A stretch of 64,000 nt of DNA from Mesostigma viride (lineage: Eukaryota; Streptophyta; Mesostigmatophyceae; Mesostigmatales; Mesostigmataceae), in the NCBI GenBank assembly GCA_009746045.1, contig RPFO01000406.1:2948872-3012871 (forward strand), read 5' to 3'. How positions within the stretch are numbered: position 1 is the first letter of the stretch; each line of letters opens with the position of its first letter. A model generated the notes under the pieces. The model was not told the DNA's origin and searched no databases. It was given only the letters and a program-made list of their open reading frames with translations. The position numbers and the translations under genes are program-made. Positions 1 to 64,000 of this stretch are shown piece after piece.

Positions 1-377
1 GCCTGGTCACGGGTTTGGGGCGTCATTTACTGCTGTACTCGCTGACATTCATGGTGCTTTCTGCGTAAGCTGACTTGCTTCGCACGTGGATTTTGACTGG
101 ACTGAAGAGCGCGTCTGGTAGCATGTTTACGTGGTGTATAAGGTGATCAATCAACCATTTGTTTATAGAAGGTGTGACAATAGAAGGTGTGTTATATATT
201 TCTTCATCAAGCATGTCAAAAGTAATCTCCACTCGCTTACAACCTGAATTTTGCTTTGCTGGGTCTGCTGTGTTTGTGTCTCACTGTGCAGGCTATCCCC
301 TTGGTTGATCAACCAGGTGATTTTTGGTGGCAGCGGGGCCATATACTCTTCTTGGTGTTTTTCATCCATGGCATGTC

Positions 378-1690
378 AACCAACGCATGCATGCCAGCCC
401 CTCCCACACCCACGCACACATGTTAGCTATACCCCACAAACCCACGCATGGATTCCAGCCACCCCCCACATGCCCGCATGCATGCCAGCCACCCCACCAA
501 TCCACGCACGCATGCCAGCCACCCCCACACCCACGCACGCATGCCAGCCACCCCACAACCCACTTATGCATTCCAGCAACCCCCACAGCCACTTACGCAT
601 GCCAGCCACCCCCACACCCACGCACGCATGGCAGCCACCCCACGAACCCACGCACGCGTGCCAGCCCCCCCTTAAAACCACGCATGCATGGCAGCTCCCC
701 ACCACACCCACGCATGCATGCCACTCCCCCGCCAACCACCCACGCATGCCAGCCCCCCGACACACGCATGGCAGCCCCCCCACACACCCACGCACGCATG
801 CCAGCCCTACCCCACATGCAGGCATGCATGCCAGCCACCCCCCACACCCACGCATGCATGCCAGCCCCTCCCACACCCACCCCCGCATGCCAGCTACCCC
901 ACAAACCCACGCATGCATGCCAGCGACCCCCCACATGCACGCATGCATGCCAGCCACCCCACCAACCCACGCACGCATGCCAGCCCATCACAAACCCGCT
1001 TATGCATGCCAGCCACCCCCCACACCCACGTACGCATGCCAGCCACCCCACACACCCACGCACGCATGGCAGCCACCCCACCAACCCACACACGCGTGCC
1101 AGCCCCCCCCTAACCCCACGCATGCATGGCAGCCCCCCACCACACCCACGCATGCATGCCACTCCCCCCCACACCCACGCACGCGAGCCCCCCCACACAC
1201 CCACGCACGCATGCGAGCCCCCCCACACACCCACGCACGCATGCCAGCCCCCCCCACATGCACGCATGCATGCCAGCCACCCCACCAACCCACTTATGCA
1301 TGCCAGCCACCCCCGTCACCAACGTACGCATGGCAGCTCCCCACCACACCCACGCATGCATGCCACTCCCCCCCACACCCATGCGTGCATGGCAGCTCCC
1401 CCCCAAACCCACGCATGCATGCCAGCCCATCACAAACCCATGCACGCATGCCACCCCCACACCCACTTACGCATGCCAGCCACCCCACACACCCACGCAC
1501 GCATGGCAGCCACCCCACGAACCCACACACGCGTGCCACCCCCCCTAACCCCACGCATGCATGGCAGCCCCCACCACACCCACGCATGCATGCCACTCCC
1601 CCCCACACCCACGCACGCATGCGAGCCCCCCCCACACCCACGCACGCATGCGAGGCCCCCCCACACCCACGCAAGCATGCCAGCCCCCCC
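378..1690. repeat. 30-bp-period minisatellite, unit 1
   Basis: Tandem repeat of about 30 bp built around CCCACGCACGCATGCCAGCC, with CACCCC spacers and GCATGC palindromes. Repeats vary by 1-2 bp in length. It has few stop codons on either strand, which produces long artefactual ORFs. It starts shortly after a conserved CAG/GTGA splice-like junction in the leader. Confidence 0.9.
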
Positions 1691-2053
1691 CATGAAGTCA
1701 TAGTGGGCACCACGGAGTCATGCTATGATTTAATTTTTTCAATTTAATAATGGGAATGACGGATGGTGCATGTGTGAACAAAGGAATGAAAGGATTGCCA
1801 CTCAATGAATATTAATTAATGATGAAAATGGGAGTTTGCATGGGAGTGTTTGGTCCTTATGGCTGGCTTGCAAAAAGCAGTACCCGAATTTCGAAGTATT
1901 TGACAGCGAAATATCTGTAAAGTATATCGCATGGTATAATTAATTAATGAATGGTACGCTGAAATTCATTGTGCGGGCTCTCTCTGCACGTGATAAACAA
2001 TTTTAGCTTTGAGGGCATGCAACAAGACATGCTAGCATTGAAATGAAATTAAA

Positions 2054-2279
2054 TTATAACATGACTTGTTGGGAGATCATGTACGACATGTAGCATAATT
2101 ACGTACATGGCCACAATTGTCCAATCAGGGCCCTCCTCTAGGTAGACTGTGCTAGGCAATTACAATTAGACAAATAAGGTCAAAAAAGGTTTAATTCTTC
2201 ACCTACCTCCATCCATCCAGCAAGGGAATATGTTAGCCAGTGCTACATGATGATCTCCCAACGGAGTCATGTTATGATG
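2054..2279. repeat. AT-rich inverted repeat (foldback/SINE-tail pair), unit 1
   Basis: The left end reads TTATAACATGACT then GTTGGGAGATCATGTA. The right end holds its inverse, ATGATCTCCCAAC then GGAGTCATGTTATGATG. The arms resemble the 3' end of the SINE-like insertion at 7527 and the sequence beside the (TTAAA)n array at 58.4 kb. This could be a MITE or two head-to-head SINE 3' ends. Equivalent copies lie in units 2 and 4; unit 3 has lost it. Confidence 0.55.
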
Positions 2280-2309
2280 CGAAATAGTTCAGGATAAAAT
2301 TTGTCAGAA

Positions 2310-3560
2310 TTTCACTGGCGATACGAACGTAACGAAATTTCCAAGTATCCGACGCCGAAATATCATTGTTGTATCGAATGGTATGCTGAAATTCATTGTG
2401 GTCAAGTCCGAGCTGATAAATTTGTCAGAAATTTCATTTTCGATACGAACGTGACGAAATTTCCAAGTATCTCACGCTCGGAGAGCTTCCACGGTGTTGA
2501 CGGGGAAGGGTCCGTTGCGCGTGGCGCACGGCGGCGGTTCGTCCCGGTCGGAATCGTCCGCCCGCGCGTCCTCCGTGGAAGGGTCTTGGCGCGTCGCGCG
2601 GGCCGGTGCGGTTGGCGCCCAGAAGGTCGACTATCGGCCTCTGGGCCGCTAGCGGCGAGTCACGTCCTCTCAAGTCGGGGAGGGGGGCGATAGCCCCCCC
2701 TCCCCCACTTTTTTCTTGTCCCCTAATGTAACTACGATTTATGAAGCCCGAAAACTTTGGCCGCGGCCGTAGGCCGAAGGTGGGGCCGTCCCCCGCGCCC
2801 CCTAGCGCGGGAGCGGACGACGTCCAGGACCGTAGCGAGATGGCCAATCGCGTAGTACAAAGAAAATCCCCAAACCTTGGAGATCGAGTCTGAGGTATTC
2901 TGAACGGGTGCTGAAACGCTGAACACGTTCAGGGTTTCGCGGGCAGGTGGGGCGTCTCGCCAATCCGCGCGGCCTCAGGACGGTACGGCGCTTTGACTTT
3001 TTTAATCGTCAAACAAAAAGTCGCGAACCAATCTCTCCCAAACATCCCAGGCCTTTGTAGAATTTAGTAGAGGATACGAGCTGGCGCACAAGAACGCCTA
3101 CTTAATGGTCGAGTAGTTTACATAAGGAGTCGATAAATTTCAGAACGGTAAGACGACGGTATGTTCAGTTCGAAAAATATAGAATGCGATTTTCTGAACG
3201 GATGGATCCAATTTTCAGGACGGGTGGAAGGTTCAGAGCCTAACAGGCGTTCAGTCAGGGTGGGGTGAAATTGGAAATACGAACGTAACGAAATTTCCAA
3301 GTATCTTCCACCGAAATATCTCTAAAGTATATCGCATGCTATGCTGAAATTCATTGTGGTTCAGTCCGAGCGGAGAAATTTGTCAGAATTTCACTGGCGA
3401 TACGAACGTAACGAAATTTCCAAGTATCTGACGCCGAAATATCATTGTTGTATCGAATGGTATGCTCAAATTCATTGTGGTTAAGTCCGAGCTGACAAAT
3501 TTGTCAGAAATTTTAATTTCGATACGAACGTGACGAAATTTTCAAGTATCTCACGCTCGT
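2310..3560. repeat. Short repeats with GC-rich hairpin block, duplicated in unit 1
   Basis: The motif ACGAAATTTCCAAGTATC, usually preceded by CGATACGAACGT, recurs near 2330, 2455, 3280, 3410 and 3530 at roughly 110-140 bp spacing where adjacent. It is followed by a block with GC content well above its surroundings. At 2675-2706 that block has a strong G-run/C-run hairpin with loop GCGATAGC, then a T run (2709-2714). The same block recurs at about 3755, 8209, 11945 and 17755. I see no coding signal; the block is open in several frames only because it is GC-rich. Confidence 0.6.
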
Positions 3561-4000
3561 AGAGCTTCCACGGTGTTGACGGGGAAGGGTCCGTTGCGCG
3601 TGGCGCACGGCGGCGGTTCGTCCCGGTCGGAATCGTCCGCTCGCGCGTCCTCCGTGGAAGGGTCTTGGCGCGTCGCGCGGGCCGGTGCGGTTGGCGCCCA
3701 GAAGGTCGACTATCGGCCTCTGGGCCGCTAGCGGCGAGTCACGTCCTCTCAAGTCGGGGAGGGGGGGCGATAGCCCCCCCTCCCCCACTTTTTTCTTGTC
3801 CCCTACTAGTAACTACGATTTATGACGCCCGAAAACTTTGGCCGCGGCCGTAGGCCGAAGGTGGGGCCGTCCCCCGCGCCCCCTAGCGCGGGAGCGGACG
3901 ACGTACAGGACCGTAGCGAGATGGCCAATCGCGTAGTACAAAGAAAATCCCCAAACCTTGGAGATCGAGTGTCGTGTTTTCCTGAACGGGGTCTGAAACG

Positions 4001-4310
4001 CTGAACATGTTCAGGGTTTCGCGGGCAGGTGGGGCGTCTCGCCAATCCGCGCGGCCTCAGGACATTACGGCGCGTTGACTATTTTAAGCGTCAAACAAGC
4101 TACTGGCGAACCGATATCTGTACTAAAACTTTTCGGGGCACAGGACGTGGGATGTCAAATTTGATAAGCAAGCGGACGAAATGACAGTTACGTGCTGAAC
4201 GGAAACGTTCGCGCCTGAACAGGGGAAATAGAATCAAACGAGACGGAATTTACCGTTACGAACGAAAACGTTCATGAAGCGTTTAAAGATGTGATGAACG
4301 GAAACGTTCA
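4001..4310. promoter_or_regulatory. Cluster of GAAC/GTTC palindromes upstream of leader
   Basis: A perfect palindrome CTGAACATGTTCAG lies at 4001-4014. Repeated CTGAACGGAAACGTTC-type inverted repeats lie near 4195-4210, 4259-4272 and 4298-4312. The same cluster is present upstream of each leader (near 8450, 12190-12500 and 17995-18270). The spacing suggests a protein-binding region or Rep-type iterons; this is inference from symmetry only. Confidence 0.3.
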
Positions 4311-4340
4311 CACCTGAATAGGGGAAATAGAATCAGACGA

Positions 4341-4408
4341 GACTAAGTAAGTAAGTAAATTACTAACTAAATAACTAACTTAATAACTAACTAAAGAACT
4401 AAATAACT
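4341..4408. repeat. TAAG/ACTAA microsatellite, unit 1
   Basis: Run of TAAGTAAGTAAG followed by degenerate ACTAACTAAATAACTAACT repeats. The same run is present in unit 3 (about 12530-12596) but not in unit 2. Confidence 0.8.
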
Positions 4409-5511
4409 AGAATACGTGAGAAATGACACAGAACTGGGAATTATTGGCAAAGCGTGCGGCATGCTCGGGGCGAAAAACAAAGTGACGTGCTGCGCGAGCA
4501 ATTTTCCTTGTGCTGGCTGGCGATGGCAGGCAACGTAGGCTAGAAAATTGGGATGGGGAATGCGCAGCCATGGTTTTATACGTCAAAATTTTATGTTTGA
4601 AGAGCAAGTGCGAAATTTTATGAGCTGGAGGTGCGTCAACGGAGTGATTATACCTGCGTGGGAGAGGTCCGTGTCGCTATGGCGACCTGGAAATGGAATG
4701 TCGTTGTAGATTTGGGTATTGTAGTATCATGCTTAACTGCTTTACGTATTGGGTGCCTAGTGAAATCAGTTTGCTGTTCGTGGAAGGCTTGGGGTGTGGC
4801 CAACGAGCTTCTGCTGTCGCCACATCATATTGGAAAGAACGCTGGATTTTTTGCCACGGGACGTAACCGGCGATGCCGATGGTGAGGCGTTTGTTTCGAT
4901 GACCGGGGTAGTACCTGCTCTCTTTCTGATGCATTTTCATGGTTGCGTTCTTTCCATTTCGCCGAATCCACCTAGTCGCAGCAAAGACATAGCGTAGCAA
5001 GGGTCTGCGTTTTATTTTCTTAGCCGTGCAGGACGCCATCTTCATGGTCCTTCGCATGTCCTGTGTGAACGTCCGTTGCCCAAGGATCTGTGATGCTTTT
5101 TTCTGGAATATACTGGGCGGTGAAAGCCCCTCTGGATGCTTGCCTGGTCACGGGTTTGGGGCGTCATTTACTGCTGTACTGGCTGACATTCATGGTGCTT
5201 TCTGCGTAAGCTGACTTGCTTCGCACGTGGATTTTGACTGGACTGAAGAGCGCGTCTGGTAGCATGTTTACGTGGTGTATAAGGTGATCAATCAACCATT
5301 TGTTTATAGAAGGTGTGACAATAGAAGGTGTGTTATATATTTCTTCATCAAGCATGTCAAAAGTAATCTCCACTCGCTAACAACCTGAATTTTGCTTTGC
5401 TGGGTCTGCTGTGTTTGTGTCTCACTGTGCAGGCTATCCCCTTGGTTGATCAACCAGGTGATGGCAGCGGGGCCATATACTCTTCTTGGCATTTTTCATC
5501 CATGGCATGTC

Positions 5512-6828
5512 AACCAACGCATGCATGCCAGCCCCTCCCACACCCACGCACACATGTTAGCTATACCCCACAAACCCACGCATGGATTCCAGCCACCCCC
5601 CACATGCCCGCATGCATGCCAGCCACCCCACCAATCCACGCACGCATGCCAGCCACCCCCACACCCACGCACGCATGCCAGCCACCCCACAACCCACTTA
5701 TGCATTCCAGCAACCCCCACAGCCACTTACGCATGCCAGCCCCCCCCCCCACGCACGCATGGCAGCCACCCCACGAACCCACGCACGCGTGCCAGCCCCC
5801 CCTTAAAACCACGCATGCATGGCAGCTCCCCACCACACCCACGCATGCATGCCACTCCCCCTGCCAACCACCCACGCATGCCAGCCCCCCGACACACGCA
5901 TGGCAGCCCCCCCCACACCCACGCACGCATGCCAGCCCTACCCCACATGCAGGCATGCATGCCAGCCACCCCCCACACCCACGCATGCATGCCAGCCCCT
6001 CCCACACCCACGCCCGCATGCCAGCTACCCCACAAACCCACGCATGCATGCCAGCGACCCCCCACATGCACGCATGCATGCCAGCCACCCCACCAACCCA
6101 CGCACGCATGCCAGCCCATCACAAACCCACTTATGCATGCCAGCCACCCCCCACACCCACGTACGCATGCCAGCCACCCCACACACCCACGCACGCATGG
6201 CAGCCACCCTACCAACCCACACACGCGTGCCAGCCCCCCCTAACCCCATGCATGCATGGCAGCCCCCACCACACCCACGCATGCATGCCACTCCCCCCCA
6301 CACCCACGCACGCATGCGAGCCCCCCCCACACCCACGCACGCATGCGAGCCCCCCCCACACCCACGCACGCATGCCAGCCCCACCCCACATGCAGGCATG
6401 CATGCCAGCCCCCCACACCCACGCATGCATGCCAGCCCCTCCCACACCCACGCCTGCATGCCAGCTACCCCACAAACCCACGCATGCATGCCAGCGACCC
6501 CCCACATGCACGCATGCATGCCAGCCACCCCACCAACCCACGCACGCATGCCAGCCCATTACAAACCCACTTATGCATGCCAGCCACCCCCCACACCCAC
6601 GTACGCATGCCAGCCACCCCACACACCCACGCACGCATGGCAGCCACCCCACGAACCCACACACGCGTGCCAGCCCCTCCTAACCCCACGCATGCATGGC
6701 AGCCCCCCACCACACCCACGCATGCATGCCACTCCCCCCCACACCCACGCACGCATGCGAGCCCCCCCCACACCCACGCACGCATGCGAGGCCCCCACAC
6801 ACCCACGCAAGCATGCCAGCCCCCCCCA
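5512..6828. repeat. 30-bp-period minisatellite, unit 2
   Basis: Same GCATGCCAGCC-based array as unit 1, with its own pattern of variants, including an internal duplication of a block of about 480 bp (CCCCACATGCAGGCATGCATG marks both copies). The leader junction immediately before it lacks the TTTTTGG present in the other units. Confidence 0.9.
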
Positions 6829-7187
6829 TGAAGTCATAGTGGGCACCACGGAGTCATGCTATGTTTTAATTTTTTCAATTTAATAATGGGAATGACGGAT
6901 GGTGCATGTGTGAACAAAGGAATGAAAGGATTGCCACTCAATGAATATTAATTAATGATGAAAATGGGAGTTTGCATGGGAGTGTTTGGTCCTTATGGCT
7001 GGCTTGCAAAAAGCAGTACCCAAATTTCGAAGTATTTGACAGCGAAATATCTGTAAAGTATATCGCATGGTATAATTAATTAATGAATGGTACGCTGAAA
7101 TTCATTGTGCGGGCTCTCTCTGCATGTGATAAACATATTTTAGCTTTGAGGGCATGCAACAAGGCATGCTAGCATTAAAATGAAATT

Positions 7188-7420
7188 AAATTATAACATG
7201 ACTAGTGGGGAGATCATGTACGACATGTAGCATAATTACGTACATGGCCACAATTGTGCCAATCAGGGCCCTCCTCTAGGTAGACTGTGCTAGGCAATTA
7301 CAATTAGACAAATAAGGTCATTCAAAAAGGTTTAATTCTTCACCTACCTCCATCCATCCAGCAAGGGAATATGTTAGCCAGTGCTACATGATGATCTCCC
7401 AACGGAGTCATGTTATGATG
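7188..7420. repeat. AT-rich inverted repeat, unit 2
   Basis: Second copy of the inverted repeat of unit 1, with ends TTATAACATGACT and AGTCATGTTATGATG. It is the intact reference for dating the insertion in unit 4, because the empty TTAA site is preserved just to its left (GCATTAAAATG, about 7173-7183). Confidence 0.55.
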
Positions 7421-7526
7421 CGAAATAGTTCAGGATAAAATTTGTTAGAATTTCACTGGCGATACGAACGTAACGAAATTTCCAAGTATCCGACGCCGAA
7501 ATATCATTGTTGTATCGAATGGTATG

Positions 7527-7902
7527 TTGTCTACATCATGGATGTTGTCTACAGAATTTAGCCAAGCCCTGCCTATAACGGGACCCCCATGGATGTTGCA
7601 TTAAGAATTGAGCCATGCTATGCCATGCAGAGAGATGCTCTCTGTCGAGAAGCCATGTCCTAGCTCTTGTATAGCCATGATGATCTTCCTCCCTCACAGG
7701 CATGCTCCCCCCTTACCTGGGCATAGCGTGATAGACCATGAGGGTGCAGGTGCCCTGGTGCACCTAGAGCAGGGGTAGCTTACATTCCCACCCTTGCATG
7801 AAGTAGCCTAGAATGTATGATAGGCCATATGCCCCTTCTCTGGGCTATGTGCTACATATACTCCCAACGGAGTTATGTTACAATTCAATTCAATTCAATT
7901 CA
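7527..7902 (+). mobile_element. SINE-like retroposon with 13-bp target duplication
   Basis: A 376-bp insertion is present only in unit 2. It is flanked by the 13-bp direct repeat ATCGAATGGTATG at 7514-7526 and 7903-7915; the other units have this sequence once. The element ends in a pentanucleotide tail, (CAATT)n. A target duplication of this size together with a short-repeat tail is typical of LINE-mobilised SINEs. The 3' end just before the tail (CTCCCAACGGAGTTATGTTA) matches the inverted-repeat ends in the units and the flank of the 58.4-kb array. I see no coding capacity and no convincing tRNA A/B boxes. Confidence 0.7.
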
Positions 7903-9821
7903 ATCGAATGGTATGCTGAAATTCATTGTGGTCAAGTCCGAGCTGAAAATTTGCCGGTCAGAAATTTCATTTTCGATACGAACGTGACGAAATTTCCAAG
8001 TATCTCACGCTCGGAGAGCTTCCACGGTGTTCACGGGGAAGGGTCCGTTGCGCGTGGCGCACGGCGGCGGTTCGTCCCGGTCGGAATCGTCCGCTCGCGC
8101 GTCCTCCGTGGAAGGGTCTTGGCGCGTCGCGCGGGCCGGTGCGGTTGGCGCCCAGAAGGTCGACTATCGGCCTCTGGGCCGCTAGCGGCGAGTCACGTCC
8201 TCTCAAGTCGGGGAGGGGGGCGATAGCCCCCCCTCCCCCACTTTTTTCTTGTCCCCTAATGTAACTACGATTTATGAAGCCCGAAAACTTTGGCCGAGGC
8301 CGTAGGCCGAAGGTGGGGCCGTCCCCCGCGCCCCCTAGCGCGGGAGCGGACGACGTCCAGGACCGTTGCGAGATGGCCAATCGCCGTAGTACAAAGAAAA
8401 TCCCCAAACCTTAGAGATCGACTGTCACAAGTTCTGAACGGGTCTGAAACGCTGAACATGTTCAGGGTTTCGCGGGCAGGTGGGGCGTCTCGCCAATCCG
8501 CGCGGCCTCAGGAATTACGGCGCGTTGACTTTTTAAGCGTCAAACAAATTCTTGGCGAACGATATCTGTACTAAAACTTTTCAAGGCACAGGACGTGGGA
8601 TGTCAAATTTGATAAGCAAGCGAGACGAAATGACAGTTACGTGCTGAACCGAAACGTTCACACCTGAACAGGGGAAATAGAATCAAAAGAGACGGAATTT
8701 TCAGTTAGGAACGAAAAAAGTCTTGCTGGGCAGTGGGAACGGGAATTGTTGGCAAAGCGTGCGGCATGCTCGGGGCGAAAAACAAAGTGACGTGCTGCGA
8801 AAAAGCAATTTTCCTTGTGCTGGCTGGCGATGGCAGGCAACGTAGGCTAGAAAATCGGGATGGGGAATGCGCATCCATGGTTTTATACGTCAAATTTTAT
8901 GTTTGAAGAGCAAGTACGAAATTTTCTGAGCTGGAGGTGCGTCAACGGAGTGATACCTGCGTGGGAGAGGTCCGTGTCGCTATGGCGACCTGGAAATGGA
9001 ATGTCGTTGTAGATTTAGGTATTGTAGTATCATGCTTAATTGCTTTACGTATTGGGTGCCTAGTGAAATCAGTTTGCTGTTCGTGGAAGGCGTGGGGTGT
9101 GGCCGACGAGCTTCTGGTGTCGCCACATCATATTGGAAAGAACGCTGGATTTTTTGCCACGGGACGTAACTGGCGATGCCGATGGTGAGGCGTTTGTTTC
9201 GATGACCGGGGTAGTACCTGCTCTCTTTCTGATGCATTTTCATGGTTGCGTTCTTTCCATTTCGCCGAATCCACCTAGTCGCAGCAAAGACATAGCGTAG
9301 CAAGGGTCTGCGTTTTATTTTCTTAGCCGTGCAGGACGCCATCTTCATGGTCCTTCGCATGTCCTGTGTGAACGTCCGTTGCCCAAGGATCTGTGATGAT
9401 TTTTTCTGGAATATACTGGGCGGTGAAAGCCCCTCTGGATGCTTGCCTGGTCACGGGTTTGGGGCGTCATTTACTGCTGTACTGGCTGACATTCATGGTG
9501 CTTTCTGCGTAAGCTGACTTGCTTCGCACGTGGATTTTGACTGGACTGAAGAGCGCGTCTGGTAGCATGTTTACGTGGTGTATAAGGTGATCAATCAACC
9601 ATTTGTTTATAGAAGGTGTGACAATAGAAGGTGTGTTATATATTTCTTCATCAAGCATGTCAAAAGTAATCTCCACTCGCTTACAACCTGAATTTTGCTT
9701 TGCTGGGTCTGCTGTGTTTGTGTCTCACTGTGCAGGCTATCCCCTTGGTTGATCAACCAGGTGATTTTTGGTGGCAGCGGGGCCATATACTCTTCTTGGC
9801 GTTTTTCATCCATGGCATGTC

Positions 9822-11144
9822 AACCAACGCATGCATGCCAGCCCCTCCCACACCCACGCACACATGTTAGCTATACCCCACAAACCCACGCATGGATTCC
9901 AGCCACCCCCCACATGCCCGCATGCATGCCAGCCACCCCACCAATCCACGCACGCATGCCAGCCACCCCCACACCCACGCACGCATGCCAGCCACCCCAC
10001 AACCCACTTAGGCATTCCAGCAACCCCCACAGCCACTTACGCATGCCAGCCACCCCCCACCCCACGCACGCATGGCAGCCACCCCACGAACCCACGCACG
10101 CGTGCCAGCCCCCCCTTAAAACCACGCATGCATGGCAGCTCCCCACCACACCCACGCATGCATGCCACTCCCCCCGCCAACCACCCACGCATGCCAGCCC
10201 CCCGACACACGCATGGCAGCCCCCCCCACACCCACGCACGCATGCCAGCCCTACCCCACATGCAGGCATGCATGCCAGCCACCCCCCACACCCACGCATG
10301 AATGCCAGCCCCTCCCACACCCACCCCCGCATGCCAGCTACCCCACAAACCCACGCATGCATGCCAGCGACCCCCCACATGCACGCATGCATGCCAGCCA
10401 CCCCACCAACCCACGCACGCATGCCAGCCCATCACAAACCCGCTTATGCATGCCAGCCACCCCCCACACCCACGTACGCATGCCAGCCACCCCACACACC
10501 CACGCACGCATGGCAGCCACCCCACCAACCCACACACGCGTGCCAGCCCCCCCTAACCCCACGCATGCATGGCAGCCCCCCACCACACCCACGCATGCAT
10601 GCCACTCCCCCCCACACCCACGCACGCATGCGAGCCCCCCCACACACCCACGCACGCATGCGAGCCCCCCACACACCCACGCACGCATGCCAGCCCCACC
10701 CCACATGCAGGCATGCATGCCAGCCACCCCCCACACCCACGCATGCATGCCAGCCCCTCCCACACCCACGCCTGCATGCCAGCTACCCCACAAACCCACG
10801 CATGCATGCCAGCGACCCCCCACATGCACGCATGCATGCCAGCCACCCCACCAACCCACGCACGCATGCCAGCCCATCACAAACCCACTTATGCATGCCA
10901 GCCACCCCCCACACCCACGTACGCATGCCAGCCACCCCACACACCCACGCACGCATGGCAGCCACCCCACGAACCCACACACGCGTGCCAGCCACCCCCT
11001 AACCCCACGCATGCATGGCAGCCCCCCACCACACCCACGCATGCATGCCACTCCCCCCCACACCCACGCACGCATGCGAGCCCCCCACACACCCACGCAC
11101 GCATGCGAGGCCCCCCACACCCACGCAAGCATGCCAGCCCCCCC
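9822..11144. repeat. 30-bp-period minisatellite, unit 3
   Basis: Third array of the same family, similar in length and internal order to that of unit 2. It is followed by the same downstream AT-rich sequence (GAAGTCATAGTGGGCACCAC). Confidence 0.9.
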
Positions 11145-11339
11145 CATGAAGTCATAGTGGGCACCACGGAGTCATGCTATGATTTAATTTTTTCAATTTA
11201 ATAATGGGAATGACGGATGGTGCATGTGTGAACAAAGGAATGAAAGGATTGCCACTCAATGAATATTAATTAATGATGAAAATGGGAGTTTGCATGGGAG
11301 TGTTTGGTCCTTATGGCTGGCTTGCAAAAAGCAAAACCC

Positions 11340-11560
11340 AAATTTCGAAGTATTTGACAGCGAAATATCTGTAAAGTATATATCACCTGACATATATATA
11401 TTTGACAGCGAAATATCTGTAAAGTATATATCACCTGGCCCTCATTGGCGGCGGTACGTGGTGTCACGCATCTCCCTAGCCGGGGCTCCCTGGCCGGGGA
11501 CCGGCCACAAAAAGTACATGCTCTAATGTCGCGGGCGAAGCCCGCAAAACTTGTAGTTCA
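11340..11560. repeat. Rearranged junction replacing the inverted repeat in unit 3
   Basis: A segment of about 40 bp with TTTGACAGCGAAATATCTG is tandemly duplicated (11351 and 11401). It is followed by a GC-rich stretch found in no other unit, containing a small hairpin (CGGGCGAAGCCCG), which leads straight into TTCAGGATAAAATTTGTCAG. Unit 3 therefore lost the AT-rich inverted repeat and gained a sequence of about 120 bp. Confidence 0.6.
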
Positions 11561-13700
11561 GGATAAAATTTGTCAGAATTTCACTGGCGATACGAACGTA
11601 ACGAAATTTCCAAGTATCCGACGCCGAAATATCATTGTTGTATCGAATGGTATGCTGAAATTCATTGTGGTTCTGTCCGAGCTGACAAATTTGTCAGAAA
11701 TTTCATTTTCGATACGAACGTGACGAAATTTCCAAGTATCTCACGCTCGGAGAGCTTCCACGGTGTTCACGGGGAAGGGTCCGTTGCGCGTGGCGCACGG
11801 CGGCGGTTCGTCCCGGTCGGAATCGTCCGCTCGCGCGTCCTCCGTGGAAGGGTCTTGGCGCGTCGCGCGGGCCGGTGCGGTTGGCGCCCAGAAGGTCGAC
11901 TATCGGCCTCTGGGCCGCTAGCGGCGAGTCACGTCCTCTCAAGTCGGGGAGGGGGGGCGATAGCCCCCCCTCCCCCACTTTTTTCTTGTCCCCTACTAGT
12001 AACTACGATTTATGACGCCCGAAAACTTTGGCCGCGGCCGTAGGCCGAAGTGGGGCCGTCCCCCGCGCCCCCTAGCGCGGGAGCGGACGACGTCCAGGAC
12101 CGTAGCGAGATGGCCAATCGCGTAGTACAAAGAAAATCCCCAAACCTTGGAGATCGAGTCTGAGGTATTCTGAACGGGTGCTGAAACGCTGAACATGTTC
12201 AGGGTTTCGCGGGCAGGTGGGGCGTCTCGCCAATCCGCGCGGCCTCAGGACATTACGGCGCGTTGACTATTTTAAGCGTCAAACAAATTCTTGGCGAACC
12301 GATATCTGTACTAAAACTTTTAGGCACAGGACGTGGGATGTGAAATTTGATAAGCAAGCGGACGAAATGACAGTTACGTGCTGAACGGAAACGTTCGCGC
12401 CTGAACAGGGGAAATAGAATCAAACGAGACGGAATTTACCGTTACGAACGAAAACGTTCATGAAGCGTTTAAAGATGTGATGAACGGAAACGTTCACACC
12501 TGAATGGGGAAATAGAATCAGACGAGACTAAGTAAGTAAGTAAATTACTAACTAAATAACTAACTTAATAACTAACTAAAGAACTAAATAACTAGAATAC
12601 GTGAGAAATGACACAGAACTGGGAATTATTGGCAAAGCGTGCGGCATGCTCGGGGCGAAAAACAAAGTGACGTGCTGCGCGAGCAATTTTCCTTGTGCTG
12701 GCTGGCGATGGCAGGCAACGTAGGCTAGAAAATTGGGATGGGGAATGCGCAGCCATGGTTTTATACGTCAAAATTTTATGTTTGAAGAGCAAGTGCGAAA
12801 TTTTATGAGCTGGAGGTGCGTCAACGGAGTGATACCTGCGTGGGAGAGGTCCGTGTCGCTATGGCGACCTGGAAATGGAATGTCGTTGTAGATTTAGGTA
12901 TTGTAGTATCATGCTTAACTGCTTTACGTATTGGGTGCCTAGTGAAATCAGTTTGCTGTTCGTGGAAGGCTTGGGGTGTGGCCAACGAGCTTCTGCTGTC
13001 GCCACATCATATTGGAAAGAACGCTGGATTTTTTGCCACGGGACGTAACCGGCGATGCCGATGGTGAGGCGTTTGTTTCGATGACCGGGGTAGTACCTGC
13101 TCTCTTTCTGATGCATTTTCATGGTTGCGTTCTTTCCATTTCGCCGAATCCACCTAGTCGCAGCAAAGACATAGCGTAGCAAGGGTCTGCGTTTTATTTT
13201 CTTAGCCGTGCAGGACGCCATCTTCATGGTCCTTCGCATGTCCTGTGTGAACGTCCGTTGCCCAAGGATCTGTGATGCTTTTTTCTGGAATATACTGGGC
13301 GGTGAAAGCCCCTCTGGATGCTTGCCTGGTCACGGGTTTGGGGCGTCATTTACTGCTGTACTGGCTGACATTCATGGTGCTTTCTGCGTAAGCTGACTTG
13401 CTTCGCACGTGGATTTTGACTGGACTGAAGAGCGCGTCTGGTAGCATGTTTACGTGGTGTATAAGGTGATCAATCAACCATTTGTTTATAGAAGGTGTGA
13501 CAATAGAAGGTGTGTTATATATTTCTTCATCAAGCATGTCAAAAGTAATCTCCACTCGCTTACAACCTGAATTTTGCTTTGCTGGGTCTGCTGTGTTTGT
13601 GTCTCACTGTGCAGGCTATCCCCTTGGTTGATCAACCAGGTGATTTTTGGTGGCAGCGGGGCCATATACTCTTCTTGGCGTTTTTCATCCATGGCATGTC

Positions 13701-15024
13701 AACCAACGCATGCATGCCAGCCCCTCCCACACCCACGCACACATGTTAGCTATACCCCACAAACCCACGCATGGATTCCAGCCACCCCCCACATGCCCGC
13801 ATGCATGCCAGCCACCCCACCAATCCACGCACGCATGCCAGCCACCCCCACACCCACGCACGCATGCCAGCCACCCCACAACCCACTTATGCATTCCAGC
13901 AACCCCCACAGCCACTTACGCATGCCAGCCACCCCCCACCCCCACGCACGCATGGCAGCCACCCCACGAACCCACGCACGCGTGCCAGCCCCCCCTTAAA
14001 ACCACGCATGCATGGCAGCTCCCCACCACACCCACGCATGCATGCCACTCCCCCGCCAACCACCCACGCATGCCAGCCCCCCGACACACGCATGGCAGCC
14101 CCCCCCACACCCACGCACGCATGCCAGCCCTACCCCACATGCAGGCATGCATGCCAGCCACCCCCCACACCCACGCATGCATGCCAGCCCCTCCCACACC
14201 CACGCCGCATGCCAGCTACCCCACAAACCCACGCATGCATGCCAGCGACCCCCCACATGCACGCATGCATGCCAGCCACCCCACCAACCCACGCACGCAT
14301 GCCAGCCCATCACAAACCCGCTTATGCATGCCAGCCACCCCCCACACCCACGTACGCATGCCAGCCACCCCACACACCCACGCACGCATGGCAGCCACCC
14401 CACCAACCCACACACGCGTGCCAGCCCCCCCCTAACCCCACGCATGCATGGCAGCCCCCCACCACACCCACGCATGCATGCCACTCCCCCCCACACCCAC
14501 GCACGCATGCGAGCCCCCCCCACACCCACGCACGCATGCGAGCCCCCCCACACACCCACGCACGCATGCCAGCCCCACCCCACATGCAGGCATGCATGCC
14601 AGCCACCCCCCACACCCACGCATGCATGCCAGCCCCTCCCACACCCACGCCTGCATGCCAGCTACCCCACAAACCCACGCATGCATGCCAGCGACCCCCC
14701 ACATGCACGCATGCATGCCAGCCACCCCACCAACCCACGCACGCATGCCAGCCCATCACAAACCCACTTATGCATGCCAGCCACCCCCCACACCCACGTA
14801 CGCATGCCAGCCACCCCACACACCCACGCACGCATGGCAGCCACCCCACGAACCCACACACGCGTGCCAGCCCCCCTAACCCCACGCATGCATGGCAGCC
14901 CCCCACCACACCCACGCATGCATGCCACTCCCCCCCACACCCACGCACGCATGCGAGCCCCCCCACACCCACGCACGCATGCGAGGCCCCCCCACACCCA
15001 CGCAAGCATGCCAGCCCCCCCCCA
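13701..15024. repeat. 30-bp-period minisatellite, unit 4
   Basis: Fourth array of the GCATGCCAGCC family, ending in the same GAAGTCATAGTGGGCACCAC sequence as the others. Confidence 0.9.
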
Positions 15025-15373
15025 TGAAGTCATAGTGGGCACCACGCAGTCATGCTATGATTTAATTTTTTCAATTTAATAATGGGAATGACGGATGGTG
15101 CATGTGTGAACAAAGGAATGAAAGGATTGCCACTCAATGAATATTAATTAATGATGAAAATGGGAGTTTGCATGGGAGTGTTTGGTCCTTATGGCTGGCT
15201 TGCAAAAAGCAGTACCCAAATTTCGAAGTATTTGACTGCGAAATATCTGTAAAGTATATCGCACGGTATAATTAATTAATGAATGGTACGCTGAAATTCA
15301 TTGTGCGGGCTCTCTCTGCATGTGATAAACAATTTTAGCTTTGAGGGCATGCAACAAGACATGCTAGCATTAA

Positions 15374-17109
15374 CCCGTGTTTTTTTACAACGCGATGTAT
15401 CGCGTTGTAGGGTTAGAACGCGATGTATCGCGTTGTAATCTGACACGTGGCAGGCACAGTAGATACGAGATTTTCGGTCTGAAACTCGGTGGACGGCCTC
15501 CTTACATCCCGTAGAACTCAAGAAAAAATCCTGGTATTTTTTGGATTTTTTTTGTGACAGCTGCAAACAAATATGTACCACTGAAATCAGGCATTTTCGC
15601 GGGACGAAGGTGAAGACGACGGCGATGGCGGCAGGTAGATCTCGCCAGTTTTCGCGCGAATTTCAGTGGCTGTTGGGTGGCACGACCATGATGATGCGTT
15701 CAAAGGTTGATAATTAGGTTTCTACGAGTTTGTTGAGGTACTGGGGCAAAGGAAACGTAGTTTTTTCCAGTTTCTCACCCAACTTTCATGCGGAAACCCT
15801 GGAAACCGGCATACATATTATTACGTCAAGACTCGGGTCTGCTGCGGCACCATGCTTGGTATTTCCATGGTGTTTCGACTTCTTAACACATGTTTATTCA
15901 TTCCGAACGTCCGGACTCTCGGCTAAACCGAGAATTGTGCAGACTTTTATTGGGTAGCGCCGGGCATGATGGTGCCTGCAAATAGCGGAAGGCGTGACCG
16001 TGGCTATTGCTACGGTATGCTGTATTTTCCTGGAAATGGCCTCTGCCACCGGCTCAATAGTGCTTGCAGGCGTAAGTATATCGTGTTTCTACCTAGTTTC
16101 TGCCAGTTTTCCACTTATTTCTACCGACCTCTGCCCAGCCTCTCTAAGACCGCCATCCTACTCGACGTTGCTTGCATGTCAGCCATAGCAGGTTGCAGTT
16201 GTGCAGTATTTAGGTGCTGTATACGTCGTCAAGCCGTGCATATATCGTGAGGATTGGATGTTGATGGTTTATACTGCGTTGATTGTGCAAGAAGACCAGC
16301 TAGGTGCCCATAATCATGGTGTATAATCATGTGTTGTTAGCATCTTGCCACCATTTGCTAGCATGCATTCCAGCGTCATCTTTGCCTGCATGTAAGCTCA
16401 TGGATCACTCAACCTATCCAAGCCTTGCATTACACGTGCCTCTTTCTTTCAGTATTGCACGCGTTATGGAATGAAAACCCAGCACCCCCGTTCCCACGAG
16501 GCATGTGCTCAACACGTTGTGAGAGTGGATGATGCTTTGGCTATGGCTGCCTGATTCAGTCATATTAGGTCATCCAGTCATGATGTTTGATGCATGTTTG
16601 ATGCTGTATAACTTATACAACACCTATTTTCAACGTTTTGACCCTCCAAGCTCACTATGGCCCCGTTTATGGGGCTCATGTCGTTGCGTCATGTTGTGAA
16701 GGGCTCTCATTTTTCCCACTGCGTTGTACTGCGTTGTAATTGTGATGCTAATGAAAAATAGCTCCAGTGGCCCAATGGGCCTGAGTTTTGTTTCACAGAG
16801 CCTGCATATGTTGCCCATAGCTCGTGCAAGAAGCCAGATTTTTTTCATGAACCATTTGTGAATAAGCACATGACTTGTGACCTAGGGTCAAGAAATCGCG
16901 GTCATGGTCAGACCCCCCTGTATTCAAACCAGTGTATCTCTCTAATGAATTAGCATTTTGTAGGTCTGAGTAGCTCAAAAAATCCTTTGATTTATGGGCT
17001 TTCAGGAAAGTATATACATGACCATGAAAAAAAATTTCCTTAGGTGCTATACGCGTTCTAAAAAAAGCTTACAACGCGATATATCGCGTTCTAATTAAAA
17101 AAACACGGG
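15374..17109. mobile_element. Non-autonomous piggyBac-like DNA transposon
   Basis: The 1,736-bp insertion begins CCCGTGTTTTTTT and ends AAAAAAACACGGG, a perfect 13-bp terminal inverted repeat. It is flanked by TTAA on both sides (15370-15373, 17110-17113). Unit 2 keeps the empty site GCATTAAAATG with a single TTAA. TTAA duplication with termini starting CCC is the hallmark of the piggyBac superfamily. Subterminal palindromes (ACAACGCGATGTATCGCG type) occur twice at the left end and once at the right. Interior ORFs are all under 100 codons and none looks like a transposase, so the element is non-autonomous. Confidence 0.85.
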
Positions 17110-17123
17110 TTAAAATGAAATTA

Positions 17124-17355
17124 AATTATAACATGACTAGTTGGGAGATCATGTACGACATGTAGCATAATTACGTACAGGGCCACAATTGTGCCAATCA
17201 GGGCCCTCCTCTAGGTAGACTGTGCTAGGCAATTAGAATTAGACAAATAAGGTCATTCAAAAAGGTTTAATTCTTCACCTACCTCCATCCATCCAGCAAG
17301 GGAATATGTTAGCCAGTGCTACATGATGATCTCCCAACGGAGTCATGTTATGATG
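17124..17355. repeat. AT-rich inverted repeat, unit 4
   Basis: Third copy of the TTATAACATGACT / AGTCATGTTATGATG inverted repeat. It lies directly right of the piggyBac-like insertion, whose duplicated TTAA sits at its edge. Confidence 0.55.
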
Positions 17356-18249
17356 CGAAATAGTTCAGGATAAAATTTGTCAGAATTTCACTGGCGATAC
17401 GAACGTAACGAAATTTCCAAGTATCCGACGCCGAAATATCATTGTTGTATCGAATGGTATGCTGAAATTCATTGTGGTTCTGTCCGAGCTGACAAATTTG
17501 TCAGAAATTTCATTTTCGATACGAACGTGACGAAATTTCCAAGTATCTCACGCTCGGAGAGCTTCCACGGTGTTCACGGGGAAGGGTCCGTTGCGCGTGG
17601 CGCACGGCGGCGGTTCGTCCCGGTCGGAATCGTCCGCTCGCGCGTCCTCCGTGGAAGGGTCTTGGCGCGTCGCGCGGGCCGGTGCGGTTGGCGCCCAGAA
17701 GGTCGACTATCGGCCTCTGGGCCGCTAGCGGCGAGTCACGTCCTCTCAAGTCGGGGAGGGGGGGCGATAGCCCCCCCTCCCCCACTTTTTTCTTGTCCCC
17801 TACTAGTAACTACGATTTATGACGCCCGAAAACTTTGGCCGAGGCCGTAGGCCGAAGGTGGGGCCGTCCCCCGCGCCCCCTAGCGCGGGAGCGGACGACG
17901 TACAAGACCGTAGCGAGATGGCCAATCGGCGTAGTACAAAGAAAATCCCCAAACCTTGGAGATCGACTGTCAGGAGTTCTGAACGGGTCTGAAACGCTGA
18001 ACATGTTCAGACTTTTGCGGGCAGGTGGGGCGTCTCGCCAATCCGCGCGGCCTCAGGAATTACGGCGCGTTGACTATTTTAAGCGTCAAACAAGCTACTG
18101 GCGAACCGATATCTGTACTAAAACTTCTTTAGTCACAGGACGTGGGATGTCAAATTTGATAAGCAAGCGAGACGAAATGACAGTTACGTGCTGAACGGAA
18201 ACGTTCGCGTCTGAACAGGGGAAATAGAATCAATCGAGACGGAATTTTG

Positions 18250-19560
18250 CGTTACGAACGAAAACGTTCATAGCGCACCAGGCTGGCAGTGGCAATGGGT
18301 AAAGTGAACGTGAATAATAAAAGCGGCATGGTCGGGGCAAAAAATTTTAATGAAACAAAGCGACGTGCTGCGGAAGCAACCATAGTTGTTGATGGCTGGC
18401 GATGGCGGGCGACGTAGCATGTGAAATCGGGATGGGGAATGCGAATTCCTGGTTTTTATACGTCAAAAATTGTATTGGAAGAGTACGTAGGAAACTTTCT
18501 GAGCTGGCGGGGCGTCAACCCCGTGCAACCTGCGTGGGAGAGGTCCGTGTCGCTATGGCATTTGCTGTAAAATAGCCAGCGACCTGGAAATCGAACGTCG
18601 TCATCAGATTGTTTTGTTTCATTGTCGTCATTCTTCAGTTTTACGTATTTCACGCCTTGTAAAATCAGTATTGATGTTCATGGAAGACGTGGGATGGGGC
18701 AAACGAATGTCTGGTGTCACCATACACAATTGCGATTGAGCGCTGGATTGCTTGGCACGGGACGAACGCTGGCGATGGCGATTTGTGTCAAAGATGTGGT
18801 CAATTTATCTGCTTTTATCTAATGTGGTTTACGTTTACCGTCATCTGATGCAATTTCCCTTTTTCCAGACGAATTTTCTTGGTCGCAGCGTGCACGTACC
18901 GGACCAAGAGTCTGTCTTCCATTGTCGTATCCGTGGGGTGCGTCCTCTTCATTCTCCTTGGGAATGTTATTGCCACGTTATCCGTGTTGCTTTCTTCTGG
19001 AACAGACTGGGCAGGGAAAGCCCATGATTGCTCATGGATGATTGCTCATGCACCAATTTTGGGAGTCGTTGACTGCTGTGGTGCCTGACGTTGACGGTGC
19101 TTTTGCGTGTGATAAGCTGCCTTGCTTTGCACGTGAGTTTTCACTGGGCTATATGGGTGAAGGTCAGCAACTAGGGGTGTGTCATGCTGTGCTATATTGC
19201 TTCCATCCAGCATATCCAAAGTTAGACTTGCTCTAATGGCTGTGCAATATTTGTGTTGTGCAGATTTTTACTGGGCTGAAGCCAAAGTCACGCATGGGTA
19301 GACAGTTTGCTGCACGTGAATTTTTACTGGGCTGTACGTGCAGGTGGGCAACCATGTGTTGTGCCATATTTTTCTACATGGATTCATCATACTTGCTGTC
19401 AAACGTAGGCCCCATTCGCTTGCACACTGAATTTTGCTTTGCTGGCTGTGTAATTTTGATGTCTCATTGTGCAGGCGTGCCCGCTACCTGATCAACCAGG
19501 TGTGCTTTGGATTGTGCCAGCGGGGCCATGTTTGTTTCCTTTGCATGTGTAGGCAGCTAG
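18250..19560 (+). promoter_or_regulatory. Diverged fifth leader: 5' region of the Helitron gene
   Basis: This stretch aligns with the leader of every array unit (for example 12640-13690) but is clearly diverged. Shared landmarks are GTGGGAGAGGTCCGTGTCGC, TGAATTTTGCTTTGCTGG, a splice-acceptor-like TGTGCAGGC, and CTGATCAACCAGGTG followed by CAGCGGGGCCAT. It probably supplies the promoter and untranslated exon(s) of the Helitron gene that follows. No ORF here is convincing; coding sequence appears to begin near 19720. Confidence 0.55.
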
Positions 19561-19719
19561 GCAGGCTGGCAGGGGACATGGGGCACGAGGCTTGGGGTGT
19601 GGGGTATGTGGCATGGGTCAGGCAGCCAGCCAGCCAGCCAGCAAGGCAGCCACATGCACGAGGTCATGGGAATATGGGGCTGGCAGGTGGGACGGGGCAG
19701 GGGACCTGGGGCACGAGCA

Positions 19720-22700
19720 ATGAAACTTTGGGGCCTGAATGACCTTTACCCGAAGATGGAGGTCGCGGAGAAAGACAAGGCTGAGGTGGATGCGCAAGAG
19801 ATCTTCATCTTCCCTGCGTAAGTGAGATTGTGGGTGGAAGTGATGAATGGAAGATGTTGTGGCAGGCGCGTTGTTCAAAGAATGAATGGGTGATTGATGT
19901 GTAAACAGAGGGAAACTTATTCATTTGTCAATGGATTTTCATATTTTTGACGTGTGCAGGGACACGCGGACGGCGGAACCGGCCGAGTTCCGTGTGGATT
20001 TTGTCAAGCGCAACGCGGATGGGGAGCAGCGGTACCGCCGGAGGTTGGTGATGGGGGACCAGAGGTACATGCCCCTAGCGTTCCCTGTGCTGTTTTCCGA
20101 GGGGGTCGGCTTGTGGTGGTACGGGCGTGGCGCGTCCAAGGATGGTTCAAGGTCGGAAAAACTGGGCAAGATTCTGAAGTATTGCCTGTACTCGGACGAG
20201 CGGTTTCGCAACAAGGGCACCTTGAGGCAATTGTTTGCGCTGCACGCATTTTCGTGCGTGCAAGACAACCGGTTGTCATATGTGCGTAGCATGCAGGAGG
20301 ACGTGCAGCTGCGCACTGCGACGGTGCGTGAGGCCGAGGATGCGTTGCGGCAGTTGGAGCAGCGCGAGAAGGAGGAGGACATTGACTACGATGCGGTGGA
20401 TGCGGGGGATGAGGTCCTTGATGAGCTGCGCGTGGGCAAGAAGGTCATCATTCCAGCAGGCGTGGGTTTTGGGGTTCGAGCGCGCGCCAGCCGTATCCAG
20501 GATCAGTTGGCGGCGATTGTCACGGATGGCGAGCCGAGTCACTTTGTGACGATGACTTGCAATCCTCGATGGAAAGAGATCTTGGATAACGTGCCGGCAA
20601 AACCGGATGGGACCAAAGAGCCGCTAGAGCATCCCGATATCGTGGATCGGGTGTTCAAACTGAAGTTGCGGTTCCTCATCTCCTTGATTACATCTGGGGT
20701 GGTCTTTGGGCGCAAGCCGGTGTATCTGACATACGTTATAGAATATCAGACCCGGGGATTGCCGCATGCTCATATCATCTACCGGCTCCCCAAGGTATGC
20801 CACCCTACGAACGAGAACGGGTTGGTGGATCAGCACGTATGGGCTGAGCTGCCCCCGGTCGAGATGCCCGAGTTGCGCGAGAAGGTTTTAACGCATATGG
20901 TGCACAATCATCATCGCGGCACCAAGTGCATGCAGGGTAGGCGGAAGGAGGTGGAGCAGCCTCCCAGGATGGCAGCGAGGGCTGCCGACGTGCGGGCGGA
21001 AGAGGCGGCGAGGAAGGAGTACGACGAGGGTCTGCCAGATTTGGAGGAGTGCGACGCGAATGTAACGTGGCCGGTTTGCCAAAAGAAGTTCCCCAAGGCG
21101 TACGTGGGTAGGACGTATGTGGACGCGCGCGGGTACATGCAGTATCGCCGGCGGCCCTTGTGCAAGCTGAACAGGTGGATTGTGCCATATAATCCCGTGT
21201 TTTTGCTACTGCTCGATTGTCACATCAATGTGGAGATCGTCGCCAGCATCCACATCGTCGAGTATCTGAACAAGTATATGAACAAGTCTGACGAGACGGC
21301 GGACGTCAAGGTGACGAGCGACGGCAATGACGAGATCGCGGACTACCTTGCCGCTAGGCGGGTGAGTCTTGGCGTGGGTGTTTGCATGGGTGGGTTCTAA
21401 ATCTATGTGGCACTCGGTGGAATGCTTGCTGTTTATGCGACGGTAATCATGTTGCTTGACGGTAGCGTTGGTGTTGATGCGTGCTTTGCGATTGTGGTTG
21501 CGGTGGTTGGGTGCAGGTGTCGGCGTCGCGGGCAGAGTGGGTGTTGATGGGTTTCCACGAGCATTTCATGCGTCCGGGATGCTCGTTGTTGCCGCTGCAC
21601 GTGCCCAAGGAGAACGAGATCGCGTATATGGAGAATGTAAAGGGGAGCATGGAAAAGGCGTTGCGGGAGCGGTCACACACGGAGCTTCAGGTCTACTTTG
21701 GGCGCCCCTCCGAGGAGGACCTTGCGGGCATGGATGCGATAAAGTATATCAAGTTCTACCGCACGTACTCTGTGCACAAGGCCAAGTCGGAGGATGAGGA
21801 GATGGTAAGAAGGAGGGTGTTGGTGGGGGCAATAGGTGTGTGTCGTGTCAGTGCTTGTGATGCATGGCAGCCTCTTCCCCCCCACATGCATGCATGGCCA
21901 CCACACCCATGCACACCCATGCATACCAGGCGCCCCCTTTACCCACGCACGCATGGCAGCCACCCTCATCTACATGTACATGCATGGCAGCTTTCCCCCA
22001 CACGCAAGCCAATTTTTTTTACCACCCTTGTGGTGCGGAAGCAATGCTGAATTTTTTTTAACACCCTTGGGGTGCGAAAGCTATGCTGAATTTTTTTAAC
22101 CACCCTTGGGGTGCGGAAGCTATGCTGAATTTTTTTCACCACCCTTGCGGTGCGGAAGCTATGCTGAATATTTTTCACCACCCTTGCGGTGCGGAAGCTA
22201 TGCTGAAATTTTCTTCACCACCCTTGGGGTGCGGAAGCTATGCTGAATTTTTTTCACCACCCTTGGGGTGCGGAAGCTATGCTGAATTTTTTTCACCACC
22301 TTTGCGGTGCGGAAGCTATGCTGAATTTTTTTCACCACCCTTGCGGTGCGGAAGCTATGCTGAAATTTTCTTCACCACCCTTGGGGTGCGGAAGCTATGC
22401 TGAATTTTTTTCACCACTCTTGCGGTGCGGGAGCTATGCTGAAATTTTCTTCACCACAGTTGGGGTGCGGAAGCTATGCTGAATTTTTTTCACCACCCTT
22501 GGGGTGCGGAAGCTGTGCTGAATTTTTTTCACCACGCTTGGGGTTTGGGAGCTATGCTAAAATTTTGTTCACCACCCTTGGGGTGCGGAAGCTATGCTGA
22601 AATTTTCTTAACCACCCTTGGGGTGCGAAAGCTATGCTGAATTTTTTTCACCACCCTTGCGGTGCGGAAGCTATGGTCAGGGCCGCATGAAGCTATGCTG

Positions 22701-25700
22701 AAATTTTCTTCACCGCCCTTGGGGTGCGGAAGCTATGCTGAATTTTTTTCACCACCCTTGCGGTGCGGGAGCTATGCTGAATTTTTTTCACCACCATTGG
22801 GGTGCGGAAGCTATGCTGAATTTTTTTCACCACCCTTGCGGTGCGGGAGCTATGCTGAATTCTTTCACCATTCTTGCGGTGCGGAAGCTATGCTGAAATT
22901 TTCTTCACCACCCTTGGGGTGCGGAAGCTATGCTGAATTTTTGTTAACCACCCTTCCAGTGCGGAAGCTATGCTGAAATTTTCTTCACCACAGTTGGGGT
23001 GCGGAAGCTATGCTGAATTTTCTTCACCACCCTTGCGGTGCGGGAGCTATGCTGAATTTTTTTCACCACTCTTGCGGTGCGGAAGCTATGCTGAATTTTT
23101 TTCACCACCCTTGGGGTGCGGAAGCTATGCTGAATTTTTTTCACCACCCTTGCGGTGCGGGAGCTATGCTGAATTTTTTTCACCACCTTTGCGGTGCGGA
23201 AGCTATGCTGAATTTTTTTCACCACCCTTGCGGTGCGGAAGCTATGCTGAAATTTTCTTCACCACCCTTGGGGTGCGGAAGCTATGCTGAATTTTTTTCA
23301 CCACTCTTGCGGTGCGGGAGCTATGCTGAAATTTTCTTCACCACAGTTGGGGTGCGGAAGCTATGCTGAATTTTTTTCACCACCCTTGGGGTGCGGAAGC
23401 TGTGCTGAATTTTTTTCACCACGCTTGGGGTTTGGGAGCTATGCTAAAATTTTGTTCACCACCCTTGGGGTGCGGAAGCTATGCTGAAATTTTCTTCACC
23501 ACCCTTGCGGTGCGGGAGCTATGCTGAATTTTTTTCACCACTCTTGCGGTGCGGAAGCTATGCTGAATTTTTTTCACCACCCTTGGGGTGCGGAAGCTAT
23601 GCTGAATTTTTTTCACCACCCTTGGGGTGCGGAAGCTATGCTGAATTTTTTTCACCACCTTTGCGGTGCGGAAGCTATGCTGAATTTTTTTCACCACCCT
23701 TGCGGTGCGGAAGCTATGCTGAAATTTTCTTCACCACCCTTGGGGTGCGGAAGCTATGCTGAATTTTTTTCACCACTCTTGCGGTGCGGGAGCTATGCTG
23801 AAATTTTCTTCACCAGAGTTGGGGTGCGGAAGCTATGCTGAATTTTTTTCACCACCCTTGGGGTGCGGAAGCTGTGCTGAATTTTTTTCACCACGCTTGG
23901 GGTTTGGGAGCTATGCTAAAATTTTGTTCACCACCCTTGGGGTGCGGAAGCTATGCTGAAATTTTCTTAACCACCCTTGGGGTGCGAAAGCTATGCTGAA
24001 TTTTTTTCACCACCCTTGCGGTGCGGAAGCTATGGTCAGGGCCGCATGAAGCTATGCTGAAATTTTCTTCACCGCCCTTGGGGTGCGGAAGCTATGCTGA
24101 ATTTTTTTCACCACCCTTGCGGTGCGGGAGCTATGCTGAATTTTTTTCACCACCATTGGGGTGCGGAAGCTATGCTGAATTTTTTTCACCACCCTTGCGG
24201 TGCGGGAGCTATGCTGAATTCTTTCACCATTCTTGCGGTGCGGAAGCTATGCTGAAATTTTCTTCACCACCCTTGGGGTGCGGAAGCTATGCTGAATTTT
24301 TGTTAACCACCCTTCCAGTGCGGAAGCTATGCTGAAATTTTCTTCACCACAGTTGGGGTGCGGAAGCAGTTGTGAGGGTAAGAATGCCACGAATTCCGCC
24401 ATGGTTCTTGCAGGAAGTTGCCTTTATTAACAATCAGGAAACACAGACGTAAGTCACGTCACTTCCAAGACTGCACGCAGCACAGACGACAGGGTCGCAG
24501 TGCCAAGAGAACGTGCACGCAAGAACTAGCGTCCCGGTGTGACCAAGTCACTCATATAGCTTACTAGGGACGCGTCCAAGTATTCAGCTGCACTGTCACA
24601 GCTGAACTGTCAATCAATTGATTACACAGACTCTGGCACGCCTTTGGCGCGCAGATCTATCAATTGTCCATACGGCTAGTCCTGTGGACCTATCCGTACA
24701 CTAGTCAGCATCAATTGTCTCATAGGTCCTGGCGCGCTACAGTGCGCCTACCTATCAATTGACCATCAAGTCCTGTACAAGTCCTGTCAACGTCCTGCGG
24801 ACTATCAAAGTGACACTTGTACATCCTGTGTCCGTACGCGCCCACAGTGGCGCGCCGGGTACTGTCGGCACAGCCTAGGAAACGTCATAACTTTTACGTT
24901 CCTTAACCAAATGAGGCGTTCAAGGTGCCGTTGGAAAGAGCGTAACAATCTCTATCCATCTAACGTAAATCCTTTACGTTAACTCCAATCCCTTCTTTTC
25001 TTTAGGGGTCACATCCCCTGCCAGGGACCCTTGAAGTAGCTTGAAATGTCCTTCACTCCAGCTTGAAGCTTGAACAGATGTCTTTAATGGCCAATGCCAT
25101 TCCCCCAGCCCTTTCTTTTAAGGAACTGGAAAAGAAACAGATCTGCCACAGGGAAAACCATTTCATGAGAAATGGAGAAAACCTATGGAAGTGGCATTAC
25201 AGAGTACCACCAGATATTAGAAGCACACAAAATTAAATACATACAGGTTAATTCTATGAGGTCTTCTCCAGGAATTAATCCCATCACCTCGGTAGAGCCT
25301 CCAGTACAATGACCTTCTGGCGGTGAGTTACATTAATCCCAGATACTAATCCCATAAAACCCAGTACATATTCAATATAAGTACAATAAATCCATGACAA
25401 TTAAAATACCACTTGACAAAGTAAGGCGTATTACAATAGTTTGCCTGTCATTCTCTCAACAGGGGTCTATTGGCGCCCGTCTTACGGCGCCCGTCTACTT
25501 GCCAGATGGTAAACTGCCACAGCAAACAAATGACAAAATGAAACACATAGGCAACAATTAAATCCTGCCCTGGGGAACTAGGGAAGTCTGAACAGGCAAA
25601 CACCTGAACAGGCCAGCTTGTAGAAACATAATACCAGGGAATCGAACCCCGCCCTATAAACCCCAGAATAAAGGTTCCCAGACCATTGTGAGAAGTATGT

Positions 25701-28700
25701 ACAAATATACATTTCTTTTAAAATAGAATACATGGTCTGTAATGGACCTGTCAACCTTGTGTAGTCAACAGCATGAACCCCAGCCAAAACCTGGCTGTAT
25801 CCTGATTAAAATCAGAGTGAGTGTACCATGGTCCATGAGCCTTAGTACAGACTAAAATACAGGTATTATGCCAGTCACAATGCTGACACTACCACACAAT
25901 CTGCTCTCCAATGCCCTATAACCATGCACCAGCTTAGACAGCTTGCTGAGATGGGTCCATCAGAGACTGAAGAACCTTGTATTGCACTGCTGCCTTCTGC
26001 ACTAGCTTGGTCAAAGCATCAGCAGGATTGTCAACCCCAGGGATATGCTCAATATTGGCCAAGGAGGACAACTCCTTAAGAAGGAGATAATCCAAGTCCC
26101 TACTTCTGGCCATCTGCCTGTGCACAAACTGCACCATCCCCATGGAGTCTGTTTTTAGAAGAGTGGTAACCTGAAGTGGCCAAGGAGTGTTAGAAGTCAT
26201 CTGATGAAGCAACTCCTTCAGATAAAGGCTTGTGTGAATGCCTTCACAAATAGCCCTGCATTCTGCCACATCACTGCTGACAGCCACCCGTTTGTGCAGG
26301 CGACTAAACCAGCTCACCAAACTCCCCAGGCCTTCCTGTCTGAGCACAAAGAGCCCTGCAGCCCTGCCCCTGACCTTGGAGACCTGCCTGCTGTCCATTG
26401 AGCTATCCACATACAGCTCCATGCAAATGGGTTGTGATAAATCCACTGCAGACAACAGAATGCCAGATGAAGCCCTGACCTGATCAGCCACCTTGGCAGA
26501 CCCTAGCTCCACCAGCATGTCATCAGGCAACCTGGCTATGACCATAAGGTCTGGCCTGGAAATGCCTGCCACCCAAGCAACCATGCCCCTCACCATGGGA
26601 CACAGTGCCTGTGTGATGGTTGGAGGAAGCTTGCTAATGAGGGTCTCTTGATAGTCATTGCCCCCCACCAGCAGCATACGCCACTCCCCTCCCTTCTTCA
26701 CCAGTGTGGCCTCCATGCCCACAAACAGCAGAGGCTCATTCTCCACCTGCCATTGCTCCCTACCCAGAGGAAACTTGGACTTAATGATGGAGATCAGCTC
26801 CTTAAGCCACGACGTGGGAGCTATCAGATGTAGGTCATCCCCGTGCAGCGAAGCATACACTGGCAGGCCTTCCCATTGCCCCAGAAACAGACAGGGGTCT
26901 ACAGGAGAGACCTTCAAGTTGCAATGCTCCTTCAGGAAACGGTTGAGAGTCTCCCTCCAGATTATTGGACTTGACCTCAGGCCCTCCAGGCCCTTGAGGA
27001 TTTTAAGGAACTCCGTGTGGATGTCCCTTTTCCATACAGCAGGCACCCTAACATAGAAAGGCGTCTTGCCCTCCCACTTTTCCTGTGCCACATCTGCATC
27101 ACCCTCCAGAAATGCCCTCTTGAAGTCTATCACCACTGAGCCATAGTCCAAGCCCTTGTTGAGAAGGCCTAGAAAGACACACAGCAGCAGCCTCCAAGTA
27201 TCATGCAGCATGCCAGGGGTATACAACTCCTCAGCAGTGCACTCACCAGTACCCTTGAACTCATTCAGCACTGGCCTGACATGTGGTACCTTGACCCCGT
27301 CCACCTCCTTCATCTTGATGACAAACTTGAGCTTGAGTAGACGTCGTGCAGGAGGCAGGTCATTGACAGGTTCCACGCATTTCTTGGAGATCCAGTCCTC
27401 CCCAGATTTAATCAGACCCAGTGTGACCTGGGGACACATAATGGGAGAGGACATGAGCTTCACCAGGCCTTGGTAGTTGATAGGGCTGTGTCCAGCAAGT
27501 GAGTGAGGACCAATGCCCAAACTGCTTGGATGACTAGCAGCTGGCAGTATGAGGTCATCAACCAAGGGCTCCTGCCCCTGGCACACTTGCACACGCTTAA
27601 CCGTCCTGGTTACTGCACGTGATAGGTGAGTGGTCCTGAAATTAATCAGTGGGACCTGACCAGCCCCTTCCTTAGTCAGGAGAGAGGACGTGATCACTAC
27701 CCCATCCTGGCATAGGAAATTCTGCCCCAGAAGAGCAGGTCCTTGATAGCCCTCCAAGACACAAAAAGCAGTGTCCTGTCCAAGGATAGGAATGAATACC
27801 TCACCCAGTACCTTCACGTGTACCCCGCCACTGAAGTCAGACACAAACTGATAGCTGGGTTCAGACATGCTGTACCCTGCTGCAGCCCTGGTCCCAATAA
27901 TGGAGACCTGAGAATTAGTGTCTACCTCTAAGGCAGTGTCCAGCCCCAGATTGCCATGCCACCTGAGCTTGGCTACCTTGGGCTGCTTCTTGGCCCTTTG
28001 TAGAGCCCCAATCAATCCAGCCAAACTTGTCCCCCTGGGCTTGGTTAGTGCCTTGGGCTTGACAGTTGACTCCCCAGCTGTTGACCTTGCAGCCTGTTCA
28101 ACAAGTACCTCTGCAACCTGGCCAGGGCTGACAGATTCCCCTGCAACAGATGTGGTCGTTGCGTCAGTGATGTCACCTGGGACCTGAAAATCCTGCAGAT
28201 CCTGTGAGCCTTGTGCCTGACTGCCCTCATTCATCAGGTTAGGCTTGACATATGACCAACTCAGCCGGTGTACATGCTTTGGTTCGTCCTCCATGCTGAC
28301 CAAGCATGCGTGGCTAGCTTCATCAACCTGGGTAACCACCCCAGGACTCCAGCTACCACGTTTGCCATAAAGGCTAGGTTCCTTCCAAGCTAGGACCTTC
28401 TGACCCACTTGTGGCTCCAGCATCTTCCAACCCCGGTCCTTCTCCCTCAGCTTGGCAAAGGTGACATGTGCAGCATGTTTCCAGCCCTCCAGCACATGTG
28501 GTGGGCACAGGCCATGATATAGACCCATTGGGCTGACAGCAACTCCATCATAGTAGAAGTTAACCCTGCTGTTCAGCTGCTGCTCCACGTTCCTCAGCCA
28601 TGCACTCCTGACAAGTGCAGGTGCAGACAAGGGTACCCAGTCTTCAGAGATGATCAATTTCTTGACCTCCTGGATTGCCCTCTCGATAGCACCCTGCTGC

Positions 28701-31700
28701 CCATGAGCCTCCCTAGGTGTAACCAGCAACTCAGGAAGGGTAGGATCACCCTTGAGATGCTGAAACTGCATGTCCACCTGGATCCTTGTGGTAGGAAACT
28801 TGGCTCTTACATTCTGCAGGGCAGCCAGCAAGTACCTGTTCTTCATAGAAGGTAAATGCTCCAGCACCTTGTATTTCGTGTACCTGTCCACGCACACCAA
28901 CAGTTGCATGCCCCTGATGTGTTGGATATCACACTGCAGATCACCAATGCTCTGAGGTAGAGCTTTGGCATGTGATTTCCTGGGCTTGTTGGAGGACAAC
29001 TGGCACTTACACCGTGAGGCAGCTTGCTGACACGCCTTAAGAAGGGGTGCCCTGCCCATACGGAAGGCAAAGTTGTTTGACAGAGAAGTGGCATGCCCAA
29101 ACATGTTGTGGATTCGGGCACCCAACTCCTGGTACACAGAGGAAGCAGTCCCTGGCACAGTCAGGACTGTGCTGTCAGGTTGTCCAGCATCACCATGCTG
29201 ACTTCCATCCTGTTCTGACTCAGAGCCTGAGTCACCCTGCTCATGCCCAACACCTGGACCGCCAGCAGGGACCACATGCATACCACCAGAGGCCTTCACA
29301 CCCCTCTGTGGTTGTACATTGGTTTCTCTCAAAATGAGAGGTCCACCCTCGTGCCCAGCACGAGGATGCATAGGGTCAGACATACTTACAGCTGCATCAG
29401 CTGTCAAGGACGTCTTCATAGGAACCTGTACCTCTCCAGGTGACCTGGGGCCACACTGAACCTGGAGATCACCCTCTTGTTGCCCAGATATAAAATCTGC
29501 ATTGGAGCACCTGGCCTCCCCCTTGGGTGAATTAAGGTGTGTAGGGGTTGCCTCAGACAGTCACTGCTCCTTGTTGTCTTCTTGCTGACTGCCCTTTGAA
29601 GGCTGGCCTGCCTGGGACTTGTTGTTGTTCTTCTTGTTGTTGTTGTTATTCTTGTTGCTGCCCTGGCCCTGGGACTTCTTGAAGCTGGGACACTCCTTCT
29701 TGATGTGCCCCCACCCCTTGCACAGGTAGCATTGTATCTTGGACTTGCCCTGGCCACTGCCCCCATTGTCAGACGCGTTGCCCTGCTTGGGCTGACCACC
29801 CACCCGCCTGAACACCGACTTGGAGTGTGACCTCCTGTCAGAATCAGGTGAATGATCTCCCTTGCGCTTGTGATGGTTGCCCCTACGCCCTCCTTGGCTT
29901 CGGTCAGCCTCAGACGTCTTGGAGCCACCCTGGGTACGCCCGCCTGCCTGGGTAGCCTTCACTGCTGGCACTCCACCCTCAAACAGCTCCTCTGCCTCGA
30001 GTGCTTGTTTGATGATGACCTTGTAGGCCTTCAGGGTAGAGTGTGGGGCACACATGACTTTTAAGGAGCCACGTGTCGCCTTATCCAGCCCAGAAACCTT
30101 GAGCCAGTTGGTTAGGGCTATGTTATCAGCGACATTAAAGCCGTGAGCCCTGCCCTCCTCAACCATCTTACAATAGTTGAGAAAGTTCTGGATCAGGTCC
30201 CCCTTGACCTCCCACCCTTGGTATTTGTCCTGCCAATGGATCCCCACTTCTTCCTCTGATCCTCCAGCAGCTCCTTCAGCTCAGCCACGTACAGTGCCCA
30301 GGCCTTATTGGCCTTTTTGCACTCCCTGGTTAGGTCCTTAATCTGGTCAGTACACTTGCCAAAAGTGCTACTGCCTATCCAGATTTGATAGTAATTTGTA
30401 CCACCGTACAAGCTAGGGAACCCTTCCAATCCCTCCACAAACTCTTCAGCCTGCTTAGGCTTGGAGTCTGAGGTTACAGGCTGCAACTGATTGACAATTA
30501 AAAGACCCTGTGTGGTAAGATCAAAGCCATGAATAGCTTGTGCATTATTATTATTGTGAGGAAGGTTGGTAATCTCTCCGGTAAGCCCCACGTCATCTAC
30601 GTGAGCGGTTCCACTACCAGCACCCCCATTATTATTCCCACTGGCTGGACCCTTGCTACGGCGTCCCTCAGCCATCCTGCACTACCAGCTATTCAAAGAA
30701 CACCTTAACGAAGCAGCAGAAAATATGTACAAAATTTTTGTGTCGCCTCTGCCGCCTGCGCCGGTGTCGCTGCCGCCCCCGCGAATTGCCGCCGAAATTC
30801 GACAAAAAAAATGTCGACAAGTACTGCAGAAGAAAATTAGGCCGACTAGTAGTCAAGGCCCCTGAAGTCGCAGTACGTGTATACGAACTCACGATCCTCC
30901 ATATCCAGCTCCGGACCTGCACCGGTATGAATTAAAACCGGCGTGCTCCCCGCCGCGTAAGTTGCGACGCGCCGACGCGCGACGAGGCGCAGAGGATGTG
31001 TAAAGATCGTCAATAATTCCCACCCCGCGGGAATCCACTCTCGCACAGAGGCGAGAAATGCCACCAGGTTAATTAAAACCTGGCGCTCGCGACTGCGTAC
31101 GCCGCGAGTGAGCAGCGATAACAGCGCGAGATCCTGAAACAAATTTGTCGACACCGCCGGCGCGCCCCCCGTGCGTAGCGATGCCCAGTTTTGCAGGTTT
31201 CTCTGGTAACCGGTGAGTGAAGAGAGGACGTTGTCCAACTCCTCAATGGCAGTCGTGACTTCGGTCACCGACCGCAAACCTCCCCGCACCTGGACCGTAA
31301 ATGTCGATAAAATGTTTCGAATCTGGTCCAACAGGTTGCGGATTGCCGGCACCAGTGCTGGCAAATCGGGGTCCTCGGGGTTATCCCCGAGCAATGCGTG
31401 AGCTGCACGCTGCTGACGATGAAGCTCGTCGAGCGAAACTGTAACTTCGTCGAGCAATTGTTGCCACGACGGCACAGTTGGTCTTGACGAAGAACCAGCC
31501 GGCGGAGCGGCTATTTCCTCATCGTCCGGAATCCGAAATTCTTCCGAATTTGGCATCTTTTTGACAGAGCGTGTAATACGAGTTGTGAGGGTAAGAATGC
31601 CACGAATTCCGCCATGGTTCTTGCAGGAAGTTGCCTTTATTAACAATCAGGAAACACAGACGTAAGTCACGTCACTTCCAAGACTGCACGCAGCACAGAC

Positions 31701-34700
31701 GACAGGGTCGCAGTGCCAAGAGAACGTGCACGCAAGAACTAGCGTCCCGGTGTGACCAAGTCACTCATATAGCTTACTAGGGACGCGTCCAAGTATTCAG
31801 CTGCACTGTCACAGCTGAACTGTCAATCAATTGATTACACAGACTCTGGCACGCCTTTGGCGCGCAGATCTATCAATTGTCCATACGGCTAGTCCTGTGG
31901 ACCTATCCGTACACTAGTCAGCATCAATTGTCTCATAGGTCCTGGCGCGCTACAGTGCGCCTACCTATCAATTGACCATCAAGTCCTGTACAAGTCCTGT
32001 CAACGTCCTGCGGACTATCAAAAGTGACACTTGTACATCCTGTGTCCGTACGCGCCCACAGTGGCGCGCCGGGTACTGTCGGCACAGCCTAGGAAACGTC
32101 ATAACTTTTACGTTCCTTAACCAAATGAGGCGTTCAAGGTGCCGTTGGAAAGAGCGTAACAATCTCTATCCATCTAACGTAAATCCTTTACGTTAACTGA
32201 AGCTATGCTGAATTTTCTTCACCACCCTTGCGGTGCGGGAGCTATGCTGAATTTTTTTCACCACTCTTGCGGTGCGGAAGCTATGCTGAATTTTTTTCAC
32301 CACCCTTGGGGTGCGGAAGCTATGCTGAATTTTTTTCACCACCCTTGCGGTGCGGGAGCTATGCTGAATTTTTTTCACCACCCTTGCGGTGCCGAAGCTA
32401 TGCTGAAATTTTCTTCACCACCCTTGGGGTGCGGAAGCTATGCTGAATTTTTTTCACCACCCTTGGGGTGCGGAAGCTATGCTGAATTTTTTTAACCACC
32501 CTTGCGGTGCGGAAGCTATGCTGAATTTTTTTCACCACCCTTGCGGTGCGGAAGCTATGCTGAAATTTTCTTCACCACCCTTGGGGTGCGGAAGCTATGC
32601 TGAATTTTTTTCACCACCCTTGGGGTGCGGAAGCTATGCTGAATTTTTTTCACCACCCTTGCGGTGCGGAAGCTATGCTGAATTTTTTTCACCACCCTTG
32701 CGGTGCGGAAGCTATGCTGAAATTTTCTTCACCACCCTTGGGGTGCGGAAGCTATGCTGAATTTTTTTCACCACCCTTGGGGTGCGGAAGCTATGCTGAA
32801 TTTTTTTAACCACCCTTGGGGTGCGGAAGCTATGCTGAATTTTTTTCACCACCCTTGCGATGCGGAAGCTATGCTGAAATTTTCTTCACCACCCTTGGGG
32901 TGCGGAAGCTATGCTGAATTTTTTTCACCACCCTTGCGGTGCGGGAGCTATGCTGAATTTTTTTCACCACCATTGGGGCGGGAAGCTATGCTGAATTTTT
33001 TTCACCACCCTTGCGGTGCGGAAGCTATGCTGAATTTTTTTCACCACGCTTGGGGTTCGCGAGCTATGCTGAATTTTGTTCACCACCCTTGGGGTGCGGA
33101 AGCTATGCTGAAATTTTCTTAACCACCCTTGGGGTGCGAAAGCTATGGTGAAATTTTCTTAACCACCCTTGGGGTGCGGAAGCTATGCTGAATTTTTGTT
33201 AACCACCCTTCCAGTGCGGAAGCTATGCTGAAATTTTCTTCACCACCCTTGCGGAAGCTATGGTGGGTTGCATGGTTTGTATGATGTGTGTGTTTTCTTC
33301 TATTCTGTCCGTGTGGCCGTACGTGTGTACGCACACATGGCAGGATGCGAGGAGAAAGGGCAAGGAGATCAAAGTGCCAAAGGACGCGCTAAGGAATGCT
33401 AATGGCGAGGTACGAATTTGTTTAGGGTGTTGTATTGCGAGCAACGACTTTGTTTATGCTTGATTGGATAGGTTGTTATTTGTGCGCATGTGTGAACCGC
33501 GGGGGTCGGCTAACGGTGTGCTAACAATTGTGCGAACGATGACTGCACTGCAGGTCATCTTCTGCGTCGTGGACACCCAGCGTGCCGACACGGAGAGCGA
33601 GTCAGGAGACCCGTCGCCCCCGCCACGCTACTACTTGAAGCTGCGCAAGAAGCGGCATTACGCGCGCATCTACATCGCGGACCTGAGGAAGCCGCAGTTA
33701 TTTTTTCTGCGCACGTTGTTGTTGAAGCGCGCGGGCCGGTCGTGGCAGGACTTGTGCACGGTGGATGGCGAGGTGCTGACGTATGAGGAGGCATGCCAGC
33801 GGTTACATTTGCTGGAGGATGATAACGAGGCGGTGGAGGCCATGCGCCAAGCGGTGGAAAGGAAGAGCGCGCCACCTTCGTTGCGACGATTGTTTTGCGT
33901 GCTGCTTCTGCAAAACATGGCGACACCCGAACAGCTTTGGAAGTTCCGCGACGACATGTGCGTTGATTACGTCGATAACGAGTACGCCAAGCGTTGCGGG
34001 GATGCGGCGCGGCCGGAAGGAATCACATTTGCGGACCGACAGCGGGCACTGGCGCGCTTGATGGATTATTTGGACAAGCGGTTGTGCGATCGGGGCGTGG
34101 ACGTGTGGGCGCTGGACCCGCAGCTCAAGGCGCGGCGTGACGCGGGGGAGGACGTGTTCGCGTTCGAGCAGCCACGACCGCACCGCGGGCCGCGGGCGTT
34201 TGTGGGCGACTTTTCCATGGAACAAACCCTCTCGTTTCAGACCATCATGCATGCTGTAAGAGGGGAGATCTCGCACCGGCGTTTTTTTGTGGACGGTCCA
34301 GCGGGTACAGGGAAGACGCGCGTGCTGAACGCGGTTGTGCAGCAGTGCAATCACGAGGGGCGCAATGTGGTGGCGATGGCGTTCACGGGCGTGGCGGCGA
34401 CGCAGGTGCGGGGGGGTCGCACGTCGCACCACTTTGCAGGGTTTCCGCTGGAGCTGGACACGGAAGCCGGGTGCGGGGTGCGCTTCGGTTCCGCCAAAGC
34501 AAAAGTGCTGATTGATGCGGACGTCATCATCTACGATGAGATCAGCATGGTCCACAAGGTGCACTTGCAGTTGTTGGACGCGCTGTTGCGGGACCTGTTA
34601 GGCTCCAAGGATGAGCCCTTTGGTGGGAAGGTGATGGTGTTTGCTGGGGACTTCCGCCAAGTGGCTCCGCCTGTGGGGGACAGCACTCGGGCGTGCGCGG

Positions 34701-37700
34701 CGAGCGTGGTGCGTTCGGACCTGTGGGTGGGCGTCAGGAAGCTCGCCTTGACTCGCAACTTTCGTTGCAATGAGGAGGTTTACAGTCAGATGTTGTTGGA
34801 CGTGGGCACGGATCGGATGCGGCGCATCAAGGTTGAGAACAAGAAGACGGGCCGGTTGGAGGCAATGGTGCCGTTGAAGATGGTCGAGAAGGTGGCGGAC
34901 GTGGATGAGCTCATCGAGTTCACGTTCCCGGACGTCAACGATACTGGTGCGTGCATGCGCTCATCAATCGTGACGGGCACGAATGCCGCGCGGCACGCCA
35001 TCAACGCAGCGGTATTGGCAAGGCTGCCTGGGGAGACGCACACCGCGAGAAGCCACGACTCCACCAATGATCCCCACAACAAGGCGCGCATCCCGCAAGA
35101 GTTCCTGAACGACGCGTGGGAGAGCGGCGTGCCCCAGCATGAGCTCAAGTGGAAGAAGAACGCCATCGCCATTATTACACGGAATTTGTCGCACAAGGAT
35201 GGCCTCTTGAACGGCACGCGGGTCGTGATCAAAGGGGCGACGGACAAGTTTATGGTCGTGCATACCTTGGATGAGAAGGAGCACCTCATCCCACGCATCA
35301 ACTTCTTCATGAAGGGCTACCCGGTGCGACGGAGGATGTTCCCACTAGAGGTACGTGCAAGCTAAGTATTTTGTTTGCTTTGCCACTGCGTTTTTAATTT
35401 TTTGTGCCCAAAATCTGTTTTTAACTAAAATCATGCGTGTGCTCGTGTGATTCGTGTCTGTGGATCGTTGTGCAGCTCGCATACGGTGTTACCGTGCACA
35501 AGTGCCAGGGGCAGACTCTACAACGTGTTGGGTTGGACTTGCGCACGGACATGTTTAGCCACGGCATGTTGTACACGGCGCTGAGCCGCGTCGGTGGCAA
35601 GGATTTGATTCGCGGGTTGTTCGCGCACGAGTTGGATGGGGTTGGCTGTAGCCCGAACGTTGTGCACCGCACCATCTTGGAAGGGGCAAAGCTGTTCAAA
35701 CAAGGTGACATGCCGGACCCGTTGTTTGCAGAGTTGCAGGAGCTGTACGCCCAGAGGGAGGTGGATGCTGTGGTGGAGGGCGAGGAGGGTTACGGTGACG
35801 TGGTTGACGACTACAAGACGTATGGGGAAGACGGTGATGACGATGGAGTCTTGCCGCCGCAGGGCGGCTTGGCCACTGATCACTGTCACGATGGGTTGGA
35901 CGAGGCGGTGCGTGAAAGGGAGTGGTTCATGGACTACGAGGAACCGATGTGGGGAAGGTTCATGAGGGATAAATATCCAGAGGACTTTGTGAATGACGAC
36001 GACTTTGGGAATACGTGCAGCGGGTCTGACGAGGAGCTCGGGTCTGAGCCTGAGTGGCCATCGGGATCCGACGTGAGCGTGGCGGATGACGACGAGGTAC
36101 GATAGCAGCATTTGGATGTTGTTGCGTGCTGTGGTATTGTGTTTCAGATCTTGCATTATTGGGGCTCTAATTTTTGTCTTGCTGCGTGGTCGCGATTGCG
36201 TGGACATCACGGTGACGCAGGCATCTTCCGTGTGGGGCGGCGCATCGCCTGGTGGCAGCGAGGGCAATCGCGATTCCGTGGGTTCAAGCGTTTGGGACAA
36301 CCTTGACCTTGGGAGCGATAGGATGGTACGTGTCGAGTCTTGCGTGCGGTTGCGTGTTTCCTTCATGCTTTATGAACCTGATATTGCATGCATATCAGAC
36401 AACTTAGCCATCTCGCCGATGTGCCATTTTTGCGTGTCGCCCTCACATGGCTTTCCGCAGGTCGACGCGCGCAGCGATGTCGCGTCGTCTCAGGTCAGCT
36501 GGGGGTCGCAATTATCGATCGGCGCGCCGGTGCTCGACATGTCTCACCTAGTCGAGTTAAAGAAGAACCTACGCGATCTGGACGCGGAAATGCGGGCGAG
36601 AGGCCTGGCAGAGTCCGCGGCCAAAAGTGCGGCGGCAGCGGTTCCGGCGACACCGGTCGCCACGCAAGATGATTCGCGGACAAGGGGCGACCAACAAACG
36701 GCGACTGGCGCGCCACGGGACGTTGCAGCTGCATCGCGTCCGAACAGCTCGCGGCAAACAACCGGTGCACGGACCACGTCTGCCGCGCGGCCTGGCGATG
36801 ATGGCGCAGCGAGTTCGTGCGGGTGCAAGGACTGCGCCATTTTTGAGGACCTGGTGGGTGCGTGCGGCGATTTGCTGCTGCCTGTAGGCCGCCAAGTCAC
36901 GTTCACGTGGGCGCGCAATAGCTGCCACTACGACGCTGCCCTTGAGTTTTTGTACGTGCTATTGCTTGCAACGCAAACTGCCACGCGCTCCGGGCTGCGT
37001 TCTTTGCTGTCGCGTCCGGCGGGTGTTGCCCACGGTGCGGCATGCAAAATCGGGGTCGAGCTGTTCAACGCGATGGCCGCCGCCGCGCGCGAGGACGGCA
37101 TTGGGATGACGGCGGCGAGGGAGAAACTGCGCAAGCTCCTTGATCCAACGATGGCTCGTCAAGCGGGGTCCATGCAATGCGCCCTAGAGGACGTGGAGCA
37201 CATGATGGGGTACGTGTCTCGAGGCCATCCACGGCTTGGGGAGCGTTCGTGCCATGTCCCACCGTTCTTTGACTTTGGCGCCGTTACGCTGCCATTGATG
37301 CTTTATGACCGCGACGATCACACAACCTTGGCTGCGCATATGGCATCTGCGTACCAGGAGTTTAAGGTTGTAAGGTGCCCTGAGGTTGATTGCACTGCCA
37401 GGTCCAACTGCAAACAAAAGGTGTATCTTCCGGAAGTGCCCCCGTTCCTTGCATTCGGTGGCATTTGGCAGATGCATTTGGATCGGGGGCGCAACGCATC
37501 GCCAGGGTTGCCAGAATCTCTACAAATGGTCGTCTCGGTCGGCGACGCGCGTGAACAGGTTCGCGTGAATGCGTGGCTCAGCGGGGTGTTGCGTAGGTCC
37601 GGCGGGGCCCATTTTCAACTGCTACGTCGGGCCGGCGTGGATACCCCGTGGGCACTGGTGGACGGCAACAAGCGCAATGACTGCGTCTTGCCTTGTTCTG

Positions 37701-38866
37701 CAAAAGACATGCAGCACTTGGCGTGGGACACCATTGCGTGCTGTTACGTTGTATCCGCAGTTCCGAGGTCATCACATGACTCACGCCAGGCCGCGCAAGC
37801 GGTGGGTGACGACCACGTGCACGATACAGATGATTTTTGCGTTCCTAACCCACCCGCGTCATGGGTGTACACTCCAGCGCGGGCCGAGTCAACTCCAAGT
37901 ACGGCCCATTGCAACGACTTCTCAGGCTTAGTAGGACGCTTTCGCTCAGGGCCGTTGCCCATGCGACGTCTTCTCATGGCTGATTGGGTCGGAAATAGTT
38001 GCCATGTCGATGCCGCATGGCATCTTTTCTATGATAGCGTGGCCTTAACACTTCTAGTTGGCACGCTTGTGTTATTAGATGTACTGCAGTGCAATCGCCT
38101 GAATGACAGGCATAGAGCCTCGTGTGCCATCGGTGTGCGCATGGTTGAGTACATCCATGCGCATGCTTTTGGCAATGTTTCTGACATGAACGCTGCGAGG
38201 CGCCTCTTACGTACACCATTAGATGCCACGGCAGACCGCGCTAACCATGCGGTTGGAGACGCGCGCCATAACCTATACCATTTCATGCAGCGATTCAAGT
38301 ATGCGCGATTGCGCCAAGGCGATTTCATGTGCCGCCAACCTTTTGGTACTGACGGAGAATTAGTGCACCCAATATCCATAGCGTTGGAATTGGGTGAAAA
38401 CATAGATATCAAAGAACGCATGATCATAGCCTGTACACGCCGGCCCGACCACGCCCCTTGTCCATATAACTGTGGCTGCGTCGGTTGCACACCTTTGCGT
38501 TACTTTGATCACGTGCCCCGTGTGCTGGTGTTTGGGAATGTACATGGCAATACGGTCGCTTTGCCTGTTCGTAATTACGCCGGTGAAGGGCTACCGACCA
38601 CCTTCCGGATGTCCATCTGGGTGGGTCGCGCTTGCCGGCCGGTCGCAATCGTAGCACACTTGTACGGGGTTCTTGAGTATCGTCCCAACCACTTTGTGTA
38701 TCTCCGTAGGTTTAATGGTGATGATGATTGGGAGGAGGTTGACCCCTACAAGGCGCACGCCCACCCCAACCATCCCAAACAATATCCATATGGTGGGAGA
38801 ATGGACCTCGTGAGCTTGGCAAAGAGCACAGTGGCATGCTTGTACCGCGTGACCATTGATGAGTGA
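19720..38866 (+). CDS. Helitron RepHel transposase with C-terminal tandem USP-like peptidases (8 exons)
   Basis: My exon model is 19720-19817, 19960-21361, 21517-21804, 33344-33409, 33554-35350, 35476-36096, 36221-36325 and 36461-38866. It totals 6,783 nt, or 2,260 aa plus stop. All junctions are GT-AG; the first is split within a codon and all others fall between codons, which strongly supports one gene. Domains: Rep nuclease (about residues 200-590), Pif1-type helicase (about 840-1290), an acidic linker, then two USP-like cysteine peptidase domains (about 1590-1900 and 1950-2260). The protein would nick, transfer and unwind DNA in rolling-circle transposition. The start codon is uncertain: ATG 19720 is the first plausible one, but coding may begin in an upstream leader exon. 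Intron 3 (21805-33343) is 11.5 kb because of satellite growth and a nested retrotransposon. Confidence 0.85.
19960..21804 (+). CDS. Helitron Rep (HUH-Y2 nuclease) exons
   Basis: These two exons encode the Helitron_like_N/Rep region. Visible motifs are FVTMTCNPRW (about 20544, Rep motif 1), GLPHAHIIYRL (about 20755) with the metal-binding H-x-H pair, and VEYLNKYMNK (about 21250) with the two catalytic tyrosines spaced as in other Helitrons. The intron at 21362-21516 falls right after DYLAARR. The next exon opens VSASRAEW, which matches the usual 'ARYVSACEA' continuation, so the splice is well supported. The second exon ends at 21804 before a GTAAGA donor. All catalytic residues appear present, so this part looks functional. 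Confidence 0.9.
21857..22010. repeat. Short 30-bp-type minisatellite inside Helitron intron 3
   Basis: CATGCATGGCAGCC and CCCACGCACGCATGGCAGCC units of the same family as the large arrays at 0.4-15 kb sit 50 bp inside the intron. They show that the Helitron and the tandem array share this satellite. Confidence 0.75.
22011..24367. repeat. 39-bp minisatellite with higher-order structure, left part
   Basis: About 60 tandem copies of a 39-40 bp unit that starts GCTATGCTGAATTTTTTT and continues CACCACCCTTGCGGTGCGGA. Variants include AAATTTTC for the T-run and CTTGGGG for CTTGCGG. Variants recur in fixed order: the block at 22397-22976 reappears at 23756-24335, an offset of 1,359 bp, including the rare marker GGTCAGGGCCGCAT at 22676 and 24035. 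A shorter version begins at 23284. The array lies entirely within intron 3 of the Helitron gene. ORFs on both strands are by-products of the 13-codon period. Confidence 0.9.
24368..24984 (-). repeat. 3' LTR of the copia-type element
   Basis: 617 bp. On the plus strand it begins AGTTGTGAGG and ends ACGTTAACT. It pairs with 31581-32198. A purine-rich tract on the minus strand (24985-25003, AAAGAAAAGAAGGGATTGG) immediately precedes it in element orientation and fits a polypurine tract for plus-strand priming. Confidence 0.93.
24985..25933 (-). other. 3' untranslated region of the copia-type element
   Basis: About 950 bp between the pol stop and the polypurine tract. I see no ORF of note and no repeat structure. 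Confidence 0.6.
25934..29560 (-). CDS. Copia-type Pol polyprotein (INT, PR-like, RT, RNase H)
   Basis: Open frame of 1,161 codons from ATG 29419; the same frame stays open back to the gag TGA at 29561-29563. Order from ATG: integrase (about residues 105-340: H-x4-H and C-rich finger, LQCDI about 160, VDMQF, AIERAIQEV about 247); protease-like domain (about 480-590: LEVDTNSQVSIIG and a later LLGQNFL); RT (about 690-950: VVIDFKRAFLEGD, GLRSSPIIW, catalytic box LHGDDL about 858); RNase H (about 1000-1130: ELYVDSSMDS, SSDVAECRAI, KTDSMGMVQF). The RT and RNase H are of Ty1/copia type. Oddities are protease after integrase, HGDD instead of YVDD, and DTN instead of DTG/DSG at the protease active site. 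The ORF is uninterrupted and probably intact. Confidence 0.88.
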   Translation of the reverse strand: MSEATPTHLNSPKGEARCSNADFISGQQEGDLQVQCGPRSPGEVQVPMKTSLTADAAVSMSDPMHPRAGHEGGPLILRETNVQPQRGVKASGGMHVVPAGGPGVGHEQGDSGSESEQDGSQHGDAGQPDSTVLTVPGTASSVYQELGARIHNMFGHATSLSNNFAFRMGRAPLLKACQQAASRCKCQLSSNKPRKSHAKALPQSIGDLQCDIQHIRGMQLLVCVDRYTKYKVLEHLPSMKNRYLLAALQNVRAKFPTTRIQVDMQFQHLKGDPTLPELLVTPREAHGQQGAIERAIQEVKKLIISEDWVPLSAPALVRSAWLRNVEQQLNSRVNFYYDGVAVSPMGLYHGLCPPHVLEGWKHAAHVTFAKLREKDRGWKMLEPQVGQKVLAWKEPSLYGKRGSWSPGVVTQVDEASHACLVSMEDEPKHVHRLSWSYVKPNLMNEGSQAQGSQDLQDFQVPGDITDATTTSVAGESVSPGQVAEVLVEQAARSTAGESTVKPKALTKPRGTSLAGLIGALQRAKKQPKVAKLRWHGNLGLDTALEVDTNSQVSIIGTRAAAGYSMSEPSYQFVSDFSGGVHVKVLGEVFIPILGQDTAFCVLEGYQGPALLGQNFLCQDGVVITSSLLTKEGAGQVPLINFRTTHLSRAVTRTVKRVQVCQGQEPLVDDLILPAASHPSSLGIGPHSLAGHSPINYQGLVKLMSSPIMCPQVTLGLIKSGEDWISKKCVEPVNDLPPARRLLKLKFVIKMKEVDGVKVPHVRPVLNEFKGTGECTAEELYTPGMLHDTWRLLLCVFLGLLNKGLDYGSVVIDFKRAFLEGDADVAQEKWEGKTPFYVRVPAVWKRDIHTEFLKILKGLEGLRSSPIIWRETLNRFLKEHCNLKVSPVDPCLFLGQWEGLPVYASLHGDDLHLIAPTSWLKELISIIKSKFPLGREQWQVENEPLLFVGMEATLVKKGGEWRMLLVGGNDYQETLISKLPPTITQALCPMVRGMVAWVAGISRPDLMVIARLPDDMLVELGSAKVADQVRASSGILLSAVDLSQPICMELYVDSSMDSRQVSKVRGRAAGLFVLRQEGLGSLVSWFSRLHKRVAVSSDVAECRAICEGIHTSLYLKELLHQMTSNTPWPLQVTTLLKTDSMGMVQFVHRQMARSRDLDYLLLKELSSLANIEHIPGVDNPADALTKLVQKAAVQYKVLQSLMDPSQQAV
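29561..30675 (-). CDS. Copia-type Gag, in two overlapping frames
   Basis: The first frame runs from ATG 30675 to a stop at 30193 (160 codons). The second is open from just upstream of 30247 to TGA at 29561. The two overlap by about 30 codons, and the switch is equivalent to -1. The second part contains a CCHC zinc knuckle, CYLCKGWGHIKKEC (C-x2-C-x4-H-x4-C), followed by an Asn/Lys-rich tail, as expected for nucleocapsid. The final TGA (context CAG TGA CTG) is in frame with pol. Gag would package element RNA. Whether the frame switch is programmed, a mutation or a sequencing error cannot be decided here; I see no classic slippery heptamer. Confidence 0.75.
30846..31556 (-). CDS. ORF0 of the copia-type element, unknown function
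   Basis: 236 codons, ATG at 31556, only 24 nt inside the LTR. I do not recognise a family. The N-terminal 25 residues are acidic and followed by Pro/Ser. The middle has heptad-like Leu/Ile spacing (LLDQIRNIL, ELDNVLSSL) that could form coiled coils. The C-terminal third is Leu-rich and Arg-rich. It precedes gag with a 170-nt gap and could be an unusual N-terminal gag segment or an accessory protein. Confidence 0.5.
   Translation of the reverse strand: MPNSEEFRIPDDEEIAAPPAGSSSRPTVPSWQQLLDEVTVSLDELHRQQRAAHALLGDNPEDPDLPALVPAIRNLLDQIRNILSTFTVQVRGGLRSVTEVTTAIEELDNVLSSLTGYQRNLQNWASLRTGGAPAVSTNLFQDLALLSLLTRGVRSRERQVLINLVAFLASVREWIPAGWELLTIFTHPLRLVARRRVATYAAGSTPVLIHTGAGPELDMEDREFVYTYCDFRGLDY
31581..32198 (-). 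repeat. 5' LTR of the copia-type element
   Basis: 618 bp, identical by eye to the other LTR apart from one extra A (ATCAAAAGTG versus ATCAAAGTG). In element orientation it is followed by CGTATTACACGCTCTG, which does not resemble the usual initiator-Met tRNA primer site. Confidence 0.93.
32199..33265. repeat. 39-bp minisatellite, right part
   Basis: About 27 further copies of the GCTATGCTGAATTTTTTT unit, continuing the array in phase from the retrotransposon target site. It degenerates near 33240 and ends about 80 bp before the exon at 33344. Confidence 0.9.
33554..36096 (+). CDS. Helitron Pif1-type helicase exons
   Basis: A 22-codon exon (33344-33409) leads into VIFCVVDTQRAD, the standard lead-in to the helicase. 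Motifs: Walker A GPAGTGKT (about 34298), Walker B IIYDEISM (about 34528), GDFRQVAPP (about 34648), LTRNFRCN (about 34750). After the intron at 35351-35475 come LAYGVTVHKCQGQTLQ and LYTALSRVGGKDL. The intron splits MFPLE from LAYGV exactly where other Helitrons read through. It is a 5'-3' SF1B DNA helicase that would unwind the donor strand during rolling-circle transposition. The tail after the helicase (about 35760-36096) is strongly acidic. All motifs look intact. Confidence 0.93.
36461..38866 (+). CDS. Tandem USP-like cysteine peptidase domains fused to the Helitron protein
   Basis: This last exon (802 codons including stop) contains two related domains. Domain 1: Cys box WARNSCHYDAAL (about 36900), a Cys-rich patch CPEVDCTARSNC (about 37378), LPEVPPFLAF, His box GGAHFQLLRR with WALVDG (about 37605-37665), and a closing CCYVVSAV. 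Domain 2: WVGNSCHVDAAW (about 37984), CPYNCGCVGC (about 38458), RPNHFVYLRRF with WEEVD (about 38685-38740), and a closing ACLYRV. The order Cys box, zinc-like patch, L-P-x-F strand, H-F/Y strand, W-x-x-V-D matches the ubiquitin-specific protease fold (family C19). Catalytic Cys and His candidates are present in both. Upstream is a low-complexity Ala/Thr/Arg linker and CGCKDC. Role unknown: deubiquitination or polyprotein processing are possible. Confidence 0.7.
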   Translation, partial: VDARSDVASSQVSWGSQLSIGAPVLDMSHLVELKKNLRDLDAEMRARGLAESAAKSAAAAVPATPVATQDDSRTRGDQQTATGAPRDVAAASRPNSSRQTTGARTTSAARPGDDGAASSCGCKDCAIFEDLVGACGDLLLPVGRQVTFTWARNSCHYDAALEFLYVLLLATQTATRSGLRSLLSRPAGVAHGAACKIGVELFNAMAAAAREDGIGMTAAREKLRKLLDPTMARQAGSMQCALEDVEHMMGYVSRGHPRLGERSCHVPPFFDFGAVTLPLMLYDRDDHTTLAAHMASAYQEFKVVRCPEVDCTARSNCKQKVYLPEVPPFLAFGGIWQMHLDRGRNASPGLPESLQMVVSVGDAREQVRVNAWLSGVLRRSGGAHFQLLRRAGVDTPWALVDGNKRNDCVLPCSAKDMQHLAWDTIACCYVVSAVPRSSHDSRQAAQAVGDDHVHDTDDFCVPNPPASWVYTPARAESTPSTAHCNDFSGLVGRFRSGPLPMRRLLMADWVGNSCHVDAAWHLFYDSVALTLLVGTLVLLDVLQCNRLNDRHRASCAIGVRMVEYIHAHAFGNVSDMNAARRLLRTPLDATADRANHAVGDARHNLYHFMQRFKYARLRQGDFMCRQPFGTDGELVHPISIALELGENIDIKERMIIACTRRPDHAPCPYNCGCVGCTPLRYFDHVPRVLVFGNVHGNTVALPVRNYAGEGLPTTFRMSIWVGRACRPVAIVAHLYGVLEYRPNHFVYLRRFNGDDDWEEVDPYKAHAHPNHPKQYPYGGRMDLVSLAKSTVACLYRVTIDE

Positions 38867-39454
38867 TACTTGTATATATTTATATTTATATTTATACTGT
38901 ATATATATTCATTGATTTTTTATGTATATAATATTCATTGATTTTGATGTATATATATTTAATTGTATTTATAATGTATATATTTTTTATTTTTTATATG
39001 TGTGATTGTATATTAATTAATTATAATGCCTCATTGTGTACTATTTCTAATGCTTGTATATATGATTGTATATTTTTCAAGGAGACAACATATGATTTAA
39101 TAAGGACATCCTCCCATTAATTAATTAATTAATTTAACTCGTGTTTCAATTGGGGTGGCATAGAGCATAACAATACATCATTAATGTAACAATGGTCTGC
39201 TAAATGCCAATGTACGCATTCAATCATTTATTCATTAACCCATTAATAGACACGTGACAGCGACTGCAAAGCAAAAGCAAAAAAAGTCTATGCGAGCTAC
39301 ATAGCAAGGAGAGGTGAGACACCCATTCCTCTCATATGGCCAACAAGGCAGGCTACAGGTGCAGCCAAAAACAACTCACAAGGCAATGGAGCATCCATTA
39401 TGGATGCAAAAGACCTAACTGTAGTGCACGCGTCGGGGTGCCTGCGATGCTAAA
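38867..39454. other. AT-rich convergent 3' spacer
   Basis: Spacer between the stop of the Helitron gene and the stop of the RPA-like gene. It is extremely AT-rich, with TATATATT and TTAATTAATTAATTAA runs at about 38870-39135. It presumably holds both polyadenylation regions. No ORF, hairpin-CTRR end or RNA gene is evident. Confidence 0.6.
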
Positions 39455-40943
39455 TCAAACAGAGGACCAATCAAAATCATCCCACTTGATGTCCTGGGCC
39501 TGCTTGTCGAGATCAGGGAAGAAGTAGTCCTTCGCGACCAGGAGGTACTGGGGCCCTTCCTTGGACCCGGGGGCGGCGGACGCGAACTGCGCCGGGCGGA
39601 CACGCAGGTGGAGGTTCGTCCATCGGTTGGACGAAAAGAAGTTTTCCCACAGCTGGGCGCGCTCCTTCGGGTCCATGTCAAGCCACTCGGTTGGCGTGAC
39701 GGGCGGGTCGCGAAGCATGGACGACACTCCGTCCGTGAACAGGGACACCTTGATGAAGTGGTTGGGATCTCGAATGTAGCATCCCCCGTGGAAAAACGGG
39801 CTGCCCTTCTGGTGTACCCCGGGGTGGTCAGTGCACACCCCGTCGACGAGGGCCTTGCGACACGTGCGGTTTGACGACCGCGCCTTTTGCACACAGCCAT
39901 AGTAAATGCACCGCTTTGGGTCATTATAGTGCTCGGCGGGGGTGAGCTGAGCCTCGCACGTCGCAGAAAAGGAGCCCGCTTTGAGGTCGCTCCACGCCTT
40001 GGCGCTGATGTCCACCAACGACATGACCGGAGATTCGTCGACGATGGCGATTCCTTTGTACTTGTCATCTTTGAGGGCATCGGCCTTCAAAGTTGCTGCG
40101 TCGCCGCCCACCACGTCGCTGGTGGTGACGTAAGCGGTGTTTCCCGCAGCCAGGGTCACATTCCCCTGGTAATACCCGAGCTTGGCGCCTTTGATGGCGA
40201 TGACCAGCGTGGCGCCTGCGTGCGCGTTGTCGACCACCGCCTGTTGGGCGTCGTCGAACAGAATGACCGAAATGGTGGCGGCCGTCGCAGCCGTGGAAGA
40301 GTCCGCAAGGATGATGCGTGTCCGCGACGTCTTGGCCGATGCCTTCGGTCGGTAAATGGCGTTCACCAGACCAAAGACATCCACGGAGGCCTTAACGTGG
40401 CCATTGGCGACCGGGATCTTCTTTTCCAGCGCTTTGAACGGCGTGAAGTCGAACGGCATCGTGAAGTTGCCTCCATCGATGGGCGTGTCAACCAGACGCA
40501 TGTTGTTGCCATTCCGCAAGTGGAGTGTAAACCTGCGCCCAAGAACAACAATGCACACAATAACGAGAATAAGTTAGTCAAGAAGGCAAAGAAATAGATA
40601 TATGTTGGTCGTCTCCTTGAGATAGTGATGCACAAGCTGTATATGAAGAACAAGGAATGCGATTTGGGATTGCTACCTACCCAGAAGCACTCCAAGTACA
40701 TGGTGTCCGCGTGTTGGTCACAAACTGAGCATGCTGGCCCACGGGGAAGGTCTCCTTGCCAACGTCCAGCCCGTTCTGGCGACGAAAGTCATCCACGTTG
40801 GCAATGACGGTGTGGGCCTTCCCGTTTTTGTCCACAACGATGATGTGGTATGCGTGCAAGTTGCGGCCTGAGGGGGGAGTATACATGCCGACGTGCATGA
40901 TCTTGCCAGCGAGGCGGTAGATCTGCGATGCCGGTGTCGCCAT
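39455..40943 (-). CDS. RPA1-like single-strand DNA-binding protein (Helitron-associated)
   Basis: Two exons: 40943-40681 and 40532-39455 (GT-AG intron, split glycine codon, frame preserved), 446 aa. Exon 1 resembles the first OB fold of the RPA large subunit (IYRLAGKIMHVGMYTPPSG, HIIVVDKNGKAHTVIANVDD). Exon 2 has a second OB-like region (VANGHVKASVDVFGLVNAI, ISVILFDD near residues 185-200). A Cys-containing third region follows (CIYYGC ... RTCRK ... DGVC), matching the zinc-bearing DBD-C of RPA70. A splice acceptor (TTTCACAG) just upstream of ATG 40943 implies a 5' untranslated exon ending near 41061. Many plant Helitrons carry RPA1-like genes, and this one converges on the RepHel gene, so it is probably part of the element, protecting single-stranded intermediates. 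Confidence 0.75.
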
Positions 40944-41450
40944 GGGACCTGTGAAACAAGAATATTGATGCAACCAAAACAAACACAACAAAAGGCAAAC
41001 AAGTTAGTTAAGCACACATCAAAATGCAAAATGTAAAAGCGGATGATGTAGGAAATACACCTGTCCACCGGCCTACAAATGGAATATGAATAAGGCATGC
41101 GACTTGGAAGTAATACCTTGGGGTACTTGGAATCGGGGTGGAGGTGGTGATTGTTGGTGGGGTACTTGGAATCGGTTGTTGTTGGTGGGGTGCTTGGAAT
41201 GCGGGTACTTGGAATGAAAAGTTGGGCTGCTTTTATAGTTTGTTGAAGAATCTAAGATTCGAGGGTCAGTTTCACACGCAAACACACGAGCTCCAAGTGG
41301 CAATCGCACACTTGTCCGTGTTTGGGAATGTAGACCCAAAATGTTTAGCAAGTGCCACTTGGCGAAGACAATCGAATATATATTAGCAACATTCATGGTT
41401 TGCCATCTGGCGCGCAGTCTGGGAAGATCCCTACAAATCATACGTCATGC
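40944..41450 (-). promoter_or_regulatory. 5' region of the RPA-like gene
   Basis: Contains the probable 5' untranslated exon and intron of the RPA-like gene. At 41115-41215 there are four irregular copies of GGTACTTGGAATCGG separated by GT-rich sequence. No other coding signal is seen. Confidence 0.4.
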
Positions 41451-41608
41451 TGAAGTTATTTCCCTGCACGTGGTTTATGGGCAGCCGCCACGTGCATTTC
41501 AGAGCACGGAATCTGTCAACAAACCGTCCGGCACAATGAATATGCATGGAATCGTGTCGTAATCACAGGCTGTGGCCGGCCGGACAGGTTCGGGTGAAGT
41601 TATTCCCC

Positions 41609-41682
41609 TGCACGTGGCGGCTGCCCATGGACCAACCTACGACGATCGTCGTAGGTTGGTATATGGGCAGCCGCCACGTGCA
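41609..41682. repeat. 74-nt cruciform-forming inverted repeat
   Basis: A perfect 28-bp palindrome (41632-41659, centre GATC) is flanked by 20-bp perfect arms (TGCACGTGGCGGCTGCCCAT and its inverse, 41609-41628 and 41663-41682). Only 3 unpaired bases lie on each side. The right arm continues into sequence duplicated from about 186 bp upstream (GGGCAGCCGCCACGTGCATT at 41479 and 41665). Confidence 0.9.
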
Positions 41683-41699
41683 TTTCAGTGCACGGAATC

Positions 41700-44600
41700 T
41701 GTCAACAAACCGTCCGGCACCATGAGTTTGCATGGAATCGTGGCGTAATCCAGGGGATCACAGGCTGTGGCCGGCCGTACAGGTTCGGCTGTCTTGCTAG
41801 TGGGCGGGCTGTGTAAGCGGGAGTGTACGGCTGTGCTGGTACTCGCCGTTGAGGCACAAAAAGCCGTTGAGGCACAGAATCTGCCAAGTAGCGGGGGTTC
41901 GGGGGCGGAGCCCCCGATCTTGTTGCCCTTTATACTACGATTATGGTCCGCCAATTGTTCCGCAAACTCTTCCGGCAAACGTTGTCCGTACCCTAGTAGC
42001 GCAAAAATCCGAACGCACAATTTGTTTCCACAAAATCTTTCAGCAGATCGCGTCCGTAGGCTTTCTAGCGGCCTGTCACCGCGTAGCGTCCGGCACCCAA
42101 ACTCTTCTAAGACGGGAACTCAAACAAATACCCCGTGACGACAGTAGTAGTCAGTAAAACAGACTAAAACGGCCGTTACCTGCGCGTAACGGTCCAGAAC
42201 TCCGAGTTTCTAAGCTCCGTAGCTATCGACGACGATGCGTGCCAAGTTCAGCTTGAAATTGGCCTAGGCGTTTGGGCCGGACGAGGGAAATTGGCGAGGA
42301 AAACGGCGAGGAGAGGACCGATTCAAGTGGTATTTGGCGGTTGCTGGCAAAAAGTGAGGAATCTGACGGACGGACCTGACGTGCTGACATACCAGGTTTA
42401 GTTGCGGTTCGGTTCAGCCACCGGCTTCCCAAAATAGGCCAGCAACCCGTCCGGCACCATGAGTTTGCATGGAATCGTGGCGTAATCCATGGAATCACAG
42501 GCTGTGGCCGGCCGTACAGGTTCGGCTGTCTTGCTAGTGGGCGGGCTGTGTAAGCGGGAGTGTACGGCTGTGCTGGTACTCGCCGTTGAGGCACAAAAAG
42601 CCGTTGAGGCACAGAATCTGCCAAGTAGCGGGGGTTCGGGGGCGGAGCCCCCGATCTTGTTGCCCTTATATACTACTTTTAGGTCGGCCCAATTGTTCCG
42701 CAAACTCTTCCGGCAAACGTTGTCCGTACACGAGTAGCGCAAAAATCCGAACGCACAATTTGTTTCCACAAAATCTTTCAGCAGATCGCGTCCGTAGGCT
42801 TTCTAGCGGCCTGTCACCGCGTAGCGTCCGGCACCCAAACTCTTCTAAGACGGGAACTCAAACAAATACCCCGTGACGACAGTAGTAGTCAGTAAAACAG
42901 ACTAAAACGGCCGTTACCTGCGCGTAACGGTCCAGAACTCCGAGTTTCTAAGCTCCGTAGCTATCGACGACGATGCGTGCCAAGTTCAGCTTGAAATTGG
43001 CCTAGGCGTTTGGGCCGGACGAGGGAAATTGGCGAGGAAAACGGCGAGGAGAGGACCGATTCAAGTGGTATTTGGCGGTTGCTGGCAAAAAGTGAGGAAT
43101 CTGACGGACGGACCTGACGTGCTGACATACCAGGTTTAGTTGCGGTTCGGTTCAGCCACCGGCTTCCCAAAATAGGCCAGCAACCCGTCCGGCACCATGA
43201 GTTTGCATGGAATCGTGGCGTAATCCATGGAATCACAGGCTGTGGCCGGCCGTACAGGTTCGGCTGTCTTGCTAGTGGGCGGGCTGTGTAAGCGGGAGTG
43301 TACGGCTGTGCTGGTACTCGCCGTTGAGGCACAAAAAGCCGTTGAGGCACAGAATCTGCCAAGTAGCGGGGGTTCGGGGGCGGAGCCCCCGATCTTGTTG
43401 CCCTTATATACTACTTTTAGGTCGGCCAATTGTTCCGCAAACTCTTCCGGCAAACGTTGTCCGTACACGAGTAGCGCAAAAATCCGAACGCACAATTTGT
43501 TTCCACAAAATCTTTCAGCAGATCGCGTCCGTAGGCTTTCTAGCGGCCTGTCACCGCGTAGCGTCCGGCACCCAAACTCTTCTAAGACGGGAACTCAAAC
43601 AAATACCCCGTGACGACAGTAGTAGTCAGTAAAACAGACTAAAACGGCCGTTACCTGCGCGTAACGGTCCAGAACTCCGAGTTTCTAAGCTCCGTAGCTA
43701 TCGACGACGATGCGTGCCAAGTTCAGCTTGAAATTGGCCTAGGCGTTTGGGCCGGACGAGGGAAATTGGCGAGGAAAACGGCGAGGAGAGGACCGATTCA
43801 AGTGGTATTTGGCGGTTGCTGGCAAAAAGTGAGGAATCTGACGGACGGACCTGACGTGCTGACATACCAGGTTTAGTTGCGGTTCGGTTCAGCCACCGGC
43901 TTCCCAAAATAGGCCAGCAACCCGTCCGGCACCATGAGTTTGCATGGAATCGTGGCGTAATCCATGGAATCACAGGCTGTGGCCGGCCGTACAGGTTCGG
44001 CTGTCTTGCTAGTGGGCGGGCTGTGTAAGCGGGAGTGTACGGCTGTGCTGGTACTCGCCGTTGAGGCACAAAAAGCCGTTGAGGCACAGAATCTGCCAAG
44101 TAGCGGGGGTTCGGGGGCGGAGCCCCCGATCTTGTTGCCCTTTATACTACGATTATGGTCCGCCAATTGTTCCGCAAACTCTTCCGGCAAACGTTGTCCG
44201 TACCGAGTAGCGCAAAAATCCGAACGCACAATTTGTTTCCACAAAATCTTTCAGCAGATCGCGTCCGTAGGCTTTCTAGCGGCCTGTCACCGCGTAGCGT
44301 CCGGCACCCAAACTCTTCTAAGACGGGAACTCAAACAAATACCCCGTGACGACAGTAGTAGTCAGTAAAACAGACTAAAACGGCCGTTACCTGCGCGTAA
44401 CGGTCCAGAACTCCGAGTTTCTAAGCTCCGTAGCTATCGACGACGATGCGTGCCAAGTTCAGCTTGAAATTGGCCTAGGCGTTTGGGCCGGACGAGGGAA
44501 ATTGGCGAGGAAAACGGCGAGGAGAGGACCGATTCAAGTGGTATTTGGCGGTTGCTGGCAAAAAGTGAGGAATCTGACGGACGGACCTGACGTGCTGACA

Positions 44601-47068
44601 TACCAGGTTTAGTTGCGGTTCGGTTCAGCCACCGGCTTCCCAAAATAGGCCAGCAACCCGTCCGGCACCATGAGTTTGCATGGAATCGTGGCGTAATCCA
44701 TGGAATCACAGGCTGTGGCCGGCCGTACAGGTTCGGCTGTCTTGCTAGTGGGCGGGCTGTGTAAGCGGGAGTGTACGGCTGTGCTGGTACTCGCCGTTGA
44801 GGCACAAAAAGCCGTTGAGGCACAGAATCTGCCAAGTAGCGGGGGTTCGGGGGCGGAGCCCCCGATCTTGTTGCCCTTATATACTACTTTTAGGTCGGCC
44901 CAATTGTTCCGCAAACTCTTCCGGCAAACGTTGTCCGTACCGAGTAGCGCAAAAATCCGAACGCACAATTTGTTTCCACAAAATCTTTCAGCAGATCGCG
45001 TCCGTAGGCTTTCTAGCGGCCTGTCACCGCGTAGCGTCCGGCACCCAAACTCTTCTAAGACGGGAACTCAAACAAATACCCCGTGACGACAGTAGTAGTC
45101 AGTAAAACAGACTAAAACGGCCGTTACCTGCGCGTAACGGTCCAGAACTCCGAGTTTCTAAGCTCCGTAGCTATCGACGACGATGCGTGCCAAGTTCAGC
45201 TTGAAATTGGCCTAGGCGTTTGGGCCGGACGAGGGAAATTGGCGAGGAAAACGGCGAGGAGAGGACCGATTCAAGTGGTATTTGGCGGTTGCTGGCAAAA
45301 AGTGAGGAATCTGACGGACGGACCTGACGTGCTGACATACCAGGTTTAGTTGCGGTTCGGTTCAGCCACCGGCTTCCCAAAATAGGCCAGCAACCCGTCC
45401 GGCACCATGAGTTTGCATGGAATCGTGGCGTAATCCATGGAATCACAGGCTGTGGCCGGCCGTACAGGTTCGGCTGTCTTGCTAGTGGGCGGGCTGTGTA
45501 AGCGGGAGTGTACGGCTGTGCTGGTACTCGCCGTTGAGGCACAAAAAGCCGTTGAGGCACAGAATCTGCCAAGTAGCGGGGGTTCGGGGGCGGAGCCCCC
45601 GATCTTGTTGCCCTTTATACTACGATTATGGTCCGCCAATTGTTCCGCAAACTCTTCCGGCAAACGTTGTCCGTACACGAGTAGCGCAAAAATCCGAACG
45701 CACAATTTGTTTCCACAAAATCTTTCAGCAGATCGCGTCCGTAGGCTTTCTAGCGGCCTGTCACCGCGTAGCGTCCGGCACCCAAACTCTTCTAAGACGG
45801 GAACTCAAACAAATACCCCGTGACGACAGTAGTAGTCAGTAAAACAGACTAAAACGGCCGTTACCTGCGCGTAACGGTCCAGAACTCCGAGTTTCTAAGC
45901 TCCGTAGCTATCGACGACGATGCGTGCCAAGTTCAGCTTGAAATTGGCCTAGGCGTTTGGGCCGGACGAGGGAAATTGGCGAGGAAAACGGCGAGGAGAG
46001 GACCGATTCAAGTGGTATTTGGCGGTTGCTGGCAAAAAGTGAGGAATCTGACGGACGGACCTGACGTGCTGACATACCAGGTTTAGTTGCGGTTCGGTTC
46101 AGCCACCGGCTTCCCAAAATAGGCCAGCAACCCGTCCGGCACCATGAGTTTGCATGGAATCGTGGCGTAATCCATGGAATCACAGGCTGTGGCCGGCCGT
46201 ACAGGTTCGGCTGTCTTGCTAGTGGGCGGGCTGTGTAAGCGGGAGTGTACGGCTGTGCTGGTACTCGCCGTTGAGGCACAAAAAGCCGTTGAGGCACAGA
46301 ATCTGCCAAGTAGCGGGGGTTCGGGGGCGGACCCTTATATACTACTTTTAGGTCGGCCCAATTGTTCCGCAAACTCTTCCGGCAAACGTTGTCCGTACAC
46401 GAGTAGCGCAAAAATCCGAACGCACAATTTGTTTCCACAAAATCTTTACGCAGATCGCGTCCGTAGGCTTTCTAGCGGCCTGTCACCGCGTAGCGTCCGG
46501 CACCCAAACTCTTCTAAGACGGGAACTCAAACAAATACCCCGTGACGACAGTAGTAGTCAGTAAAACAGACTAAAACGGCCGTTACCTGCGCGTAACGGT
46601 CCAGAACTCCGAGTTTCTAAGCTCCGTAGCTATCGACGACGATGCGTGCCAAGTTCAGCTTGAAATTGGCCTAGGCGTTTGGGCCGGACGAGGGAAATTG
46701 GCGAGGAAAACGGCGAGGAGAGGACCGATTCAAGTGGTATTTGGCGGTTGCTGGCAAAAAGTGAGGAATCTGACGGACGGACCTGACGTGCTGACATACC
46801 AGGTTTAGTTGCGGTTCGGTTCAGCCACCGGCTTCCCAAAATAGGCCAGCAACCCGTCCGGCACCATGAGTTTGCATGGAATCGTGGCGTAATCCATGGA
46901 ATCACAGGCTGTGGCCGGCCGTACAGGTTCGGCTGTCTTGCTAGTGGGCGGGCTGTGTAAGCGGGAGTGTACGGCTGTGCTGGTACTCGCCGTTGAGGCA
47001 CAAAAAGCCGTTGAGGCACAGAATCTGCCAAGTAGCGGGGGTTCGGGGGCGGAGCCCCCGATCTTGTA
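41700..47068. repeat. 737-bp satellite array
   Basis: CGTCCGGCACCATGAG recurs near 41711, 42450, 43188, 43925, 44660, 45398, 46136 and 46856, giving seven periods of about 722-740 bp plus a truncated last copy. Copies look almost identical except at one site with two alleles: TTTATACTACGATTATGGTCC (first, fourth and sixth copies) or TATATACTACTTTTAGGTCGG (second, third, fifth and seventh). The seventh copy has a small deletion after GGGGGCGGA. Each unit has a GGGGGCGGAGCCCCC palindrome. ORFs of 133 codons (minus) and 128 codons (plus) repeat with the unit, but I see no domain and do not call genes. Confidence 0.92.
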
Positions 47069-47139
47069 CCTCTTAACCTACCGATATTCCGCTATTGGTT
47101 AATAAAAAATACCCATTTACCCGGAAAATATTTATATTT

Positions 47140-47288
47140 CAGGGAGGGGGGGGGGGGGTCTGCATCCAAAACCCCCTAACCCCCCCCCCCCATTTTCTTG
47201 GGGGGGGGGGGGGGGGTCCAACCCCTTACCCCCCGCCCCCCCAGTTTTGGGGGTGGGGGGGTGGGGGGGGGCTACCCCCCCCCCCCTG
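47140..47288. repeat. G/C homopolymer-rich tract
   Basis: Alternating runs of 10-16 G and C separated by short spacers (AACCCCCTAACCCC, ATTTTCTTGGGG). It can form quadruplex or hairpin structures, and run lengths may be unreliable as sequenced. Confidence 0.85.
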
Positions 47289-47882
47289 TATACACTAGCT
47301 CCGGGAGTGTCGCGGACAGCCAGCTACTATGCTGGAGTGACTTACGACGTGCGTTGCCAGGCCAGCTGGTCATATATTGCGGGAAGCCTATGACGGCTGC
47401 ACGCACCTTGCGTGTACAATTGTAGGTGTGAGGAAGACGCCGGGGTTTTACTTACAGCCCGCGTGGAGTCTTGGCGCAGGGGCTGCAGGCCGCAAACGCG
47501 CCACAGCTGCAACGTCTAGCCAGTAGCGCATTGCCGGGCCGGCGAGGCGCCGGCTACTTGGTTTCTTGAGGGGCCCTCTTCTATCAAGTTCCTTTAACTC
47601 GCGGGATTTGCTGCCTATAAGCTAAATTGCTGCTCTAGATAGCAGTAGTCACAAGCAGTAAGTAGTCACTATTACTAGTAGCTCCAAGGCAGCCATACGC
47701 AATATAGGTAATGGGTTCATGCTCCCCGTAGTGCTGCAACTAAGGGGCTTACTGTCTCTTGTGCGCTTGATCTGACATCACTGCTGTTGGATCTTGAAAG
47801 ACGTTGCCAACAGCATCATAAGTAGCCAGTGCACAACGGTGCAGACTTCCCAGCGCCAGCACACCGCACTCCAGCGTGCACT
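47289..47882 (+). other. Upstream region of the secreted-protein gene
   Basis: About 590 bp with no ORF of note and no RNA gene. It includes an AGTAGTCAC-rich stretch at 47640-47685. It presumably contains the promoter and 5' untranslated region, but no clear TATA box can be assigned. Confidence 0.35.
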
Positions 47883-50800
47883 ATGATGCTGATCAGAAGG
47901 CAGCTGGCCTTGGTGGCCTTTAATTTGCTTTCCTTCACCGGTATATGGCCCAGCCTGGTCCACTCCAGCCAACTTGAACGCTTTCCTGAGGCAGGCTTAG
48001 CAGACTTCTCCGCTGCAGTGCGCAGCCTTTCTGACCGGTATAATGATATTCATCAGCAGGGGCGCCGGCATTTACTGCAAGCAGACATTAACTGCATCCT
48101 GACGCTGTTGGCCGTGGCAGCAGGGACCAATGATATCATGAATAACAACGCAAATAGCACGTTGGATGTAACAATAAAATGCCAGAACACGACCTTCCAG
48201 GAATTCACCGCCATCAACAATCAGACGGTGCGTTGCCCTGTCAGCAGCAGCGGCGATGGCGTATGCTCATGCCTGGGGCGTGTGTACGAGTTGTCACGGT
48301 TCGGCTACTCGGCATACTACAACCTGTCGAGGGCGTGCGGTGTTGCGACCATGAAAGCCGTGATGGGTGAAAACCAGTACCAGGTGCTTGAGAATTCCGC
48401 GCTGCTGTATTCCACCTGTGAAGCTCAAAGCCCTGTTGGCTTCAACATCTTTTCATCACAATGTGGCTATACCTGCTCCGCCTTACAGTTGGCCGGGGCC
48501 TGCGGTGCCCCGTCCATACTGATGCCAGGTCCGCCCGCTCCATCCCCTCCCCCATCGCCGCCCCCCCCGCCCCGCCCCGCCCCACCGCCCCCAACCAATT
48601 ATTCAAATGACTGCATTCCGACGCTGTTGGCCGTGGCAGCCATGACCAATGAAATCGCAAATATCACGTTAGAGGGAACAATAAAATGCTATAACACGAC
48701 CTTCCAGGAATTCACCGCCATCAACAATCAGACGGTGCGTTGCCCTGTCAGCAGCAGCGGCACTGGCGTATGCCCATGCGTCGGGCTTGTGTACGAGTTG
48801 TCACGGTTCGGCTACTCGGCATACTTCAACCTGTCGAGGGCGTGCGGCGTTGCGACCATGAAAGTCCTGATGGGTGAAAGCTACCAGGCGCTCGAGAACT
48901 CTGCGTTGTTGTATTCCACCTGTGAAGCTCAAAACCCAGTTGCTTTCAACATCTTTTCATGGCAATGCGGCTATACTTGCTCCGCCTTACAGTTGGCCGG
49001 GGCCTGCGGTGCCCCGTCCATACTGATGCCAGGTCCGCCCGCTCCATCCCCTCCCCCATCGCCGCCCCCGCCGCCCCGCCCCGCCCCACCGCCCCCAACC
49101 AACTTTTCAAATGACTGCATCCCGACGCTGTTGGCCGTGGCAGCCATGACCAATGAAATCGGAACCACATTGGAGGGAATAAATTGCGTTAACATGACCT
49201 TCCAGCAATTCACTGCCATCAACAATCAGACGGTGCGTTGCCCTGTCAGCAGCAGCGGCGATGGCGTATGCTCATGCCTGGGGCGTGTGTACGAGTTGTC
49301 ACGGTTCGGCTACTCGGCATACTACAACCTGTCGAGGGCGTGCGGTGTTGCGACCATGAAAGCCGTGATGGGTGAAAACCAGTACCAGGTGCTTGAGAAT
49401 TCCGCGCTGCTGTATTCCACCTGTGAAGCTCAAAGCCCTGTTGGCTTCAACATCTTTTCATCACAATGTGGCTATACCTGCTCCGCCTTACAGTTGGCCG
49501 GGGCCTGCGGTGCCCCGTCCATACTGATGCCAGGTCCGCCCGCTCCATCCCCTCCCCCATCGCCGCCCCCCCCGCCCCGCCCCGCCCCACCGCCCCCAAC
49601 CAATTATTCAAATGACTGCATTCCGACGCTGTTGGCCGTGGCAGCCATGACCAATGAAATCGCAAATATCACGTTAGAGGGAACAATAAAATGCTATAAC
49701 ACGACCTTCCAGGAATCCACCGCCGTCAACAATCAGACGGTGCGTTGCCCTGTCAGCAGCAGCGGCACTGGCGTATGCCCATGCATCGGGCTTGTGTACG
49801 AGTTGTCACGGTTCGGCTACTCGGCATACTTCAACCTGTCGAGGGCGTGCGGCGTTGCGACCATGAAAGTCCTGATGGGTGAAAGCTACCAGGCGCTCGA
49901 GAACTCTGCGTTGTTGTATTCCACCTGTGAAGCTCAAAACCCAGTTGCTTTCAACATCTTTTCATGGCAATGCGGCTATACTTGCTCCGCCTTACAGTTG
50001 GCCGGGGCCTGCGGTGCCCCGTCCATACTGATGCCAGGTCCGCCCGCTCCACCCCCTCCCCCATCGCCCCCACCGCCCCGCCCCGCCCCTCCGCCTCCAC
50101 TTGCCTCCCCACCGCCGCCTGCAGTGGCGGAGTGCAATGATGCGGATACCGAGCTGTCATTCCAGGTCTTCTTAGCGCTATCTCAGCTACCGAGCTGCCA
50201 GTTTCCCCGCTACTTGCAGGAGGGCGAAAGCAACTGCCCTGACAGCAGCTGTGGGGTTGGCCCCTCGTCCCGGCCCTGTTGTGCATGCCTCGAGGCGCTT
50301 CTGTCCGGGTTCTTGACATCCCGCAGCGCGAGCAGCGGCCTGCTGCACTTGGAGATCCTGGCAGGGTGCCAGTACCAGGCTATAGAAGGATGCCCTATCA
50401 GCACATACGTCAATGCCATGAGCGTGTGTGTGGGCACCAACGCGTCAAGCTCCCCAGACCTGAGTGCTGACTTGTCGCGGATGAAGGCAGTCATGGGTAA
50501 GTGCTTCAAGGAATGTTGACAGGGCATGCTGCAAAGCAGTTATTACGCCATTATCGCAATAATGCCTGCAGTGCAGGTCACGGAACGGGATGGATTACTT
50601 TCTGTAGCTGGTGGTTTCGTGAGCTCCCCGTCCACTTAAGGCCATTTGGGTCAGCGCAATTCATGACTGACAGGCATGCGCATGCCCAGCGGGCGCATGC
50701 TTTCCCTTTTGTCCTTATAAAATCTTGGTCTGTCTGCGTATGCTTCCGCCCCTGCAGGTGCATTAAGCCGCTAGTCCATCTAGCAAGTTTACAAGTTTTG

Positions 50801-53671
50801 CTCCCGTGTTTTTGCTCCCGTAGGATGTATCTATGCGTACATGGCTTGGCCTTGACAAGTCTGCATCAAAACCAAAGATGCCCAGATGATGCTTGCTGAT
50901 GCGCGATGAACAGCCCTGCTGGATGGCATCACTCACCAGCACGTCTTGCCGGATGCATCAAAACCAAAGATGCCCAGATTATGCTTGCTGATGCGCGATG
51001 AACAGCCCTGCTGGATGGCATCACTCACCAGCACGTCTTGCCGGATTCACGTTCGTAAGATAGGGGGTAACGGAATGCTCTATCTGTGGGGCGTTATAAT
51101 TCTCAGACCAGGCCTGTCATCTGTCACCAAGAATAACGCAGTATGTCCCATCGTTCTAGGACTATATTCTTGGTCTGCATAAACAGGTGGCTTGTACATT
51201 AGTCCTCAGCCCCAGGGACACGTGTGAGCCATGAGGACATCAGTGATGTGCGAGCTTCGGGTTTAAAGGTCTCTCCACATCTACCTTCCTTATATTCCTG
51301 CCACACAATTTTGCCGTTGAATGTTCTTTTGATCTGTCTCTTTCCACCATGCCTCTGCTTGCCGCACCACAGCTGGCGGGGTGCTAAATCCTCCCACCAT
51401 CAGCTACAGCGAACGTGGCTTTGGTGGCGTGCCAGCAGCCCCTGCGATTGCCGTCGGCCCTGCGCACGTCGTCACCGTCGCCAAATCCTCGTTTGGGCGA
51501 TCCATCTATCGTGTGTACATAAAGTCCCCCTGGCTCCAGGTCAAGCAGTCCTTCCTGACCCAGTACCACCGCTCCAACACCATCTGCCGCACAGGCCCCT
51601 TCATCGGCGCCCCCAACGTCCTCTTTGACCACCTGGCCGACCGCTGGCTGATCATGGAGGTGGCCCGTAATGCCACATCGGGCGCCCACTCGCTCTGCCT
51701 GCTGCTGTCACTCACCAACATCCCCTACAGCCTGCTCTTCCGCGGCTACTCGATCGCGCTCCCTGGGGACCCGGGCGATTTCGCGGTCGCCATCATGCCC
51801 GAGGCATACTATCTGTCGACCAACGAGAACGCGCCGTCCGTTTATGGTCTCGACCGCGCCCGCCTGGTTGCAGGCGGGTCCATGCGATCCTTGGTACGCT
51901 TCCAGCCAACGACATTGCCCGGTTTCTCCCTCCAGGGACTGATGCCAGCCCACCTGGGGGGGGCGACCAGGGGAGAGACTGCCTGCAACTTTTTCGTTCG
52001 GCCTGTGGACGATGAGGTCCATTACCCGGCCGTGGCGGATACTGGCGGGGACTTTGTGGAGGTGTGGCAGCTGTGCCCCAGCTTTGACAATGCGACGGCG
52101 GCCAATTTTAGCCGTGTTGCTAACGTGAGGGTAACCGACTTCAATTCCAGCGTCTGTGGCTCTGCTGAGGACGTTCCCTGTTTTGCGCAGCCAAGCTCGA
52201 CGGTGCGGCTCAACACGTACCATCGGGGCATGCTGGGCAAGGCATCACTCCGCAGCTACGTGGGCTACGATGCACTGGTGATGAGCTTCCCCGTGGACGG
52301 CGGCAATCAAAAGGTGCGTGTTGGTGCCTAGTCCGCGCACGCAGCACGTCAGTTCCGCCTTGCTCTGTTTCACCCGGGGGCTGCAGCCTGCAGCAGTCAT
52401 CTAGCATGCATATGCACGCGGCTGTCTGCATGTACGTTGCCAATGCATGCACGTTGCCTATGCATGCATGTTGCCAGTGCATGGGGCAAGGGGGATGTAC
52501 CTGTGGTGTTGGGCAGTTCCTGCGAACGGGGCACTATGAACTGAGCTACTTCGGATGTGCCTCACCATCCAGCTTCTGTGGGCCATTATCTGGCTCCTCA
52601 TCGCATGTGTGCAAGGGGACCTGGCGGTTGCAGGTGCGGTGGTAAGTGCACAGTCCGGAGCGTTCCTTGGTTGAGACTCACTTCCCTATCACCCTGAAGC
52701 ACGTACATCTTTTGCTGTTGATTGAGGGCAACCATCATAGGGCAACCATGATAGCTGCCATGCCGTTGGACTCATGGTCTCCGCTCCCGGGCTACGCCTT
52801 TCTATTCCCATCGATCTGACCATCACACCGCGCTCCTGTGACAGCTGGACAAAGACGACCCCTTCTTCTATCCTTGCGATAACCCCGTGGGGTGCCCAAC
52901 CTCTGGTTTGGGGCTCGTGCAGGGCGCGGTCATGTGGGTGGAGCTGCGCCGGACCGTCCAGCCCTCAGGCTCACTGGGACCGGCGTGGCTGCGGCACCAG
53001 GATGGCATCGTCTCCCCCATGGGATCAAGGCACGCCTGGCTGCCAAGTGTCGCGCTGGATCGGTCCAACAACATGGTCCTCGGGTACTCCGGCATGGATG
53101 CCAGCAATACTTCTTATCCGAGCCTGTACTACACCGGCAGGGCTGCCCATGCGGTCCTAGGAACTCTGCCCAGCCCAGAGATGCAGCTGGTCGCCGGCAT
53201 TTCTGCGTCCACCACCTCCTCCTTTGGCGGCCGCAGCTCGATTGCTTTGGACGCCATGGACGGCTGCACGTTCTACTTCGCGGGTCCCTGGGAGACTAGG
53301 GCCTACCGCTCCGCCACATACATCGGCGCGGTGCGCTTCCCCGGCTGTACGGGTAAGCCTTTGTTGCGTGTCCTTTCCTCTTGGATCGTCTGGCATGCTG
53401 TGAGCTTTGTTTCAACTGCGGAATCACCAAGTCATGTTATACGATCAAGTTGTTGATTTCTGTGCGTCTTGTATTTCGTTCTGCGCATCGTCTTTGCTGC
53501 TTCTTGCATCTCGCAGCTGCGGCGCCATGCTCGGCAGATGCTCATTGCGATGACGGGCAGTTTTGCACATTGGACAGATGTCGTGACGGCAAGTGTGTCA
53601 GTGAAGCTGACCCAATGTTGTGCCGATTTGGAGAGGTCTGCGATGAGGACCGTGATGCTTGCATCTCTTAG
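47883..53671 (+). CDS. Secreted modular cell-wall-type protein: Cys-rich/Pro-rich repeats plus beta-propeller-like domain (4 exons)
   Basis: Exons 47883-50496, 51373-52313, 52845-53352 and 53517-53671 total 4,218 nt (1,405 aa). All introns are GT-AG and codon phases join exactly. The start at MMLIRRQLALVAFNLL gives a clear signal peptide; an in-frame ATG at 47829 would bury it. Residues about 70-745 are four Cys-rich repeats (about 168 aa each, with CIPTLLAVAA, YELSRFGYSAY, LYSTCEAQ, CGYTCSALQL and many N-x-S/T sites) joined by Ser/Pro/Arg-rich linkers like those of pherophorins. Residues about 749-870 are a different Cys-rich domain. Residues about 872-1354 resemble a secreted beta-propeller-like family (FDHLADRWLIMEVA, PEAYYLS, GLDRARLVAG, WVELRR, VALDRSNNMVLGYS, DGCTFYF). 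The C-terminal 50 residues are EGF-like (DDGQFCTLDRCRDGKC). Likely an extracellular matrix protein; ligand unknown. Confidence 0.8.
50862..51047. repeat. 92-bp tandem duplication in intron 1 of the secreted-protein gene
   Basis: GCATCAAAACCAAAGATGCC begins two adjacent near-identical copies that both end CAGCACGTCTTGCCGGA. They differ at one base (GATGATG versus GATTATG). Confidence 0.9.
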
Positions 53672-56077
53672 TGCCTGCTGCACGGTATGCACTTGCCATG
53701 TGCCAGAACGGCAGGCAGGCACGCGGGACCAGAAGAAGCATCACAAGTAAATGGCACAGCATGCATAAAAATGTATAATAGACCTTTAGTGTTGAACATG
53801 TGTACAGCAGAGCGCGTCTCCAGTAGAATCTCACTCCCCCGTGTGGGGAGCAAAGGTGACGAAGCACTGCGCGGGCATGTGCACACCGTCTTGCCCACTC
53901 TCGGGACAAGAAGGTTTTCCCGCCCTCAGTGCTGCTCAACTTTGACTCCCGGCCAGCTGCGGATCTAATAAGGCACAGTTCCTTTGGTAGCACGCAAGCT
54001 CTCTCCAGGACACCGGACACCCCCTGCATGGTCGCGTACTTCCGCCCAGCGGCCAGCACGCAGCAGCTGAATATGTCGCGAGCTGTGGCCCACCTTCCTC
54101 CGCAATAAGCAATCCCCAGAGAAGCCTATAAGATTTATTCGCAGGGGGAGACCTGTACATCAACGTACAAGGTGTGGGTGCGGGTCCCCCAAGTGAGCCA
54201 CTGGCCAAATGATAGCTGCCTTGGATACATGCGCCAACGCCCACGGGCTAATGTGACCTCTTATATGATGGATTTAGGTCTCTGCGATGTATATTATGTC
54301 CCTCAATCGGTATGGCCTAGGTGGCCGGATGCGACCTAGACTGCACCGCTAGCTTAGTATGGCTCAGCCTACTAATTGTCATGCTCAGTTTTGTCAGTCA
54401 ATGCACCTGGCCTGTATGCGGTCTCCTGCACACTTCCGTCTTAGTGCACAGTAGATGCCAGACTCTAGCCTTGTGAGTAGTGTTGATTCAAACAATACAT
54501 GATTTCAACTGTGGCTTGCCTTCAGACATGAGGGAAGACGGGCGTCTCTGCCCCCTTGTTGTTGTGCAACAAACAGGCTGGATGTGTGGGAAGCACTAGA
54601 AGTGCTCCGGCCACGACCTTCCCAAATGGGACTGATGGGCGAGCCCACTAAATTACCTCCATTGTTGTGATCGTCCGGGGTTTGGATTTATCGACCCCCT
54701 CGATTTTGGAGGCGCATGTAGTGCTAGTAACTGGATTGGTTATATAACATATCCATGTTTATCATATATGCACCCGGGCTGACTCTGTCGCGACCCATGC
54801 GGTCTAGATCCCTCCCAGGCCTGGCACCTGGGCCGGCAGCGATGTTGCTGCGAGTCGTAGTTTTGTGATGTAGTTAGTTGTACCTTGTCCAGCTGGCGTG
54901 ATCCTTGCATGCCCGTGTCAAATTACTATTATTTTCTTTAGGGTTCTTCTGCTTTTCGGGGTTTTCCTTATGTTGCTTGCCAATATCACCTCCGTAATTC
55001 ATCATTCTCAATGAATATATGCTTCCAAGGATCAGAATATGCTTGGGGTTTGTGAGAATGTGGGTGGCCGTAGCTTGGCTGGCCAGTATGCCACGAGAGC
55101 ACATGGTCAGGAGGGGGGACATCCAGCCAAAACAGCACACTCCGTCACTGGTCCGGCGCGGCACCTCGGGACGTGAAGCGAGCACCCAAAACGGGGGAAA
55201 ACGTGTCCGGCGGCAGAATTTTGGCGACGGAGTGCACTCCGGTCGAAATTTGGAGGGCGGCGCCACGGAAAAGTTTCAGGAGTGCACTCTTCCCGCCGGT
55301 CCAGCGCCTGGTTTTAGGAAAAGGAGTGCGCTCTGGTGATCCCGCTAGCTCGGTCCGGCGTTTGCAGGAACCCGCTTTGGCCCTGCTGTACTAATTACAA
55401 CTTACGCTGATCGGACTTACCAAGTATTGGTTGATTCTAGGAAGACGTATCAACTTTCAGGCAGGCGTCAGGTTGTTGTTGTTGATTCTGACACAAGACC
55501 TGGCGTCAGGCATCGAATTTTCCGCCGGCTTGACGTTGGATCTTGCAAGTTGCAAACCACCATTCCACCAGGATTGCACCAACAACCAGCCTGAAGCCGG
55601 AGCACTGCAGTACAAATTGTTGAACAATCATTGAACTGCTTCTACTGGGAGCCTATGCTAATATTATCGCTTACTAAGAGCGATAGTACCACCGATACTA
55701 AATATATCCGGCCCTCGGCCACTATAGAACTCTCTGCTGCTAACTGCGGCGTGGGACACAACAACACTGACTAAGAGCTTCTACTAAGAGATGCTGTAAA
55801 TAGTGCCACGTGGACATCGTACAACCAACGTAGCTCGTAGCACACTCCCAAAGTTGCCGTTTTCGATCTGGCGCAGCCTTTTGGCTGACAGAGCGCACTC
55901 GGCCATTTTTCACTTTGGCTGGCGCTGGGCCGCACGGTAGGCCATGCAGACGAGGAAGCGCGCTCTTGTGCGATTTAAGGGGGGGATGTCCCCCCTCCTA
56001 CATGGTCAGGCCCAGACATCGATCTGGACGTACGCTCAATTCCTAGTCTGCGGCTGTTTTAGGCGTATTACTAATCA
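53672..56077. other. Gene-poor spacer
   Basis: About 2.4 kb. Only short ORFs are present (up to 130 codons at 54874-55266 minus, low complexity in part, no family recognised). Two stretches containing a GGAGGGGGGACATC motif or its complement, with CATGGTCAGG nearby (about 55100 and 55985), may be remnants of one repeat in opposite orientation. No RNA gene is seen. Confidence 0.4.
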
Positions 56078-56348
56078 CTACACACAGATCTCGAATGATT
56101 TATCTAGTACCAAATCCGAAAGGCTTGCATCACTCCCCGGAAAGGAGAACTTTTGCGGATGACTGAAGGTGTCAGTTGGCGATGCCCTAGGATCCGGAGA
56201 CGTCCGTCCTATAGTCAGCAGAATTGGTGCAAGAGGTCCCCAGTTCGATTCCGGCCTGGATTCATTTGCAGATCGCGTTTTTCCGCGTTTTCCGCGGACC
56301 GGCACTGAACGCAAATGGTTTTCACCTTTGCGGCGTGCCAAATCAGTA
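56078..56348 (+). repeat. Left arm of a 270-bp inverted repeat with tRNA-like core
   Basis: The arm is repeated in inverse orientation at 57679-57948 with roughly 90% identity by eye (shared TTTATCTAGTACCAAATCCG, GGAGAACTTTTGCGGATGAC, AACGCAAATGGTTTTCACC). The core at about 56203-56265 has a TATAGTCAGC A-box-like stretch and AGTTCGATTCCGG, close to a polymerase III B box, but no complete tRNA cloverleaf. A tRNA-derived SINE, or terminal repeats of a larger element, would both fit. Confidence 0.6.
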
Positions 56349-56613
56349 TTACTAATCGCCACTTTGAACAAGCTAGCACTGATATAAACTTGCACACGGT
56401 GGCATTATTACAGGGTAGGCTTCCGCTGATTGTCTCGAGCGATGCTTATTACAGCGCAGTAGGCAAGCACACATATATATTAAAAATATAATTACTTACA
56501 GCAGAGTGAAATCACTCAAACCAAAGCAAACGCCCAGCTATAAACCTATATACAGAGCCATGTCAAAGCTCTATACTACGATAAGACCAATGGAAACGCC
56601 TAACGGGAGGAAC

Positions 56614-57462
56614 CTAATAGCCCTGCTGCACCGCAAAATCAGCCCGCGTACGGCGGAGCATGATGTCAGCCATGGCCCGAGTCAGCGCCACCGACAAGCG
56701 CTGACGCCAATATGACGTCCAGGTCCGCGCCGACCATGGGGCCCGCTGGCCCTCCAGGTCCAGCCGGTCCTCCCGGAGCCGGCAACACTCCTTGAAGAAG
56801 GCGGAGGTCAGGGGCCCCATGGCCCCAAACTCCTCCAGGACAAAGGGCACCACACGATGGTGCCCGACGTCGCCGTAGGCCAGGAGCTTGGCCCGCTCCG
56901 CCCGGTCCGCCGTGTAACCTGCCGTGAGGGAGGCCCCAGCCACGTGGCTAAGAGCCAAGGGCCGCGCCACCGAAACGTCAATAAGCAGATGCCGGCCACC
57001 CCCCTCAAAGTCCAGCACCACGATGTCAGGCCGGTGGTTGGGGGAATAGAAGGCAGCGCCATCCGCATCCTCGGACCGGATGTTCGCGTGGGGGAAAACC
57101 GACCGAATCATGGCGAGCACCACCGTCAGGAGGACAGTGTGCAAATACAAATACCAATTCTGATTCTGTTGGCCCCCCATGCAGGCAAGGTAGTGAGTCC
57201 CCGTGGGATCCAGCGGCTGCCCACAGCTACCACAAGGCCGCCCGGCCGGAACAAGAGGCTGCGGGGCAAATAGCTGGTGCCGGAGCGCCACCGAGTAGTG
57301 GCTGGGAGCCAAGGCGAATGGGGGGGCCATGGGCACACATATATACAGTATGGTACAAGATGAGTTTGGTCCAGTTGCGCTAGGCTCCGATGGTCCTGCC
57401 CTTTGTGTTTTAGACTCCTGCACAAACGCCCAGCTAACCCGTTGAATGAGTCTGTATGGCAA
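56614..57462 (-). pseudogene. LINE (non-LTR retrotransposon) C-terminal domain fragment
   Basis: 282-codon ORF. It resembles the region after the RT domain in many algal, plant and oomycete LINE ORF2 proteins. Features are a C-x2-C finger (CGSCGQPLDPTGTHYLAC with downstream His and Cys) and then a restriction-like nuclease signature HRPDIVVLDF ... HLLIDVSVARPL (PD-x-D/E-x-K-like). The AERAKLLAYGDVGHHRVVPF and EEFGAMGPLTSAFF segments follow family spacing. No reverse transcriptase lies upstream within the inverted-repeat flanks, so this is a 5'-truncated remnant. The ATG at 57462 is probably not a native start. Confidence 0.65.
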
Positions 57463-57678
57463 TAAGTTAAGCTTACAACACGAACAACACGCATGCGTAT
57501 AATTGCCTCAGTGACTCAATCAAGAACACAGACGGAATGCTGCAATTAAAATGCACCGAGGGAGTAATAATGTGCTTCAGTCGGCCATCAGCACAAGTGG
57601 CATCCCAGGTGCAGCGCCATGAGGGCTTAATGATTATTATGATTTCTGTACGTGGGCAAACAAAGCGGGTTTATATTC

Positions 57679-57948
57679 TGATCAGACACTCCGCAAAGGT
57701 GAAAACCATTTGCGTTCAGTGCCGGGCCGCGGAAAACGCGGAAAAACGCAATCTGCAAATGAATCCGACCGGAATCGAACTGGGGACCTCTCGCACCAAT
57801 CTTGCTGACTATAGGACGGACGTCTCCGGTTACCATGGCATCGCCAACTTACACCTACAGTCATCCGCAAAAGTTCTCCTGTCCGGGGAGTGATGCAAGC
57901 CTTTCGGATTTGGTACTAGATAAATCACTCGAGATCTGTGTGTAGGAT
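57679..57948 (-). repeat. Right arm of the 270-bp inverted repeat
   Basis: Inverse copy of 56078-56348, including the tRNA-like core (about 57760-57825). Differences include GGACAGGAG for GGAAAGGAG and AGCAAGATTGG for AGCAGAATTGG. Together the two arms bracket the LINE fragment. Confidence 0.6.
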
Positions 57949-58359
57949 TACTACACACGTGTCTGCACGCGAGACTTGTTCAGCGGGTTATATACATACG
58001 ACTGGCTATAGATATTGTTTCCGCATTCCCCGCCTCCCCCGCTTGTGGGGTACGTGTAAGGCTGGACCATCTACGCTGCTCCTCACAGGTCTTTGGCACC
58101 ATTGCGTGATAAGCTGGAGTTCCTCAAGCAACACAAGCGGCTTGGTGCAGGGACCTCCTACACGCTGGACGACGACTTGACCATGGCGCAGCGACGGGAG
58201 CTCTGGCCGACGTACCTACCTCCAGCTCCGGCAAGCAGCAGGGAAGAAGCCGGTTTACTGGAGGGGGCGGGCTGCCATCTACGTCGACCACAAGCCATGG
58301 CAGCTAGGTGCAACAATGTACCCCAGCAACCCGCCAAGGGGAAACATATAAGTGTAGCA
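57949..58359. other. Short spacer, no gene supported
   Basis: About 410 bp. A 91-codon ORF (58093-58368) ends in the adjacent microsatellite and resembles nothing I recognise. Confidence 0.4.
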
Positions 58360-58757
58360 TTAAATTAAATTAAATTAAATTAAATTAAATTAAATTAAAT
58401 TAAATTAAATTAAATTAAATTAAATTAAATTAAATTAAATTAAATTAAATTAAATTAAATTAAATTAAATTAAATTAAATTAAATTAAATTAAATTAAAT
58501 TAAATTAAATTAAATTAAATTAAATTAAATTAAATTAAATTAAATTAAATTAAATTAAATTAAATTAAATTAAATTAAATTAAATTAAATTAAATTAAAT
58601 TAAATTTAAATTAAATTAAATTAAATTAAATTAAATTAAATTAAATTAAATTAAATTAAATTAAATTAAATTAAATTAAATTAAATTAAATTAAATTAAA
58701 TTAAATTAAATTAAATTAAATTAAATTAAATTAAATTAAATTAAACTAAATTAAATT
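58360..58757. repeat. (TTAAA)n microsatellite, about 80 copies
   Basis: Pure pentanucleotide array, interrupted once near 58605 (AAATTTAAATT) and near its right end (AAACTAAATT). The right flank, TTATAGCATGACTCCGTTGG, is the inverse of the SINE-like 3' end seen at 7861-7880, so the array looks like the expanded tail of a minus-strand copy of that element. Confidence 0.95.
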
Positions 58758-59070
58758 ATAGCATGACTCCGTTGGGAGATCATGTAGCACATATTCCTTG
58801 CTGGATGGATGGAGGTGGGCGCCGAAAGCCGCGTAATCGAACTAACTCTAAGCTATCTAGACTAGAAAATACTACTAACTACACTACTCAGCAAAGCGCC
58901 CCTTCCGCTTGGGAGGGGGCTTGCCCACAGGGGCTGGCGTGTGAGCCTGGACAATGTTCTGCCACCGCTTCTTGTTCTACATAGCAGCTAGTAGTCCAAA
59001 GAAGAGAGATCGAGGGAGTGAATGCGGTGTTCAAACTGAGCTGGGACCACTACTGAGGTCGGCCAGCAGC
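58758..59070 (-). mobile_element. Probable SINE-like copy, body to the right of its (TTAAA)n tail
   Basis: The first 70 bp (ATGACTCCGTTGGGAGATCA, then GTAGCACATATTCC and TTGCTGGATGGATGGAGGTG) match the inverse of the right part of the array inverted repeats (2207-2279). The rest, to the LTR at 59071, is not recognised, and no target duplication could be assigned. Confidence 0.4.
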
Positions 59071-59652
59071 TGTTACGTCCCAGCCCAGACACACCTAGCC
59101 TGAGCTACGTAGCGAAAGACCCTTCTTGCCGGAATTAGGAATAATTCAAGGTAGCCTAAAGTAGGTTGCGCTTCACGACGTGAGTCGTGAGATATCTGGC
59201 ATCACGGCTTGATGCCAAGCTAATTAGTACACACTTATATTGGCTAGCAACACCAATTACAAATGGATAATTGCCCCGGGTTCAATGTGTAGGCGTATTC
59301 GCACTTATCATTCATCAAACCAAGAGGACGAGACTCTCGTCCTCGGACCAATTTAACCTAGGTTGATTGCGGCGCAGATACACGCCAATTTCCCTGGACC
59401 AATCCAAGCCAATCATTCCACGTAGGATCCGGGCCGACATCGACCCTCAACTACAGGATCCACGCCTAGTACTACAGATAGACTCAGAACTGGCGCGGCG
59501 CCACCGCACCGGCCCCTAAAAGGCAACCTAGGACCAAAATAACTAGTCCAATTCACACAATAGTCAATGTCCATAAAACTTAGTACAACGGCCACAAGGC
59601 CTTAGTAATTTATTCCATTGTTACGTCCGACCTAAAGGGCCGGGACGTAACA
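59071..59652 (-). repeat. 3' LTR of the Ty3/gypsy element
   Basis: 582 bp with ends TGTTACGTCCC and GGGACGTAACA, an 11-bp inverted terminus with canonical TG...CA. In element orientation it is directly preceded by GTGGGGGGGAGGAG (59653-59666), a typical polypurine tract. Confidence 0.85.
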
Positions 59653-60162
59653 CTCCTCCCCCCCACGGGGGTCGGTAGTCCCTACCGTACAAAGGTAAAT
59701 AGGATCACACAACAAGACTACTATAAGAGTACTATGTCCCGACCTCGGTTCACCCGCAGTCAGTAATGCCAGTTCCTCTAGAGGTCGATACACATGCCCA
59801 ACCCTGACGTAGTAGCCAAAACTTTGGGGATTGGACTCCGCTATCCATCCCGAAACTGAACTATTTACTCTAGCGTCCGCCGCTAGTAGTCCGCCGCTGC
59901 TGCTGGGCCTCAAGGAGAGCCCGTCGCCCCGCGGGGTCATGATATGAGTCATCACCCCTGGATGCGCACATAGGTCCACCTCGAAGGCGATCTGATATGG
60001 GGACGTCTTCTGCCGACCCAACCGGGACAGCGCCACCCACGTGCCCTGGGGCCACATGGCCAGGAACCCAGCGAGATACTGGGGGTGGGTAAAGAGAAGG
60101 GTCAGCGCCGACCAATCCGCCACCCCACAGCGGTGATCACGAACAAACTTCACCCCCATCAT
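59632..60162 (-). CDS. Extra ORF C between pol and LTR of the gypsy element
   Basis: 176 codons; the stop lies 20 nt inside the LTR. No recognised domain; hydrophobic and aromatic stretches (WSALTLLFTHPQYLAGFLAM) stand out. It probably belongs with ORFs A and B to one coding region broken by frame changes: 60343-60137 is open in a third frame and overlaps it. Confidence 0.4.
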   Translation of the reverse strand: MMGVKFVRDHRCGVADWSALTLLFTHPQYLAGFLAMWPQGTWVALSRLGRQKTSPYQIAFEVDLCAHPGVMTHIMTPRGDGLSLRPSSSGGLLAADARVNSSVSGWIAESNPQSFGYYVRVGHVYRPLEELALLTAGEPRSGHSTLIVVLLCDPIYLCTVGTTDPRGGEECYVPAL

Positions 60163-60210
60163 AAAACCTCGGTGCGCACGTGATCCTCAAGGATGGTCGC
60201 CCTGGGGCCC

Positions 60211-61629
60211 CTACAATGTCCGGCACCACCCGTTCCAGGAAGGCACGCCCTTCCGCCGGGGCCACCTTGGGCGGCGTAACCACGTGCCCCACTCCATCCA
60301 CCTGATACCTCCAATCCCACCAATCCTCGGTACCGAACCGCACCGTGTGCCCACCGTCCGGGGAAAACGAAGGTCGTCAGGTTGCGGCAAGGGCAGCGGC
60401 GCCTGTGGGAAGAAGGTGATCTCGAGTTGTTCCCAGTAAGCACCACGGTCAACCGCGCACCAAGGGCCCGCTTGAAAAACCAAAGGGGCGGGCAGGTGCA
60501 TACCAGGAGGGACCGGGAACAAGGGTCCCTCGAACACCACACACAACTTCTCCGTTCGAGGCCCCGGCCCACCGTGTCTTACGGTCCTCCCCGGAATGGT
60601 TCGTATGAAGTCCCCCAACGACCACTCCTCATGTGAGGCTGCCCGGGAAGCGGCCTCGTAGCCTACTGAGGTGGCGACTGAATGATCGCCCTGGCGCCCG
60701 AGCTGGTCCAACATCCGCTGTATGAGACCCTGCCCTGATTGCACCGCCGCCACGAGCGTCTCAAGGGTAACCACGGGCTCCGCCGGCACCATGACACCCG
60801 CCACGCTGGGACCCTCCGCGGCATTCCGACGGTATGTAAGCACGGTCCCTCCGCGGGAAGGTGCGAGTGTCGATCCGAGGTAGCGGTGGGTCTGCTGGGT
60901 CCCTCCGCAGGACGTGACATCGACGATCCGGCCTGGGCAGGCCGGTGACGAGGCTCCAAGGAGACCAAGAAGTTGGGCTCCGGTGGGACCTCTTCCACTC
61001 GGGAGCGAGGCTCCAGGGAGACATGGAAGGTAGTCTCTTCTTGGCCCGCATCGGGGGGGTGCAGCGGGAACCTCATCAATCGGCTCCTCTCTAGCCGGCC
61101 GTTCGGCCCTGGCCACCGCGGTCTCTGTCGGATCCGTTCGCCGTCGCCGATTCTCTCGCTCTTGCTCCAACTCCACCGCCGACCCCCACGTGCGCTCCCA
61201 TTGCCGATCCTCTGGTCGGCGAGGTGGTGGTGACGCTTGGCGAGCGGGGCGTACATCAGTCCCGGAGTCCGAGTGGGAACGCGAACGGGAGGGCGGGGAT
61301 GGCGAGCGACGACGTGCCGGCCCCTCCGGACCACGTCGAGGAGCGGCTTGGCTGCATGCCCCCACCCCATCCGGTAGCCCTCGGAAGACTCCGCGTCTCG
61401 CGCCCTGAAGGTCGCCCCCAGCCCGTCGCCGGCGGTGGCGCCTCATAACGAGGCACAGGACGGCTTCTTCCGCCGCTCCCCTGGGAACCCCGAGAAGGCG
61501 GATCCCGCGGAGGGGAACGAGAGGGAGGGTGTGGAGGATGGTCGTCGTCGGAACCGGAGTCATACCCTCACTCCCATCATCCTGGTCCTCATCATCCATC
61601 GCCACGATGCGATCCAGAGCCTGCCGCAA
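60211..61629 (-). CDS. Extra ORF B between pol and LTR of the gypsy element
   Basis: 472 codons rich in Arg, Pro, Ser and Gly. The C-terminal third is more ordered (SLGDFIRTIPGRTVRHGG, PVPPGMHLPAPLVFQAGPW). No zinc knuckle, transmembrane segment or known fold is recognised. A frame change near 60360 seems to divert the reading into another open frame. Confidence 0.45.
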   Translation of the reverse strand: MRQALDRIVAMDDEDQDDGSEGMTPVPTTTILHTLPLVPLRGIRLLGVPRGAAEEAVLCLVMRRHRRRRAGGDLQGARRGVFRGLPDGVGACSQAAPRRGPEGPARRRSPSPPSRSRSHSDSGTDVRPARQASPPPRRPEDRQWERTWGSAVELEQERENRRRRTDPTETAVARAERPAREEPIDEVPAAPPRCGPRRDYLPCLPGASLPSGRGPTGAQLLGLLGASSPACPGRIVDVTSCGGTQQTHRYLGSTLAPSRGGTVLTYRRNAAEGPSVAGVMVPAEPVVTLETLVAAVQSGQGLIQRMLDQLGRQGDHSVATSVGYEAASRAASHEEWSLGDFIRTIPGRTVRHGGPGPRTEKLCVVFEGPLFPVPPGMHLPAPLVFQAGPWCAVDRGAYWEQLEITFFPQAPLPLPQPDDLRFPRTVGTRCGSVPRIGGIGGIRWMEWGTWLRRPRWPRRKGVPSWNGWCRTL

Positions 61630-61657
61630 CGAATACTGCCCTTCTCGCAGGCATTTT

Positions 61658-62293
61658 TCACCCCGTAGCGCCCCTCTGGCGGAAGATACCGGGGGAAGTG
61701 GTATTCCAGCAGCTTCCGCACTGGGGTGGAAGTAAGAGGAGAAGGAGCCGTGGGAATGCCAGGCCCGCTTCCAGCGTGTTCATGCACCCGTGACAGGCGC
61801 ATTCCCGCTCATGTGTTTCCCAGTCGGTCCCAACCACCACACCGTTGCGCGCAGCCGTGCGGGTCTCGATCCGGAATCTCACGTTGCGCCGCACGAACCC
61901 TCGAAAAGTCTCCATCTGCACAGGGCCGACTCGCGCCATGATAGAATCAGCGCGGAGGTGCGACGGCATTTGATTACGACGACGCCGTCGTCGTTCCACC
62001 AGGGCTTCCCCCTCCCGACCGTAGTCACGCAAGAACACCCGGGGATTGAACGTCTCCTCGTGCAGCTCCTTTACCAGCTCCAACGTACGCGCGTCCGGTG
62101 CTCCAGGCCTTGACGAGGTTTCTTGCCGGCGCTCGCGACTAGAGGAGGGCCCCGTCTGTCCGCCACCATCTCTCGAGCCCCCGGCCCCTGGTGCATCCCT
62201 TCGGACCGCAGGCTCTCCACGAGCTATCTGCGTCCTTACCCCCGCTTCCGGTTCTGGGACCTCCGGATCGTCGGGTATATCCATGTCGACCAA
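61658..62293 (-). CDS. Extra ORF A between pol and LTR of the gypsy element
   Basis: 211 codons starting 200 nt after the pol stop. The N-terminus is acidic and disordered. The middle contains HERECACHGCMNTLEAG, a C-x-C-x2-C cluster that may bind metal. The last 35 codons look out of frame, because 61802-61560 is open in the neighbouring frame with a more protein-like sequence (LLEYHFPRYLPPEGRYG). Function unknown; the position is that of env or accessory genes in other LTR elements. Confidence 0.45.
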   Translation of the reverse strand: MVDMDIPDDPEVPEPEAGVRTQIARGEPAVRRDAPGAGGSRDGGGQTGPSSSRERRQETSSRPGAPDARTLELVKELHEETFNPRVFLRDYGREGEALVERRRRRRNQMPSHLRADSIMARVGPVQMETFRGFVRRNVRFRIETRTAARNGVVVGTDWETHERECACHGCMNTLEAGLAFPRLLLLLLPPQCGSCWNTTSPGIFRQRGATG

Positions 62294-62496
62294 ATCCCCC
62301 TCACTGGACTCCCCATCTGCACCCGGAATCCTGCGTCAGCAGCCTCCACGGCGCCGACGGAGTCTGGTCTCTGGGAAGCGCCTCCGCGGCGTCCCCCTGT
62401 ACAGCCCACACACAAGATGTCAGGGCGTTAGTCGACGCGTACCAAATACCTGGCTCACGCACCACCCTCACCCTACACCCTACCGGCTGTGGTCTG

Positions 62497-64000
62497 CTAA
62501 CGCAACTGGTGCGTCTTCTTGTATGCTTCTAGTAAGCGGGCGCACCCCGCTAACTCGGTAGCGGTGCGCCAGGAGTCCTCAGACTCGTGTTGTGCGAATC
62601 GCCATCGCACCCGATATTGTCGCTGGACCCCTCGTCCCCGTTTGACATCCCGGTGACCCACGATTGCGGCCACCTCGTCCTCCTGTTCCCCCGTATCCGG
62701 ATTGAACTCCAGTGGGGCTGGGGGATTGACCCTACCCTGAATGGTGTTCTGGTGATACAACTTGAGCTGGTCACGGTGGAAACGGTTGGACGTGAGGTTC
62801 CATGACACTGGAATGTCCACCTGGAACATGACGTCATCGAACTTGGTGAGGACCTTGTAGGGTCCCAGGAACATGGGTCGGAGCTTAGTCTTCAGCTCCT
62901 TCTCCACCTTGTGCGAAAATCGCCCGATCTGCGGGCCCTCAACCAGGACCCAATCGCCCACCTCGATGGACGGCGCCCTGTGATCCCGCTTGCCGGCTGT
63001 CCTCTCCAGATACCGCGCTGCCGCTGCGCGATAGCCCTGAACCGCGCTGTTATGCGCTTGGTGCATCCGCTGCAGCAACCGCTCGACCCCTTGCAGGGTA
63101 TCCAGCTTGACCTGATCCTCTCCCAGTTCGTGGCTCCCAAGCAAGTCGAGCGGTGTGAGAGGGTGTCGGCCGGAGTTGAGGAAAAAGGGGGTGAACCCAT
63201 GGGCGGCCTGGGGGGCATTGTTCAGGGAAAACTCCACCAAGCCCAGAAGTTCTTCCCAATTGCTGCCCACCGTGTCGGTGTAGTGTCGCATGGTCTCTTG
63301 CACCGTGCGGTTCAACCGCTCCACCAGGTGCGACGACGAGCTGTGATAGGCCGTGCCCAGCGACACCTTGGTGCCCAGTTGCTCGAAGAACTCCTGCCAG
63401 AATTTGGCCGTGAAGAGCTTGTCGCGGTCAGAGATGAACTGCCGGCTGAGCCCGTGAAACCGAAACACGTGCGTCAGGTATATCTTGGCGCACTCCTCCG
63501 CTGTGAGGTCGACCGGACACGGGGCCAGGTGACACATGCGCGTCAGGCGGTCCACAAACACCAAGACCATGCTGTTGCCGTTCTTCGTCTTCTTGAACGG
63601 GCCGATGAAGTCCATCATGATAGAATCCCAAGGACCCATAGGATCCGGCAGCGTCTTAGGGACGGCCTGAGAGCCCGTGTTCCTGGACTTCATGATCTGA
63701 CACGAGGGGCACTGGCGCACATACGTCTCGATATACTCCTTCATCCCTGGCCAGTAGAAGTGCTTACGTGCCCGGGGAAGGAGACGGTGACTTCCCTGAT
63801 GTCCGCCCAGAAGAGAATCATGGAGCTCGTGAAGCAAGGCAGCCCTACAGAGCTCAGGAACATACAGCCGCCATTCCTCCGGCTGGGGACTCACGAACAG
63901 TTTCCCCTCCTGGAACTTGCAAGGATAGGCCCCCATCTGCTGGGGATGTGCCCGGATGGCTTCAAGTGCTGCTTCCTCCGTGATTGTGAAACGGCTGATC
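62497..64000 (-). CDS. Ty3/gypsy integrase with chromodomain (partial Pol)
   Basis: The frame is open to the right window edge, so the 5' end is missing. It shows the HHCC finger (LLHELHDSLLGGHQG ... QCPSCQ), then the D-D-E core: MMDFIGPF, ISDRDKLFTAKFW and HLVERLNRTVQ, with the usual spacing. Next come the NNAPQAAHGFTPFFL segment and an SH3-like LRPMFLGPYKVLTKFDD. The C-terminus (about 62690-62500; YRVRWRFAQHESEDSWRTAT) is a chromodomain, which defines a chromovirus and would target insertion to marked chromatin. The catalytic residues are present and the frame is intact. Confidence 0.95.
   Translation of the reverse strand, partial: ISRFTITEEAALEAIRAHPQQMGAYPCKFQEGKLFVSPQPEEWRLYVPELCRAALLHELHDSLLGGHQGSHRLLPRARKHFYWPGMKEYIETYVRQCPSCQIMKSRNTGSQAVPKTLPDPMGPWDSIMMDFIGPFKKTKNGNSMVLVFVDRLTRMCHLAPCPVDLTAEECAKIYLTHVFRFHGLSRQFISDRDKLFTAKFWQEFFEQLGTKVSLGTAYHSSSSHLVERLNRTVQETMRHYTDTVGSNWEELLGLVEFSLNNAPQAAHGFTPFFLNSGRHPLTPLDLLGSHELGEDQVKLDTLQGVERLLQRMHQAHNSAVQGYRAAAARYLERTAGKRDHRAPSIEVGDWVLVEGPQIGRFSHKVEKELKTKLRPMFLGPYKVLTKFDDVMFQVDIPVSWNLTSNRFHRDQLKLYHQNTIQGRVNPPAPLEFNPDTGEQEDEVAAIVGHRDVKRGRGVQRQYRVRWRFAQHESEDSWRTATELAGCARLLEAYKKTHQLR

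Follow-up and report, generated by a model that had tools for sequence, protein, structure and literature searches.

Candidate USP-fold peptidase domains in tandem in the last exon of a Helitron RepHel protein of Mesostigma viride

Does an exon encoding two cysteine-peptidase-like domains, found directly downstream of a Helitron helicase, belong to the Helitron protein, and what could such domains do there? This question is raised by a locus of Mesostigma viride that we analyzed in a window of 64,000 nucleotides (contig RPFO01000406.1, positions 2,948,872 to 3,012,871 of the forward strand, assembly GCA_009746045.1); positions below are those of the window. An initial annotation had proposed that the exon is joined in phase to the helicase and contains two domains resembling ubiquitin-specific proteases (USPs), here termed D1 and D2.

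Organization of the element and joining of its last exon

The element could be recognized as a Helitron by the presence of a Helitron_like_N Rep domain and, downstream of it, a PIF1-type SF1 helicase (Table 1). Translation of the Rep domain reads GLPHAHIIYR and EYLNKYMNK, which we take to be the HUH-like motif and the two-Tyr motif of Rep, respectively. In an intron between the Rep and helicase exons lies a 39-bp minisatellite, and a Copia-like element has recently landed in it, with LTRs of 618 bp that are 99.8% alike, a 5-bp target duplication (GAAGC) and an RVT_2 match (E = 3.9e-6) that falls under the RVT_2 cut-off. The distance from Rep to D is 15.7 kb in the window versus 6.8 kb in a copy on contig C1468, and this shorter distance fits an apparent absence of the Copia-like insertion from the latter. 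Helitrons start with TC, end with CTRR and a hairpin, and insert between A and T; similarity between the window and C1468 copies continues up to the edge of the retrieved C1468 locus.

Table 1. Features of the Helitron element in the window and of the inactive domains in two related loci
Feature	Position	Strand	Basis or remark
Rep exon	19925..21400	+	Helitron_like_N at 20177-20782, PF14214 E 1.6e-31
39-bp minisatellite in intron, left part	22011..24367	.	TRF
Copia-like LTR retrotransposon, young, inserted in the minisatellite	24368..32198	-	LTRs, target duplication, RVT_2
39-bp minisatellite, right part	32199..33254	.	TRF
Small exon ahead of helicase	33344..33409	+	phase 0
Helicase exon (PIF1, Pif1_2B)	33554..35350	+	PF05970 E 1.2e-45 on ORF 33464-35365; GTACG/GCAG boundaries
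Helicase C-terminal exon	35476..36096	+	phase 0, 207 codons without stop; UvrD_C_2 E 0.0017, under cut-off
Linker exon, 35 codons	36221..36325	+	phase 0
Last exon, 801 aa: linker and two predicted USP-fold domains	36461..38866	+	open frame, tandem homology, D2 model
Domain D1	36797..37768	+	candidate Cys43 (36923-36925), His272 (37610-37612), Asp289 (37661-37663)
Domain D2	37865..38863	+	candidate Cys46 (38000-38002), His276 (38690-38692), Asp293 (38741-38743)
RPA-like ORF	39455..40558	-	REPA_OB_2 E 9e-4, below cut-off
P1, P2 in L024 (USP-like, without catalytic Cys)	4612-5502, 6652-7494		alternate with live domains
P1, P2 in L022 (USP-like, without catalytic Cys)	3813-4727, 6315-7262		alternate with live domains

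The RPA-like ORF, which had no PDB match at E ≤ 1, has copies downstream of D2 and on the opposite strand in L003 (99.7% over 303 aa) and L005 (43% over 315 aa). Since a copy that is 43% identical adjoins another copy of the element, the ORF probably belongs to the same Helitron. Elsewhere in the window, TRF detected four arrays of roughly the same 30-bp minisatellite (ACCCACGCACGCATGCCAGCC...) at 379-1692, 5513-6828, 9823-11144 and 13702-15021, each 1.3 kb long and with starts 3.9 to 5.1 kb apart, as well as approximately 80 copies of the pentamer ATTAA (98% matches) at 58359-58758. An integrase ORF with H2C2, rve, SH3 and chromo domains at 62497-63936 on the minus strand presumably represents a chromovirus-type Gypsy element.

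The last exon is, as annotated, one uninterrupted frame that encodes 801 aa and ends with a stop, and the two introns proposed to connect it to the helicase (36097-36220 and 36326-36460) do have GTACG...GCAG ends in phase 0. All exons from the small exon ahead of the helicase to the last one are in fact in phase 0, with GTACG...GCAG introns between them. L009 (contig C1912), a diverged copy, has a last intron of 142 bp, compared to 135 bp in the window, a difference that would break the frame unless the intron was spliced. Yet it is found at the same phase-0 boundary, and the residues M before it and (V/F)DARSD after it are kept, as splicing requires; the L009 copy is frameshifted farther on, before its D1. 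These features of the sequence suggest that the helicase and exon 36461 are spliced into one protein. The exon might instead be a separate gene that merely travels with the Helitron, given that a Met codon at 36539 could be its start and that the long domain frame of L024 begins approximately 2 kb past the last recognized helicase segment. We nevertheless regard this as improbable in view of the consistent phase of the splice sites and of the L009 intron, whose length changed with phase and boundary residues retained; moreover, in a comparison by eye, the Met at 36539 is Glu in L009.

Two copies of one domain and the predicted fold of D2

The Cys boxes (NSCHYDAAL and NSCHVDAAW), Cys patches and His/Asp boxes (AHFQLLRR...WALVDG and NHFVYLRR...WEEVD) on which the USP-like reading had been based could all be located in the last exon, and the two halves of this exon proved to be copies of one domain, homologous over ∼330 residues (BLASTP, 29% identity, E = 8e-22). 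The Smith-Waterman score of D1 versus D2 was 219, compared to a mean of 34.2 (standard deviation, 5.0; maximum, 67) for 2000 shuffles. We assembled a family alignment of 17 rows, comprising 12 active-domain and 5 inactive-domain rows. The Cys, His and Asp residues follow the USP order and are conserved in the active rows, where 20 ungapped columns are invariant, including C46, H276 and D293; in the inactive rows, the Cys is lost in all five and the His in four. Among 97 domain matches in the retrieved loci of this genome, 46 span all three triad columns, and 43 of these read C/H/D and 3 read G/H/D, many of them being near-copies and so not independent. The fingers of USPs hold a zinc site of two CxxC pairs; here, Cys156 is invariant in 17 of 17 rows and a Cys cluster follows later, without two clear CxxC pairs.

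In six of nine pairs of active domains, dN/dS was below 0.5, and the remaining three gave values of 0.75, 0.89 and 1.29 at dS ≤ 0.053. Values for inactive-domain pairs (n = 3) ranged from 0.46 to 0.74. The reading frame runs uninterrupted across D1 and D2 in the window and C1468 copies, and some other copies are frameshifted or contain stops.

An AlphaFold2 model of D2, predicted from the family alignment, matched USP folds and thus supports the USP-like reading for this domain. TM-scores in Foldseek were moderate (0.34 to 0.50), and rmsd values in the VIA comparison were 4.0 to 5.5 Å. Cellular USPs topped both lists, giant-virus USPs topped the list of viral fold matches, and coronaviral papain-like proteases were among the nearest folds. 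USPL1, which MEROPS labels C98 (USPs being C19), was not the best VIA match, with the best ubiquitin USPs at most 2 Z units higher. Six matched structures name in their titles a mutated Cys, presumably the catalytic one; counted without gaps from the alignment start, it fell on model residue 46 in three cases and on residues 45, 48 and 49 in the others. The fold result depends on the family alignment, since a run with two rows only (D1 first) yielded no fold (pLDDT 35).

At the sequence level, evidence for kinship with USPs is weak. None of the 17 rows matched UCH or UCH_1 at E ≤ 10, and none of the 35 UCH/UCH_1 places in the genome overlapped the 45 places of this domain family among the matches listed. 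In a profile comparison with human USP2, the best local alignment of the 12 active rows set His276 on the USP2 His box and Asp293 on the FND box, but 74 of 300 shuffles equalled or exceeded the score of 15.4, which is not significant. The full set of 17 rows scored 23.2 (probability, 2.2%; E = 0.022); the shuffle control covered the 12 active rows. OTU models gave no match in HMMER, whose filters may drop weak matches, and VTD structures were absent among the 50 fold matches listed, although VTDs, known from zebrafish Helitrons, may nonetheless be related. Pfam matches for single domains (Peptidase_C71, Cyclase, Herpes_heli_pri and others; E = 0.025 or worse, none touching more than 2 of the 17 rows) were rejected, as were NCBIfam matches for protein P0001 (E = 0.018 or worse) and a 22-residue chance match on a viral contig (L001). 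No relatives turned up in scans of viral and prokaryote contigs, for which the queries were the helicase, the D1/D2 alignments, D2 alone and the far group described below.

Domain arrays and single domains across the genome

Helitron_like_N was found at 55 places in the genome, 19 of which are followed on the same strand, at a distance of no more than 20 kb, by part of a domain array. Eighteen have D1 or D2; the one on C244, at a contig edge, has only a stretch with P1, one of two USP-like domains (P1 and P2) that do not have the catalytic Cys. Among the matches listed, 19 of 38 array places have Rep upstream (C244 included), and no Rep was found for the other 19; the helicase is also located upstream of D in 12 of 20 retrieved loci. 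No array accompanies 36 Rep places, and three of them (C253, C481 and C1448:124274) share the score band of the array-bearing Reps. As the remaining 33 have scores above or below that band, the array is apparently a trait of one Helitron lineage. The contig continues downstream for 6.4 kb in C481, 3.7 kb in C1448:124274 and 18.7 kb in C253, the last being, as far as seen, a true exception: a Rep of the same score band with no array found downstream.

Four related domains in the order P1, D1, P2, D2 are encoded in one frame in L022 and L024 and are spread over two frames in L010; in the window exon, only the two live domains, D1 and D2, were found. P1 matched P2 with an E value of 5e-19, D2 with 5e-6 and D1 with 0.002. 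In the domain tree, P1 and P2 grouped together (100/100), as did the D2 domains (89/98), and D1 was not resolved as one group. This topology suggests that divergence of the domains preceded that of these Helitron families.

We further observed a far group of at least 39 places, each with a single USP-like domain of 26 to 32% identity. No Rep was present within 20 kb of any of the 39 far-group places among the matches listed. Cys, His and Asp are present in four of the five loci retrieved (L045, L046, L047, L048 and L049), the Asp column being not covered in L046. In the tree, the far group stands on a long branch beside D1 of L022 (94/92). We offer as a suggestion only that the group may have arisen by descent, possibly from a Helitron D1, and have become domesticated or mobile in its own right. 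At 940-5496 of L049 (contig C1624), the far-group domain shares its stop-to-stop frame with a minisatellite upstream of it that repeatedly reads MGVMGCWHAW.

Proposed role and comparison with known systems

Based on the tandem homology, the predicted D2 fold, the conserved catalytic residues and the genomic linkage to Rep and helicase, we consider it likely that the C-terminal exon of RepHel encodes two USP-fold cysteine peptidases with an intact Cys-His-Asp triad each, which would most probably be deubiquitinases that protect the transposase. A single spliced polypeptide, catalytic activity, ubiquitin as its target and protection as its benefit are what we infer here. D1 and D2 would act in cis on RepHel and nearby, removing ubiquitin or a ubiquitin-like protein. 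Such deubiquitination would protect the transposase against proteolysis or chromatin control mediated by ubiquitin while it works with the helicase and the RPA-like protein. As a guess, the inactive domains might bind ubiquitin. More doubtfully, this Helitron lineage might have evolved a USP-fold family of its own, not recognizably related in sequence to cellular USPs, as an alternating array of dead (chain-binding) and live (chain-cutting) domains, from which one live domain escaped to give the dispersed stand-alone copies of the far group in the host genome, as VTDs did in animals.

Instead of ubiquitin, the domains could target SUMO or another ubiquitin-like protein, in the manner of the USP-fold enzyme USPL1. 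This appears rather unlikely given the place of USPL1 below the best ubiquitin USPs in the VIA comparison, and fold alone does not settle specificity. With coronaviral papain-like proteases among the nearest folds, and with viral deubiquitinases often cutting polyproteins too, according to PMC9741609, the domains might also be USP-fold proteases that cut the RepHel polypeptide into Rep/helicase and protease parts, like viral papain-like proteases. The leading positions of cellular USPs in the Foldseek and VIA lists and of giant-virus USPs in the viral list speak against such self-processing, which we judge to be quite improbable. Gene pieces do get captured by Helitrons (PMC6431247), and the frameshifts or stops in some copies would fit a decayed, functionless fragment of a captured host gene. 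Nevertheless, the pair and the triad are retained across families that are 30 to 40% identical, and this retention, the low dN/dS in most active-domain pairs and the open frames of the window and C1468 copies make mere decay highly unlikely.

The proposed deubiquitinase role would have a direct analogy in the VTD domains of zebrafish Helitrons, which cleave ubiquitin chains in vitro, have inactive and domesticated relatives and are suggested by the authors to shield transposition proteins from the proteasome (PMC9741609). Like the VTDs of animal Helentrons (zebrafish DrT1 and DrT2), D1 and D2 would be papain-like deubiquitinase domains in a rolling-circle transposon ORF, and as in DrT1, there are two in one element (PMC9741609). 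Unlike VTD Helentrons, which carry an AP endonuclease, the window element has none that was recognized: endonuclease models had no match at E ≤ 1 to the helicase ORFs and the last exon, and the Helentron-type AP endonuclease C-terminal to the helicase was not found. The element further differs in that the nearest folds among the matches listed are USPs and that some families have live domains alternating with dead ones. Helitron-borne deubiquitinase-type cysteine proteases are also represented by the OTU domains of Helitrons and Helentrons, in which RPA ORFs are known as well (PMC4067079, PMC6431247, PMC2836005), but OTU is another family, without a model match here.

Cellular USPs (USP14, USP46, USP12, USP2) and USPL1 share with our domains the predicted fold and the order of the Cys, His and Asp elements, but significant sequence similarity is absent and our domains sit in a transposon. 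A USP-type domain is also tied to a transposase in a protist protein combining Transposase_11 with Peptidase C19, although that transposase is of another class and the likeness is one of description, from a single mention in the text of PMC2836005. OTU and VTD domains in Helitrons and Helentrons, two VTDs in one element and RPA ORFs are already known (PMC9741609, PMC4067079, PMC6431247). A USP-fold pair in a Helitron was not found in the open-licence PMC papers searched, nor is it among the accessory domains known by 2014 in the portion of PMC4289320 that lists them. If the predicted fold holds, the family shows that USP-fold domains can be missed by standard profiles. If our reading is true, it adds, beside VTD and OTU, a third deubiquitinase fold on this kind of transposase, in pairs and in live/dead arrays. 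Such a case would speak for ubiquitin control as a barrier that rolling-circle transposition generally meets, and the family provides a set of proteins with which to test this directly.
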